This document shows positions 1 to 47,563 of a stretch of DNA of 47,563 nucleotides, piece by piece (positions within the stretch are counted from its first letter, which is position 1; each line of letters starts with the position of its first letter). The notes beneath the pieces were generated by a model, which did not search any database, was not told where the DNA came from, and worked only from the letters and a program-made list of their open reading frames with translations. A program made the position numbers and the translations under genes. The DNA is from a virus. The stretch covers positions 1 to 47,563 of IMG/VR virus record IMGVR_UViG_3300037245_000617. The stretch is one strand, 5' to 3'.

Positions 1-100
1 GCAGATAGTTTGATCCGAAGAACTGGTCGAATGCAGCACCCTTGTCAGCCATGAAAAATGACCTGGTGATGCTCTCAAGTTCTGTTCGTGTTAATGCCAT
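1..100 (-). CDS. Probable major capsid protein, N-terminal fragment
   Basis: A minus-strand reading frame starts at ATG 100-98 after a good GGAGG site and runs off the left edge. About 33 residues are visible, beginning MALTRTELESITRSFFMAD. No capsid motif can be recognised in so short a piece. The call rests on position: it follows the portal and a scaffold-like gene, where the major capsid gene usually lies. Confidence 0.5.
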   Translation of the reverse strand, partial: MALTRTELESITRSFFMADKGAAFDQFFGSNYL

Positions 101-133
101 TAGTATTCCCTCCACGCCCTGCGTGGACTAAGT

Positions 134-1132
134 CTAGCCCGTTGCAGCACGTTTAGCTAGAAGTTCAGCGGTTAATTGTTCACGGAGACTCGTCTTGTCG
201 CCACCTGTTTCCAGGCCGACGTTGGCCTGTCCACCGCCCTGGTTAGCCGAAGAGCCATCCAGTACAGTAGCGTTTCCCTTGGCTTGAATCTCCTTAATAG
301 CCAATTTCTTACCCTCAGTAATCCCGTCCTTTTTTGCCTCTGCGACTTTGTCCTCCATACCCTTTGTCGCTTCTTCGATCTGCGACGTGAGAAGGGGTAT
401 AGCGATCTCTTCGTAGTAGGCTGAGATGATGTTGTGAAGCGGATTAGCATTCACAATTCCCATCAGCCTTTCAGCATTGGGCATGAAGTCTTCGTGGTCC
501 GTACCGAACTTCGACAGACCGGAGTTCAAAGCATGCTGATACGCTTCCTCTTCCCTCTTGGTGTTAATGTCCATAGTAGTCTCGGCCCGTGTAGCTGCCT
601 TGATCATATTGACAAAACCAGTAGGATCAGAAGTAAACGAATCAAGAACTTCCTGAGGTTCGCCTTTAAGGATGTCATCCAAGGGGTCAGCGACAGGTGC
701 GGCAGCTTCCGCAGGCTTCTCAAGAGCGGCAAGCCGTCCCTCAAAAATAGCCTCTTGCCTAGCCCACATTAGTTCTTTCTCATGGTGGGCTGCTATGGTA
801 GCCTTCTCACGGTCAATGACCTCGTTCAGTCTTGCCCGTGGAATCTTAGGTTCGTCCTTGTCGTCGTCCTTCTTGTCTTTGTCCTCGTCGGCTCCCGAAG
901 CGTCATCGTCAGATGCGTCAGAATCGTCAGTATTTTCCGTCCCTCCGGACGAGTCATCCTTGTCATCATCAACGGCATCCATGTCGGCTATGACCTTGTC
1001 ATAATCAGCCATGTCGGGGTTGTGGGTTTCCATGTCCTCAGCAGACGTGCCAAGTCCAGCGTCGTGGTCGTCCATCACATTATCCACCACGTCGTCAGCG
1101 TTAACGTCATCATTAACTGTCTCGTCGCTCAT
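134..1132 (-). CDS. Scaffold-like acidic virion assembly protein
   Basis: This is a 332-residue protein. Its first 95 residues are dominated by Asp, Glu and Ser and are probably disordered. A helical, charged middle (about 95-160 and 220-285) is likely coiled coil, and the Gly-rich tail ends in a basic helix. An acidic, helical protein just before the capsid gene is the usual pattern for phage scaffolding proteins, which guide procapsid assembly and are then removed; the basic C-terminal helix often binds the capsid. The family is inferred from composition and place. A head-maturation protease motif is not visible. Confidence 0.6.
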   Translation of the reverse strand: MSDETVNDDVNADDVVDNVMDDHDAGLGTSAEDMETHNPDMADYDKVIADMDAVDDDKDDSSGGTENTDDSDASDDDASGADEDKDKKDDDKDEPKIPRARLNEVIDREKATIAAHHEKELMWARQEAIFEGRLAALEKPAEAAAPVADPLDDILKGEPQEVLDSFTSDPTGFVNMIKAATRAETTMDINTKREEEAYQHALNSGLSKFGTDHEDFMPNAERLMGIVNANPLHNIISAYYEEIAIPLLTSQIEEATKGMEDKVAEAKKDGITEGKKLAIKEIQAKGNATVLDGSSANQGGGQANVGLETGGDKTSLREQLTAELLAKRAATG

Positions 1133-1156
1133 GTTTATTCTCCTTGTAAAGGTTTA

Positions 1157-1375
1157 TTATTTAGAGGCTTCATCTAAAGCCGCTTGCCTCTTCTGGATAT
1201 TTGAAGCTGTGTCCTTCAGGTCCTTTACAAGACCCTTCTTTTTCTTCTTCCGGTGCTTCTTGATCTTGTCCACCATTGCTGTCTTCATTGCTTCATGGTC
1301 TACAACCGGAGTGTCCTGGCCGTAACCAACCTGAGTTGTGTCGTGGGGTATGATCCCGTACTGCTTCTGTGCCAT
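1157..1375 (-). CDS. Small basic hypothetical protein
   Basis: A 72-residue protein with a strong GGGAGG site before its ATG. A run of lysines (about residues 38-48, KIKKHRKKKKKG) is followed by a short amphipathic helix, which suggests contact with nucleic acid or an acidic partner. It lies between the FmdB-type gene and the scaffold-like gene, so a virion or assembly role is possible. No family is recognised. Confidence 0.6.
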   Translation of the reverse strand: MAQKQYGIIPHDTTQVGYGQDTPVVDHEAMKTAMVDKIKKHRKKKKKGLVKDLKDTASNIQKRQAALDEASK

Positions 1376-1393
1376 AATTAATCCTCCCTTTGT

Positions 1394-1753
1394 TTAGTAC
1401 CTTTCTAAGTATCTAGTCCTCAGAGTCCCAACCCGCTTGTTTGCGGCCACTTCACTATCATTCCTGGCCCTGGGGTAGGGTTCCCTGTAATCGTGCCTTA
1501 TTTTGGCTCTAGCCTGCTCTCTCGTCGTTATACGGGGTTGTCTCCCCCTCTGTACTTCACCAAGGTCGTTCATGGCCCCATTAGCACACTCGTCAATCCA
1601 CGGAGAGTCAGCTAGTTTGGGAGCGCCAGTGGTGAGTAGTTTGGTCATAGGAGTCTTGCAGTCGATACACACACAGGCGTATCTCTCATTCATCTTGTGA
1701 ACCACCTCTACCTCGTTACCACACTCTTTGCAGCCATAGTCATATAACGGCAT
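1394..1753 (-). CDS. FmdB-type zinc-ribbon protein
   Basis: The N-terminus MPLYDYGCKECG with a second pair at CVCIDC fits the FmdB / CxxC_CxxC_SSSS zinc-ribbon family: four cysteines that bind one zinc, within about 45 residues. The remaining 75 residues are polar and Arg-rich. Its ATG directly follows the next upstream gene's coding block, since the portal stop TAA is immediately beyond it on the other side. The family's role is poorly known; phages often carry it among head genes. A second FmdB-like gene lies at 14523-14771. Confidence 0.7.
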   Translation of the reverse strand: MPLYDYGCKECGNEVEVVHKMNERYACVCIDCKTPMTKLLTTGAPKLADSPWIDECANGAMNDLGEVQRGRQPRITTREQARAKIRHDYREPYPRARNDSEVAANKRVGTLRTRYLERY

Positions 1754-3781
1754 TTACAAACTCCTTCCCTGAGGGCCAGCCTGAGGGCCACCCTTGGTTG
1801 CGTCTGCCTGCACTTCCTTCATCTGATTGAGTGCAGCGTTGTACTCCTGGTCGTCCATCTGGGCGATCTTGGTGACCGCCTCGACGATCTCTTCATTCAT
1901 TCCAAGCTCTTCCAGGCGCTCAAGTAACTGACCAAACTGACCCATCTCCATCCGGTGAATAACCTCTTCCCGGTTAGGCCAATCCAGCCTAATGAGAAGT
2001 TCCCTAATGTCTATGGCCCCCTGCTGGTGTAGTTCCTTGGCTTCCTCTCGCTGTTGCAGCCTGGAGGTAGGCATAGTAGAGCCAGCTTCCACGGTGAAAT
2101 GGAGCGGTATAATCATGTCCTTACCGATCATCTGTCCTGTCTCGGTGGACCCACCCTCTCTCTCAACGAAGAAGATTCGCTCTTCAGTGTAGAAGTTCTG
2201 TGCATGAGAGAGCCACATGCGGCCCCTCTCCCTGATCATCTTGCCGTAGCCCCTGATCTTACCACGGAGCATGGTGTGCATGGACTCTATAATGGTTGCC
2301 ACCGTCTTAAAAGCCATTCGGCCCTTGGCAATAGAGGGATCAGTCATGTCGAAAATCCCGGCTATCTTATCGAACATTTCCCTATAGATTCCAAGTATTT
2401 GCTCAATGTCACGCTGGGGAGCGGGTGGCTTCATGTGCTGTATAGCTGCACCCACAATGTGATCCTTGGGGTTAATGACCTTTGCCGGGGCGTTAGTGAA
2501 GGCGCTATTAGGCACCTGGGCGTTCCTTGGGTTGATCACAGGACTTCTAACAGCCTTGTCCTTGACTATGTTCAACTGGGTAAGACACTTGTCTATCTCG
2601 AAGTTCATCATCTCAAGCTGCTCTATGGAGCTAAAACCCCACGGAGAGACGATGTCCCTATTTGATTCGGCCTTGTAGAATGGAAACCTTGACCATAGGT
2701 AGGTCTGGGAAGCCAACTCAGGCTCTAGCATCGGATTGATTGAGGGATTCTTCCGGTCACTGAGAACGATGTCCCCACCGTTGCAGCATGTGATACACCG
2801 GACATTGCCGGGATATTTTGGCTGCTTCTCTGTGACTGCCTCGACCATGTTAATCCCACCGAACTCGTCAACTTCCATCCTGGCAGGCGCTAACTCAACG
2901 TCGATCTGAGTGAAATCCTTCACCCAAAACTCAAGGATTAACACGTCACCTTTGCCGCCCATGATCTTAGCAATGGCTTCTATATTACCAGTGTAGGTAG
3001 CATGGTCTACTCCAAAGTCACCGTGTTCTCTTCCCCTTGAGCTTGTGGTACCACCAAAAATCTCTCGTCTACCTTCACCAAGCTTGTCACGCCAGAGCTT
3101 ATCTGAGGTGATGTAGTCAGCCATGTCGGGCCACATACGCCTAGCCTGGTTGACTGGTATCGTGTAGTAGTGTAGGTTAGCCTCAGCCTTCTCCTGCCTC
3201 TTCTCGTCCAGGGGCCAGAAACCAAAGTTGTGGGGGTCAACTGTAATTGTTTCAACTTCCCCGATACCATTACTGAGGGCAGGATTGAAGACTGTCTTTT
3301 CAATGACACATCCGTTAATCTCTGACATGGTCACTGAGTCAGACAAGACAGCTTGCTGTTCAGTCTCGTTCCACCAATACCTAGCTACCTTATGTATGTT
3401 CCTGGCTATTTTATCGTCCTCAGCCATTATGTCAAAGGTAGGGTTCTGGTCAGTAAGAAGACTGACAGTTCTTGTAATGTAGTTCCATATTAAGTTAACC
3501 GTAGAGAGCTTTGCCTTACCCTGGCTCTTCCAATGCTTGGCACGGTATAGCTCGTAATTGCGTAACCACTTAGCTGGGAGCTTCTTCTTGTCCTTATCCG
3601 TTACCACCTCACCAAGGATTGTAAAGCAATAGTGACCCACGTTCTCATGCCCCGACTCAGGGATGATAGAAGTGGTGAGAGCCTTCTCTTCTGGCTGAAG
3701 GTTCTCCTTGGCCTTGGTAGATACAGCGCCACCAGCAGTCTTCTTTACGGCCTGTGCAACTTTAGGAATTTGTTCTGCCAT
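1754..3781 (-). CDS. Portal protein
   Basis: A 675-residue protein placed between the terminase and the scaffold/capsid genes. It has the usual portal make-up: an alpha/beta N-terminal region with the stretch NLIWNYITRTVSLLTDQNPT, a central wing, a long helical stem region (about 430-560) and a polar C-terminus. Portals form the dodecameric ring at one capsid vertex through which DNA enters and leaves. The start at 3781 (ATG, residues MAEQIPK) is preferred because GGAG lies 7 bases upstream; a TTG two codons earlier is too close to that site. It overlaps the upstream gene by 20 bases. Confidence 0.85.
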   Translation of the reverse strand: MAEQIPKVAQAVKKTAGGAVSTKAKENLQPEEKALTTSIIPESGHENVGHYCFTILGEVVTDKDKKKLPAKWLRNYELYRAKHWKSQGKAKLSTVNLIWNYITRTVSLLTDQNPTFDIMAEDDKIARNIHKVARYWWNETEQQAVLSDSVTMSEINGCVIEKTVFNPALSNGIGEVETITVDPHNFGFWPLDEKRQEKAEANLHYYTIPVNQARRMWPDMADYITSDKLWRDKLGEGRREIFGGTTSSRGREHGDFGVDHATYTGNIEAIAKIMGGKGDVLILEFWVKDFTQIDVELAPARMEVDEFGGINMVEAVTEKQPKYPGNVRCITCCNGGDIVLSDRKNPSINPMLEPELASQTYLWSRFPFYKAESNRDIVSPWGFSSIEQLEMMNFEIDKCLTQLNIVKDKAVRSPVINPRNAQVPNSAFTNAPAKVINPKDHIVGAAIQHMKPPAPQRDIEQILGIYREMFDKIAGIFDMTDPSIAKGRMAFKTVATIIESMHTMLRGKIRGYGKMIRERGRMWLSHAQNFYTEERIFFVEREGGSTETGQMIGKDMIIPLHFTVEAGSTMPTSRLQQREEAKELHQQGAIDIRELLIRLDWPNREEVIHRMEMGQFGQLLERLEELGMNEEIVEAVTKIAQMDDQEYNAALNQMKEVQADATKGGPQAGPQGRSL

Positions 3782-4250
3782 CTTCAATCTCCGCTTTTAG
3801 TCGTGCCATAGCTCGTCTGTAACAACGTAGGTTGTCGGTATACTTGTTGTCACCCCTAACGTCGCCCCCACAGCCGCAAGGACACTTACCAGAAACACCC
3901 TCTATCTGGTATGGTTTATGCTCGTCGGAGAGGAACGTGTCTGCTTCTTCGTGATGTCCCTCTATAATATCTATAAACAAATGCTGGTCACCCTCAGGGT
4001 CAGACGCATGAGGGCAGATAAACTCTAGTGGGCCGTGCATGGCTAGTGGTAGCTGCCAAGCCTCACAGCCCAAATGAGGATGTACCATGTTTCCTCGGAG
4101 TGGCACCTTACACTCTGACGGGATTATGTAGCCAACCCGTCCCTTACAAGTAGTGCATACTATGTCCACCCTATCTGGACTTTCTAACACCTGGTCGTCA
4201 TCTGACTCCGGTACGTCTACAAACTGGCCGAACTCTTTTGCGTTTAACAT
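3762..4250 (-). CDS. Cys-rich hypothetical protein
   Basis: A 162-residue acidic protein with cysteine pairs at CTTC (about residue 32) and CPCGCGG (about 123), plus CPHA, that could form one or two zinc ribbons. It lies between the TerL block and the portal and overlaps the portal start. The family is unknown; a link to packaging or head assembly is inferred from position only. Confidence 0.65.
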   Translation of the reverse strand: MLNAKEFGQFVDVPESDDDQVLESPDRVDIVCTTCKGRVGYIIPSECKVPLRGNMVHPHLGCEAWQLPLAMHGPLEFICPHASDPEGDQHLFIDIIEGHHEEADTFLSDEHKPYQIEGVSGKCPCGCGGDVRGDNKYTDNLRCYRRAMARLKAEIEDGRTNS

Positions 4251-4260
4251 TAATCACCTC

Positions 4261-4548
4261 TTAAAATTCACTGTGTCTGTGGAGTCTGTCAAGTTCCGCT
4301 AGGACATCATCACTGGGGAACTCACCGTCAACGGTTATCTCGGTTTCATCATCTGACTTCCACTGATCATCGAAGAACTTGTCATCCATGACCTCTTCCG
4401 TTGGATCAAAAGGCTCGTCCTTGACTTGCTTGTCCGTGCTATTGCTGTGTAACTTGCCAAGCAGGAACCCGAAGCCAAGTAAGAGGCCCCCGGCAAAAAC
4501 GCCTGCCGTGAATGCCCAAAATGCCCACTGGATAAACATTAACTCCAT
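4261..4548 (-). CDS. Small membrane protein with acidic tail
   Basis: A 95-residue protein. Residues about 5-30 form one hydrophobic Gly-rich membrane segment (WAFWAFTAGVFAGGLLLGFG). The rest is a strongly acidic tail. It overlaps the end of the terminase gene by 10 bases, so translation is probably coupled. A membrane protein inside the packaging block is odd; no family is recognised. Confidence 0.6.
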   Translation of the reverse strand: MELMFIQWAFWAFTAGVFAGGLLLGFGFLLGKLHSNSTDKQVKDEPFDPTEEVMDDKFFDDQWKSDDETEITVDGEFPSDDVLAELDRLHRHSEF

Positions 4549-6170
4549 ATCATTTCGTCCTCTCTATCCTCCGATTCAGTTCTGTATTCCTCACCAAAGT
4601 CCCCTTCGTGGAAGTCTGTAGCAAAAGCTTCAAAGGGGTCCTCAAACTGTACCTGTTGACCCTCAAGCTTATCGCTCCATTTCTGAAGAGGCCCACCAGT
4701 TGGTGGCTTCCATATCTCAGGGAAGTAATCGGCAAACGCCAGCATAAGTGCGTCAGCAAGGTCAGGAGACTTCAGACCGTCCCGCCTCATTTTCTCCTTA
4801 GACCAAATCGCTATCTTACCACTGGGGTTATGCTCGTACCGTATCGAACAAACTTGCTCTACAAACTTTACCATGTCGGGCCGGGAGAGGCTTTTCTTTA
4901 GCGGGGCCAAGGAAATGTTTCCATCCTCGAACCGCTTTCTTAGCTGCCAGAAATACTCAGCACGGAGGTTAGCGAACTTGTCTTTGTGTGTCGCTGCCCT
5001 TCCGACCTCTACGCCAGTAATGTTGTAACCCTGCTCTACCACACGATCTACAACGCCTGCCCCTACGCCAATCTCGTCAACCTTGATGTTGTTAGGCTCT
5101 ACAGCCCCACATAGGGCCACCACTTGTGCAGCCGTCTTCATGGTACTTTGCTTGGGGTACTGCTTTATCCCCATTACGGTGACTCCCTTGACCAGCACAA
5201 ATACTGTCTTGTTCTCACCGTAACGGGCAACGTCCACCCCGGCTGCGTCAAAGTTCTTATCTGATAAACGTTTAACAGGTGATGCCTGTCTCTCGAATGC
5301 TTCCATGACCCAGTCTTTAGGGATCAGCGTGAAGTCTGATTCAACCGGAAACTTACCCAGTACCCTAATCCGGTACATGTCGGAGTCTTCACCGAACTCA
5401 GTGGCTATCTCCCTTACAAATCGCTCACTAACACGGGGTGATACCTCACCGTTAAAGGTTAGGCAAAACCATGGGTCACCTTCCCAGAGACTGTGCGAGT
5501 TGTAGAAGAACCCGCTAGTCCTAGTTGGATTGGAGGTCATGACGCATCTATTATCTTCTTCAGTCAGCGCACCTCTAACAACTGTGAAAACTTCTTCGGC
5601 AACACCGGAAGCCTCGTCAATTATAAACAGTAGGTTCTCACCGTGAAAACCTTGTAATGCTTCAGGCTTCTCCGATCTTGCTGTACGGGCAACTGCAAAC
5701 CACGTCTTGTCATGTTCAACGTGATACATCTTGTCACTGGTTATCATGAACATGTCTTTGAAAAACTTATCCATCGCATTGTGCCATATTGATAGCTCTG
5801 CCCATAAGACGTTTTTAAGCTGCGCCTCAGTAGGGGCAGTACACGGTATACGAGCGTTTGGCCTAGTATAGTTCCACCACAGGATAGACCAGGCTAAAAA
5901 CGTAGTCTTGCCCGTACCGTGACCAGACTTAATTGAGACGTGCGTATCATTGGCTAGACCGTTAAGGGCCTGTATCTGTTGTTCCGTAGGCTCTGCCCCT
6001 ATCATCTCCCTTACGAAGGCAATAGGATCATCCCTGTACGGGTTCATCTTCCACCAATAATACTTCTCCGGATTCTGACGCTTCATCTCTTCTTCGATCA
6101 GCCCCAGTTCCAAGGAGTTTAGTGTCTCTAAGTTGTTTGGCTCTGTCTGCGAGTGCTTCAAATGGCACAT
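4539..6170 (-). CDS. terL: Terminase large subunit
   Basis: This is the ATP-driven DNA packaging motor with a headful or site-cutting nuclease. The N-terminal ATPase has Walker A SGHGTGKTT (about 82-90), Walker B LLFIIDEASG (about 177-186) and a coupling motif TSNPTR. The C-terminal RNase H-like nuclease shows AAGVDVARYG, VDEIGVGAGVVD and DLADALMLAF, which give the metal-binding acidic residues. Length (up to 543 aa) is normal. The start is uncertain: ATG 6170 has a weak site and gives a 143-base overlap with the upstream gene, while ATG 6086 (MKRQNPEKYY) would shorten the overlap but also lacks a clear site. Confidence 0.92.
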   Translation of the reverse strand: MCHLKHSQTEPNNLETLNSLELGLIEEEMKRQNPEKYYWWKMNPYRDDPIAFVREMIGAEPTEQQIQALNGLANDTHVSIKSGHGTGKTTFLAWSILWWNYTRPNARIPCTAPTEAQLKNVLWAELSIWHNAMDKFFKDMFMITSDKMYHVEHDKTWFAVARTARSEKPEALQGFHGENLLFIIDEASGVAEEVFTVVRGALTEEDNRCVMTSNPTRTSGFFYNSHSLWEGDPWFCLTFNGEVSPRVSERFVREIATEFGEDSDMYRIRVLGKFPVESDFTLIPKDWVMEAFERQASPVKRLSDKNFDAAGVDVARYGENKTVFVLVKGVTVMGIKQYPKQSTMKTAAQVVALCGAVEPNNIKVDEIGVGAGVVDRVVEQGYNITGVEVGRAATHKDKFANLRAEYFWQLRKRFEDGNISLAPLKKSLSRPDMVKFVEQVCSIRYEHNPSGKIAIWSKEKMRRDGLKSPDLADALMLAFADYFPEIWKPPTGGPLQKWSDKLEGQQVQFEDPFEAFATDFHEGDFGEEYRTESEDREDEMIWS

Positions 6171-6501
6171 CCGTTATTTCTGCCATCAGTATCTGAAGGT
6201 TCTGATTGATGTCTATACCGAAGCCACCGGAGAGTCTTTTCTCCTTTACTTCGGTAAGATTCAGTATCTGAGTGGCAAGGTTGTTGGCTTTTTCAATATG
6301 TCCTAGCTCAAGCGCCTCGACCAGTATCGCCTTCTTGATACTCCATGAGGCTGAGTTTAGGACCTTCTTTAGCTGGGCTGGTGACGTAGCGTTAATAACA
6401 AGGTCTAGCACGTCCCCAAGGATTTGCTTTACCCTGATGTCCTCTACTATCCTGTTAGTCGCTGCCTGACCGTCCCTTCTGGGCTTCTTCGGCTGTCTCA
6501 C
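6028..6501 (-). CDS. terS: Probable terminase small subunit
   Basis: A 157-residue, largely helical protein directly upstream of TerL and overlapping it. It has a basic N-terminus (MRQPKKPRRDG) and a long central helical part that could form the ring-building domain. Small terminase subunits bind the packaging site and load TerL. No classical HTH is obvious, so the assignment leans on position and overall composition. Confidence 0.5.
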   Translation of the reverse strand: MRQPKKPRRDGQAATNRIVEDIRVKQILGDVLDLVINATSPAQLKKVLNSASWSIKKAILVEALELGHIEKANNLATQILNLTEVKEKRLSGGFGIDINQNLQILMAEITDVPFEALADRAKQLRDTKLLGTGADRRRDEASESGEVLLVEDEPVQG

Positions 6502-6510
6502 TGGTACCTC

Positions 6511-6687
6511 CTATGAAGTATCCTTATGCAGGATTATCATGGTGACAGTGCTGTTGTCCCCAACCACGTCAATGCTTATCACGGCCTTGGTTGTGCTGTC
6601 AAGAGTTTCCAGGTAAGTTTCTGCAGCAGCCGCAACCGCAACCGCAGTACCACGAATAATCTTTGTTGTTACAATGTAGTCTGCCAT
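6511..6687 (-). CDS. Small paralogous protein, copy 2
   Basis: A 58-residue ORF starting at ATG 6687 behind GGAG. It begins MADYIVTTKIIRGTAVAVAA and is clearly related to the next gene upstream (6697-6864): both share I(I/T)xKxIRGT, AAAxxETYLET and VVGDxxxVTxIILH. The predicted fold is alpha/beta. The pair lies between small virion genes and the terminase. Function is unknown. Confidence 0.7.
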   Translation of the reverse strand: MADYIVTTKIIRGTAVAVAAAAETYLETLDSTTKAVISIDVVGDNSTVTMIILHKDTS

Positions 6688-6696
6688 CGGTATCTC

Positions 6697-6864
6697 CTAT
6701 GCTTCGTGTAAGATTATATAGGTAACAAAGTTCTGATCACCAACAACATTGAAGAAATACAGGGTCTTTGTGTTGACGATTGTCTCCAAATATGTCTCCA
6801 CAGCAGCCGCAGCTTCAGTTGGTGTACCCCTTATTACCTTGTCGGTGATTGCGTAAAGTGCCAT
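6697..6864 (-). CDS. Small paralogous protein, copy 1
   Basis: A 55-residue ORF with a strong AAAGGAGG site before ATG 6864. It begins MALYAITDKVIRGTPTEAAA and is the tandem paralog of 6511-6687, with roughly half of positions alike by eye. It was probably made by a local duplication. Function is unknown; keeping two copies with separate ribosome sites suggests both are made. Confidence 0.7.
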   Translation of the reverse strand: MALYAITDKVIRGTPTEAAAAVETYLETIVNTKTLYFFNVVGDQNFVTYIILHEA

Positions 6865-6876
6865 ACCGTCCTCCTT

Positions 6877-7134
6877 TTAAAGTATTCTTATTGTTACCTT
6901 CTTGAAGGCAGTGATTGTCTTATCCCAAGCTTCCCTGAAGGAGTCGTTCACTTCTTCCTCGGTCCACTTCCTCTCGCCAAACCTGGGCTGTGCCTTATCT
7001 TTCATGAGGGCGGCTCGAAGGTTCTCCCTTATATCGGAAAGTACCCTTTCCTCGTCATGTTCATACACTACATCCTCAAGGAAGTTACCCACCTTGGTTT
7101 CCAATAGCTTGATGATTGCGAATCTGAGAGGCAT
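6877..7134 (-). CDS. Hypothetical protein
   Basis: An 85-residue, charged and mostly helical protein. Its ATG lies next to the stop of the upstream gene (shared base at 7134), which suggests coupled translation. No recognised motif. It sits among small genes between the fibre cluster and the terminase. Confidence 0.65.
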   Translation of the reverse strand: MPLRFAIIKLLETKVGNFLEDVVYEHDEERVLSDIRENLRAALMKDKAQPRFGERKWTEEEVNDSFREAWDKTITAFKKVTIRIL

Positions 7135-7445
7135 TATTTATCCTCCCCAACTAACTTGTCCCACAGGGTGATGTCAGCGACTGTGAGTTCGTTCTTCTCG
7201 TCCAGGTCCTTGAGTATATCGACGATTAGTTTCTTACCCGTGTCACCGACCTCGACCTCCTTTTCCTTCACCTTGTTATTCCACGTTATCCTATTGTCCT
7301 CTGACTTGATCTCCCAGTCTTTAAGCTCCTTCTCGCTAAAGCTTAGGTCGCCACGGAGTGTCCGGACGATCTTTAATGTAAGGATGTTTCCCTTGTCTGG
7401 CAAAATACCGACTAGTCTGATTCTCTCTGATACATTGAATTTCAC
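7134..7445 (-). CDS. Hypothetical protein
   Basis: A 103-residue, Lys/Glu-rich protein with alternating beta-like segments in its first half and a helical end. GGTGATT precedes the ATG. No known family is visible. Its place after the fibre-associated genes suggests a small virion or assembly factor, but this is only context. Confidence 0.65.
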   Translation of the reverse strand: MKFNVSERIRLVGILPDKGNILTLKIVRTLRGDLSFSEKELKDWEIKSEDNRITWNNKVKEKEVEVGDTGKKLIVDILKDLDEKNELTVADITLWDKLVGEDK

Positions 7446-7460
7446 AAATCACCTTCTTTG

Positions 7461-7781
7461 TTAGGGGGTTAACTGTTCTTCGTCACGCTCTTTCCTGCTC
7501 TTCATCTTGGTTCTTTTGGCTATCTCTTTCTGAATGGCCTTAGACCATTTTTCCGGAGGTACCAGGGTTAAACCTTCGTCCTGCACCATCTGTGTTATTG
7601 CGGCCAGGTCTGAGGCATCCAGTAGTGAGAAATCTTTGGCATGCTCCTGTGCAACGTAGATCAGGCACTTTCGCACCTTACCAAGTGCAGCATTAGTGAC
7701 CCACTCGTCGGCATCAGGGACTATCAAGTTGAACGCCCGAAGCTCGTCATCGTCTATGGTTATCTTGAAAGTATGTGCCAT
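7461..7781 (-). CDS. Fibre-cassette small protein, copy 2
   Basis: A 106-residue protein that is a clear paralog of 9172-9510. Both start MA(H/K)xFK(I/V)xIDD and share RAF..IVPD..EWV.NA...KVRKCL.YV, followed by a Lys/Arg-rich helical tail. One copy follows each C1q-like fibre unit. It may be a fibre chaperone or connector, but this is inferred only from its repeated pairing with fibre genes. Confidence 0.7.
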   Translation of the reverse strand: MAHTFKITIDDDELRAFNLIVPDADEWVTNAALGKVRKCLIYVAQEHAKDFSLLDASDLAAITQMVQDEGLTLVPPEKWSKAIQKEIAKRTKMKSRKERDEEQLTP

Positions 7782-7791
7782 CTTATTCTCC

Positions 7792-8529
7792 TTAGGCTAA
7801 TCTTGTTACAATCATCCTGGTAGCGTTTGATCCCTGATAAATGATAAGGTTGGTTCCACCACCCTGCTGATAAAAGGTTAGGTAGGCCGTGTCAGCCTCG
7901 TCCATCCAAGTTACGGTACTCATAAATCTAGGCCAATACCCGGCCTGGGCATCCATTTGCCAGGAAGACCAGTAAGTTCCGTAGTTCTGGTTGCTTGTGA
8001 TCAGGTCAAACGTGAAACCAGTTGTGTTGTGGTTAACATTATGGTAGCTGCCTATACATGTAAACATGTAGTACCCATCTTCGGGGCATTCCCACCAGTA
8101 GTTAACGTCATCAAACTCGCTACCAAGGTCGAAAAGTGTTCGGTCTAGCTCTATTCTGTGGGTGGTGTTAATTGACATGCCAGTCATACCCGTAGACATG
8201 TACGCATAGCAATATGACCTAGCTACGTTAAACCCAGGTACGTCACCCATCGCCATGGCCTTCTTGGCAAATGACGCTTCGCTGTCTTCTAAGATGATCT
8301 CGTCTTCAGCTACAGGAGTGGTCTTTGGTATTATTGCTGTGATCTCATTTGCCACGTTGTCGTGGATAGCTGCAGCATCGCCAGAACCCACACCTACAGC
8401 ATCAGTGTCAAGCCAGAGCATGCCAGGGAAGGTTGAACCTGGCTCTTCGTCGGCCTGGGTGATGTTTACCTGTCCACCTATCTCTATCCACCCATCGTCT
8501 GCATCATTTCTTACTTTTACTAAAGCCAT
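7792..8529 (-). CDS. C1q-like fibre protein
   Basis: A 245-residue protein. The N-terminus (MALVKVRNDADDGWIEIGG) matches that of 8544-9170. The middle carries an EPGSTFPGMLWLDTDA stretch that is also found in the 819-residue fibre. The last 140 residues resemble the C1q/TNF jelly-roll of phage fibre tips (CPEDGYYMFTCIGS; YQQGGGTNLII). Such domains trimerise and often bind receptors. It is probably a virion surface or receptor-binding protein produced by duplication of the neighbouring unit. Confidence 0.7.
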   Translation of the reverse strand: MALVKVRNDADDGWIEIGGQVNITQADEEPGSTFPGMLWLDTDAVGVGSGDAAAIHDNVANEITAIIPKTTPVAEDEIILEDSEASFAKKAMAMGDVPGFNVARSYCYAYMSTGMTGMSINTTHRIELDRTLFDLGSEFDDVNYWWECPEDGYYMFTCIGSYHNVNHNTTGFTFDLITSNQNYGTYWSSWQMDAQAGYWPRFMSTVTWMDEADTAYLTFYQQGGGTNLIIYQGSNATRMIVTRLA

Positions 8530-8543
8530 GTTATCTCCCTGTT

Positions 8544-9170
8544 TTAACAGAGTTTGTATCCTTCAAACCTTGTGTGAACGGCTGAGTGGTATATGTCGGT
8601 CTGTTGGCCCCCGCCCTGTTGGTAAACCTTCACTATGGCAGTATCGTCTGCATCCATGTTGGCTATGGTGGTCACCATACAGGTTTGGTAGTTGGGGTCA
8701 ATGGTCCATTTTGGGGCCAAGACAGAGAAATAATCCCTGTTACTGGTAATGATTCCCACTGTATAAAACTGTGCCGCTGAGTCAAGGGTCAGACTGAACC
8801 TTATGGTTGTGGAAAAGAAATATCTACCATCCGATGGAGCCGTAAAGGTATAGGTTCCAGTGTTAAAGTCACCACCCTGATCAATCTCTTCCCGGTTGAA
8901 CTCTACTTCATGATATGTATTTATAGTGAAGTCTGTCTGAGTTGCATCACCGTAAGCCCTGAAGCATGGCTGTAACGGCATGGTTAGTGACGTGGCATCC
9001 CAAGTACCTACCTCAGGACCGCCTGCGTGGAAGCGTAAAACGTCCTCGTCCTCTGTCGCTTCACATTCAATTCTAGTGTCCCAGTCAGCGTCATAAATCT
9101 TCTGGCCTGCGCTACTGTTGATCTGCTCCCACCCATCATCTGCATTGTTTCTCACATATAGTAGCGCCAT
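8544..9170 (-). CDS. C1q-like fibre protein
   Basis: A 208-residue protein starting at ATG 9170 behind GGGAGA, one base after the previous stop. After the ALLYVRNNADDGW N-terminus it carries a C1q-like jelly-roll (about 70-208) with TFTAPSDGRYFFS, ITSNRD and VYQQGGG. This closely resembles the C-terminus of the 819-residue protein (TFTAPVDGKYILS, ITSNRP, HYQQGG). It is a likely fibre tip or head/tail decoration. Confidence 0.7.
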   Translation of the reverse strand: MALLYVRNNADDGWEQINSSAGQKIYDADWDTRIECEATEDEDVLRFHAGGPEVGTWDATSLTMPLQPCFRAYGDATQTDFTINTYHEVEFNREEIDQGGDFNTGTYTFTAPSDGRYFFSTTIRFSLTLDSAAQFYTVGIITSNRDYFSVLAPKWTIDPNYQTCMVTTIANMDADDTAIVKVYQQGGGQQTDIYHSAVHTRFEGYKLC

Positions 9171-9171
9171 C

Positions 9172-9510
9172 TTATTCTCCCGCAACCATCTTGTCGTGTT
9201 CCTTTTGGTCCCTTTCTACCCTGGTATCCAGCTTTGACTTCAGGGCGATCTTTTTCTTTACAGCCTCACTATAATGCTTTGGCTGCTTCATCACATCACC
9301 AGCAGCTATCAGGTCTGCCTCTATCTCCTGTCTGTCGTCTACACTAAGCAGGCCCAAGGTGTTCCCTGCTACTTGTTCGGTGACGTAAGTGAGGCATTTG
9401 CGAACCTTGTTTCTGATTGCATTCTCAACCCATTCCACTGGGTCTGGAACAATTATCTCAAACGCTCTCATTTCCGCATCGTCAATGTCCACCTTGAATT
9501 GCTTTGCCAT
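9172..9510 (-). CDS. Fibre-cassette small protein, copy 1
   Basis: A 112-residue protein, paralog of 7461-7781 (shared IDDxExRAFxxIVPD, EWVxNA, KVRKCLxYV). A polar tail rich in Lys, Glu and Asp follows. It is encoded between the long fibre gene and the first stand-alone C1q-like gene. Its function is unknown; the arrangement suggests that it works with the fibres. Confidence 0.7.
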   Translation of the reverse strand: MAKQFKVDIDDAEMRAFEIIVPDPVEWVENAIRNKVRKCLTYVTEQVAGNTLGLLSVDDRQEIEADLIAAGDVMKQPKHYSEAVKKKIALKSKLDTRVERDQKEHDKMVAGE

Positions 9511-9523
9511 GGTCTTTCTCCTT

Positions 9524-11983
9524 TTATGCTACTTTTATTCCACTGAATCTAGTTTCAAAAACCGAACAATCAGTCTGTGGAGAGCCACCCTGTTGATAGT
9601 GCCGCATGAATGCGGTATCATTTGCGTCCATATCGGCAACAACACACACATGTACTGCATGGTAGTTGGGGTCAACAGTCCACTTGGGCGCAAGGAGGGT
9701 GGTGTGGGGGCGGTTACTGGTAATTATTCTTACTTCGTAGTATTGCGCTGCAGTGTCAAGAGTTACACCTAACCGCCACGTTGCTGAAAGTATGTATTTT
9801 CCATCTACTGGGGCTGTGAAGGTGAAAGTTTCTGTGTCAAAGTTGTCACCAATGTCAAATACTATAGTATCGACTTCTGTCACATGGTTGGTATTGATAG
9901 CAAAGTTTGCGTCAGCAATACCCAATGTGACATAGAACGTTGGCTGCAGTGGCATTGTTAACGATACAGCATCCCATATACCAACTTCGCTACCGCCAGC
10001 ATCAAATCTCATTTTGTCTTCGTCGGCACCACCCTCTTCACACTGAATCTTAGTGTCTTGGTTGTCGTCCTGTATGAAGCTGGTTACATTGGAGCCAGCA
10101 GGGTCAGCGTCAGTGTCCACCCATATCATGCCAGGGTAGGTTGTTTCTGGTTCTGCGTCTTGCTGGATTACCTCAACCGCTTGCTCGTCAACCATTTCAA
10201 TTAGGTCTTGTAGGTCATCAGTGCCTTCGTCGAATGAGGCCAGAAACTTGTCAAGCGTGGCATCATCCACCGTAATGTCAGTGGCTGCGCCACCTCCACC
10301 ACCACCAGCGTGACTATGTAGGGCTGTCTCCCCACCGTCCAGAAGGTCGGTGAGGTCTGTCTCTGTAAGCTCTTGCGATCCAAGAGTAATGCTACCAAGC
10401 TGCCAGGTGTTACCAGTAATATATAAGGCCCACTTAGCCTTGGAAGCGCCCTCAATCCTTGCCCTGTGGGAAATTATGCAACCACCAGCGGTTACGTTTC
10501 CAACCCCCGTGCCTGAAATTTCTGAGCAATATGTTTCAAATATACCCCTAACATCTTGTCCGGAGGTCGTGTCGGCAGCATTCACAGTATAGGCTATAAA
10601 TCTCATAGCAGTGCTACCGCCATCTGCGTCTACAGCCGATATAACCCTCAATCCCCCGCCTGCTGGAATTTCCTTAATAAACCTACAAAAGGTATCAGTC
10701 TCCATTACATCTGTCATACCGTGATTAACGTCAGAAGACTTGAAGGCTAGTATATCATCATCAGCAGCACCCTGGTTGATGGTTATGCCAAGGGTCATCT
10801 TGGTGTTGGCATCATCACCAATAAATATACTACCACTCTGCCAGGTAACACCGCCTGCATCAATTATCCACCGTGTGGCTGCACCGTCTTGGACTGTCAG
10901 AAGGTTGGAATTAGCATCGTTGCTGCCGATACTGCCACCCACGATCTTACCACCTCTGATATTTACACAGCCATCAGCATTGTTGTCCTTGGCAGTTATA
11001 TTGGTAGTGACAAGCCCAACCATCTCAATGCCCTTGTTGGGCGCACCCTCTGAGACACCGATCATAAACAACCCGCCAGTGCCAGCTTGAATCTTGCCAA
11101 ATAATCCGTAGGTATCTGCCTCTGTTACGTTGGTACCACCATGGTCTACATCACTAGACTTGAAGGCTAGTATCTCGTCGTCAGCCTCACCCTGATTGAT
11201 GGTTAGACCAAGGGTCATCTTGGCGTTAGCATCGTCACCGATAAGTAGGCTGAAGTCTCCGAAGGGCCAGTCGGCTGTCATGGGGACTGAACCGTCAGCC
11301 AGGAGATCACCAGTGCCAGCGCCAAGAGCAGATAGCTCGAATCGGTCATTGGCTTCATTCCATTTATAAACATCGCCATCATCAGGGTCACCAGCCAGCG
11401 TATCAGACAATGAAACCAACCTGGGTGCTGACAATACTCTAACAAGGAAAATGCCCACGTCGGCATCTGAGAACAGACAATACCCCACCACGGTTGTATA
11501 ATTCGGTGCGTCCGGTGGTGTAGCACGAAGCGCCCCAGGCACACTCTCACTCAGGAACCCAACACTGCCAGAGGCAATGGCAGAGGTATCAATGCCCCTT
11601 ACGAGTCCACCTATATTCACATATCCTTGGTTAGTATGTTCTATGTCCTCTGTTGCCATACCGATAGGGACGTTGCCCGTACCAGTCGCAGAAGAAGCCA
11701 GGGATATTTCCGGTCTACTGCCAGCGGCACCACTAACATAGACAACGTCACCGTCTTCAATAGTGCTACCAGTATTATTCACACATTTGACAAGCTGCTC
11801 CTGGCCTATCTGTAGGGTGACATTTCCACCCGGCAGACCGTACTCAAGTGTACCGTCCTCTGAGTTCCATTGAAGTCTACCCTCAACTGAACCATCTACA
11901 AAGGCCGTATTGAATTGCCAATAGTCTATGTTGTGGACCAAGTCAAGGCTAAACCCCTTATTTGTGAGTTGCCAGGTAGCCAT
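9524..11983 (-). CDS. Tail fibre or spike with C1q-like tip
   Basis: An 819-residue beta-rich, low-Lys protein. About 50-190 is a repeat-like region of capsid-decoration or fibre type (IEDGDVVYVSGAAGSRPEI). A duplicated module follows at about 240-300 and 388-445 (IGDDAN(A/T)KMTLG.TINQG.ADD.ILAFKSSDV). A Gly-rich hinge (HAGGGGGGAATDI) comes next, then a C1q-like jelly-roll at about 690-819. It is the largest virion surface protein visible and the probable parent of the two shorter C1q-like proteins downstream. Its ATG overlaps the upstream stop by one base. Confidence 0.75.
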   Translation of the reverse strand: MATWQLTNKGFSLDLVHNIDYWQFNTAFVDGSVEGRLQWNSEDGTLEYGLPGGNVTLQIGQEQLVKCVNNTGSTIEDGDVVYVSGAAGSRPEISLASSATGTGNVPIGMATEDIEHTNQGYVNIGGLVRGIDTSAIASGSVGFLSESVPGALRATPPDAPNYTTVVGYCLFSDADVGIFLVRVLSAPRLVSLSDTLAGDPDDGDVYKWNEANDRFELSALGAGTGDLLADGSVPMTADWPFGDFSLLIGDDANAKMTLGLTINQGEADDEILAFKSSDVDHGGTNVTEADTYGLFGKIQAGTGGLFMIGVSEGAPNKGIEMVGLVTTNITAKDNNADGCVNIRGGKIVGGSIGSNDANSNLLTVQDGAATRWIIDAGGVTWQSGSIFIGDDANTKMTLGITINQGAADDDILAFKSSDVNHGMTDVMETDTFCRFIKEIPAGGGLRVISAVDADGGSTAMRFIAYTVNAADTTSGQDVRGIFETYCSEISGTGVGNVTAGGCIISHRARIEGASKAKWALYITGNTWQLGSITLGSQELTETDLTDLLDGGETALHSHAGGGGGGAATDITVDDATLDKFLASFDEGTDDLQDLIEMVDEQAVEVIQQDAEPETTYPGMIWVDTDADPAGSNVTSFIQDDNQDTKIQCEEGGADEDKMRFDAGGSEVGIWDAVSLTMPLQPTFYVTLGIADANFAINTNHVTEVDTIVFDIGDNFDTETFTFTAPVDGKYILSATWRLGVTLDTAAQYYEVRIITSNRPHTTLLAPKWTVDPNYHAVHVCVVADMDANDTAFMRHYQQGGSPQTDCSVFETRFSGIKVA

Positions 11984-12936
11984 TAAAATTTATCCTTAAA
12001 GTTGTCATAGGAAAGGCCATCGTATTCGTCGGCTGGGGGAGTGGGGAGTCCACCTACCCCTACTGCGTACTGAACAATCCCCGTAGACGTATCGTAGTAT
12101 TCCACAATGTAGTTACCGTCTTTGTCCTCGTACCCCACATAGACATCAGTGGAGTCAACATAGTAACCACCCATCTTGTAGTTCTGCAAGTTGTCGGCAA
12201 TTATTGCCAGTATGTCTTGTGCAGAACCCTCTTCTACAGTTAACGCACCGGATGGGTTCACCTTAACATTGACATAACCGCCACCGCCTGCTGTAGTTTC
12301 ACCAACGATGACCGACTTCATCAACTGACATGACCTATCATGTATTACTTCTGCACCAACTGAGTGGATAGATGTCAGTATGTTACCACGATGTAATATG
12401 GTTTGTATTCTAAGGTCTGCTGTCTCAGTACCACCGTTAGTGTACTTAACACGGAAGTATCTGGCACATACAGGAAACTGAAAGCGTCTTGTTGTTGAGT
12501 TAGTGTGATCTAAGTGGAAGTTGTAGGAGTCATCCCAGTTTGTGCCGTCCATTGACCACTGGAACTGCATCCCTCCCTCTGCTGAGGATACGTCGGAGTG
12601 TAGGGTAATCGCTACCTGGGCGTAGCCTAGCATGTCCTCGCCAGTGCCTTCCCAGTAAGCATCTATACCAAGTTGGGCTACGGTTGAGTTAAGAGTTGAG
12701 AGGTCTGAGGTATCAGGGGTTGATGTCACATTGAGATCACCCTCAACAGTAGTGTAGGGCTGAGTCATCTTGTCCCACACTAACGTATCGGTATTCCACA
12801 CATAAAGCTGAGTGGCAAGACCCAAGACTGTGGTATCCCCCACCTGGACAGGATGGATATTCCCGGTGGAGGGATCAATAGCACCTATCAGGGTGTACTT
12901 ATCAGTCTCTGCCTGTATCTCTGAAGATTTAGTCAC
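11983..12936 (-). CDS. Virion protein, beta-rich, possibly baseplate or fibre connector
   Basis: A 317-residue protein starting at GTG 12936, chosen because GGAGA lies 8 bases upstream; the longer frame begins in a terminator-like hairpin. It has beta-rich domains with GMQFQWSMDGTNWDDSYNF and RRFQFPVCARYFRVKYTNGG, like carbohydrate-binding or discoidin-type sandwiches in fibre proteins. It ends in a Tyr/Asp-rich tail. Translational coupling to the long fibre (TAATG) supports a shared structure. Confidence 0.65.
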   Translation of the reverse strand: MTKSSEIQAETDKYTLIGAIDPSTGNIHPVQVGDTTVLGLATQLYVWNTDTLVWDKMTQPYTTVEGDLNVTSTPDTSDLSTLNSTVAQLGIDAYWEGTGEDMLGYAQVAITLHSDVSSAEGGMQFQWSMDGTNWDDSYNFHLDHTNSTTRRFQFPVCARYFRVKYTNGGTETADLRIQTILHRGNILTSIHSVGAEVIHDRSCQLMKSVIVGETTAGGGGYVNVKVNPSGALTVEEGSAQDILAIIADNLQNYKMGGYYVDSTDVYVGYEDKDGNYIVEYYDTSTGIVQYAVGVGGLPTPPADEYDGLSYDNFKDKF

Positions 12937-12950
12937 AGAATTTCTCCAAT

Positions 12951-12995
12951 AAAAAACCCTATTACAACAAGCCACGACGACTTGAAGCAATAGGG
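12951..12995 (-). terminator. Candidate Rho-independent terminator or attenuator
   Basis: Read on the minus strand, CCCTATT and AATAGGG form a 7-bp stem around a 25-base loop that can itself pair (CAAG with CTTG), followed directly by six Ts. It lies 15 bases before the GTG of 11983-12936, so it would attenuate entry into the fibre operon rather than end it. Confidence 0.5.
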
Positions 12996-13023
12996 CTAAG
13001 GGGTACCCTCAGTTAATTATAGT

Positions 13024-13254
13024 TTACTTATATGAACTATAGTTTACCATCATGTGGGTTATTTGTTCGAGAGATGGTATCGCATCCGTTCTGTGCTGAC
13101 CAGTACCCTTACACACCGGGCAAGGTCTTGGGTTTTTCCAAAACGGGGTATCGTCATCATTGACCAGGATTGCGTTCCCCTTCCCACCACACAGTACGCA
13201 TTTAATCTCATTTCTCCGATAGGCCGTCACGTCTGCAATCGTGATCTCTCTCAT
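13024..13254 (-). CDS. DnaJ-type zinc-finger small protein
   Basis: A 76-residue protein with CVLCGGKGNA and CPVCKGTGQH, the two CxxCxGxG halves of a DnaJ-like zinc centre. Its ATG overlaps the previous stop as ATGA, so it is translationally coupled. Such mini-proteins are common in phages; the partner is unknown. Confidence 0.65.
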   Translation of the reverse strand: MREITIADVTAYRRNEIKCVLCGGKGNAILVNDDDTPFWKNPRPCPVCKGTGQHRTDAIPSLEQITHMMVNYSSYK

Positions 13255-13523
13255 GAGGGTTTCTTCCCTCCATTCATTATCAACTCGACGTACCCGGCCA
13301 TCTGCTCAAATGCGTCTTCGAGGTTCTTCCTGTCTTCTTCTGATACCGGGTTGTCAGGGTCAAAAGCAAGCATCGTCTTATACCTAAACATGGAGTGTTC
13401 ACCGTCCATAGGCTCCATAAAAACCATACTGAAACCTATGCAGGCCATGTCAGCCTTCTCAAGGACATGCTTCACAGACTCTATAGTCTGAGCATTCCAT
13501 TTCTCCAGGTTCAGCATTTCCAT
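13251..13523 (-). CDS. Hypothetical protein
   Basis: A 90-residue acidic protein starting MEMLNLEKWNAQ at 13523 behind GGGAGA. It has a helix-strand pattern with many Met residues (MACIGFSMVFMEPMDGEH). It overlaps the upstream zinc protein by 65 bases in another frame. No family recognised. Confidence 0.6.
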   Translation of the reverse strand: MEMLNLEKWNAQTIESVKHVLEKADMACIGFSMVFMEPMDGEHSMFRYKTMLAFDPDNPVSEEDRKNLEDAFEQMAGYVELIMNGGKKPS

Positions 13524-13731
13524 TCGATTTCTCCCAGTTGAACTTGTCGGCTGATTCGTAGCACAGCCCACACGGTTCGTCGCTAACCAAGTCCCTGTTA
13601 AAGTATAAACACTTCTCACACAACTCAGCGCCCTGAGGCTCACTAGCAAACTTGTCCTGGCCCACAGTTGCCTCTACATAAACTACTGGAAGCTCCCCCC
13701 GTGTTTCCTCACACCGATAGTTGCGCTGCAT
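13459..13731 (-). CDS. Small zinc-binding protein with C-x2-C...PC-x2-C motif
   Basis: A 90-residue protein with CEKCLYFNRD and EPCGLCYES, followed by a CxxC near the C-terminus. The same layout appears at the end of the 25931-26515 protein (CEDCFYMN...PCRACID), so the two share a zinc module. GAGG lies 8 bases before the ATG. It overlaps neighbours on both sides. Confidence 0.55.
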   Translation of the reverse strand: MQRNYRCEETRGELPVVYVEATVGQDKFASEPQGAELCEKCLYFNRDLVSDEPCGLCYESADKFNWEKSNGNAEPGEMECSDYRVCEACP

Positions 13732-13931
13732 CCCTTACACCTCATTTCAGTTCGATCTTTATTCTCTGCGAAGACTGTTACGTCACAGGCTGGGCAGAAT
13801 AAAGCATAGTGCCTCACCGTGCTAGGGTCTGCTGCTCCCCCGTCGGTACCGGGCGAACAGACAACGATGTCAACGGTGGCGCTGATCAAGCGGCCACTCT
13901 CGTCGTATATGAATTTGTCCATCTCTTTCAT
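13683..13931 (-). CDS. Zinc-ribbon small protein
   Basis: An 82-residue protein with CPAC and CKGC about 20 residues apart, fitting a zinc ribbon, after a 50-residue beta-rich N-terminus (ESGRLISATVDIVVCSPG). It is joined to the upstream gene by an ATGA overlap at 13928-13931. Function unknown. Confidence 0.6.
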   Translation of the reverse strand: MKEMDKFIYDESGRLISATVDIVVCSPGTDGGAADPSTVRHYALFCPACDVTVFAENKDRTEMRCKGCSATIGVRKHGGSFQ

Positions 13932-14146
13932 ACTACACTCTTTGCGTGGTTCCTGTACCCAAGCGCCTTACCTCTGTCGTTATTCCATTTTCTGGCCTGC
14001 CTCGGAGTGGCCTCAATTCTTGCCAGTGAACAGGCTTTCAGGAAGACGGGGTCATTCATCCTACCCTCTCTCTGCCTTAGCCTCAACCCGGCCTCAACGT
14101 CCAGCGGGGGTGAGGATGGAAAGTTACTCCACCAGTTAGCTGACAT
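13928..14146 (-). CDS. Hypothetical protein
   Basis: A 72-residue basic protein starting MSANWWSNFPSS at 14146, where GAGGTG lies 7 bases upstream; the longer frame would overlap the next gene far more. It is Arg/Lys-rich (RLRQREGR; RQARKWNNDRGK) and helical, so it may bind nucleic acid. No family recognised. Confidence 0.5.
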   Translation of the reverse strand: MSANWWSNFPSSPPLDVEAGLRLRQREGRMNDPVFLKACSLARIEATPRQARKWNNDRGKALGYRNHAKSVV

Positions 14147-14513
14147 TGTCCTGCACCTCGTTTGTGTCGCAGCTACACTTAGCCGCTTCGTCTTTGCAGC
14201 CGCCACATTCATCCTTGGGTTTAATGTCAAGACCCTTCATGGCTTCTGCGTTCAACACGCCTCGACCACACATCGGCTCATACTCTTCCATTATGGGCCG
14301 CATCATGAGCGGTACGAACTCTACCTGTTGTTTCTGATTACCCAGTGCCTGTATCTTCGACTCCTTGCCTTGGGGCATGGGAAAGACTCTTGGTGGCTCA
14401 AATATGCAGTACCCCCTTTTGTGAGGATACTTCTCCTTCATTTCCTTAGGTGGGTCCACCATCTGGCCGTAAATACAATAGCCGCATGTGAAATAGTTTA
14501 TCTCTTCTGTCAT
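14136..14513 (-). CDS. Cys-rich protein
   Basis: A 125-residue protein with about ten cysteines: CGYCIYG near the N-terminus, then a lone CIF, CGRG and a C-terminal CGGCKDEAAKCSC cluster. These could bind two metals. It lies in the run of small zinc-type genes from 13024 to 14935. Function unknown. Confidence 0.6.
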   Translation of the reverse strand: MTEEINYFTCGYCIYGQMVDPPKEMKEKYPHKRGYCIFEPPRVFPMPQGKESKIQALGNQKQQVEFVPLMMRPIMEEYEPMCGRGVLNAEAMKGLDIKPKDECGGCKDEAAKCSCDTNEVQDNVS

Positions 14514-14522
14514 CGGTTCTCC

Positions 14523-14771
14523 TTATGGTTCGTTGATCTCAACAACGTCAGTGCCTTTCTTGCCTGCACTGGAAAATTTACCTTCACCCCAAGGTGACTT
14601 ACCACCCTTGAGGTGAAACGTGTTTGGAGACATGAGCTTCTTATGGGAAGCCTTAAAGTCGCAGTTCTCACACACCTTTATTATTTGTATAGGGTCCACT
14701 CTCGGTATCGCCCGGTAGAACTTCTCGGAGATGAACCCGCAGTTATCGCACTCAAATTCGTAGACTGGCAT
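14523..14771 (-). CDS. FmdB-type zinc-ribbon protein
   Basis: An 82-residue protein with MPVYEFECDNCG and CENCDF, the hallmark of the FmdB / CxxC_CxxC_SSSS ribbon. A Lys/Gly-rich tail follows. Its ATG shares a base with the previous stop (TAATG). It is the second FmdB-like gene in the window (first at 1394-1753). The role of the family is not established. Confidence 0.7.
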   Translation of the reverse strand: MPVYEFECDNCGFISEKFYRAIPRVDPIQIIKVCENCDFKASHKKLMSPNTFHLKGGKSPWGEGKFSSAGKKGTDVVEINEP

Positions 14772-14935
14772 TATAACCTCTTTAGCTGTTCAAACAGCCA
14801 CTTGAGTAGATTCAACCTTACCCTGTAGCACTTAGTACACCCTGCAACCTGTATCGCACCGTGAGCAAAGGACACGGACAGAGTGGTATTACAGTGCATA
14901 CACCTGACATAGTCAACGTGTCTACAGCTTGACAT
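14771..14935 (-). CDS. Zinc-ribbon mini-protein
   Basis: A 54-residue ORF starting at ATG 14935 behind a strong AGGAGG. It carries CRHVDYVRCMHC and CTKC, giving a probable treble-clef or zinc-ribbon site, and a C-terminal amphipathic helix. The stop overlaps the next start (TAATG) and the start overlaps the upstream gene by 14 bases, which supports a real gene. Confidence 0.6.
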   Translation of the reverse strand: MSSCRHVDYVRCMHCNTTLSVSFAHGAIQVAGCTKCYRVRLNLLKWLFEQLKRL

Positions 14936-15119
14936 CAGCCCTCCTGCCCTTCAGCGCCTGATAAAGGTATCTCTCGTCATCGGCTATAATCGTCAGTTGC
15001 ATAGTGTGGCGATACTGACCGGGACACTTCACCATCTCGTATAGTCGGTTTCTCCCGTACTTCCTTGCTGTGCCTTGATAGGCTATGGCACGGAGTTTCT
15101 TGGCCTTCGATCCTCTCAT
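14922..15119 (-). CDS. Small basic protein
   Basis: A 65-residue protein with a GGAGG site 4 bases before its ATG. It is rich in Arg, Lys and Tyr (MRGSKAKKLRAIAYQGTARK) and likely binds nucleic acid. No known family. It is followed by a 56-base stretch with only a doubtful 16-codon ORF. Confidence 0.55.
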   Translation of the reverse strand: MRGSKAKKLRAIAYQGTARKYGRNRLYEMVKCPGQYRHTMQLTIIADDERYLYQALKGRRADVKL

Positions 15120-15175
15120 TTAACCTCCACAGTTGCATACCCAAAGTTTCTTGCAGAGCCAACGGATCATGGCGT

Positions 15176-15481
15176 TTAGCCGTCCACCACCTGGAAAATA
15201 GGAACAGGGGGTGCGGTGAAATCGAAAGGGTCTGCATACATACCCATGTCTGACTCATGACCATCCGTGTTAATCGCAGTAACACCAACATACACGTCGG
15301 TCCCCAGTGGAAACCCAGCTAGGTCCGTAGGGACTATGGGGTCCACGCTAATACCAAACGCAGTGAACGGACTGAGGTAATCCGGAGTTGTTCCAGCCTT
15401 GTAGTACACCCTGTGAAAGACTACGTCAGCGGGTATGGTTGCCTGGTCAAAGTCTATTCTCTTAGTCTTGAATCTCGCCAT
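15176..15481 (-). CDS. Fibronectin type III-like protein
   Basis: A 101-residue beta-rich protein. The stretch TDVYVGVTAINTDGHESDMG matches the F-G strands of a fibronectin type III fold, and VVFHRVYYKAG resembles its C strand. FN3-like domains decorate phage virions and may bind cell-surface sugars. It follows the secreted FN3-like gene. Confidence 0.6.
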   Translation of the reverse strand: MARFKTKRIDFDQATIPADVVFHRVYYKAGTTPDYLSPFTAFGISVDPIVPTDLAGFPLGTDVYVGVTAINTDGHESDMGMYADPFDFTAPPVPIFQVVDG

Positions 15482-15497
15482 TAGCTATATTCCTTTC

Positions 15498-15947
15498 TTA
15501 GTTGAATATCGGAGGTGGAGTCTTCCAGTATACCCACCAAGCCATTGGCTCGTAGGTCCCGTCTCCATCCAGGTCTGTCACTCCGTAGAGGACATCATCA
15601 GACCTAGCCCAACCAGACAAATCATTCTCAGGTACAGCCGGGTCAACAACACTGCAATCTGCCAGCCTGCATGCCTGCGCCTCGAATCGAAAGTGTCCTG
15701 ACCGGGGGCGCATTATCGGCATTGAGCTTTCTGTTGTTACCCCTGTAGCGTAGGTGGTTTCCGGAGCCTTGCCAAACATGATTACCCTGATTCTGTACGC
15801 TGCAGCTTGGGGTACCGCATCCCACTGAAGAGTGACAGAGGGCGAGTTAATCATGTATTCGTATCCAGGTCCGATCCCCATGGCCGGGGATGCCAGGAAT
15901 AGCAGGGCTGAAGTTGCCAATAGTACCAGCAGCTTACTCACCCGCAT
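15498..15947 (-). CDS. Exported FN3-like protein
   Basis: A 149-residue protein with a clear Sec signal peptide: MRVSKLLVLLATSALLFLA then SPAMG, with likely cleavage after residue 24. The mature part has PSVTLQWDAVPQAAAYRIRV, the B-C strands of a fibronectin type III domain, and ends with a DLDGDGTYEP loop like a calcium-binding turn. A secreted protein in a virion operon is unusual. It could coat the host surface (superinfection control) or be a lysogenic-conversion factor; this is inference. Confidence 0.65.
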   Translation of the reverse strand: MRVSKLLVLLATSALLFLASPAMGIGPGYEYMINSPSVTLQWDAVPQAAAYRIRVIMFGKAPETTYATGVTTESSMPIMRPRSGHFRFEAQACRLADCSVVDPAVPENDLSGWARSDDVLYGVTDLDGDGTYEPMAWWVYWKTPPPIFN

Positions 15948-16176
15948 AAACCACCCTGTGTTTCAGGTTGTGACGCTTGGTTGTCCCGTTGCGTTTGATC
16001 CCCATGGCCTTCATGTCACGCCAGAACTCTGTGATTGAAGTGCCGTTCTCCATGAACCAACTACGGAGAACTTTAATAAGGGACTCAGGTTCGATCTTAA
16101 TTAAAGTGGTAAGCGGGTTTTCTTTAATAACCGTGCCTACCACCCTCGTCGATCCAACGTCAGCTACTACTTTCAA
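15934..16176 (-). CDS. Hypothetical protein
   Basis: An 80-residue protein starting at TTG 16176 (residues MKVVADVGSTRVV), chosen because GGAGG lies 6 bases upstream; ATG 16194 has no site. Beta-rich at first, then a basic helix-turn segment (FWRDMKAMGIKRNGTTKR) that might bind DNA. It overlaps both neighbours. Confidence 0.5.
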   Translation of the reverse strand: MKVVADVGSTRVVGTVIKENPLTTLIKIEPESLIKVLRSWFMENGTSITEFWRDMKAMGIKRNGTTKRHNLKHRVVYAGE

Positions 16177-16396
16177 CGGCTTCCTCCATTGCATGAGTAT
16201 CAATGTAGATCACATTCTCCTGGTGATCCTTCGCACACCTATACTTCTTGCCACCGAAGTCGATCACTTCATAGTTGATGGTCCTACAGGTTATGCCACC
16301 ATCTGGCCGCTTCTCCGGAATGGTCATGCCGTATCCAACGAATTTCATCCTGACCACCCTGTAGGTCTTCACTATGTCGTACTTTGTTTCGTCCAT
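16160..16396 (-). CDS. Hypothetical protein, first gene of the late operon
   Basis: A 78-residue protein with a mixed beta fold (KFVGYGMTIPEKRPDGG; TINYEVIDFGGKKYRC). ATG 16396 lies only 9 bases after the -10 box of the promoter at 16433-16406, so its mRNA would be nearly leaderless. ATG 16348 (MKFVGYG), behind AGGGTGG, is an equally good start with a 50-base leader. Function unknown. Confidence 0.5.
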   Translation of the reverse strand: MDETKYDIVKTYRVVRMKFVGYGMTIPEKRPDGGITCRTINYEVIDFGGKKYRCAKDHQENVIYIDTHAMEEAVESSS

Positions 16397-16405
16397 GTTA
16401 ATCCT

Positions 16406-16433
16406 ATTATAACCGCAGTTCACAACAAGTCAA
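16406..16433 (-). promoter_or_regulatory. Late-operon sigma70-type promoter with shared 14-mer
   Basis: On the minus strand TTGACT and TATAAT lie 16 bp apart. The -35 box opens the 14-mer TTGACTTGTTGTGA that also begins the two divergent promoters at 35274-35247 and 35330-35357. It faces the virion genes. Confidence 0.75.
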
Positions 16434-16438
16434 GATGT

Positions 16439-16469
16439 TTGTGACATTCTTGCGACATTACTTGCGACA
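16439..16469. repeat. Three direct repeats upstream of the late promoter
   Basis: TTGTGACA (16439-16446), TTGCGACA (16450-16457) and TTGCGACA (16462-16469) are spaced 11 and 12 bp, one helical turn. They lie just upstream of the -35 box of the minus-strand promoter, where an activator would bind. Confidence 0.55.
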
Positions 16470-16550
16470 CCTGGGATAGCCTGGACAGGAACAGCCCCAT
16501 CCAGCCCGTATTCGTTCACCGCAATATACACAGTACATAATAACACCTCT

Positions 16551-16625
16551 TGGCAGGCATGGTAGGACTCGAACCCACATAATCTCCATTAACAGTGGAG
16601 CGCCTTACCCTTCGGCCACATGCCT
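16551..16625 (-). tRNA. tRNA-Asn (GTT)
   Basis: The cloverleaf has acceptor AGGCATG/CATGCCT, D arm GCC/GGC, anticodon arm CTCCA-CTGTTAA-TGGAG (anticodon GTT), T arm GTGGG-TTCGAGT-CCTAC and an encoded CCA. It is the most distal of six tRNA genes on this strand. Confidence 0.9.
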
Positions 16626-16749
16626 ATATGACTAGCTTGCATATAGGCTTATTACCGAATTGAGGGTGACGTAGCCTCAAGCCTGCTATCCCGCCACCCT
16701 TACTTGACCCCCACTTACCGCTGTCTCTTGTTTTACCTGTTGGTTTCAT
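16624..16749 (-). CDS. Small Gly/Lys-rich protein
   Basis: A 41-residue ORF starting at ATG 16749 behind CGGAGTGTAAC, the ribosome site used by many small genes of this phage. It reads MKPTGKTRDSGKWGSSKGGG followed by a basic hydrophobic end. It ends two bases into the tRNA-Asn gene. No family; real expression is plausible but unproved. Confidence 0.45.
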   Translation of the reverse strand: MKPTGKTRDSGKWGSSKGGGIAGLRLRHPQFGNKPICKLVI

Positions 16750-16800
16750 GTTACACTCCGCTCCTGACCTTGGTAGGTCTAACCTTATTAGGTCTTCGTT

Positions 16801-17010
16801 TCATGAGTATCTCTCCCTTTTGCGTTCCTCGACCTTAGCTCTCCGCTCCTGCTTCTTAGAGAGTCTGTTTGGCCGATACGTTTTGCAGCCGTTACATAAA
16901 CCTTTATCAATAGATATTTGAGGGACACACTTAGAGGGACATCTATCCCCGTGGATATTACCACACGGAGTGTCACTGCATGGTCCACAGTCTACGCCAC
17001 AACAAATCAT
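16801..17010 (-). CDS. Cys-rich basic mini-protein
   Basis: A 69-residue protein starting MICCGVDCGPCSDTPCG at ATG 17010, with GGAGG 6 bases upstream; a GTG at 17052 gives a longer but poorly initiated form. Nine cysteines could bind metal. The C-terminus is a Lys/Arg/Glu helix (KKQERRAKVEERKRERYS), likely RNA- or DNA-contacting. It lies inside the tRNA region. Confidence 0.6.
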   Translation of the reverse strand: MICCGVDCGPCSDTPCGNIHGDRCPSKCVPQISIDKGLCNGCKTYRPNRLSKKQERRAKVEERKRERYS

Positions 17011-17032
17011 CTTGGTCCTCCACCCTTTAGTT

Positions 17033-17104
17033 TCATCTCGTTGTACCTCCACCGATACCTGGTCTACCAGGGAACTGTACCCATTTATGAGGTCTGTATT
17101 TCAT
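17033..17104 (-). CDS. Tiny coupled ORF
   Basis: A 23-residue ORF (MKYRPHKWVQFPGRPGIGGG and three more) whose ATG shares a base with the upstream stop (TAATG), with GAGGG about 8 bases before. It overlaps a possible longer form of the next gene. It is too short for a firm call. Confidence 0.3.
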   Translation of the reverse strand: MKYRPHKWVQFPGRPGIGGGTTR

Positions 17105-17433
17105 TAGATGATCCCTCTGTCAGATAGGTACGAATAGGGAGTCTCAATAAGGTCCTCGTACATGCTGAGGTCTTCGTCGTCCTCGTCACCATCAAGCTCA
17201 ATCTCAAGAACCTGAGTGCTTCTGCCAGTGTCAACGATCTCTGTCTCCACAATACCCTTGGGCTGTGCAAACACTACGCCAAGCTTACTGTAAAGATACT
17301 TAAAAGATTCGAGGGGGGTCAGATCAGCAACCTCAGACTGTAAGAGCGTGAAGCTCTGCGTGGGACTGTCATGTCCTGTGAAAAGCAAAGTAAGGTCACC
17401 CAAGTCATTCATCGTAACATCCATTCTCTTCAT
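17104..17433 (-). CDS. Acidic hypothetical protein
   Basis: A 109-residue protein with GGAG before ATG 17433. The N-terminal half is beta-rich (DLTLLFTGHDSPTQSF) and the C-terminal half strongly acidic (LDGDEDDEDLSMYEDL). No known family. It lies between the tRNA cluster and the small Cys-rich gene. Confidence 0.6.
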   Translation of the reverse strand: MKRMDVTMNDLGDLTLLFTGHDSPTQSFTLLQSEVADLTPLESFKYLYSKLGVVFAQPKGIVETEIVDTGRSTQVLEIELDGDEDDEDLSMYEDLIETPYSYLSDRGII

Positions 17434-17456
17434 AGTAATCTCCTAATAAGTCGTTA

Positions 17457-17621
17457 TTATTTGTTAAGTCTCGTTGGTCCACCCACCCGTGTCGGACCTG
17501 GAACTTTCTTCCCGGCCTTCTTCCTCATGGCCTCAGCATGCTTGCGCTTGGCCTCTGCCACCTCAGCAGCTATTTCCTCTGCTGTGCGCTGGTCAGCAGG
17601 GTTGGTTGCGTATGTAGTCAT
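17457..17621 (-). CDS. Small helical basic protein
   Basis: A 54-residue protein starting MTTYATNPADQRTAEEIAAE at ATG 17621 behind GGAGAAGG. A longer frame reaches into tRNA-Thr and is rejected. It is one long Ala/Glu/Lys helix then a basic Pro/Gly tail (KKAGKKVPGPTRVGG). Function unknown. Confidence 0.55.
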   Translation of the reverse strand: MTTYATNPADQRTAEEIAAEVAEAKRKHAEAMRKKAGKKVPGPTRVGGPTRLNK

Positions 17622-17633
17622 ATCCTTCTCCTG

Positions 17634-17708
17634 TGGAGCCGTCAAGAGGAATCGAACCCCTGTCAAGGGCTTACAAGGCCCCCGCTCTGCCTGTTGAGCT
17701 ATAACGGC
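17634..17708 (-). tRNA. tRNA-Thr (TGT)
   Basis: The acceptor GCCGTTA/TGACGGC, anticodon arm GGGGC-CTTGTAA-GCCCT (anticodon TGT), T arm with GGTTCGATTC and encoded CCA are all present. Confidence 0.9.
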
Positions 17709-17744
17709 ATATATCATCCGTGGTGACTTCCGTGGTGACTTCCG

Positions 17745-17818
17745 TGGTAGCTCCAAATGGAATCGAACCAATGTCTGACGGTTATCAGCCGCCTGCTCTA
17801 CCGTTGAGCTATGGAGCT
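17745..17818 (-). tRNA. tRNA-Ile (GAT)
   Basis: The acceptor AGCTCCA/TGGAGCT, discriminator A and CCA are present. The anticodon arm GGCGG-CTGATAA-CCGTC gives anticodon GAT. A 12-bp tandem repeat (CGTGGTGACTTC, twice) lies between this gene and tRNA-Thr. Confidence 0.9.
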
Positions 17819-17820
17819 AA

Positions 17821-17896
17821 TGGAGTGCGGGGTGGGAATCGAACCCACGTCCTACGGGCCACAACCGTAGCGTAATTCCAATTATACTACCCTCAC
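17821..17896 (-). tRNA. tRNA-His (GTG)
   Basis: The anticodon arm TACGG-TTGTGGC-CCGTA gives anticodon GTG. The T arm GTGGG-TTCGATT-CCCAC and CCA are present. The acceptor GTGAGGG/CCCGCAC has one A-G mismatch at pair 4. Confidence 0.85.
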
Positions 17897-17897
17897 A

Positions 17898-17974
17898 TGG
17901 TCTGAGGGGTAGGATTTGAACCTACGGCCACTGGACTCCAAGACCAGTACGCTACCAGACTGCGCCACCCCCAG
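17898..17974 (-). tRNA. tRNA-Pro (TGG)
   Basis: The acceptor CTGGGGG/CCCTCAG starts with the C1-G72 pair typical of tRNA-Pro. The D arm GGCGCAGTCTGGTAGCG is Pro-like. The anticodon loop CTTGGAG gives TGG. CCA is encoded. Confidence 0.85.
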
Positions 17975-17976
17975 AT

Positions 17977-18063
17977 TGGTGGGGTAGCCTAGAGTCGAAC
18001 TAGGACGGCTCGTTGAGCGACTGGTTTACAGCCAGCCCCACAGCCATAGTGGTCTACTACCCC
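17977..18063 (-). tRNA. tRNA-Tyr (GTA)
   Basis: A class II tRNA of 87 bases with a long variable arm. The acceptor is GGGGTAG/CTACCCC and the anticodon arm CTGG-CTGTAAA-CCAG gives anticodon GTA; CCA is encoded. It is the first tRNA after the promoter at 18203-18175. Confidence 0.9.
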
Positions 18064-18174
18064 GGAAATTCCGGATAATGATAATGATAATAGGGTATTG
18101 GGTTGGGCCACATAGTGTTCTCCTTAAAATTAACAAAAAAAATTTCAGGTTCGCTTACTGTTACCTATACTTTA

Positions 18175-18203
18175 TATATATATGGGTGGTTGGATGGGGT
18201 CAA
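18175..18203 (-). promoter_or_regulatory. Putative promoter for the tRNA cluster
   Basis: On the minus strand TTGACC (18203-18198) and TATATA (18180-18175) are 17 bp apart. The predicted RNA starts about 100 bases upstream of tRNA-Tyr. It lacks the shared 14-mer of the other main promoters. Confidence 0.5.
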
Positions 18204-18663
18204 GTGGGGGAGGGGGGGGGCCTGTCTTCTGTGTGTGTGCGTGTGTATGCACCCATGCTCTCCCTCTGTGTGCGTGTGTATCATTTAATAATACATGCGT
18301 GTGCGCCTGCGTATGAGGACCAAGGTCAGGTGGGTCAGGGCAATGGGAAGCCTTGGTACCAGTGGGTGTAAGAGAGTGTGCCACTCTCAACGAGTAAGGG
18401 CCAGCGAGTGGGATCAGCCACTTACTAGCCCTCGTTCTGTTCATCCCTTATTATCCACCATTATAGCACGTTTACCGGGTATCCCCAGGCACCTCTTGAC
18501 CAGGCTCAGTGGGCCGCAGCTAGGCCCCGGTAGCTGAGGGCATGCTCTGTGATGCCTCTCTACCCCATACTCCACTACCTTCTTATAAGAGTCGAATCGA
18601 ATCCGCTTGGTAGTCGCTGTAGATGCACTGGTAGCACTCGTTTACATTTATTTTATTTAATAC

Positions 18664-18692
18664 TTGACCTTTGTGCCTACATTTGAGATACT
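18664..18692 (+). promoter_or_regulatory. Putative promoter for the MoxR operon or leader RNA
   Basis: TTGACC (18664-18669) and GATACT (18687-18692) are 17 bp apart after an AT-rich stretch. A transcript from here would have a foldable leader of about 440 bases before the 19145 gene. Confidence 0.45.
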
Positions 18693-19144
18693 ACGATTGA
18701 GCCTTGAGTTTGGCTCGAACGGCCCTGGCAGCGAGAACGGCTGACCACGGACTGGAAAACACCTCAACCGCAGCCGAAGCACGGCAAACCTGACTCCGCT
18801 CCCCAGTAGGCAGTATGCAGGAGCGCAACGTCCCCCGGTAGCGATCCACTTGCACAAGCACGGCAAAGTCGAGTGGCTTGCAGCCTGGGACCAGGCAACC
18901 AGAGTGAAGGGCCAGAGCCAAGGTGAAGACAAGCAGGCAGAGATCAATACAAAGGCAGGGAAGGCGGGGCCGCAAGGCTTATGCTGGACTAGCATCGCTA
19001 GACTAGCTCACCGTGGACCTAGGTGGATACAGAGCCACTGTTAAGACCTTTGGGATAAACTGCCGCCAATTCCTTTTCTCTCCATCCTAAGCATCCAACT
19101 AGGTCCATAAACGTGCAACCATCAACGATCTAGGAGGGTTTACC

Positions 19145-19408
19145 ATGGCAACAGTAAAGGCAGAGGCACATGCGGCAAAGATTGACTTTTCCAAGACCAA
19201 GTATGCAGCCGTAACCGCTGGAAGGGCCAGGGCTAAGGCTTCAGGGCTGACCAAGGACTACGACGTGGCGGTCTGTATCATGGTCGAGCTTGACAAAGCT
19301 GGACTGAAAATAGTCCGTAAGCCCAGCAAGGACGGCCTTCGAGAGTTTGGCAGACGGGTAGGCAGTGACAATGTGACCGTGGCAGGCATGCGTGAGGCCA
19401 GCAAGTAA
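19145..19408 (+). CDS. Hypothetical protein, first gene of the MoxR operon
   Basis: An 87-residue basic, Ala-rich protein behind a strong AGGAGG site. Mixed helix-strand, with many Lys and Arg (AGRARAKASGLTKD; GLREFGRRVG), so it may bind nucleic acid. A 7-bp hairpin, ACCAGGC/GCCTGGT at 19415-19434, follows its stop. No family recognised. Confidence 0.65.
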   Translation: MATVKAEAHAAKIDFSKTKYAAVTAGRARAKASGLTKDYDVAVCIMVELDKAGLKIVRKPSKDGLREFGRRVGSDNVTVAGMREASK

Positions 19409-19414
19409 GAAAGG

Positions 19415-19434
19415 ACCAGGCTTGTGGGCCTGGT
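19415..19434 (+). other. Intergenic hairpin
   Basis: ACCAGGC and GCCTGGT form a perfect 7-bp stem with a 6-base loop. No T-run follows, so this is not a standard terminator. It may be an mRNA stability or processing element. Confidence 0.5.
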
Positions 19435-19481
19435 TGGACGCTTAGAAATGTAATGAATACACCAACATAGGAGAGAGAATT

Positions 19482-20525
19482 ATGAGTGCAAGAAGGAAGA
19501 TTAAATCAGCAAAGAGCATTCCCTCGTTGACTCCAGCGAAGATGCTAAAGACACTGATAACGGCCTTCGAGAACCGTTTGCAGCTTTTACTGGTTGGCTC
19601 TCCCGGTGTAGGGAAGACTGAGCTAGTTCTGGCAGCGGCTAAATTCTTGGGCTACAACGTGATAATTATGCACCCGGTTGTCTCTGATCCTACTGACTTC
19701 AAGGGTTTACCGTGTTTGGTGGATGGTCAAGCAGTATTCTTGCCGTTCAAAGAATTGCAAGAGATGATTGACGCAAAGACCCCAACCATAGTGTTCTTGG
19801 ACGATCTAGGGCAAGCTTCGGCAGCGGTTCAGGCCGCTGTAATGCAGCTAATCTTAGGCAAGCGGATCAATGGTCATCACCTCAGTGACAATATCATCTT
19901 TGTCGGTGCTACCAACAGACGAGAGGACATGGCAGCGGTTCAGGGCATCCTCGAACCAGTCAAGTCCCGGTGGCATTCGATAGTTGGGCTGGAAGTGGAC
20001 GTGGAAGCATGGTTGACTTGGGCCGAAGATAACGGCATCAACGCCTATGTCAGAGCCTTTATAGCTAGACGACCAACGCTTCTACACGCTTTTGAGCCAT
20101 CCCAGGACATGGTGAATACTCCAAGTCCCAGGACGGTGGTCAACGCTTCAAGGATCATTGACGCTAATTTTGACCCCGATGTCCGTAGAGCCTTGATAGC
20201 AGGGAGTGTGGGAGAGGGCTGGGCTACTGAATACCTGGCTTTCATCGACATGGTTGACCGCATGATAGACCCCAACGTAGTCATCCAAGCACCGAAAGAC
20301 GTAGACGTACCAAAGGATCACGACGTTTTGTATGTCCTTTCGTTGGCTTTAGCTGACCGTGCCACCGATGCAAACTTCAATAATATCATGGTGTTTGTCA
20401 ATCGGATGGAAGAGCGAGAGTTCCAAAAGCTCCTGGTCAGTGTAGCTACCAGACGTGATGAAAACCTAAAGAATACCACTGGTTACATCACCTGGGCGAC
20501 TGCTAATCCGGAGCTTCATAACTAA
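19482..20525 (+). CDS. MoxR/CobS-like AAA+ ATPase
   Basis: A 347-residue AAA+ ATPase with Walker A VGSPGVGKTE (about 39-48), a pore-facing region, Walker B TIVFLDDLGQ (about 107-116) and sensor 1 FVGATN (about 148-153). MoxR-type ATPases form hexamers that remodel or load metal into protein partners, typically with a VWA-domain protein (as CobS with CobT, or RavA with ViaA). The VWA partner is encoded two genes downstream (21662-23116). CobS-like ATPases are known in cyanophages. The target here is unknown. Confidence 0.85.
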   Translation: MSARRKIKSAKSIPSLTPAKMLKTLITAFENRLQLLLVGSPGVGKTELVLAAAKFLGYNVIIMHPVVSDPTDFKGLPCLVDGQAVFLPFKELQEMIDAKTPTIVFLDDLGQASAAVQAAVMQLILGKRINGHHLSDNIIFVGATNRREDMAAVQGILEPVKSRWHSIVGLEVDVEAWLTWAEDNGINAYVRAFIARRPTLLHAFEPSQDMVNTPSPRTVVNASRIIDANFDPDVRRALIAGSVGEGWATEYLAFIDMVDRMIDPNVVIQAPKDVDVPKDHDVLYVLSLALADRATDANFNNIMVFVNRMEEREFQKLLVSVATRRDENLKNTTGYITWATANPELHN

Positions 20526-20535
20526 AACCCTTCTT

Positions 20536-20651
20536 CGATACCTCAACCCTAAAGCGAGTCAACGCTAGACGGCCATGCAGGGCGGGTCTAGCTGGGCTGC
20601 AAACCTAAGTGGAGGGGCCGGGTAACCGGATAAACAAAATTGAGGTATTCG
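20536..20651 (+). ncRNA. Predicted structured RNA between ATPase and partner gene
   Basis: ATACCTCAA (20538-20546) pairs with TTGAGGTAT (20640-20648), extended by a CG/CG pair around a one-base bulge, closing a domain of about 115 bases. Inside lie CTAGAC/GTCTAG and CCGG-GTAA-CCGG, the latter with a GNRA tetraloop. There is no T-run, so it is not a terminator. It is likely an mRNA-borne control element. Confidence 0.5.
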
Positions 20652-20703
20652 TAGGATGGTAATTAGTTTAACAATAATAACTACATAGAGAGAAGGAGGG
20701 AAC

Positions 20704-21576
20704 ATGATTATCAAGACCGATATTCGTGAAAAGGCAATGACAGTGCAGTTTAACAGCAAGTGCTGGACTGCCAGGAAGTTTGACAAAGCTGCCACCCAGA
20801 AACACAACGTGGATCAGGGCGCAGACAAGGACGCTTCAAGGATCAACAAGCTTTTGATCCCCAAGAGCATCATTGACGGCCCGGTCAAAGCTAGGCAGCA
20901 TGCCCAGCACAAGATTCATGACGTATTCACCAGTAAGTGGGCCAGCAGAGGCGTAAACATCCTGAAGGCAACGGTCTACGAGGAATACGCTACCCTGATG
21001 TCATCGGCTGAAGAGGCTTTCTGGCAAGCGGTGGAAGTGTTCATGACCCGCTATCAGCTATTCTACGACAATCTCTGGGAAAAAGGACCTGAGAGAATGG
21101 GTGGAATGTATGACCGTGATGACTACCCAAGTCCCCAGGAAGTCAAGTCAAAGTTCACTTTCAAGGTCCACTATGCCCCGATCACTCATTCTTCTGATTG
21201 GCGCATAGGCGGGTTGGCGGCTGACGAGACAAAAAAGCTGGCGGCTGCAGTGGCTGAAAGGGAACGTGAGCTACTGGCGGGTGCCATGAAGTCAGTCTGG
21301 GAGCGGCTTCACAAGGTTGTTAGCAAGGTTGTGGAGGTGCTTGGAACGGCTGACGCAATCTTTAGGGACTCGCTAATTGGGAACGTGATTGACCTCTGCA
21401 GCATCTTGCCGGACCTCAACCTGGAGGATGATCCCCAGCTAGAGGACCTGAGGAAAGAGGTCGAGCGGTCCATTGGCTCCCTGGACCCCGCAATGCTTCG
21501 AGAGGACCCCGAAGGACGCAAGCGGGTTGCCGAAGATACCAAGGAAATACTGGACAAGATAGGAGGTTATTTCTAG
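20704..21576 (+). CDS. Helical partner protein of the MoxR/VWA system
   Basis: A 290-residue protein with a strong GGAGG site. It is mostly helical: a basic N-terminus, a middle segment with YPSPQEVKSKFTFKVHYAPI, and long coiled-coil-like helices (about 185-260). Its place between the ATPase and the HExxH/VWA protein fits the third component of such operons; in other phages and prophages this slot is often a DUF3150-type protein, but I cannot confirm that family. It may be a substrate adaptor. Confidence 0.6.
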   Translation: MIIKTDIREKAMTVQFNSKCWTARKFDKAATQKHNVDQGADKDASRINKLLIPKSIIDGPVKARQHAQHKIHDVFTSKWASRGVNILKATVYEEYATLMSSAEEAFWQAVEVFMTRYQLFYDNLWEKGPERMGGMYDRDDYPSPQEVKSKFTFKVHYAPITHSSDWRIGGLAADETKKLAAAVAERERELLAGAMKSVWERLHKVVSKVVEVLGTADAIFRDSLIGNVIDLCSILPDLNLEDDPQLEDLRKEVERSIGSLDPAMLREDPEGRKRVAEDTKEILDKIGGYF

Positions 21577-21661
21577 TATCAAATTGAGGGCTAGAGTGGC
21601 GACTAGCCTTCATCTGGATACTACTGAAACAACTGATAAACACTTAACAGGAGTTGGTATT

Positions 21662-23116
21662 ATGAAATGCGAAGCGACTAAAGCTATGGAAAACGCCCGT
21701 GCAGGGCTAGTTTCCAGGCATCCGTCTCTTGGTTTCCTTAGCTTCAAGCTGAAGTGGTTTCCTGATTCGACGACTCCAACGGCTTGGTGCGACGGTGTAA
21801 GCGTAGGCTTTAATCCGGAGTTTGTTCTCAGCCTAACCAAGGCAGAGCGCAGGTTTCTGGCCGCTCACGAAGTGGGGCATCCGATGTTAGGCCACCACCT
21901 CCGAAGAGGGGACCGGAACCCGAAACAGTGGAATGTAGCTTGTGACCATGTGGTCAACCTGATCCTTCAGGGTCAAGGGTTTACAGCGATCAAGGATACT
22001 TTTTGCGACTACCAGTTTAAAGGAATGGCAGTTGAGCAAGTATTTGCGATCCTATTCCCCCCCGGTCAAGAGAATGAGGACCAGGACCAGGATTCAACAG
22101 AGAGCGGTCAAGGAGGCGATTCTAGCCCTCAGGACGACGAAGAGGCATCAGGGGGTCAGGAAGGCCAGGAAGACGGCTCAGGGGACGAAGGAGGTGGCTC
22201 AGATGACACTGGAGACGCAGAGGGCGATCAAGGCGATTCAGGAGGCAGCGGAAGCGGACTTCCGGATCAGTCAGAGAGTGCTGGCGAGGCTGCTGGGGCT
22301 GGAAAGCCAAGTGGCAAAGCTGATGAAGAGGCTGGAGAAGGTGGAGGGTCAGGTGAAGAGGCCCCACGAAGCAGCACTGAGGCCGGGAGCGATCCTGTAG
22401 ACTACAGCCAACCAGGTGAGGTGAGAGACTACCCAGGTGAGGCCCCAGAGGACTTCGAGGCTGAGGCAGAGAAGTGGGACATAGCAGTTCAGCAGGCGGC
22501 TCAGATGGAGCGCAGACTGAGTCCTGAAGGCAATCTACCAGGGTTTGTTGAGACAATTCTCGACAACATCAGTGATCCAAAGCTGCCATGGCAAGAGATT
22601 CTTTCCAGGTGGCTGTCAAGTAAGGCCAAGAACGACTATAGCTGGACAAGGCCGAACCCCAGGTACTCAGCAACCGGGTTTATCCTGCCAGTGCTTGAGA
22701 GTTTTGAGTTAGGCCGGGTGTCGATCTTCTGGGATACTTCATGCTCAGTAACAGACGACCAGGTGGCCGATATTGGCTCAGAGACTCAAGGAATCTTAGC
22801 CCACTTTCCCGGTGTACTGATAGACCTTTATCACATAGATACTAAGGTCCAGTACATAGAGGAATTAGACCTTAACACGGACTGGGATCAGATAACCGCA
22901 AGAGGTAGAGGCGGGACTGACTTCAGACCAGGGTTTGAGGCTATCGAAGACAGTGAGGAAGAGTACCCGGTGGGAGTAATTTACATGACTGACGGTGAAT
23001 GCTCCAAGTTTCCGGAGCCGCCAAGTTACCCGGTGCTTTGGATTGTGGTTGACATGCCACAAGACTTCCGCTTCGATCCTCCATTCGGTGAGGTGGCATA
23101 CTACAACGACTTCTAA
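21662..23116 (+). CDS. HExxH metallopeptidase-like / VWA-domain protein (DUF2201-like)
   Basis: A 484-residue protein starting at ATG 21662 behind AGGAG. Residues 1-120 look like a metallopeptidase-type domain with AAHEVGHPMLGHH (HExxH plus a further His). About 130-270 is an acidic Gly/Ser/Glu/Asp linker of low complexity. About 300-484 is a VWA domain with a complete MIDAS: DTSCS, GGTDF and MTDGE. This layout matches the VWA partners of MoxR ATPases and recalls CobT, which also has an acidic linker. It presumably works with the ATPase at 19482. It could cleave or remodel a host target. Confidence 0.8.
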   Translation: MKCEATKAMENARAGLVSRHPSLGFLSFKLKWFPDSTTPTAWCDGVSVGFNPEFVLSLTKAERRFLAAHEVGHPMLGHHLRRGDRNPKQWNVACDHVVNLILQGQGFTAIKDTFCDYQFKGMAVEQVFAILFPPGQENEDQDQDSTESGQGGDSSPQDDEEASGGQEGQEDGSGDEGGGSDDTGDAEGDQGDSGGSGSGLPDQSESAGEAAGAGKPSGKADEEAGEGGGSGEEAPRSSTEAGSDPVDYSQPGEVRDYPGEAPEDFEAEAEKWDIAVQQAAQMERRLSPEGNLPGFVETILDNISDPKLPWQEILSRWLSSKAKNDYSWTRPNPRYSATGFILPVLESFELGRVSIFWDTSCSVTDDQVADIGSETQGILAHFPGVLIDLYHIDTKVQYIEELDLNTDWDQITARGRGGTDFRPGFEAIEDSEEEYPVGVIYMTDGECSKFPEPPSYPVLWIVVDMPQDFRFDPPFGEVAYYNDF

Positions 23117-23164
23117 GAAACTTCTAACAGGACGCAGTGCAAGGCTAGGACTTTCAAGGAGAGA

Positions 23165-23238
23165 GGTTGATGTTTGAAGGTGATAGGGTGGAGGACCATG
23201 GTCCTTGTGGAACCACTCTTGATCCTTGAACCATTAAC
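23165..23238 (+). repeat. Conserved hairpin element, copy A
   Basis: The lower arms GGTTGATG-TTTGAAGG and CCTTGAAC-CATTAACT pair imperfectly. They are followed by an internal loop TGAT/TGAT (tandem G-A) and an upper helix AGGGTGG/CCACTCT. Copies B and C keep the arms and the G-A loop but have other, still paired, upper helices. Confidence 0.75.
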
Positions 23239-23241
23239 TAC

Positions 23242-23331
23242 CTGGGGGAGTTAGCCCGAAAGCACTGGACGCAGTGTGAATGCTCCGATGGAGCGGTCCT
23301 ACAGTAGGGCGGCAGGCTGACAAATCCCCTG
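23242..23331 (+). ncRNA. Predicted multibranched RNA domain
   Basis: GTTAGCC (23250-23256) pairs with GGCTGAC (23315-23321), with a flanking GGGG/CCCC, and encloses three hairpins. These are CACTG-GACG-CAGTG (23263-23276), GCTCC-GAT-GGAGC (23282-23294) and GTCCTA-CAG-TAGGGC (23296-23310). The domain sits between hairpin copies A and B in a 300-base gap. Confidence 0.55.
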
Positions 23332-23338
23332 CAAAGGA

Positions 23339-23403
23339 GGTTGGTGTTTGAAGGTGAAGGCCATTTTAGCCCGATGAATGGCCCGATCCTTGAACCATTA
23401 ACC
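23339..23403 (+). repeat. Conserved hairpin element, copy B
   Basis: The arms GGTTGGTG-TTTGAAGG and CCTTGAAC-CATTAACC enclose TGAA/CGAT (tandem G-A kept) and the perfect upper helix GGCCATT/AATGGCC. It ends 15 bases before the GTG of 23418 and just before its ribosome site. Confidence 0.75.
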
Positions 23404-23417
23404 AAGGAGGTGGTAAG

Positions 23418-23705
23418 GTGCCAAACAGAATGACGTTTGAGAGTTGGCAAAAGGCCGATAAAGAGGCCAGGGAAACTGCCATAATGCCTACTGCCATGAC
23501 AATGCTGGAAGTCTGGGATAGCGGTGATACCAGCATTTTACCTGGTAAGTACCCAGTGGCAGAAGTTTATGTCGGTCATGACGAGGTGGTATTGCTTGAT
23601 GTTCGGTACTATCTTACCCTTGACGGCTTTGTGCCTGGTCCGGTGGTCCTATCATACAAGGAAGTGATGGGCCTAGTGGGACTGGGACTGGCCGACTACA
23701 GCTAA
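23418..23705 (+). CDS. Hypothetical protein
   Basis: A 95-residue protein starting at GTG 23418, 7 bases after GGAGG; an ATG four codons later is the other option. It is beta-rich in the second half (EVYVGHDEVVLLDVRYYLT). No family recognised. Translation probably depends on hairpin copy B just upstream. Confidence 0.65.
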   Translation: MPNRMTFESWQKADKEARETAIMPTAMTMLEVWDSGDTSILPGKYPVAEVYVGHDEVVLLDVRYYLTLDGFVPGPVVLSYKEVMGLVGLGLADYS

Positions 23706-23717
23706 GGAGGTGGCGTA

Positions 23718-24122
23718 ATGCCGAAGACCTTTACCCAAAGGTACGACGAGGCGCTGGCTACGGAGAGGCAGCGGCCCGGTAAGTCAGATGATAGGTATTT
23801 CGAGAAGTATCAGTACGGCATAGGATCAAGTAAGCAGCACAAAGAGGCAATGGATTATATCTACAATCGTGTAGAAGACAGTGACGAGCCGGGGGTTCAC
23901 CTGGCATTTGAAGAGACTCAGAGCATCATGCTAGACATTGAGGACGAAGAGGTGAGGTGCCAAAAGTGCAAGCGTGGCATAGAGGTGTACTACGAGGCAG
24001 TCTTCGTGGTTGGTATCTATGTCAACGACGAGAAGAAAGGCCAAGAGTTTTGGTGTAAACAGTGCGCTGTAAAAGGCATGAAGTGGAGCAACAAGCATCC
24101 ACTATTGAAAGGAGATTTTTAA
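23718..24122 (+). CDS. Zinc-ribbon-containing hypothetical protein
   Basis: A 134-residue protein with AAGGAGG before its ATG. The N-terminal half is helical and charged. The C-terminal half has CQKC and CKQC about 30 residues apart, a likely zinc ribbon around a beta sheet (EVYYEAVFVVGIYV). The stop overlaps the next start (TAATG). Confidence 0.65.
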   Translation: MPKTFTQRYDEALATERQRPGKSDDRYFEKYQYGIGSSKQHKEAMDYIYNRVEDSDEPGVHLAFEETQSIMLDIEDEEVRCQKCKRGIEVYYEAVFVVGIYVNDEKKGQEFWCKQCAVKGMKWSNKHPLLKGDF

Positions 24123-24457
24123 TGAGGGATTTGGCATGGATCAAGGCAGCAAACAAGGTTGCCGTTGAGGATTACGAGGCGGCTAATGCGGAGGAAGACA
24201 AGGTGGAGAAAATCGTTGACGAGGTAACAGCGGTCCATGAGCGCATGGAGAGGGCTGCAAAGCAGATTTCCAGCTTGTGGCGCTATATCGTCATCGACGG
24301 TGAGGGCAACACTCAGAAAAATCCACTGATGGGCCAGGACGATGTCTTCCGGATGTTTCCGGAGATCAACCCCAGGTGGTTCGAGAACTTCGGTATCGTG
24401 GAGCTTACCATTAGGCAGAAAAACGGAACCCAGTTGATTCTCAAGAAAGTGAGGTAA
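24122..24457 (+). CDS. Helical hypothetical protein
   Basis: A 111-residue protein starting MRDLAWIKAANK at ATG 24122, coupled to the previous stop. The first 65 residues are a charged coiled coil and the rest is alpha/beta (FGIVELTIRQKNGTQLIL). No known family. Confidence 0.6.
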   Translation: MRDLAWIKAANKVAVEDYEAANAEEDKVEKIVDEVTAVHERMERAAKQISSLWRYIVIDGEGNTQKNPLMGQDDVFRMFPEINPRWFENFGIVELTIRQKNGTQLILKKVR

Positions 24458-24459
24458 AC

Positions 24460-24624
24460 ATGAATTGTCCGAACCCAGGTTGTGACGGTAAGCTGAGAAA
24501 TATCTTCTACAACCTTTTCAGTGACGAGTCAGGGGCCAACGTGGAAGCTTCCTGCACTAGCTGTACCAGGAATTTCGTAGTGCAGATAAGCGAAACGGAT
24601 TTTGTCGATCAGGCCGATCTGTAG
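24460..24624 (+). CDS. Zinc-ribbon mini-protein
   Basis: A 54-residue ORF (MNCPNPGCDGKLRN...) with CPNPGC and CTSC, a clear zinc-ribbon spacing. Its stop codon lies at the very first base of hairpin copy C, so the hairpin is the immediate 3' end of this frame. GAGG precedes the ATG. Confidence 0.65.
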   Translation: MNCPNPGCDGKLRNIFYNLFSDESGANVEASCTSCTRNFVVQISETDFVDQADL

Positions 24625-24715
24625 GTTGGTGTTTGAAGGTGATAGGAAGGGGTCTGCGTGACAATGCGTATGGGCTTAGGCCCAGTGGCCTTCCTTGATC
24701 CTTGAACCATTAACC
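24624..24715 (+). repeat. Conserved hairpin element, copy C
   Basis: The arms GGTTGGTG-TTTGAAGG and CCTTGAAC-CATTAACC, the TGAT/TGAT loop and the perfect upper helix AGGAAGG/CCTTCCT are present. The long apical part contains GGGC-TTAG-GCCC. It precedes the 24736 gene. Confidence 0.75.
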
Positions 24716-24735
24716 CGAACAGGAGGTTGTGTAGT

Positions 24736-24954
24736 ATGGACGATAGGGTTGTGAAGACATGCCCAAGGTGTAACGGTGACAGGGGTTTCTGGCGGGACAG
24801 TAGCAAACATTGTACTGGGACCTGGCATCCCTGCATAACCTGTAAGACCATTGGCAAGGTAAAGGTTTCCAGCATGGCAGAGTTTAGGCGGCTGGAACGC
24901 ATGGTAGCGAACCCCAGCAAGGCAACCACAAAACAACGTGAGAAGGAGAAATAG
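24736..24954 (+). CDS. DnaJ-type zinc-finger small protein
   Basis: A 72-residue protein starting at ATG 24736 behind AGGAGG. It has CPRCNGDRG and CITCKTIGK, the halves of a DnaJ-like zinc centre, then a basic helical tail (ATTKQREKEK). It follows hairpin copy C. Function unknown. Confidence 0.65.
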   Translation: MDDRVVKTCPRCNGDRGFWRDSSKHCTGTWHPCITCKTIGKVKVSSMAEFRRLERMVANPSKATTKQREKEK

Positions 24955-24956
24955 AT

Positions 24957-25139
24957 ATGCCAACCGAAGTTTGCAGCATCTGTAAATGCACGTTGACTAT
25001 CAGGGTCTGCAAGAGTGCCGCAGGCTACTACCTGGGGTTCATCTGCCCCAAGGACGGCCCATACAGCAGGGCAACTGGCTACTACGCCACTGAGGGAGAA
25101 GCTAAGGAGGTCCTAAGCGCCTGGTTAGGAGGTGGCTAG
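24957..25139 (+). CDS. Zinc-ribbon mini-protein
   Basis: A 60-residue protein with CSIC and, further on, CKSA and CPKDGP, consistent with a treble clef. The end (EAKEVLSAWLGGG) is helical. It starts two bases after the previous stop and shares a base with the next start. Confidence 0.6.
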   Translation: MPTEVCSICKCTLTIRVCKSAAGYYLGFICPKDGPYSRATGYYATEGEAKEVLSAWLGGG

Positions 25140-25219
25140 TGGAGGACTTCCTTTATAATGGATGGAGGGTCCTGGTTGTGATCCTGGTCCTCCTGAATCT
25201 CACACGGTTCATCTACTGA
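25139..25219 (+). CDS. Single-span membrane micro-protein
   Basis: A 26-residue ORF starting at GTG 25139, with GGAGG 7 bases upstream and one base shared with the previous stop. It is almost entirely one membrane helix (WRVLVVILVLLNLTRF). Similar micro-membrane proteins recur in this genome. Confidence 0.45.
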   Translation: MEDFLYNGWRVLVVILVLLNLTRFIY

Positions 25220-25233
25220 TGGAGGTTTATCAC

Positions 25234-25389
25234 ATGCCAACAGGAATCTATAAACCGATAACTGACGAAGGTATTTACGCTGAATTGATGCGTTTTCACC
25301 ATGAGACTGACGTTGACATGGACGACATAGACTGGAAGGAGGGTTGGAATCTTGAAGAAGAATTACAGCTTCGACGTTTTGTCGGATAG
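25234..25389 (+). CDS. Small acidic protein
   Basis: A 51-residue protein starting MPTGIYKPITDEGIYAEL at ATG 25234 behind GGAGG. It is acidic and helical (HHETDVDMDDIDWKEGW). It overlaps the next small gene by 38 bases in another frame. No family. Confidence 0.5.
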   Translation: MPTGIYKPITDEGIYAELMRFHHETDVDMDDIDWKEGWNLEEELQLRRFVG

Positions 25390-25516
25390 GGTTTGCTTGG
25401 AGCCGGGTTGTAGCAAGAGGATCAAACAGCGCCTGGTGGAAAGCAAGGATGTGAGGCTCTGCTACGAGCATGAGCCGAAACGGAACATCTCAGGACACAG
25501 CAAAAGGAGTCGGTAG
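25352..25516 (+). CDS. Cys-containing basic mini-protein
   Basis: A 54-residue ORF starting at TTG 25352, 8 bases after GGAGGG. It has CLEPGC and a later C-Y-E-H, a plausible zinc site, and a basic end (KRNISGHSKRSR). One base separates its stop from the next ATG. TTG start and overlap make this moderately sure. Confidence 0.45.
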   Translation: MKKNYSFDVLSDRVCLEPGCSKRIKQRLVESKDVRLCYEHEPKRNISGHSKRSR

Positions 25517-25517
25517 T

Positions 25518-25880
25518 ATGAATGATGTAACTTTTAGGACTGGGTGGCACCAGTTTGGTGTGATGGTTCTCGCCTACGTTGTCGGATTGATTGCAACTTT
25601 TGCTCTGCTGGTCATTGGCAGGGCAGGAGGGGCAAGCGATCAGGGTACCTTTATCCTGGCAAACATAGGGCTGAGGATCACATGTGGATGGATAGGGCTT
25701 AACCTGGCCCGGTGGAAGAACAACGGGGCTGAGGTTGGGATGACCATACTAGGTGCAATCTTTGGATGGTTTGCTATCGCTGGCTATGCTCTCTTCAGTG
25801 ATAAGAAGGTGAAGGCGGTAGACGTAGTGGTTGAGCAGATTGACCTATACCTGGAACCAGAGTGGAAGGAGGATAAATAA
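25518..25880 (+). CDS. Membrane protein, three spans
   Basis: A 120-residue protein starting at ATG 25518 behind AGGAG. Hydrophobic spans lie at about 12-34, 45-63 and 72-93 (VMVLAYVVGLIATFALLVIG; TILGAIFGWFAIAGYALF), followed by a charged cytoplasmic tail. It is the last gene before the terminator. A holin-like or membrane-anchoring role is possible but not shown. Confidence 0.65.
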   Translation: MNDVTFRTGWHQFGVMVLAYVVGLIATFALLVIGRAGGASDQGTFILANIGLRITCGWIGLNLARWKNNGAEVGMTILGAIFGWFAIAGYALFSDKKVKAVDVVVEQIDLYLEPEWKEDK

Positions 25881-25883
25881 AAA

Positions 25884-25921
25884 GAAAGCCCCCTAGCCGT
25901 GAGGTTGGGGGGCCTTTTTTT
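25884..25921. terminator. Bidirectional terminator between convergent operons
   Basis: GCCCCC (25888-25893) pairs with the GGGGGGC run ending at 25913. A T-run follows on the plus strand and an A-rich run precedes it (TTTCTTTTT on the minus strand). It lies between converging genes. Confidence 0.85.
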
Positions 25922-25930
25922 GTCCTTTTT

Positions 25931-26515
25931 CTATGACCTGACCTTGTAAACCTTATCAGTCCTAGTGAACTGGGGCTTGTGAGGCTTATCAATACACGCC
26001 CTACATGGCAGATCACCGGGGAGAATGTTCATGTAAAAACAGTCTTCGCAAAGGGGGGCCTCGAACACAGCCATCTCGTCCGGATGGTCGGTCACGGGTT
26101 CACCACCAGGTAGAAACAGCCCTTCCTTTTCAATGTAGGTGAGCATCTTCTGTTCGATCCTGCGAACCTCAGCATTCACTTCGGCAGTGGTTGGTATCTC
26201 GTCCTCGAAGCCCATGATCTCTTCTAGTAGGATAATACCCGCTGAGAGGTAGTTAATTGCCCCATACAGCTCCCTTATGGCCGCATCCGGAGCCATCCGT
26301 GAAGATTCGATGGTTTTCTTCACTGCCTGGAAGAGCGGACCAGCAATGGGGGAACCAGCAATCCAGCGGTTGATCACGCATATTTTCTGGTTCTCAAAAG
26401 CTTCCCCGTCTGCGTGTCTCTCCTTACCCTTCCCGGCTTTGGCCTGCAGCATTGCATCTGCCAACACTCTCTTGAGACTTGCATACCTATCATCCACTAA
26501 AGGTGTATTATCCAT
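25931..26515 (-). CDS. Hypothetical protein with C-terminal zinc module
   Basis: A 194-residue protein starting at ATG 26515, 9 bases after GGAG. Mostly helical (FENQKICVINRWIAGS; AIRELYGAINYLSAGIILLEE), recalling all-alpha nucleotide hydrolases, but key MazG or dATP-pyrophosphohydrolase residues are not visible. The tail CEDCFYMN...PCRACID repeats the module of 13459-13731. It is the last gene of the early-left operon. Confidence 0.55.
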   Translation of the reverse strand: MDNTPLVDDRYASLKRVLADAMLQAKAGKGKERHADGEAFENQKICVINRWIAGSPIAGPLFQAVKKTIESSRMAPDAAIRELYGAINYLSAGIILLEEIMGFEDEIPTTAEVNAEVRRIEQKMLTYIEKEGLFLPGGEPVTDHPDEMAVFEAPLCEDCFYMNILPGDLPCRACIDKPHKPQFTRTDKVYKVRS

Positions 26516-27131
26516 TGCTATCAACTCCTTTTGGGTCCATGCCCATGAGGTCTAGGATTGCTTGGCCTGAGATGCGCCACTCGTTGCCGCCCGGTTTGGC
26601 TCCCTGGAGCTTCCCAGCCTTCAGCATCGTGTGAATGTTTGCAACACTGTAGCGCAAGATGTCTGCCACTTCCTGAGGTGTGTAAAATTTGTACGGGTCT
26701 ATTCCTGCCACGTTTATCTCTCCCCTTTCTATCCTGCCTTGGATTCTTACCAGAACTCTCTCAAATTTACGATACCCCCACTGGTTTGGCTTGTATTCCT
26801 CTGTATCAAGCTTGGCATAGATTCGCTGGCACATGTCCTTGAATCTCTCCTTAGCTTCCCAACGGTAGAACGTACCCGTCGGAGCCTGGTGTATGCGCTT
26901 GAAGTAGACCAAGATCAGCGCCCAATCTTGCTTTGTAAGTCTCCTGATTATATTGTCACAGTCGATCCATGTGTACCACCAATCTGGAAAATCAAAATTT
27001 TCAGGAGCAAGGTGGGGGGCTTTCCCCTCATTGTCCTCACTGATAAACACAGCGGGAATTGAATAGTCACGGACAGCTTCGCCATAGTCATACCAGTAAA
27101 GGAGAACTGAAACACCACTGGGAAATTTCAT
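26508..27131 (-). CDS. Protein with C-terminal excisionase-type HTH
   Basis: A 207-residue protein. The last 60 residues (YTPQEVADILRYSVANIH then TMLKAGKLQGAKPGG, then an EWRIS strand) form a MerR/Xis-type winged HTH of the HTH_17 family. The 140-residue N-terminal part, with a charged helical segment, is unfamiliar. HTH_17 proteins act as excisionases or regulators. With a tyrosine recombinase at 39205-40401, a directionality or regulatory role is plausible. Confidence 0.65.
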   Translation of the reverse strand: MKFPSGVSVLLYWYDYGEAVRDYSIPAVFISEDNEGKAPHLAPENFDFPDWWYTWIDCDNIIRRLTKQDWALILVYFKRIHQAPTGTFYRWEAKERFKDMCQRIYAKLDTEEYKPNQWGYRKFERVLVRIQGRIERGEINVAGIDPYKFYTPQEVADILRYSVANIHTMLKAGKLQGAKPGGNEWRISGQAILDLMGMDPKGVDSNG

Positions 27132-27373
27132 TTGTCACCTTCCGTGTCCAGGGTCATTCGCATTCTGTTGATCTCGGCATTGATTGCCGTTTGAAAATTA
27201 ACAGCCTCTGCGTAGGCTTCAGGGGTGACTGTGAGTCTTGCCAGTAGAGTGACAGCCTTGTGCATCCATGATCTAAGATTAACAGTCCATTCCGGTCTTG
27301 ATACTTCGTCAGGATAGATGATGTGGTGATTCTGGTAGACTGGTCCACTGTATGCTCTCCTTTTTTTAGCCAT
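27128..27373 (-). CDS. Hypothetical protein
   Basis: An 81-residue protein starting MAKKRRAYSGPVYQNHHI at ATG 27373, with GGAGG 6 bases upstream. The NHHIIYPDE stretch with a later His recalls an HNH-type metal finger, but it lacks cysteines and the rest of the motif, so no nuclease call is made. The second half is a single long helix. Confidence 0.5.
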   Translation of the reverse strand: MAKKRRAYSGPVYQNHHIIYPDEVSRPEWTVNLRSWMHKAVTLLARLTVTPEAYAEAVNFQTAINAEINRMRMTLDTEGDK

Positions 27374-27545
27374 CGTCATCCTCCAAGTCCAGTTCAGGAT
27401 CAGCGCCCAATTCATCAGGACCGTCGATGATTGAGAACCCGTGATGGTCAAATAGCTCGTCCAGTTCAGTGGTGGGACCTTCGTACCCATCATCCGTATC
27501 CAACACCCCAAACTGTTCGTCTGACGTAGGTTTCCTTGCTGACAT
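27366..27545 (-). CDS. Small acidic protein
   Basis: A 59-residue ORF starting MSARKPTSDEQFGVLDTDD at ATG 27545 behind AAGGAG. Net charge is strongly negative (ELGADPELDLEDDDG). Small acidic proteins next to SSB genes may mimic DNA or contact SSB, but nothing specific is visible. Confidence 0.5.
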   Translation of the reverse strand: MSARKPTSDEQFGVLDTDDGYEGPTTELDELFDHHGFSIIDGPDELGADPELDLEDDDG

Positions 27546-27636
27546 ATTCTCTCCTTAGTTAGTAGGGGGCAGGGAGCGGGATCAGGGAAGCTATCCCCAA
27601 GGCGGCTACCCAAACCCCCCACATGGTTAGTGTAGG

Positions 27637-28227
27637 CTAGAAGGGGATGTCATCATCAGGTCCTCTTCCTCTACCAGCGTCACGGCCTCGGTCATCATTC
27701 CGGGTATCTTGCCTACCAGAGTCACGGCTTCGGTCATCTCGTCCCCGGTCATCTCGTCCACCACGTCCTGAATCACGGTCACTGCCACCGCCCCGGTTAT
27801 CTTGTCTTGAGTCACGACGGTCATTGCCTTTGTCGTCTCTCTGGTTAGAACCACGGTCATCCCTAGAACTTTGACTCCCGGCTGAATCTTTCTTTTCCCA
27901 AGGGTCAGGAATTTCGATGATAAACATGGCCCGAATGAATGTCGCATACTTCTTATTCCCCTCTCGGTCTTCCCATGAGTCGGTAAGAAGCTGACCTTCA
28001 ACGACTACCCAGTCATCCTTACGGAACTCCATCTTGTCAACGTCCTTACCAATCCGCTTGACGGTGTGGTAGCTAGAGCGTTTCTCGTACTGCTCCTTCT
28101 TGGTGTTGTACCAACCATCATCAGTCACGACACGGAGTTTAATGGTCGGAGGACCACCATTGGGGATGTTGCCATACTCAGGGTCCTCTACGATTCTTCC
28201 AGCGATCTGATGTCTGTTCAGCTTCAT
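27637..28227 (-). CDS. ssb: Single-stranded DNA-binding protein
   Basis: A 196-residue protein with an N-terminal OB fold (about 1-110: RHQIAGRIVEDPEYG, YHTVKRIGKDVDKM, DDWVVVEGQLLTDSWEDREG). A long, low-complexity Arg/Asp/Gly/Ser linker (about 115-188) follows, with an acidic tip DDDIPF like the SSB C-terminal peptide that recruits replication partners. It protects ssDNA during replication. Its start overlaps the O-like gene stop by one base. Confidence 0.85.
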   Translation of the reverse strand: MKLNRHQIAGRIVEDPEYGNIPNGGPPTIKLRVVTDDGWYNTKKEQYEKRSSYHTVKRIGKDVDKMEFRKDDWVVVEGQLLTDSWEDREGNKKYATFIRAMFIIEIPDPWEKKDSAGSQSSRDDRGSNQRDDKGNDRRDSRQDNRGGGSDRDSGRGGRDDRGRDDRSRDSGRQDTRNDDRGRDAGRGRGPDDDIPF

Positions 28228-29099
28228 TACTTCTTCTCCTTGTAAGTGTTTATTATTTGTTCTCGTAACTTATCAAAATCCCAGCGTTTCATGTCGGGGT
28301 CACTCTGGTACCTCATATTCAGCCTGCGTATCTCTAAGGCCATTTCCTCCTTCCTGTTTTGCTCTGGGGAAACCTTCAAATCTTCCCATCTCTCTCTGTT
28401 AAGCCAAGGTCCAGCACCCGGCAGATATTTGTTCTCTGAGGCATCTTTGAATACCCCAGCCATGTCAATTTTCAAGGCTACTAGAATCTGGTCGGGAGAA
28501 ACCGTCTTGATGTGTTTATCCCAAGCCTTCCTAGCTGCCTTTTTACTGTCGCCCTTCTTTGGGTATTTTTCCCAGAAGGTCATGAAGTTCTTATCATCTA
28601 TATTGTCTTTACCGTATGTTTCTTTCTTTCTTTCTTTCTTTAGGCGCTGTACTTCCTCTGATGTCTTGACTTTAGGAGCGTTCTTGTAGTCTGTACTGAC
28701 TATAGTTGTAGTCTGTACTGACTCACTTTTGAGTCTGTCCTGACTATATAGTCTGTCCTGACTATGTAGTCTATACTGACTACACTTACTCCACTTGTCA
28801 AAGTGTTTGTTAAATCCGATCATCCCTTTCTTCCTCTTGACGACTTTCTTCCTTAGAAGGTTATTCTTAACCCGGTTGATGTTCGCTCTTGAGATTCCAG
28901 TACGTCGATGCCACTCCGCATTGATCCAAGGTGTCCACTGACCGTCCTGTCCCTGCATATTCTTTCGACCATAGGTGAGTCTCCAGAGGACCATAATGAA
29001 CTGCCACTCATTGGGAGAGAGCCTAGCAAAGGCCATACCCTCAATCACCTCATGGAAGAGTTGGATATGTGGGTCCTTAGTCTTTCGGGGGTTAGCCAC
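28227..29099 (-). CDS. Replication initiator, phage replication protein O-like
   Basis: A 290-residue protein starting at GTG 29099, 8 bases after GGGAG. The N-terminal 95 residues (LSPNEWQFIMVLWRLTYGRK; RTGISRANINRVKNNLLRKK) form the winged helix of the Phage_rep_O family, which binds origin iterons. A repeated linker (SQYRLHSQDRLYSQDRLKSE) is encoded by the iterons themselves at 28687-28782, as in lambda O. The C-terminal half (FMTFWEKYPKKGDSKKAARK) is the helicase-loader-contacting type often seen in such initiators. It should load the DnaB-like helicase. Confidence 0.8.
   Translation of the reverse strand: MANPRKTKDPHIQLFHEVIEGMAFARLSPNEWQFIMVLWRLTYGRKNMQGQDGQWTPWINAEWHRRTGISRANINRVKNNLLRKKVVKRKKGMIGFNKHFDKWSKCSQYRLHSQDRLYSQDRLKSESVQTTTIVSTDYKNAPKVKTSEEVQRLKKERKKETYGKDNIDDKNFMTFWEKYPKKGDSKKAARKAWDKHIKTVSPDQILVALKIDMAGVFKDASENKYLPGAGPWLNRERWEDLKVSPEQNRKEEMALEIRRLNMRYQSDPDMKRWDFDKLREQIINTYKEKK
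28619..28645 (+). other. Pyrimidine/AT-rich tract next to iterons
   Basis: About five TTTC repeats in the O-like gene lie 42 bases from the iteron array. An easily melted tract next to iterons is the usual place for strand opening at O-type origins. It also encodes a Lys/Glu run, so coding need could explain it. Confidence 0.4.
28687..28782. repeat. Five iterons: probable replication origin
   Basis: There are five copies of TAGTCTGTMCTGACTA, each with TAGTC/GACTA dyad symmetry, starting at 28687, 28709, 28731, 28749 and 28767. Start-to-start spacing is 22, 22, 18 and 18 bp. They lie inside the O-like initiator gene. Confidence 0.8.
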
Positions 29100-29253
29100 T
29101 TATAGTCTCCCTTCCTAGTGACACTCCGAAGAAGCCGAACATGAATCCGTACCCGCTCTCCGTCCCGTCGTCAGTGGTGCCACCGTACCTGAACGATCCG
29201 AAGCGTTTATTACTCAATTCCACATGGTTCCAGAACAGGTGTATGCTAATCAT
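29092..29253 (-). CDS. Small hypothetical protein
   Basis: A 53-residue ORF starting MISIHLFWNHVELSNKRFG at ATG 29253, behind CGGAGTGTCATC. It is rich in Gly, Phe and Tyr. It overlaps the next start by eight bases and the previous stop by ATGA. No family. Confidence 0.55.
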   Translation of the reverse strand: MISIHLFWNHVELSNKRFGSFRYGGTTDDGTESGYGFMFGFFGVSLGRETISG

Positions 29254-29561
29254 GATGACACTCCGTATAGGGCTGCGGTGCAGCCTGAGAGGGTTTTAGT
29301 TTTACCTACGACTACGACCTCACCAGTCTTCTTTAGCTCTGAGATTCGAGCAGAGACAGCGGTGTAGCCTATCAGGAAGTCGATGGAGAGTTCTTGACAG
29401 CCTATAGGTCCGTACTGTTTGATGATCTCTAGGACGTAGGTTCTCTGTTGTGCCTTGACACGGCCAACAAAAATGTTAGCCTCCTTAGACTCAGGGTTAC
29501 CCTTGTGTTTCTTAGCGCAAATATCAATCAGTTCCTTATTGTATCCTATTGTCCTTTTCAT
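29250..29561 (-). CDS. Winged-helix DNA-binding protein
   Basis: A 103-residue protein. The segment from about residue 38 (QQRTYVLEIIKQYGPIGCQE, then GYTAVSARISELKKTGEVV) is a winged HTH with a recognition helix at VSARISELKK and a beta wing after. A basic N-terminus precedes it. It may be an early regulator or replication factor. ATGA links it to both neighbours. Confidence 0.65.
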   Translation of the reverse strand: MKRTIGYNKELIDICAKKHKGNPESKEANIFVGRVKAQQRTYVLEIIKQYGPIGCQELSIDFLIGYTAVSARISELKKTGEVVVVGKTKTLSGCTAALYGVSS

Positions 29562-29770
29562 TCGTTATCCTCCATTCTGTCCCTTAGTTCGACCATTAGG
29601 CGATGGACAGCGTACAAATCTTTTCTGAGGTGTTTCATAGCCATCTTCAGAACCCACTTAGGAATACGGTCAGAGCGGCTTTCCATCTCTGTGATCCAAT
29701 AGTCCAGGTCGGAGTAATCGGACCAGGTGTCCTTAATGGCAACATCTAACTTGCCCTTCATCTCACTCAT
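29558..29770 (-). CDS. Helical hypothetical protein
   Basis: A 70-residue, almost fully helical charged protein (PKWVLKMAMKHLRKDLYAVH) ending in an acidic segment. It is coupled by ATGA to the genes on both sides. No family recognised. Confidence 0.6.
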   Translation of the reverse strand: MSEMKGKLDVAIKDTWSDYSDLDYWITEMESRSDRIPKWVLKMAMKHLRKDLYAVHRLMVELRDRMEDNE

Positions 29771-30267
29771 TTATCCTCCTTCTCAGGAAAGAGTATTTGA
29801 AGCGCCCTATCCCAGTTGTCACCGTCTGATCCCTCGTTCTCCATCATTGTAATATAAGTCTTTGTCAGGGACTGTAACGGTTGTGCATTCTCGTCAAGAT
29901 CAGGCTTGTCGAACTTACCAGCTATGGCATCTAGGAGTCGCCCATCCTTATTAATGAACTGAGCAGCCAACTCAGGTACCGGAACCCTAGCGGCTCCGTA
30001 CTTCCTCTTCCTGTTTTTGTAGTATTCCTTCTGTCCCTCGTAGTCGGTAGGGATCAGTTCATTATCCACAGCCATCTCCACCGAATCGCCCTTTGGAACG
30101 CCTAATAGGTCATGCTTGTGAAGAGCATCCAGGTAAGTCTGGTGTGTGATAGACTCTAGTTCCGCTTTTGACATTGCCATGTCCTTACTCTCCGTGATAC
30201 TGACTGAGGTGTAGAATTGCTTCCAGTTGAATGTAGCTAGGTTGCCATCGAACAGTACGTCAGCCAT
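29767..30267 (-). CDS. Hypothetical protein
   Basis: A 166-residue protein if it starts at ATG 30267, which shares a base with the previous stop (TAATG). An internal ATG at 30180 has an ACGGAGAGTAA ribosome site like other small genes here, so a 137-residue form may also be made. The protein is charged and helical with a basic middle (YYKNRKRKYGAARV). No family recognised. Confidence 0.6.
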   Translation of the reverse strand: MADVLFDGNLATFNWKQFYTSVSITESKDMAMSKAELESITHQTYLDALHKHDLLGVPKGDSVEMAVDNELIPTDYEGQKEYYKNRKRKYGAARVPVPELAAQFINKDGRLLDAIAGKFDKPDLDENAQPLQSLTKTYITMMENEGSDGDNWDRALQILFPEKEDK

Positions 30268-30380
30268 TAGGCTATCCACTGTAGGTGTGTGACGATGTAA
30301 CGTGCCAGGGTGACTACACCAGCACACAAGCATACGAACAGCCAAACATGTGCTATGACTCCTATAACGTATTCAAGCAT
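30267..30380 (-). CDS. Single-span membrane micro-protein
   Basis: A 37-residue ORF (MLEYVIGVIAHVWLFVCLCA...) starting at ATG 30380 behind ACGGAGTGTAA. Residues 4-27 form one membrane helix. It is coupled to the next gene by TAATG. Confidence 0.55.
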   Translation of the reverse strand: MLEYVIGVIAHVWLFVCLCAGVVTLARYIVTHLQWIA

Positions 30381-30391
30381 TTTACACTCCG

Positions 30392-30568
30392 TTATGTGAA
30401 GAGTTTAGCCAAGCCACAGATTACGACACCAACAATAGCCAGCATAGACGCAATCCCTATGAACACTCCGATGTCGAAGAGGTTGATCCAAGGCTCTCCA
30501 CCTCTCTTGAGGCTGTCGAGGATTACCACTTGCCAAACATCTTTGAATCCTGCAAGTATCTGTTTCAT
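30392..30568 (-). CDS. Small membrane protein
   Basis: A 58-residue ORF starting MKQILAGFKDVWQVVILDSL at ATG 30568, behind CGGAGTGTCAC. A C-terminal membrane helix (GVFIGIASMLAIVGVVICGL) follows an amphipathic segment. ATGA links it to the upstream gene. Confidence 0.55.
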   Translation of the reverse strand: MKQILAGFKDVWQVVILDSLKRGGEPWINLFDIGVFIGIASMLAIVGVVICGLAKLFT

Positions 30569-30843
30569 AGTGACACTCCGTGAATGTTAAGGTTACTGAC
30601 GTAGTTGACTGGTGGCTTTACGATCTTGAGGTACCTTGCCCTATAGAGAGATGCCACTACCATCCTACACTCTGCATGTGTCATGAAACCCCTCTTGTGC
30701 AGGAACATCGCTTCATCTCTGGCTTCGAGGTAGAGGTCTGTTCTGGCATCCCTGGCTTTACTAGCTATGGAGTAAGTCTTGGGTGGAGTATAGTCTAGCC
30801 ACTTTCGCTCGTCGTCACACCATTTTAGATACATTTGTTTCAT
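30565..30843 (-). CDS. Hypothetical protein
   Basis: A 92-residue protein with Arg/Lys-rich helices (TYSIASKARDARTDLYLEAR; MVVASLYRARYLKIV) behind the CGGAGAGTAAT site. Possibly DNA-binding. No family recognised. Confidence 0.6.
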   Translation of the reverse strand: MKQMYLKWCDDERKWLDYTPPKTYSIASKARDARTDLYLEARDEAMFLHKRGFMTHAECRMVVASLYRARYLKIVKPPVNYVSNLNIHGVSL

Positions 30844-30854
30844 ATTACTCTCCG

Positions 30855-31103
30855 TTATGTGGTGAACTTGGATAGTCTGAGAGCCAGGAGCCTAAGAGCT
30901 AGGTCCCTTTCTTCTCGAACCTTTTTAAGCCTTGACCTGGCCTCGTTGGTATAGTCCTTCCACGTCTGAAGGTCTAGCTCGACCTGTTGAAGTTGCTCTG
31001 TCTGTTTGATAGAGGCAGCGTACATTTCCCTCCACCTCTTGAGGTCTTCGACGAGTTGTTTCTTGGTGAATTTCATAAAGTCCATCTCTTTTCTAATTGG
31101 CAT
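30855..31103 (-). CDS. Coiled-coil protein
   Basis: An 82-residue protein that is almost entirely one heptad-type helix with basic ends (KFTKKQLVEDLKRWREMYAA; SRLKKVREERDLALRLLALR). The ribosome site is CGGAGAGTAAC. ATG at residue 7 or 10 are other possible starts. Function unknown. Confidence 0.6.
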   Translation of the reverse strand: MPIRKEMDFMKFTKKQLVEDLKRWREMYAASIKQTEQLQQVELDLQTWKDYTNEARSRLKKVREERDLALRLLALRLSKFTT

Positions 31104-31104
31104 G

Positions 31105-31341
31105 TTACTCTCCGTAGTTGACTATTAGCATGATTGTAATAAAGAGGTCCCCTACCATCCATGAGTTCTCAGCTTCCATTGCGTCAGGAATCTCAATGTC
31201 TGCCTGGTCCTCTATGTTGGTGATTAGCTCGACCATGTCTAAGGAGTCAGCACCAAGGTCTTCCTTAAACCTCTGACTAGCGCAAACTCCACTGATATTG
31301 AACTGGTCCTCTATGATTTTGATATACCTGGTAAGTTCCAT
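31105..31341 (-). CDS. Acyl carrier protein-like
   Basis: A 78-residue acidic protein with FKEDLGADSLDMVELITNIE, the signature around the Ser that carries 4'-phosphopantetheine (GADSLDMVEL), followed by IEIPDAMEAENSWMVGDLF. Length, the DSL motif and the helical pattern all fit bacterial ACP. ACP carries acyl chains in fatty acid, lipid A or polyketide synthesis. No synthase or phosphopantetheinyl transferase is in the window, so it would depend on host enzymes. Its role in infection is unknown. Confidence 0.85.
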   Translation of the reverse strand: MELTRYIKIIEDQFNISGVCASQRFKEDLGADSLDMVELITNIEDQADIEIPDAMEAENSWMVGDLFITIMLIVNYGE

Positions 31342-31342
31342 A

Positions 31343-31627
31343 CTACTCTCCGTTTAGGGTCCGTCTTCTCGCTTCGGTAGCCGTGATGTGACCGTCTACC
31401 TCCGACGGCAAAGACTTCCAATTCTCCACTATCAGGTCATGACCAATAGCGGCCAGCAACATCCCTATGTCTCGTACATCGTTACTGTGAGGGACTGTAC
31501 GGGCTGACACGTTAAAGGTAAGCTCGTCGAGCATGTTCTTGAAGTAGGTGATCCTACCCTGTACCATGCCCTTGTCTGAATCGTAGGAGAAGACGATCTC
31601 CCCTTTATCCTTGTTGATTCGTAACAT
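31343..31627 (-). CDS. Hypothetical protein
   Basis: A 94-residue protein starting MLRINKDKGEIVFSYDSDKG at ATG 31627, with GGAG 8 bases upstream. It is beta-rich at first, then helical (DVRDIGMLLAAIGHDLIVEN), with a basic end. It overlaps the zinc mini-protein by 23 bases. No family recognised. Confidence 0.6.
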   Translation of the reverse strand: MLRINKDKGEIVFSYDSDKGMVQGRITYFKNMLDELTFNVSARTVPHSNDVRDIGMLLAAIGHDLIVENWKSLPSEVDGHITATEARRRTLNGE

Positions 31628-31751
31628 TGACGATCTCCTGTTCGACGCTGCAGAGTAAGCAGACGTAGTATTTTGCAGGGTCCTTAAAGGTTTGCAAGTG
31701 CGCTCCTTCCGAAGCAAAAATTTTTTCACAGATCATACATTTAACCTTCAT
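31605..31751 (-). CDS. Zinc-ribbon mini-protein
   Basis: A 48-residue ORF (MKVKCMICEKIFASEGAHLQ...) with C5-x2-C8 and C31-x2-C34, a textbook zinc ribbon. The ribosome site is weak, and overlaps on both sides are short. Function unknown. Confidence 0.55.
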   Translation of the reverse strand: MKVKCMICEKIFASEGAHLQTFKDPAKYYVCLLCSVEQEIVNVTNQQG

Positions 31752-31923
31752 GTCTATGAATCCCTTTCTCCCATCTGTCTAGTGCTTCCATAATGGTTAC
31801 GGACGGCACCTCCTGAGTGCTATACTCACCCGTTGTGGCGTGAACAAACATCCGGATAGCCGCAGCATAGACCAACTTGCGAGGTAGCCTGTCAGCCAGC
31901 CATACATAGAATTTAACTTTCAT
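31741..31923 (-). CDS. Small conserved-type phage protein
   Basis: A 60-residue protein starting MKVKFYVWLADRLPRKLVYA at ATG 31923 behind GGAGG. The pattern ADRLP..LVYAAAIR...ATTGEYS...V....AL.RW resembles small proteins seen in many actinobacterial phages, from memory only. Function unknown. Confidence 0.6.
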   Translation of the reverse strand: MKVKFYVWLADRLPRKLVYAAAIRMFVHATTGEYSTQEVPSVTIMEALDRWEKGIHRHEG

Positions 31924-32050
31924 CGTAGCCCTCCGCAAACTCTCTGTAGATGGGGTCCATGACGTAGTCCAGGTACTCTCTTGCATTGAGCGGGTGGAAG
32001 AACAGGTAGTAGACTGCTGCCCACATAATAACTACAAATAGTGTGTTCAT
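31913..32050 (-). CDS. Small membrane-anchored protein
   Basis: A 45-residue ORF (MNTLFVVIMWAAVYYLFFHP...) starting at ATG 32050 behind GGGAGGGG. An N-terminal membrane helix is followed by an acidic tail. It overlaps both neighbours by a few bases. Confidence 0.6.
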   Translation of the reverse strand: MNTLFVVIMWAAVYYLFFHPLNAREYLDYVMDPIYREFAEGYDES

Positions 32051-32346
32051 TCGCCCCTCCCTATGGCAACGGTCCCCTTGAGCGGTTCAACGGGAGCGAT
32101 AGCGAATGAGAGTACGCAGTCTTTGAGGACTTCAAGTACGGACGATTCCTCAATAAGGGTACCCATGTGATTCTTAATGTCTGCCATGTTGAGGGGATAG
32201 CTATACATGGTAGGTGAGGAAGCCCGTGTCCCGTGGACCAGGTTGATTAGGGCAAACGTACTATCGCCAGCAGCGGCTACGATATAATAAGTCTCACCGT
32301 GTGGCTGTGAGTGCCTGATGACTGTACCAAAGTTAGTTTCCTGCAT
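32047..32346 (-). CDS. Hypothetical protein
   Basis: A 99-residue protein, beta-rich and SH3-like at the start (FGTVIRHSQPHGETYYIVAA; FALINLVHGTR), with an alpha/beta end. GGAGATCAG precedes the ATG. No family recognised. Confidence 0.6.
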   Translation of the reverse strand: MQETNFGTVIRHSQPHGETYYIVAAAGDSTFALINLVHGTRASSPTMYSYPLNMADIKNHMGTLIEESSVLEVLKDCVLSFAIAPVEPLKGTVAIGRGE

Positions 32347-32497
32347 CTGATCTCCTTATCTCGAAGGCCACAACATCACAGTCATCATCATGGCAGAAGA
32401 CTGTGATATGTGGGTTAGCGTTAGGCTTAGGCCCAATGCGTTCTGTGAGCCTAGCAGCCTCTATGGACCTCAGTATGGCTATGTCGTAGTTGCTCAT
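32333..32497 (-). CDS. Small hypothetical protein
   Basis: A 54-residue ORF (MSNYDIAILRSIEAARLTER...) starting at ATG 32497 in an ATGA overlap with the upstream gene. A helix is followed by a C-H-D-D-D-C stretch that might bind metal. Function unknown. Confidence 0.5.
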   Translation of the reverse strand: MSNYDIAILRSIEAARLTERIGPKPNANPHITVFCHDDDCDVVAFEIRRSDAGN

Positions 32498-32757
32498 TTG
32501 TACGGCTCGTCCACAGTCTTATATTCAAGGGTGCCGTTGATCTCGCACCGGACCTTGATCTCTTCCAGTAACTCCCTAGTGGTGGCAAGACCCAAGGAGG
32601 GTTCCGTTACCAGGTTAATGGGCTGAATCCTCTCAAGGTCGGGGACGTGATAGGTCAGCTTGTTGGTAGCATAGAGGACGGCACATGCGTCACACTCTAT
32701 TGAAGGCGATCTTGCCCCGTTGTAGAGCAAGTGTAACGAACATCTGATACCTAGCAT
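32494..32757 (-). CDS. Hypothetical protein
   Basis: An 87-residue protein with SIECDACAVLY, a single CxxC, and a helical C-terminus. It is coupled to the upstream gene by TAATG and to the downstream one by ATGA. No family recognised. Confidence 0.6.
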   Translation of the reverse strand: MLGIRCSLHLLYNGARSPSIECDACAVLYATNKLTYHVPDLERIQPINLVTEPSLGLATTRELLEEIKVRCEINGTLEYKTVDEPYK

Positions 32758-33215
32758 TATTTGTACTCCTTCTCTGCTTCGAGGATATAGTTGATCTGGT
32801 CCTTCTTGATCTCCTTGACCTGAAGTTCCATAAATAATTCACGAATCTGCCCGGTGGTGTAGCCTTCCAGTTCCTCACGTCGAGTCTTTTTAGGGACGAC
32901 AACTGGGAACGACATGAGTGTAAAGGGGGTACACCAGCTACCCGGCATTATATTTGTCAGGGAGCCTTGTGCTTTCTGTGCTTGGAGTTGCTTTTCCATG
33001 GCCGCTTCGGTCTTCAGCCGTTTAAGCATGCGCTCTGCCTCGGTCTTGAGGGTTGACATGTCAGCCTGAATACCCGTAAGCTCCTGGGCTTTTTGCTGGA
33101 TCAAAGCACCGATTGCTGATGGAGATTTCCAGCCACCATCGTTGGTCCACCACCCAAGCGCCCTGATGGTCTGCCTAAGTTTGTATCTTAATCCGTCGCT
33201 ATCCGTTATTACCAT
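32757..33215 (-). CDS. Hypothetical protein with coiled coil
   Basis: A 152-residue protein. The N-terminal part (LRYKLRQTIRALGWWTNDGG) may be a small HTH-like domain; about 35-85 is a Lys/Glu coiled coil; the end (EELEGYTTGQIRELFMELQV) is helical. Perhaps DNA-binding. No family recognised. Confidence 0.6.
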   Translation of the reverse strand: MVITDSDGLRYKLRQTIRALGWWTNDGGWKSPSAIGALIQQKAQELTGIQADMSTLKTEAERMLKRLKTEAAMEKQLQAQKAQGSLTNIMPGSWCTPFTLMSFPVVVPKKTRREELEGYTTGQIRELFMELQVKEIKKDQINYILEAEKEYK

Positions 33216-33227
33216 TGTCGTCCCTCC

Positions 33228-33452
33228 TTATTTGTATGTGGCTCTCCATGGGTGAACCTTACGACCACTGGTGCCGCCCACCAGCTTGTCGAGCTTGACC
33301 ACCTTACCCTTGGCTCTAAGCTCGTTCAGCGCCCGGTTCACTGATACCTTGGGGATACCTTCCTCAAAGTATTCAAAAAGATAGTTGGCCGTCATTGCGA
33401 ACGGCCTAATGTCTACCAGCCTGTCATAAATCTGCTCAGTCTGACTTTTCAC
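33228..33452 (-). CDS. Small winged-helix protein
   Basis: A 74-residue protein starting at GTG 33452 (residues MKSQTEQIYDRLV), where AGGAGA precedes it and GTGA overlaps the upstream stop. The helix-turn-helix with recognition helix VSVNRALNELRAKG and a basic wing (GGTSGRKVHPWRATYK) suggests DNA binding. It lies just downstream of the helicase and could be an early regulator. Confidence 0.6.
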   Translation of the reverse strand: MKSQTEQIYDRLVDIRPFAMTANYLFEYFEEGIPKVSVNRALNELRAKGKVVKLDKLVGGTSGRKVHPWRATYK

Positions 33453-33661
33453 TCTCCTGTCTCCTTTCGCAGTCTGTCCTTGTGCGTCTGTAGCCACGAA
33501 CACATCTCGTTGTAGGTGTGTAGCATCCTGGTGATCCTGGGTGATAGCACCCTCTCCATCCTGTCAAGTTCCTCATAGGTGATCCACTGGGGATCAGTTG
33601 GCTTATGAGGGAAGACGAAAATCTCTAGGTCATCGTCAAGTAATATATAATCCTTTCTCAT
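33449..33661 (-). CDS. Hypothetical protein
   Basis: A 70-residue protein with a beta-rich start (DYILLDDDLEIFVFP) and a helical, Arg-rich end. The ribosome site is CGGAGAGTAAC. It is coupled by GTGA to the next gene. No family recognised. Confidence 0.6.
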   Translation of the reverse strand: MRKDYILLDDDLEIFVFPHKPTDPQWITYEELDRMERVLSPRITRMLHTYNEMCSWLQTHKDRLRKETGE

Positions 33662-33664
33662 GTG

Positions 33665-33895
33665 TTACTCTCCGTGCTTGGTAAGTATGAAGTACGGCTC
33701 TTTCGGGGTTGGTTCCCAGTCACTACTCTTGAGGGTCACTATCTCGTCTAATGCGACATCTGTGTCGCTTTTAGAACTTGATCTCACGCTGTCTGGGTTC
33801 GCTGCTCGACTCGCCCTCTGAATCTCTTCCAGCATCACTAGGAGGGGCAAAGTCAGAAGCGCAAGGGCCTGTAGCCACAGAATCGTGTTCTCCAT
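33665..33895 (-). CDS. Membrane-anchored protein overlapping the helicase gene
   Basis: A 76-residue protein starting MENTILWLQALALLTLPLLV at ATG 33895 behind GAGG. One N-terminal membrane helix is followed by a polar tail. Its first 125 bases lie inside the helicase gene in another frame, the longest overlap in this operon. Confidence 0.55.
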   Translation of the reverse strand: MENTILWLQALALLTLPLLVMLEEIQRASRAANPDSVRSSSKSDTDVALDEIVTLKSSDWEPTPKEPYFILTKHGE

Positions 33896-35210
33896 AATCA
33901 CCTCTTGCCATGTTTGAAAAGTTAGTGTACTTAGCTTCCCATGTCAGGTATACCGTGCCTGTAGGACCCTTTCGTTGCTTCCTACAGATAATCTCAGCTA
34001 CACCAACATGCTCCTTGTCACACTCTTCTTCGGGGCTAGGACATTCGTTACAGTAGTATTCATCCCGGTAAACAAAGAAGATAACGTCAGAGTCTTGCTC
34101 TATGTCACCTGACTCTCTAAGGTCTGACAGGATGGGCCGCTTGTTCTCTCTGGCTTCACAGCTACGATTCAACTGACAAACGAGTATCACAGGAATGTCA
34201 AGCTCCTTAGCGGTGGCTCTGAGGACTTTTACCGCATCTCCAACCTCCTTATATCTCTGTTGACCGTTTCCATCATCTCTCAACAACCCCAGGTAATCTA
34301 TTACGGCTAATTTTAAACCGTTGTATCTGAGGTTTGCCTGAGAGATGGACATACGAAGCTCCTGAGCCGATAATCGGGGAGAGTCATTAATAATGATAGG
34401 GTGGTGGTCCTGAAGCCTCTCACATGCAGTCTGAAGCTTCTCATACTCGTCCTGATTAAGGAAGCCACCTCGTACCCTGTCTGCCTCTACCCTGGCATCA
34501 GCTACCAGCATTCGCTCGACTAGGCTTGAGACATCCATCTCAAGTGACCCAATATACACTGGGCCTTCGTGTGCCGCATACTTAGCTACCTGTGCAGCAA
34601 ATGCGGTCTTGCCCATGCTAGGACGGCCTGCCACTATAATAAGGTCCCCGCCCTGCAGTCCTGATGTTAGTTCATTCAGCTTGGTCCAGGGTGTCTCTAC
34701 CCCAGTCAGCTTATCCGATCCTCTCCGTGCCTGTATCTCTTCGAGTACGTCGTAGGCTACGTCTTGAGCCAGCGCCTCGTTGGAAACAGCACGTCCAGCG
34801 CCCAGTTCCAGGGGCTTTGTTTGGGCCATCACTAACAAATCGTCAGTCTTGCAACCGTCCCCTTCTTCATGAATCAGGGCCTTGGCATGAGCTATCACCT
34901 TCATGCGTAAAGCCCTGTCCTTGACTATCCCTTCGTAAATCTCTTGCCGTTTGGGGTTGGCGTACATGTTTTTCAGTTCGTTCAGATAGTCTCTCATATC
35001 TGACAACTGACTCCCTGACATCTCGATCATCTTATGGTTAATGGTGATCACGTCAGGTACGGTACCCTTGTCCCTTAAAACGATAGCGGCTTTCAGTATT
35101 TCTTCGTGCCTATCGTCCATGAGGTCATCAGGCAGAAGGTCAGTCTCGTTGCCGTTTACGATATTCGACATGACCTGTTGCTCTGCCTCGAAAAATGTGC
35201 TGTCAGCCAT
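33771..35210 (-). CDS. Replicative DNA helicase, DnaB family
   Basis: A 479-residue protein starting MADSTFFEAEQQ at ATG 35210, behind AAGGAGG. A DnaB N-terminal helical domain (about 5-100) precedes the RecA-like motor with Walker A GRPSMGKTAF, Walker B LAVIDYLGLL, H3 VILVCQLNRSCEARENKRP and H4 RESGDIEQDSDVIFFVYRDE. It forms the hexamer that unwinds DNA at the fork. It is the first gene of the early-left operon and presumably is loaded by the O-like protein. Confidence 0.9.
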   Translation of the reverse strand: MADSTFFEAEQQVMSNIVNGNETDLLPDDLMDDRHEEILKAAIVLRDKGTVPDVITINHKMIEMSGSQLSDMRDYLNELKNMYANPKRQEIYEGIVKDRALRMKVIAHAKALIHEEGDGCKTDDLLVMAQTKPLELGAGRAVSNEALAQDVAYDVLEEIQARRGSDKLTGVETPWTKLNELTSGLQGGDLIIVAGRPSMGKTAFAAQVAKYAAHEGPVYIGSLEMDVSSLVERMLVADARVEADRVRGGFLNQDEYEKLQTACERLQDHHPIIINDSPRLSAQELRMSISQANLRYNGLKLAVIDYLGLLRDDGNGQQRYKEVGDAVKVLRATAKELDIPVILVCQLNRSCEARENKRPILSDLRESGDIEQDSDVIFFVYRDEYYCNECPSPEEECDKEHVGVAEIICRKQRKGPTGTVYLTWEAKYTNFSNMARGDYGEHDSVATGPCASDFAPPSDAGRDSEGESSSEPRQREIKF

Positions 35211-35246
35211 CGGTCCTCCTTCCGTTTGTATCTTATGACTATCCCT

Positions 35247-35274
35247 AGTATACTGGCGTTTCACAACAAGTCAA
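35247..35274 (-). promoter_or_regulatory. Early-left promoter with shared 14-mer
   Basis: On the minus strand TTGACT (35274-35269) and TATACT (35252-35247) are 16 bp apart. The -35 side reads TTGACTTGTTGTGA, as at the other two main promoters. It drives the helicase operon. Confidence 0.8.
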
Positions 35275-35288
35275 GTCCTAAATTCATT

Positions 35289-35310
35289 TATTTTCCTATT
35301 CAAGAAAATA
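35289..35310. promoter_or_regulatory. Dyad between the divergent promoters
   Basis: TATTTTC (35289-35295) and GAAAATA (35304-35310) form a 7-bp inverted repeat with an 8-bp gap. It lies midway between the two -35 boxes, a typical repressor-operator place. Confidence 0.5.
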
Positions 35311-35329
35311 GTTGTTTTTAAGAAAGAGG

Positions 35330-35357
35330 TTGACTTGTTGTGAGTTCCCTGTATAAT
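35330..35357 (+). promoter_or_regulatory. Early-right promoter with shared 14-mer
   Basis: TTGACT (35330-35335) and TATAAT (35352-35357) are 16 bp apart. The first 14 bases, TTGACTTGTTGTGA, are identical to those of the other two promoters. It faces the 35509 operon, with a leader of about 145 bases. Confidence 0.8.
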
Positions 35358-35508
35358 AGGATTTAGACGCTGAGAGAATTGAGGTAGAAAAGAGGTATAG
35401 CAGCCTGCTCTCAGCAAAACGTATATTGTGTAAGGGGGGAAGGAGTTGGTGCATCCCATGAGGGTACATGGTAATCCCAACTCCAACCCCCGGCCTAAAG
35501 GAGAGAGG

Positions 35509-35766
35509 ATGAAGGGTTGGATAAAGATAGCTCTGAAGAGGATGAAGGCAGCAAAGAACTGTGACCATATAATAGGGATTCACTATGATCACTCAGATAC
35601 TGACTTGGTAGCTGAGTCTGATGGTCTTACCACTAACAGGGAAGAGAGGTGGGCCGCACACTGGGTTGGGGATATAGTGTTCTTTGACTACTGCCTTGAC
35701 TGTGGAGAACGCTTACCTTATAAGGAGAGGTATAAAGATGCCGTTGAAGTGGTTCAAATGCCCTAG
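35509..35766 (+). CDS. Hypothetical protein, first gene of the early-right operon
   Basis: An 85-residue protein starting MKGWIKIALKRMKAAKNCDH at ATG 35509 behind GGAGAGAGG; an upstream in-frame TTG lacks a site. Cysteines at NCDH and DYCLDCGER could bind zinc. It overlaps the nuclease gene by 29 bases. No family. Confidence 0.6.
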   Translation: MKGWIKIALKRMKAAKNCDHIIGIHYDHSDTDLVAESDGLTTNREERWAAHWVGDIVFFDYCLDCGERLPYKERYKDAVEVVQMP

Positions 35767-36667
35767 TGATGGGGTTCTAATCGAATACACGAAGTGCCTC
35801 TCCGTGAGGGGCTGTCGCCTCGGCCAACGATGTGCGACACTACCTTATTTAAGGAACGCCTGTAAGGACAGGAAGTGGAAGGCTGTCACTCCCTCTCAGG
35901 CATTTAATGGGCCAAGACACATTTACTTAAAGGAGGTGTGTGATTATGCGGAAGACCCGCATGATAAGGCTTTTGCAATCCTGGGAACAGGATCACATGA
36001 CAGATTATCTGTTCACTACCTTGTTAAAGGATTCGTTGCAGAGCAGAAGTTTTCAGATGAAGTTATCTCAGGCATACCGGACATCGTCGAACCAGACGAA
36101 GAAAATGTGGGATTCTATTTACTCTATGACTATAAAACCAGCGGAAGCTTTAAAGTGGCCCTGGCACTTGGTCTGGAAAAATCCTCAGAAGAGGTTCTGG
36201 ATGATGATGGCAATTTCATCTACTTCAAGACGGGTAAAAACAAAGGCAAGCCCAAAACCCGTGCCTGCTTCGTACCTAACCGTGCTAAAGCGATCCCTGA
36301 AATCCTTGACTGGACTTATCAAATGAATAGGTACCGTATACTGGTAGAGGGGGCTGGGTTCCCCATCTCTAGGATGATCACTCAGTGTATCCCAAGAGAC
36401 GGTAACACATACATAGCACAGAACCGGGGGGTAGACAAGAACGTGATCCTCGTTGACATCCCTCGAATGGATGATGATAAGTGTTTATCACACTATGCCA
36501 AGCTTCAGGCTGAGATAATGGAAGCATTTAAGACCTTCAATCCTCGTATATGTAATAAGAAGGAAAGCTGGGATGGTAGGAAATGTCCTAAATACTGTCC
36601 CGTGGTCGAGCAGTGTAGGCAGATGGAAAAAGACGGACGTATCTTCAAATTTAAGGAGGCAGCATGA
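35738..36667 (+). CDS. Cas4/RecB-like PD-(D/E)XK nuclease with Cys cluster
   Basis: A 309-residue protein starting MPLKWFKCPSDG at ATG 35738 behind AAGGAGAGG. The core shows GTGSHDRLSVHYL, EVISGIPDIVE and LLYDYKTSGS, matching the D...DxK site of RecB/Cas4-type exonucleases. Cysteines near the N-terminus (CPSDG, CLSVRGCRLGQRC) and at the C-terminus (RKCPKYCPVVEQC) could hold an iron-sulphur cluster, as in Cas4 and AddB. A recombination or end-processing exonuclease is likely. No CRISPR array was seen. Confidence 0.75.
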   Translation: MPLKWFKCPSDGVLIEYTKCLSVRGCRLGQRCATLPYLRNACKDRKWKAVTPSQAFNGPRHIYLKEVCDYAEDPHDKAFAILGTGSHDRLSVHYLVKGFVAEQKFSDEVISGIPDIVEPDEENVGFYLLYDYKTSGSFKVALALGLEKSSEEVLDDDGNFIYFKTGKNKGKPKTRACFVPNRAKAIPEILDWTYQMNRYRILVEGAGFPISRMITQCIPRDGNTYIAQNRGVDKNVILVDIPRMDDDKCLSHYAKLQAEIMEAFKTFNPRICNKKESWDGRKCPKYCPVVEQCRQMEKDGRIFKFKEAA

Positions 36668-36843
36668 CAACATTAGGTGCTTTTTTTCTAGGTCTTGGCT
36701 CTCTCTACGCCCTGTACTTCTCTATGGTATCCTTTTATCATAGAAACATCCTGGTGGGTATAGGAGTATTTGCCCTCGGATGGGTAGCGGCACATGGTAG
36801 TAACCATTTATTTGACAAGATCAAAAAAAAGGAGGCCGCATGA
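36664..36843 (+). CDS. Small membrane protein, two spans
   Basis: A 59-residue ORF (MTTLGAFFLGLGSLYALYFS...) starting at ATG 36664 behind AAGGAGG and overlapping the previous stop. Two hydrophobic segments (about 3-22 and 29-44) and a basic tail. ATGA couples it to the next gene. Confidence 0.6.
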   Translation: MTTLGAFFLGLGSLYALYFSMVSFYHRNILVGIGVFALGWVAAHGSNHLFDKIKKKEAA

Positions 36844-37154
36844 TAATAAACAGTATTGGGAAAGACGAGCTTGTCCACGAAACCGTAGAGTCTTTTGACT
36901 GGGACGAAGTTTGGTACGACTACGAACACCACTACTATGATGGTGGCGGGGCGTTCCTTGCCAGGAAAGGCGTTCAGTTTGTTTTGTTTGACCTGGGCCA
37001 CTGCTCTTGTTACGGCCCTGAGGAAGCCCTTGATATGCACGGTAAGAAGTGGGAGGGATACGACGAACTTTGGGGGCGGTTATCTGAAGCAAACAGGAAG
37101 TGCTGTGAAACAGTTTTTGAAGCCGCAAAAGAATACAAAAAGGAGGAAGCATGA
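36840..37154 (+). CDS. Hypothetical protein
   Basis: A 104-residue acidic protein rich in Tyr, Trp and Asp (SFDWDEVWYDYEHHYYDGG), predicted alpha/beta with a helical C-terminus (YDELWGRLSEANRKCCETVF). It is coupled to both neighbours by ATGA. No family recognised. Confidence 0.6.
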   Translation: MIINSIGKDELVHETVESFDWDEVWYDYEHHYYDGGGAFLARKGVQFVLFDLGHCSCYGPEEALDMHGKKWEGYDELWGRLSEANRKCCETVFEAAKEYKKEEA

Positions 37155-37927
37155 AAGTTCCGATTGAAGTAGTCATCAAAGACGAAGAGATAGCAATTTA
37201 CATTGACCGCAAGATGTTCCTTGGCTGGCTAAGGGATGTACCTGGCGCTCTGGATGGTGAGTCTCCTGTCCCGTGGGATGGTGATAAAACGGTTGAGGAA
37301 ACGCAGGCTGAGGTAGACAAAAGGGCCGAAGAACTCCGCATCGAACATGAGAAAAAACAGGGCTACAAGACAGGCGAAGGGACAACGAAGGAGTTTCCTA
37401 ACCCGGTTCCCCCGGCAGGGACGGACTCCACCGGACCAACTATAGCTGGTGGTGACATCGACGGTGATGACATGTCGGGCGCACATGTCGCTGACAGAGA
37501 CATAGGGGAAGAACCTGACTCCATCAACCTCTTCGACGAAGGCCCCAACGGTATAGGCGGTACACTCCAAGATGATCCCAAGGCGAAGGACAAGATGAAG
37601 GCCATGAAGGACTGGCTGAAGAAGGAGAAGTTTAACTACAAGAACTTCTGTATATACCTCCACCAGTTAAAAGAGGTGGCCGGGTTCAAGCTCTCCAGTC
37701 CGCTCATTGGGCTGACTCAGAAGAAAGAGCCGTCCATGTTTCAGCTTGCCACCAGATATTATAGCTACTGGTTGTCTGCAAAGAATGAAATTCGCAATGA
37801 TTATAAAGAGTTCTTGATTGCACAGCTTGCAGACTTGGGGGTCAAGATAGAGCTAGTAAAGGAAGTTCTCGACGGTGAAGAGATTGACCCGAAGAACCTT
37901 CCCAAGGGAGTTGAGGTGGCTACATGA
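37151..37927 (+). CDS. Hypothetical protein, possible recombination accessory
   Basis: A 258-residue protein: an alpha/beta N-terminus (1-85), a Gly/Asp/Pro-rich disordered middle (about 90-140) and a helical C-terminal domain (about 145-250, with DWLKKEKFNYKNFCIYLHQL). It follows the Cas4-like gene, so a recombination or repair role is possible. No family recognised. Confidence 0.55.
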   Translation: MKVPIEVVIKDEEIAIYIDRKMFLGWLRDVPGALDGESPVPWDGDKTVEETQAEVDKRAEELRIEHEKKQGYKTGEGTTKEFPNPVPPAGTDSTGPTIAGGDIDGDDMSGAHVADRDIGEEPDSINLFDEGPNGIGGTLQDDPKAKDKMKAMKDWLKKEKFNYKNFCIYLHQLKEVAGFKLSSPLIGLTQKKEPSMFQLATRYYSYWLSAKNEIRNDYKEFLIAQLADLGVKIELVKEVLDGEEIDPKNLPKGVEVAT

Positions 37928-37949
37928 TAGCAACCAAGAATTTTAATCC

Positions 37950-37978
37950 TTGACATTTATGGTTAGCTGTGATATAAG
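37950..37978 (+). promoter_or_regulatory. Internal sigma70-type promoter
   Basis: TTGACA (37950-37955) and TATAAG (37973-37978) are 17 bp apart in one of the few real gaps of this operon. It is without the shared 14-mer, so it may act under other conditions. It precedes the 38013 gene. Confidence 0.7.
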
Positions 37979-38012
37979 AAGAATAACAGTTAATCTTAAC
38001 CAAGGAGGACAC

Positions 38013-38321
38013 ATGGCGAAGGAAATGAAGCCCCATCCTGGGGGATACGCAAAGAAGGTGATCAGAGAGGGTATTTGTTCAAGCTGCCTGACCAATCCGA
38101 TAGCTAAGGGCAACTACTTCCTCTGTACCTGGTGCTACACCGATCCTTATAACTTCGAGGACCGGGTGGACCCACACAAAATCACCGAAGAGGACGCTTG
38201 TGAGCTTATCGTGAGGGTAACAATCATGGAAAGGATTCCACCAACACCTGTAACACACTTCTCATGTGATGACTACTCGCAGGAGCAGCTTCAGGCCATA
38301 ATTAATGGAGGTACACAGTGA
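38013..38321 (+). CDS. Zinc-ribbon hypothetical protein
   Basis: A 102-residue protein starting MAKEMKPHPGGYAKKV at ATG 38013 behind AAGGAGG. CSSC and CTWC, 18 residues apart, form a zinc ribbon. A helical C-terminus follows. It is the first gene after the internal promoter. Confidence 0.65.
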   Translation: MAKEMKPHPGGYAKKVIREGICSSCLTNPIAKGNYFLCTWCYTDPYNFEDRVDPHKITEEDACELIVRVTIMERIPPTPVTHFSCDDYSQEQLQAIINGGTQ

Positions 38322-38626
38322 ACACCTATATGGTTCACATGCTGGAACGAGCGAGAGAAGTTCACAAGATAAACAACGGAGAGACATGCAGAGACAGTCT
38401 TGTGAAGTGTCCTTTCTGCATTGCCGACGAAGACGAGCAGTGGTTCAAGACGGAGACTTTTGGCTTCAAGCCACCCAAGGTGAGGCCGAAGAGGTCACCC
38501 GCCCCACACTGTGCGAACTGCCCCTTACTGTCCCTGTTCAACGTGGACGTACAGACGCTCATGGACGACTGTGTCAAGTTGGGTCATTTTGCGCTAAAGG
38601 TTCTGGAGGAAAGACTAGATGATTAA
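38318..38626 (+). CDS. Cys-containing hypothetical protein
   Basis: A 102-residue protein starting at GTG 38318, 6 bases after GGAGG. CPFC and CANC, about 35 residues apart, suggest a zinc site. GTGA couples it to the upstream stop. No family recognised. Confidence 0.6.
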   Translation: MNTYMVHMLERAREVHKINNGETCRDSLVKCPFCIADEDEQWFKTETFGFKPPKVRPKRSPAPHCANCPLLSLFNVDVQTLMDDCVKLGHFALKVLEERLDD

Positions 38627-38765
38627 GAAAGTAGGAATTATGCTGGCTGAGACTCTAGCCTCTTTTATTGGGCTGGTAGGAGTAATTCTTTTTTTTGGTG
38701 GTTTGCTTATATGCAAGTTGGCAGTAAGCATCTACACAGCATTGGAGGATGCAAATGACAGCTAA
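38619..38765 (+). CDS. Single-span membrane mini-protein
   Basis: A 48-residue ORF (MIKKVGIMLAETLASFIGLV...) starting at ATG 38619, with one long hydrophobic helix (about 8-38). GGAGG lies upstream, and it overlaps both neighbours. Confidence 0.6.
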   Translation: MIKKVGIMLAETLASFIGLVGVILFFGGLLICKLAVSIYTALEDANDS

Positions 38766-38928
38766 GAGAATTGAGGTGCATTTAAGTAAGGAAGAGGTGT
38801 CGGTTGACCAAGTAATCGAAGCCTTTGGCAGGAAGTTCTTTTTCCGCTCCATCATCAGTACGGACATCATGAGTAAGGATGTCGTAGCGGTTTATCTTCC
38901 AAAGGAAGAAGACAAGGAGGTGGATTAA
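38755..38928 (+). CDS. Small acidic hypothetical protein
   Basis: A 57-residue ORF (MTAKRIEVHLSKEEVSVDQV...) starting at ATG 38755 behind GGAGG. It looks like a small beta-alpha-beta fold. TAATG couples it to the next gene. Confidence 0.6.
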   Translation: MTAKRIEVHLSKEEVSVDQVIEAFGRKFFFRSIISTDIMSKDVVAVYLPKEEDKEVD

Positions 38929-39176
38929 TGGATCACTTACAGGCTTGTGGGCATTGCCCTTACATTATTCCAGACTTCGTGGAGTCCGTGAACACCGCAT
39001 GTACTGTCTACACAGACCTCTCCTGGGTCAACCGCAGGGGTGGGTGTCCGATGTTTCCTGAGAGGGACTTACCTGAGGCCATGAAAAAGAGGGTAGGTCA
39101 GCAGAAACAGAAACACAACGACAAGTCCTACCACAGCAAGAACGATGGGAAGAGGAAGTACAAATATGAAGTATAG
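38928..39176 (+). CDS. Cys-containing hypothetical protein
   Basis: An 82-residue protein with CGHCPY, a later CTVY and GGCPMFPE, probably metal-binding, then a very basic His/Lys tail (KRVGQQKQKHNDKSYHSKND). It directly precedes the recombinase gene. No family recognised. Confidence 0.6.
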   Translation: MDHLQACGHCPYIIPDFVESVNTACTVYTDLSWVNRRGGCPMFPERDLPEAMKKRVGQQKQKHNDKSYHSKNDGKRKYKYEV

Positions 39177-39204
39177 AGGAAAGATTAATAGGGAGGAATA
39201 CCGC

Positions 39205-40401
39205 ATGGCACAAGATATAGGTGGTATCTATACAGACGACAAGTGTCCGATATGTGAGCGGAATTACGTTGATGACGGCATAGCGTTCCTTCTTTGTCCC
39301 GCCCATCCATCTTATATAGCGTCTAGGTTTAAGGTGAAAATCCGTGGCACGACGGCCCGTTTCTGGGATTACTACATTGCCAAGAGATACCTAGAGTCCA
39401 TGAGAAAGTCTGTGGCTGACGGGACCTTTGATAGGCCGAAGTTGAAGACCATTGGTCATGTGCAAGACGCATTTCTTGAGTGGAAGGAGGACTTGGTGAA
39501 GATGGGCAAGCTTCAGCTTCAGTCAGTCAACACCTACCGCAATCGGCTGAACAGGATAGTACATGTCCTGGGGGTGGCTAAGGATGCTTCATCGGTCAGA
39601 TACAGGCACGTCCATGAGTTTCTATACAAGGGCGGGTTCTCTCCTAAGAGTACCTATGATTCATATACAGTCTTCAAGGAGATGTATGAGTGGGCCTTCG
39701 ACATGGGCGATCTAACTGCCAAACCCAAATGGCCCCCGTTTGACTTTAGCCTCGAACACGACATGAAGAGGCGCAAGACAGTTGATAAGGAAACTCAGGC
39801 CAGAATACTCCATACGATGTACCTGGCAGAGTGGGATATACGCCCTCGTCTCTACCTGGGGGTACGCTTCCTAGCAACCTACATTAATTTGCGTCCCAAG
39901 GAGCTTCTAGGGGTCACTGAGAGGGACTTTAACAGACAGGAGGGGTACATTGTTATCAGAGAACACAAAACAAGCAGAAGACCAAAAATCGTCAGGCTTA
40001 CTCAGCAAGATATTAGTCTTCTCAAGGAACTCCCAAGAGGTATGTCTCATTTGCCGCTCTTCAGGCATGATGTTCCGTGCGGAGGAATTAAGGCCGGGGA
40101 CGGCTTCGGACAAGCCGCTTTCTACCGTGCCTGGAAACGAGCTTGTGGAAAACTTGGAATCAAAGACGTGGACCTGTATGGTGGCACCAGGCACTCCAGC
40201 GCAGTTGCACTATACAAAGATGCAGGAGTTTCTCCCGAAGAGATTCAGAAGGCCACTGGTCACAAAAGTAGCGTTGCGTTTACGAGATATTTTAAGCTGG
40301 ACCTAGACGATGTCTTGGAGATTCACGCTCTGGCTGGACCACCGGAGCCAGTAGGGAGAGACTTCAGATACAAACAGGAAGACAAGAGTGCGGGGTGGTG
40401 A
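39205..40401 (+). CDS. int: Tyrosine recombinase / integrase with N-terminal zinc motif
   Basis: A 398-residue protein starting MAQDIGGIYTDDK at ATG 39205 behind GGGAGG; ATG 39166 is an option. An N-terminal CPICERN...CPAH motif comes first, then a SAM-like core-binding domain (about 70-175), then the catalytic domain. The latter has Arg in INLRPKELLG, Lys in EHKTSRRPK, GGTRHSSA in place of the usual HxLRH, GHKSS and the nucleophile Tyr in FTRYF. It probably integrates the phage or resolves DNA. The first box II His is replaced, as in a subset of the family. Confidence 0.85.
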   Translation: MAQDIGGIYTDDKCPICERNYVDDGIAFLLCPAHPSYIASRFKVKIRGTTARFWDYYIAKRYLESMRKSVADGTFDRPKLKTIGHVQDAFLEWKEDLVKMGKLQLQSVNTYRNRLNRIVHVLGVAKDASSVRYRHVHEFLYKGGFSPKSTYDSYTVFKEMYEWAFDMGDLTAKPKWPPFDFSLEHDMKRRKTVDKETQARILHTMYLAEWDIRPRLYLGVRFLATYINLRPKELLGVTERDFNRQEGYIVIREHKTSRRPKIVRLTQQDISLLKELPRGMSHLPLFRHDVPCGGIKAGDGFGQAAFYRAWKRACGKLGIKDVDLYGGTRHSSAVALYKDAGVSPEEIQKATGHKSSVAFTRYFKLDLDDVLEIHALAGPPEPVGRDFRYKQEDKSAGW

Positions 40402-40402
40402 G

Positions 40403-40660
40403 ATGTACGGTAGAGTAATCCAAGTCATCCAGTGTCGAGGCTGTCACCTGAAAAACACTTATCCTCTGTGTGGTGCGTGTGATCTAAAGGCTGAGATTGA
40501 CAGAGTTGATACGGTGACCACGAATCATTTTCACAGGAACCTATTCTCTATATCACCGTTATGGAAGGAGAAAGAGCATGAGTCAAGATGGAGGGAAGAA
40601 GTTAGCAACGAAACAGCACCCAAAGGGCAGACTATCCGGATACCATTACTTTATGGATAG
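40403..40660 (+). CDS. Zinc-motif hypothetical protein
   Basis: An 85-residue protein starting MYGRVIQVIQCRGCHLKN at ATG 40403. CRGC and CGAC suggest a zinc ribbon at the N-terminus. The second half overlaps the next gene by 83 bases. The ribosome site is weak, so the start or extent may differ. Confidence 0.5.
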   Translation: MYGRVIQVIQCRGCHLKNTYPLCGACDLKAEIDRVDTVTTNHFHRNLFSISPLWKEKEHESRWREEVSNETAPKGQTIRIPLLYG

Positions 40661-40832
40661 GCTGAGGTCAGAGGGTGAACTCTACTTTTACTGCTCCTGT
40701 GACCGATCCGCAAAGGTCGAGGAAAAAATGCCCTTGACAATGAGGTGTTTCTGTGGTAAGCTCATGATTGTAATGGACGAGCTTGATCTGCCTTTCATAC
40801 CAGAGGCTACTCTAAAACTGGGGGTAATATGA
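40578..40832 (+). CDS. Zinc-ribbon hypothetical protein
   Basis: An 84-residue protein starting at ATG 40578 behind AAGGAG. Basic N-terminus, then a CSC/CFC ribbon (YFYCSCDRSAK; RCFCGKLM). GTGA/ATGA-like overlap couples it to the RlaP-like gene. Function unknown. Confidence 0.6.
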   Translation: MSQDGGKKLATKQHPKGRLSGYHYFMDRLRSEGELYFYCSCDRSAKVEEKMPLTMRCFCGKLMIVMDELDLPFIPEATLKLGVI

Positions 40833-41860
40833 ACGTCATAGTCGAGATGAAGTTTGGGAGCCACCTTTATGGGACGGACACTCCGGAATCGGATCATGAC
40901 TTCAAAGGTGTGTTCCTTCCAGAGGCTGAAAGTCTCATACTGGGGCCAGCTTTTAAGGGGTCCTATGCCAAGAGCATCAATACCAATACCAATGCCTCGG
41001 ACGGGAAGAACACCAGCCAGGATGTGGACCGGGAGTTCTACTCACTCCACTACTTCCTGAAGTTAGCTCTTGAGGGCCAAACAGTTGCCCTGGACATGCT
41101 CCACGCCCCGCAATCGGCTATTTTAAAGAGTAGTCACCTGTGGGATGTACTGGTGGAGCAGCGATCCAGGTTTTACACCAAGAACCTGAAGACTTTCATT
41201 GGGTACGCTCGTAGGCAGGCTGCTAAGTACGGTATTAAGGGTAGCCGCCTAGCTGAGGTCCGGATGGTTGCCAGGTTTCTTGAGAAAACCATGCACAGGA
41301 CCAAGTGGAACGAAGACCTGAAACTCCGTGATGTGTGGGACTGGCTACCGAAGGGTGAGCATATCTACTTCCACTCTGGTGCCAGCGACAAGCAGGACAG
41401 TATGTCCCTAAAGATGTACGAGGTGGTCGGGAAGAAGTTTCAGGAGACTGCCAGAATCAGCTACGTCCTCCCGATCCTGCTCCGCTTCATAACTGAGTAC
41501 GGACTGAGGGCGCAGAAGGCTGAACAAAACGAGGGAGTTGACTGGAAGGCTCTGAGTCACGCTCTAAGGGCTGCGTATCAGATCAAGGAACTGTTCCTTG
41601 ACGGTACTATGACCTTGCCCCTGCCACAAGCTGGCCTCATATTGGCTGTGAAACAGGGTAGGATAGGCTTCAAGTCAGTACAGGCAGAACTGGAACAAAC
41701 CATGTCTGAGGTTGAGGAACTGGCTCTCAGGTCTGAGTTACCTGAAAAGGCCGACCACAAGTTTGTCAGGCACCTTCTCCTGTACGCCTACGACCTTCTT
41801 CCGGACGGTAGTAAGATAAATTCACTTCATGAGGCCAAATTGCTCAGAGAGGGGTTCTAG
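40829..41860 (+). CDS. RlaP-like nucleotidyltransferase (RNA repair)
   Basis: A 343-residue protein of the DNA polymerase beta superfamily. The N-terminus has FGSHLYGTDTPESDHDFKGV: Gly10-Ser11 and the metal-binding Asp22-x-Asp24. The helical C-terminal part fits the predicted nucleotidyltransferases found beside RNA ligases (RlaP, PF10127-type). They are thought to act on RNA ends in repair. An RNA ligase lies 1.2 kb downstream in the same operon, which supports the call. The exact reaction is not established. Confidence 0.75.
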   Translation: MNVIVEMKFGSHLYGTDTPESDHDFKGVFLPEAESLILGPAFKGSYAKSINTNTNASDGKNTSQDVDREFYSLHYFLKLALEGQTVALDMLHAPQSAILKSSHLWDVLVEQRSRFYTKNLKTFIGYARRQAAKYGIKGSRLAEVRMVARFLEKTMHRTKWNEDLKLRDVWDWLPKGEHIYFHSGASDKQDSMSLKMYEVVGKKFQETARISYVLPILLRFITEYGLRAQKAEQNEGVDWKALSHALRAAYQIKELFLDGTMTLPLPQAGLILAVKQGRIGFKSVQAELEQTMSEVEELALRSELPEKADHKFVRHLLLYAYDLLPDGSKINSLHEAKLLREGF

Positions 41861-42009
41861 TGTATACTGATTATGGGTTTTGGGCTTACGTTGGTGAGAT
41901 CATGAGGTTCATGCTTGCTATCGCTTGGATTGCAGGCGCTGCTGTACTTGCGGTTCACCTCTTACGATACACCATAAAGGTGTATGAGAAGGTGAGATGG
42001 TGGAAATGA
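41860..42009 (+). CDS. Single-span membrane mini-protein
   Basis: A 49-residue ORF starting at GTG 41860, which shares a base with the previous stop; GAGAGGGG lies upstream. One membrane helix (FMLAIAWIAGAAVLAVHLL) with a basic end. It separates the RlaP-like gene from the rest of the RNA repair set. Confidence 0.5.
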   Translation: MYTDYGFWAYVGEIMRFMLAIAWIAGAAVLAVHLLRYTIKVYEKVRWWK

Positions 42010-42185
42010 TAAGAGAATGGTGGGTTAGGGCGGTAGCAAGAAAGACGGGGCATCCCTCAAAGGTTGGTCCGTTTAAGTACGCTGTCCTGGCGGGAGAGTA
42101 TGCAGACAAATACCGACATGCCAACGACTGGAAGGTTGTCATGGTTGCCAGCACCATACGGAACATCATACCTGACGAAAAATAA
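42006..42185 (+). CDS. Small basic hypothetical protein
   Basis: A 59-residue protein (MIREWWVRAVARKTGHPSKV...) starting at ATG 42006 in an ATGA overlap; ATG 41997 would add three residues. Arg/Lys-rich and helical. No family recognised. Confidence 0.55.
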   Translation: MIREWWVRAVARKTGHPSKVGPFKYAVLAGEYADKYRHANDWKVVMVASTIRNIIPDEK

Positions 42186-42196
42186 CGGAGGGTCAA

Positions 42197-42571
42197 ATGA
42201 GGATAACCAAGCCGGGAGAGATCACGGATGACAGCAAGAAGATACTGAAGGAAGAACTCCGTGCTGGCTGCATGAGCCTGAGGTGTCAGTCAATGTACCA
42301 CGCCCCCGGCCAGAGGGTTGGGATGTTCCCAAAGGCCAACTTCGGCCTGTGTGGTGATTGCGGTCACTTCAGCTTCATAGCCACCCAGTACCGGATTAAG
42401 CTTGCCGTCTGCGACCAGTATGACGAATCATTTGTAATACGTTTGTCAGAAGACGAGCCAGTCTCCGAATGTTCTAGTTACTATACCAAGGGTGAGCAGG
42501 ATGCCCATGACTTCTCCAAGAACGCATGGCTCCTTGACCCTGAGACAAAGCAGAAGGTTGGAATAATATGA
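42197..42571 (+). CDS. Cys-rich hypothetical protein
   Basis: A 124-residue protein with CMSLRC, CGDCGH and a later C-D and C-S pair, enough for one or two zinc sites. GGAGGG precedes the ATG. It is coupled to the HD gene by ATGA. Its place inside the RNA repair block may be meaningful, but no function is known. Confidence 0.6.
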   Translation: MRITKPGEITDDSKKILKEELRAGCMSLRCQSMYHAPGQRVGMFPKANFGLCGDCGHFSFIATQYRIKLAVCDQYDESFVIRLSEDEPVSECSSYYTKGEQDAHDFSKNAWLLDPETKQKVGII

Positions 42572-43059
42572 TTTTCACCGAAGACACAATGACTGACATA
42601 TTCTATATTCTGGAACTTAGTATAGGTGTTCCCCAGATGGAGGAACATCATCCAGAAGGTGATGTCTTTAATCACCTGATGCAGACGTATTTCTGGGGTC
42701 TGAGAGAGTCTAGCGACACTGACCTGATCCTGGCTGCGCTTCTCCACGACGTTGGGAAAGCCTGCTTAGAGCTTGACCATGTTACTCAGAGTGTCGAGAT
42801 GATCAGGCCGTATGTAAGCCCCAAGACAGAGTGGCTAGTCTCACAGCACATGAGGGTTTGGGCGCTGATAAAGGGTGATATGAGACGGCCCGGTAAGGTT
42901 AAGACGCTGGCATCTCACGTCTGGTTTGCTGACCTGGTCCTGCTGGCTAGGTGGGATCACATGGCCCGTAATCCCAGGAAGAAAGTCACTTATGATAAGG
43001 ATAGGATTATGGATCAACTTAACAGAAGAGGAATGGAGAATTACAAATGGCAGAAGTAA
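42568..43059 (+). CDS. HD-domain phosphohydrolase
   Basis: A 163-residue protein with FNHLMQT (His36), ALLHDVGK (His60-Asp61) and later acidic and His residues (WFADLVLLARWDH), the metal site of the HD superfamily. The core resembles the HD domain fused to bacterial CCA-adding enzymes, which removes 2',3'-cyclic phosphate. In this block, between RlaP-like and RNA ligase genes, an end-healing role on RNA is a reasonable inference. It overlaps the ligase by 13 bases. Confidence 0.7.
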   Translation: MIFTEDTMTDIFYILELSIGVPQMEEHHPEGDVFNHLMQTYFWGLRESSDTDLILAALLHDVGKACLELDHVTQSVEMIRPYVSPKTEWLVSQHMRVWALIKGDMRRPGKVKTLASHVWFADLVLLARWDHMARNPRKKVTYDKDRIMDQLNRRGMENYKWQK

Positions 43060-44171
43060 AGGTGACGATTGAGAAGATACGGAAAGTTATGCACCACCCC
43101 AACGCTGACAGGCTGGACCTGGTCACGGTACGGGGATGGCAAGTGATAGTTGGCAGGGATCAGTATAAGGAAGGTGACCTGTGCATCTACGTCCCTATTG
43201 ATTCTGTCCTCCCAGTTGACCTGGCCCATGACTGGGATGTAGCCAAATACCTCAAGGATAATATGAGGATCAGGACCCTGAAACTCCGTGGCAGTGTGAG
43301 TCAGGGGCTAGTGGTGGCGCTTGGTAATAGCTCTGTTGCCATAGAGGGTGATAACGTGACTGACCTCCTTGGTATCAAGAAGTGGGAGCCTAAGGGCAAA
43401 CCTGGCGGGGGCATGTCGACCAATGCCAATAATCCGGAGAAGACCACTCCGTGGTTTCCAAGATACACTTCCATCGACCACCTCAACAACAATCCGATGG
43501 CCTTCGAGGACGATGACTGGGTGGTGGTTAATGAGAAACGGCACGGGACCAACGGCAGGATGGGATATGTGCGAATCGCCAGAAAGTCTCTCGTACAGAG
43601 GCTCTTAGAGTTTGTTCATGGGTTGAAACGTGGGCTAGGGTGGAAGCATTGTCACTACACGGCTGCTGGCAGATACCTCCACGTCGGGAGCCACAACGTG
43701 ATCAGGAAATACCATCCCCAGGACCTTTACTGGAAGGCGGCTCTGACACTTCAGCTTCAGATGAAAGCCAAGGTTCCCATGGACTATGTGTTCTTCTATG
43801 AGATCAGTGGACCGGGCGTTCAGACCGGGTTCGATTACGGAGTGGAAGAGGGAGACGGCTTCATCGCTGAGATCATCGACATCTATGATACCGTGACCGG
43901 GAAGTACCTGAGTTCATCTGAGGTATCGAATCTTTGCTTCCGCTACGGCCTACCTGAGGCTCCTGCGATGTGTGCTGGTCAGTGGCGCATGGTGAAAGAC
44001 ACCTACGAGAGCTATGCCGACGGCAAAGCCACGGGCGCTGACCACATAAGAGAGGGAGTGGTACTGAAGAAGATGGGGGAAGGTAACCGTAAGATATTTA
44101 AGTTCCTCAGCCCTGACTACCTGATACACCAGGGCAAACAGAAACAGGAGGATGCAACGGAATGGCACTAA
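43047..44171 (+). CDS. RNA ligase, DRB0094/Rnl2-like
   Basis: A 374-residue protein. The N-terminal OB-like part (about 1-110) has MHHPNADRLDLVTVRGWQV and GLVVALGN, as in the Deinococcus DRB0094 type of ligase. The nucleotidyltransferase core carries motif I VVVNEKRHGTNGR (Lys164 adenylated), FFYEISGPG, REGVVLKK (motif IV) and RKIFKFLS (motif V). It should seal RNA ends using ATP. It belongs with the neighbouring RlaP-like, HD and kinase genes. Confidence 0.82.
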   Translation: MAEVKVTIEKIRKVMHHPNADRLDLVTVRGWQVIVGRDQYKEGDLCIYVPIDSVLPVDLAHDWDVAKYLKDNMRIRTLKLRGSVSQGLVVALGNSSVAIEGDNVTDLLGIKKWEPKGKPGGGMSTNANNPEKTTPWFPRYTSIDHLNNNPMAFEDDDWVVVNEKRHGTNGRMGYVRIARKSLVQRLLEFVHGLKRGLGWKHCHYTAAGRYLHVGSHNVIRKYHPQDLYWKAALTLQLQMKAKVPMDYVFFYEISGPGVQTGFDYGVEEGDGFIAEIIDIYDTVTGKYLSSSEVSNLCFRYGLPEAPAMCAGQWRMVKDTYESYADGKATGADHIREGVVLKKMGEGNRKIFKFLSPDYLIHQGKQKQEDATEWH

Positions 44172-44905
44172 AAATAAAGGAAGCAGCACTAAGGTATCTG
44201 GAACTGGGGTTTAACGTGATGCCGCTACACAATCAGACCAAGATACCCCACGTTGAGTGGACCATCTATCAGACTGAGAGGGTGGAGCCACATGAGATTG
44301 ACTCCTGGTGGATGGAGTGGCCCACGGCTAATGTTGGGATCATTACAGGCAAAATATCCAACCTACTGGTGTTCGACGTTGATTCTCATGACGCTAGGAA
44401 CTTCGTAAAGGGTAGGGGTATTCCCACTACCCCCATAGCCGAAACAGCAAAGGGTGTGCATATTTACCTACAATACCCTCCTGTTTTAGTAGGGAATCAA
44501 TCTGATGCAAAACTCGGACTGGATATTCGAGGTGAGGGCGGTTACGTCGTTGCCCCGCCAAGCATGCACGAAACTGGCGTTCTTTACGAATGGACCAAGT
44601 GGCACCCGTGGAACACGGACGTAGCCTTGATGAACCAGTGGATGGTTGACTACTGCACCGACAAGCAGAACGGTGAACAGCGAGAGAAAGGTTGGCAGAT
44701 GGAGATACTTGAGGGCGTTGGTTCAGGTGGTCGGAACAATGCTGCAGCTAGTTTGGCAGGACGTTTCTTTAATAAGGACTTATCAGTACCTGAGATCACT
44801 GAAATTTTACTCATGTGGAACGAGAGGAACGATCCACCTCTGCCTGAGAGTGAGATCATCAGGACAGTGTCGAGCATGGGTAGTAGACACAGGAGGAACG
44901 GATAA
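44162..44905 (+). CDS. Primase-polymerase (prim-pol), short form
   Basis: A 247-residue protein with the bifunctional primase/polymerase N-terminal fold (about 1-165). It shows ANVGIITGKISNLLVFDVDS (the DxD metal site), AKGVHIYLQYP (His) and GLDIRGEGGYVVAPPS. The C-terminal 60 residues (RNNAAASLAGRFF; SEIIRTVSSMGSRH) fit a PriCT-type tail. It likely makes primers for phage DNA replication. It lacks a fused helicase; the DnaB-like helicase is encoded at 33771-35210. Confidence 0.82.
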   Translation: MALKIKEAALRYLELGFNVMPLHNQTKIPHVEWTIYQTERVEPHEIDSWWMEWPTANVGIITGKISNLLVFDVDSHDARNFVKGRGIPTTPIAETAKGVHIYLQYPPVLVGNQSDAKLGLDIRGEGGYVVAPPSMHETGVLYEWTKWHPWNTDVALMNQWMVDYCTDKQNGEQREKGWQMEILEGVGSGGRNNAAASLAGRFFNKDLSVPEITEILLMWNERNDPPLPESEIIRTVSSMGSRHRRNG

Positions 44906-45534
44906 TGAGAGTATTATTAGACATGGACGAGACTTTGGTTAACCTGGTCGATCCTTGGCTGGCCTTACTTAATGAGGAAGCTGAGACTGACTTCAGTAGG
45001 CACGACACAACGTGCTACTCCGTGGAGAAGTCCTTCGAGGGCAAGCTCTCAATGGATGAAGTGTTCAGGCCATTCGATACACCGGGCTTCTGGTCGGGAC
45101 TTCCACCGTTTCCTGGGGCAATAGAGTTCGTACAGAGGCTCTATGACAATGATTTTGACATCTATATCGCTACCATACCCGCCCTTGGCTCCGTCTGCCA
45201 CTACGAGAAAGAGCAGTGGGTCACGGAACATCTTCCATTCATTGGCCGGGAGCGCCTGGTGTTTTGTCATCACAAGTTCATCCTCAAAGCTGAGGCCCTG
45301 TTAGATGACAACCCAAAGTACCTATCTAGCTTTCAGGGTAAGCGTTTATTATTTGATAAGCCCTGGAACCAGGATGATCAGTTAGACAAGGAAGGATACA
45401 ATCCTAAATGGTTCATAAGGATATACGACTACGCTGGTGCATTCAACTTCCTGATGCAACTGGAACTACCCTTTGACACAAGGAGTGCTTATGCGTACCC
45501 TAATACTGACAGTCGGCCTACCACGGTCAGGTAA
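44905..45534 (+). CDS. 5'(3')-deoxyribonucleotidase, HAD family
   Basis: A 209-residue protein with LLDMDETLVNL (nucleophile Asp6 and acid Asp8), a middle Thr/Ser region (IYIATIPALGS), conserved Lys and ALLDDNPKYL, matching NT5C-type enzymes that remove phosphate from deoxynucleotides. It may tune dNTP pools during infection; in this operon it could also trim RNA phosphates. Its ATG overlaps the previous stop (TAATG). Confidence 0.78.
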   Translation: MRVLLDMDETLVNLVDPWLALLNEEAETDFSRHDTTCYSVEKSFEGKLSMDEVFRPFDTPGFWSGLPPFPGAIEFVQRLYDNDFDIYIATIPALGSVCHYEKEQWVTEHLPFIGRERLVFCHHKFILKAEALLDDNPKYLSSFQGKRLLFDKPWNQDDQLDKEGYNPKWFIRIYDYAGAFNFLMQLELPFDTRSAYAYPNTDSRPTTVR

Positions 45535-45907
45535 GAGTACCTGGGCCAAGTCAACTGATCACCCCGTGGTCAATCCGGACTCCATACGGCTGGCACTCTA
45601 CAACGAGGCGTTTATATCGTCAGCGGAGCCGTTTGTGTGGGCCATAGCTAAGTGCATGGTCAAGGCCCTGTTCATAGCTGGTCACAAGACGGTGATCCTC
45701 GACGCTACTAACACCACCATAGGAAGACAAGATGACTGGAACGGAGTGGCTGAAGACATCAATGCGACAGTCAAGTTTAAGGTCTTCCGCACTCACGCAA
45801 TCGAATGTATGGAGAGGGCAACGAATGACAACAAGGAGTTTCTGATCCCAGTGATCCAGCGCATGGCACTGAACTGGGAAGACCCTCCTACTGAGATGTG
45901 TTTATAA
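45491..45907 (+). CDS. Polynucleotide kinase-type P-loop kinase
   Basis: A 138-residue protein starting MRTLILTVGLPRSGKSTWAK at ATG 45491 behind AGGAG; it overlaps the nucleotidase by 44 bases. Walker A GLPRSGKST, NPDSIRLAL and VILDATNTTIGRQDDW match the 5'-kinase domain of T4 PNK-type enzymes. There is no phosphatase domain. It would phosphorylate 5'-OH ends so the RNA ligase can seal them. It is the last gene before the terminator. Confidence 0.8.
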   Translation: MRTLILTVGLPRSGKSTWAKSTDHPVVNPDSIRLALYNEAFISSAEPFVWAIAKCMVKALFIAGHKTVILDATNTTIGRQDDWNGVAEDINATVKFKVFRTHAIECMERATNDNKEFLIPVIQRMALNWEDPPTEMCL

Positions 45908-45923
45908 TTTATGCCGGGGTTAG

Positions 45924-45956
45924 CACGGGATACCGTGTGACGCTAGGGGATACCCT
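45924..45956 (+). other. Twin hairpins with GATA loops
   Basis: CACGG-GATA-CCGTG (45924-45937) and AGGG-GATA-CCCT (45945-45956) are two perfect stems, 7 bases apart, with the same tetraloop. They lie in the 3' region after the kinase gene and before the terminator. Confidence 0.55.
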
Positions 45957-45990
45957 GCAAACACCTCGGCTCCAATTCCCCCTCAGCCCT

Positions 45991-46029
45991 GCCCCCTTTG
46001 AGAATCCTCCGCTCATTGGGGGCTTTTTT
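45991..46029 (+). terminator. Rho-independent terminator of the early-right operon
   Basis: GCCCCC (45991-45996) pairs with GGGGGC (46018-46023), followed by a run of Ts. It ends the plus-strand block. Confidence 0.85.
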
Positions 46030-46030
46030 A

Positions 46031-46062
46031 TTGCGACATTTTGTCGTGATAAATGTCGTGAT
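46031..46062. repeat. TGTCG repeats
   Basis: CGACA-TTT-TGTCG can pair, and TGTCGTGAT occurs twice at 46042-46050 and 46054-46062 (12-bp period). The core TGTCG[CT] is also found, on the minus strand, in the repeats at 16439-16469. Confidence 0.4.
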
Positions 46063-46095
46063 AACTTTTGTTCAACCTGAACAATGGTGTTAGCC

Positions 46096-46290
46096 TCAGG
46101 TATCACCTGTCTGACAACCGTTTATTATTTGTTCATTTTTAATGAACCCGTTAAGTTTTTGAACAGGAAGACCATCGTCCATTGGTAAGCCTGGTCCTCC
46201 ACACTGACGACATGTTATCCTAAGGTCGAACGACCCCTTGACATCCATCTCAGCCAGGGGGCCGTGAGCCTTGCAAGCGTATAATATCAT
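46096..46290 (-). CDS. Zinc-ribbon small protein
   Basis: A 64-residue protein with CKAHGP and CRQCGGPG, fitting a zinc ribbon or treble clef. GAGGG lies 9 bases before the ATG. It follows a terminator, so it needs its own promoter or readthrough. Function unknown. Confidence 0.6.
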   Translation of the reverse strand: MILYACKAHGPLAEMDVKGSFDLRITCRQCGGPGLPMDDGLPVQKLNGFIKNEQIINGCQTGDT

Positions 46291-46312
46291 AGTTGTTTTC
46301 CCTCATAAGACG

Positions 46313-46355
46313 CAAAAAGACCCCCTGAAAGATAATGCTAGTTCCTTCAGGGGGT
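46313..46355 (-). terminator. Minus-strand terminator
   Basis: ACCCCCTGAA (46320-46329) and TTCAGGGGGT (46346-46355) form a perfect 10-bp stem. Read on the minus strand it is followed by TCTTTTTG. It ends the metallophosphoesterase transcript. Confidence 0.85.
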
Positions 46356-46455
46356 TATAGTATTCTATATTAATTGGGTGAGTGTTACTTCGGGGACTAA
46401 CGTGCTGGTGTCTCCCAGGAGTTCACAGGCACGTCAGCCCCCTGTTCACTTGAAT

Positions 46456-47214
46456 CTAAGTTGTCCAGGTGAACCCTCCATAGGAGAACGCACCGTTGAT
46501 GATGACTAAGGGGTGAGGTGTGTAGGTACCGTCACTTCGATACTCAACCACCGCCAAGCCATTCTGAAACCTGGTAGGCTTCTTACCCTTCCACTCAGGA
46601 TAGCGGTCTGTTAGACAGCCTATCGACTGAGCCAGGTATTCTTTCTTCTTGAAGTGTTTGTTCTTTGAATCTGACTGGAAGTGGTGAACGTGTCCGTACA
46701 TGATGTTACCTACAAACTCTCGCATGGTCATGGCCGCATGGTATACGCCCCAGTACCAGCCATGAGTGTAGGCCAGTTCACCTATGTTAAGGTAGTCTTC
46801 AAAGCCTGTGATAGTCTCACAGAGATCATAGAGGCCAAGGTCACGCTTAATGTCTATGGTACCCTTCATTGAGGGATTACCGTTGCAGTACCATTGCCCT
46901 CTCTGTTCGTGATTGCCAAGGATGAAGTGGAAGTCTGTGTTTGGGAGCTTGTTCTTGAGAAAGTAAAGCTCGTCGTATCCTACTTCCCAGTCCTTAGAGT
47001 ACCGCTTCCCCTCAGCTATCAGGGGCTTCGACTTGTTCCAGTTACTGAGACTGTCAAAGCTGCACCAGTCCCCACCGATCACTATTGTGTCGGGCTTGAT
47101 GTCAAGTACAAACTCTCTCGCCACTTTATAGGCGGGGTGAAAGTCCTCACTGTCGGGATCATGGTGGGCATCAAAGAGAGCCACTAACACATGATCAGTT
47201 TCCATCCTAGCCAT
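46456..47214 (-). CDS. Calcineurin-like metallophosphoesterase
   Basis: A 252-residue protein starting MARMETDHVLVALF at ATG 47214, behind AAGGAGG. It has all metal motifs in order: LFDAHHD (DxH), VIGGDWCS (GD), FILGNHEQ (GNHE), YTHGWYW (His) and MYGHVHHF (GHxH). These enzymes hydrolyse phosphomono- or diesters. The phage role may be nucleic acid end processing or removal of cyclic nucleotides. Its neighbour is the holin-like gene. Confidence 0.85.
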   Translation of the reverse strand: MARMETDHVLVALFDAHHDPDSEDFHPAYKVAREFVLDIKPDTIVIGGDWCSFDSLSNWNKSKPLIAEGKRYSKDWEVGYDELYFLKNKLPNTDFHFILGNHEQRGQWYCNGNPSMKGTIDIKRDLGLYDLCETITGFEDYLNIGELAYTHGWYWGVYHAAMTMREFVGNIMYGHVHHFQSDSKNKHFKKKEYLAQSIGCLTDRYPEWKGKKPTRFQNGLAVVEYRSDGTYTPHPLVIINGAFSYGGFTWTT

Positions 47215-47224
47215 TGGCACCTCC

Positions 47225-47563
47225 TTATCGTTTGGTTGCCATGCCGCCCATCGTTTCCTTGAGCCTTGAACCGAAGTAGAATGCTATAATGGAAGCAAGC
47301 ACTAGATGCTCAGGAACGGTGATGCTTATTCTCGTAAAAGGTGTATCAAACCACACTGCCAGGTTAGGAGCAAGGATGTTGAAGAACTCTATCCCCAACG
47401 CACCAAGGCCACCCAAGGGTCTAACCAACCCATTCAGAAACCGGATAACCCATGGCTGCTTCTGCGTCCTAAGCTCTGTCATAAACATTTGTCGTGCGCC
47501 ATCCGTACTGGCCTCAGAGATTTTCAGCGCATCAGCGTATGCCGTAAGGCGCTCAAGCTCTGA
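47225..47563 (-). CDS. Holin-like protein, N-terminus beyond the window
   Basis: The frame is open to the right edge: at least 25 residues (ending KISEASTDGARQ) precede the first visible ATG at 47488. The visible part has an amphipathic start, FLNGLVRPLGGLGALGIEFF and VPEHLVLASIIAFYFGSRLKE, which resemble the membrane segments and the FYFGSR signature of three-TM (gene-transfer-agent type) holins. Holins form pores to time lysis. No endolysin lies in the window; it may be beyond the edge. Confidence 0.6.
   Translation of the reverse strand, partial: SELERLTAYADALKISEASTDGARQMFMTELRTQKQPWVIRFLNGLVRPLGGLGALGIEFFNILAPNLAVWFDTPFTRISITVPEHLVLASIIAFYFGSRLKETMGGMATKR

Follow-up and report, generated by a model that had tools for sequence, protein, structure and literature searches.

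The stretch of DNA analysed here, referred to as the window, is a 47.6-kb virus record that contains genes for a portal protein, a terminase, a replication initiator, a DnaB-like helicase, an integrase and an RNA ligase as well as six tRNA genes, and it probably represents a tailed, temperate phage. A plus-strand operon in the window includes genes for a MoxR-type AAA ATPase (19482-20525) and a DUF2201 protein (21662-23116; metallopeptidase-like plus VWA-like, hereafter VWA). Three copies of an imperfect hairpin are located in this operon on the same strand, i.e., copy A (23165-23239) with the VWA gene directly upstream, copy B (23339-23403) and copy C (24624-24715). Each copy lies at a gene junction, as an earlier note on this DNA had described; however, A and B share the junction between the VWA gene and the gene starting at 23418, and the copies thus occupy two junctions. 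The non-coding spacer between A and B (23240-23338, plus strand) is predicted to adopt a multi-branched fold (z -2.8) in which a closing stem carries three hairpins, and a search for relatives of this spacer found none. The decamer GGACGCAGTG occurs at about 23130-23140, before copy A, and again at 23268-23277, after it, perhaps as the trace of a local duplication. Copy B is followed directly by the ribosome site AAGGAGG (23404-23410) with a GTG start at 23418 (together 23404-23420), and copy C is followed by AGGAGG (24721-24726) with an ATG start at 24736 (together 24721-24738), bearing out the earlier placement of two copies just before a ribosome site. Four small plus-strand genes (23418-23705, 23718-24122, 24122-24457 and 24460-24624) separate B from C; the first base of copy C is the last base of the stop codon of its upstream gene, and a plus-strand gene for a small cysteine-rich protein (24736-24954) is located downstream.

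Sequence and coordinates of the three copies and their common arms were confirmed, and each copy folds as one hairpin with a size of about 65-92 nt. The start of copy A stands at 23165, while its end shifts from 23238 to 23239 to take in the outermost pair. The arms are located at 23165-23180/23224-23239 in A, 23339-23354/23388-23403 in B and 24624-24639/24700-24715 in C. From the base, they form a lower stem consisting of an 8-bp outer helix, a conserved YUUG/GAAC stretch and a 4-bp helix (AAGG/CCUU), which is interrupted by two conserved mismatches, U.C (C.C in the related phage described below) and G.G. On top of this stem lies an internal loop (23181-23184/23220-23223 in A; TGAA 23355-23358/CGAT 23384-23387 in B; TGAT 24640-24643/TGAT 24696-24699 in C). 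In each copy this loop is a symmetric 4x4 loop of the form UGAW/NGAU that can form U.U, G.A, A.G and one variable pair; the G-A/A-G core is kept in all three, as the note had it. Above the loop follow a variable helix of 7 bp or longer (AGGGTGG 23185-23191/CCACTCT 23213-23219 in A; GGCCATT 23359-23365/AATGGCC 23377-23383 in B; AGGAAGG 24644-24650/CCTTCCT 24689-24695 in C) and a variable apex.

The copies are confined to this operon. The window contains the 3' arm CCTTGAACCATTAAC three times and no more, and the 5' arm GGTTGRTGTTTGAAGGTGA three times with at most one mismatch, where 0.02 occurrences are expected at up to 3 mismatches. A scan by structure only (at least 12 of 16 lower pairs, an NGAN/NGAN loop and a 7-bp upper helix) of about 0.87 Mb of related sequence returned, as strongly folding matches with 14 lower pairs, only the three copies and one homologue, and none in shuffled sequence. 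Further copies were searched for elsewhere in the window phage and in the related phage, and none were found. An Rfam search of the window identified tRNAs only; the best match within 23100-24760 had an E-value of 7, below the gathering threshold.

The homologue is present in IMGVR_UViG_3300022206_000004, the one contig beyond the window's own record in which a scan of IMG/VR recovered the exact 3' arm. The encoded proteins of this related phage are 83% (MoxR), 57% (VWA) and 74% (terminase) identical to those of the window. It has a single copy, located a few bases past the VWA stop codon and ahead of the next ribosome site, with AAGGAGGTGGTAAG, the counterpart of the ribosome site of copy B, kept after the hairpin; in both phages, the copies are placed between stop codons and ribosome sites. 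A covariance model built from the three window copies alone, the check that the note had proposed, finds this copy with 64.9 bits and an E-value of 8.8e-16, which is rough because calibrations were short. The note had named as counterevidence either a lack of homologues or homologues in which the arms are kept and upper pairing is lost; the copy found has both the arms and the upper pairing. Between the two phages, 37 of 38 consensus arm positions are identical, the sole change being U to C in the U.C mismatch. The neighbouring genes share about 71-76% DNA identity, and the probability of such an arm match is about 3e-4 at 75.6% identity and 6e-5 at 72%. A diverged homologue with intact arms and kept upper pairing supports the proposed selection on RNA structure.

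The upper helices had been described as compensated. Pairing is indeed kept: in the four cores, all 84 cells are paired, six of the seven upper-helix pairs are changed on both sides, and the covariation score was reached by none of 500 shuffles, although these are four sequences from two phages and the cells are not independent events. Compensation at the level of single substitutions is seen only between copy C and its homologue in the related phage. The A and B apices do not align with each other, that of B aligns with none, and that of A aligns only marginally with that of C. Because no homology is detectable between the A and B apices, most of the apparent compensation is modular replacement. 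By contrast, the apices of C and of the related-phage copy are homologous (0 of 1000 shuffles) and differ by one full compensatory change (A-U/G-C) and two changes to G-U, with no broken pair. As only two phages carry the element, the word compensated rests on few independent events. The G-to-A change in the arm that turns a G-U into an A-U pair is present, but it is weaker evidence for structure than claimed because the same change swaps ATG for GTG.

Two lines of evidence favour a sense-mRNA element rather than a DNA site. First, the predicted fold energies of plus-strand RNA are -29.7, -27.8 and -43.1 kcal/mol for A, B and C (z -2.3, -3.3 and -3.5) and -35.7 kcal/mol for the related-phage copy, compared to -19.3, -18.7, -30.8 and -20.9 kcal/mol, in the same order, for minus-strand RNA. 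Second, single-stranded DNA folds weakly (plus-strand z -0.95 and -1.5 for the two copies tested). The large advantage of sense RNA over antisense RNA and DNA stems from G-U pairs, which form in plus-strand RNA only: one is invariant in the lower stem, where a second position is A-U or G-U, and others occur in the upper helices of A and the related-phage copy. With a nearly invariant base and a tip that varies yet stays paired, the hairpin very probably works as folded messenger RNA.

We give about even credence to a model in which the copies are a cis-acting intercistronic hairpin family in the sense mRNA that is bound by a putative trans factor, most likely for processing or stability. The sense-strand structure, the near-invariance of the arms across phages, the kept pairing and the intercistronic placement are directly supported by the comparison. 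To these, the model adds a trans factor, a role in processing or stability and an action on neighbouring genes, all of which we infer. The three copies would act as one family on the polycistronic transcript, at junctions near the MoxR and VWA genes. A trans-acting factor for double-stranded RNA, e.g., an RNase III-type nuclease of the host or an RNA-binding protein, would most likely recognise the lower stem together with its fixed mismatches and tandem G-A loop, while the upper stem and apex would serve as an interchangeable cap with pairing as the sole requirement. A lower stem that is near-invariant even at unpaired positions, together with a free apex, would be the mark of a sequence- and shape-specific RNA-binding factor. 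Binding or cleavage at the hairpin would separate upstream and downstream messages and stabilise them differently, and could free the ribosome site 3' of copies B and C. Genes for RNase III, L7Ae and Nop proteins were sought in the phages and not detected, and the factor would therefore have to come from the host or be a phage protein that escaped recognition.

Phage T7, T3 and lambda have RNase III hairpins with long stems and internal loops, which are intercistronic, number several per phage and adjoin ribosome sites. RNase III sites usually do not demand such strict sequence identity as is found here. The present hairpins resemble these in being intercistronic and several per phage; they differ in that the lower stem is near-invariant, the tandem G-A loop is symmetric and the apex is swapped, and in that cleavage is putative. 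The sense transcript of each hairpin contains about 27 stacked layers, with the symmetric mismatches and the loop counted in, and this reaches the two turns or so of stacked double-stranded RNA that an RNase III substrate has. A long stacked stem located between genes and close to ribosome sites would suit a role in which segments of the operon message are processed or stabilised, as RNase III does in T7 and lambda. Transcripts of lambda, T7 and T3 are cited as RNase III targets in PMC5371410. Position alone proves little since hairpins after genes are common in related phages: a strong hairpin follows 20% of VWA gene ends versus 17% of other ends (P 0.81), and a VWA-specific post-gene hairpin is thus not enriched.

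The proximity of ribosome sites also makes it possible, if doubtful, that the element is a translational control site at which downstream translation is set without cleavage, either by a protein of phage or host origin or by the hairpin as such. B, C and the related-phage copy lie 0-12 bases ahead of a ribosome site, and conserved non-canonical loops such as those seen here are typical of protein binding, e.g., in the Rev response element. However, what follows copy A is 100 bases of a different structure rather than a ribosome site, none of the copies has the ribosome site within its stem, and no candidate repressor is known.

Comparison of the two phages indicates that copies have moved or recombined. 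The copy in the related phage follows the VWA gene, the place of A in the window, although its apex resembles that of C. The 24736-24954 gene is kept in the related phage with no hairpin copy in front of it, the 24460-24624 gene is missing there, and of the four small genes between B and C only 24122-24457 has a counterpart at that place. Gene content therefore differs just after B and just before C, and these changes, together with a C-like apex at a different junction, indicate duplication, loss or exchange of copies, events that arms of identical sequence would promote. We consider it unlikely that spreading or recombination is itself the reason for the repeat, with the arms acting as short homologous joints or ends of a mobile hairpin, phage genes being shuffled and the RNA structure being secondary. 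The shared apex at different junctions, the shifts in gene content and the missing copy before the 24736 homologue speak for this explanation. Yet neither phage has copies elsewhere, there is no clear target-site duplication, and 50,697 phage records and 72,556 plasmids contain no significant match. AAGGAGGT flanks B and the related-phage copy on both sides, but it resembles a ribosome site and is missing at A and C. Spreading also leaves unexplained why pairing is kept via G-U changes that are useful in sense RNA only. A stronger reading that we advance only tentatively is a new phage RNA module in which an invariant recognition stem and swappable apical caps moved between junctions as a unit, and in which a putative dedicated RNA-binding or RNA-cutting factor would set the expression of single genes within the operon.

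A role as an antitermination or pausing RNA acting on RNA polymerase, comparable to the put RNA of HK022, is improbable. Like put, which occurs in two related copies, the element is a small structured phage RNA for which action in cis is proposed; several structured units of about 65-92 nt lie in a long operon, and no plus-strand terminator-like site is present within 19000-25600. However, put RNA has two stem-loops per unit and lies downstream of early promoters (PMC9378689), whereas each unit here has one stem, is intercistronic and lacks, directly upstream, a promoter-like site of the sigma-70 type, the promoter class that the scan covered. It is still harder to believe that the 5' arm encodes a leader reading frame, RTG YTT GAA GGT GAW (M-F/L-E-G-D/E), whose translation opens the stem: each of the four copies retains an ATG or GTG and three have an SD-like AAGGAG in front, but copy C has no SD, the frames run for about 10 to 29 codons into unrelated peptides with stops at differing places, and the copies differ in the frame used across the 3' arm, so that the lack of conserved frames and stops makes a leader peptide unlikely.

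Readings of the element as coding sequence, terminator, operator, attC site, kink-turn or TIGR array, or Rfam family fail or lack support. Tandem G-A motifs of the SECIS and kink-turn type have the order U.U, G.A, A.G, N.N, which the 4x4 loop shares; however, the three-base bulge of a kink-turn is absent, the loop being symmetric in four of four copies, and no L7Ae-family protein was found. The integron attC consensus has outer boxes RYYYAAC ... GTTRRRY and extrahelical bases. With attC, the element shares an imperfect hairpin, constant arms, a variable centre and location at gene junctions, but its outer boxes are GTT..AAC, the reverse of AAC..GTT, its mismatches are symmetric with no extrahelical bases, and the DNA fold is weak. 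TIGR-Tas stem-loop arrays are likewise hairpins repeated in phage genomes (PMC12045711), but three phage contigs gave no match to the Nop domain (PF01798) while controls were positive, and no dual spacers were seen. No terminator-like site is present at any copy; the arms end in CATTAAC with no T run.

In IMG/VR, pattern scans with the 3' arm, both inner arms and the 5' arm gave the related phage as the sole true match; 13 and 38 further matches are chance and do not form the structure. Scans with the MoxR, VWA and terminase proteins recovered a third close contig (G002), which ends inside MoxR. Besides two weak fragments, there are 15 terminase-bearing records, of which 14 were searched, and the 13 other than G002 show no MoxR; these close relatives are fragments, mostly without the region, and absence of the element cannot be judged from them. 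Among 47 MoxR loci collected, 45 are from distant relatives (39-60% identity). The element is absent from 36 such records searched whole and from the distant-relative loci covered by the structure scan and the model; the model gave one weak match (22 bits) among them, which falls within a gene for an HNH endonuclease and fails to fold. BLAST of 50,697 INPHARED phage records and 72,556 PLSDB plasmids gave no significant match, scans of genome contigs with the terminase and the VWA protein found no prophage, and the literature searched, which dealt with structured phage RNAs, boundary sequences and the RNase III sites of T7, gave no description of the element. The element is either narrow in range or sampled in one phage group only. 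It is a real multi-copy hairpin at the RNA level that is new to Rfam and of a kind already known, the phage intercistronic hairpin; at present, it constitutes a small candidate RNA family of two uncultured phages. If confirmed, it would be a compact multi-copy RNA recognition element outside Rfam and could lead to a new phage or host RNA-binding factor. Its natural variants would then separate the kept parts (lower stem, mismatches and tandem G-A loop) from the free apex and make the recognition rule easy to test.

Other elements were observed in the window. The motif TGATAAACnnTTATCA has 31 matches on both strands at up to 3 mismatches versus 3.5 expected (e.g., 5262-5277, 21634-21649 and 36475-36490), some of them just before ribosome sites, and is enriched in the related phage too. 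It resembles a repressor operator or leader motif in dispersed copies, and even with 3 mismatches allowed none of its matches overlaps a copy of the hairpin. Genes for an RlaP-like nucleotidyltransferase and the RNA ligase (40829-41860 and 43047-44171) and the six tRNA genes, at 16551-18060, form a possible tRNA repair set. Finally, five tandem iteron-like repeats of 18-22 nt (TGTAGTCTGTACTGACTATAGTT) at 28685-28787, inside the replication initiator gene, are a candidate origin.
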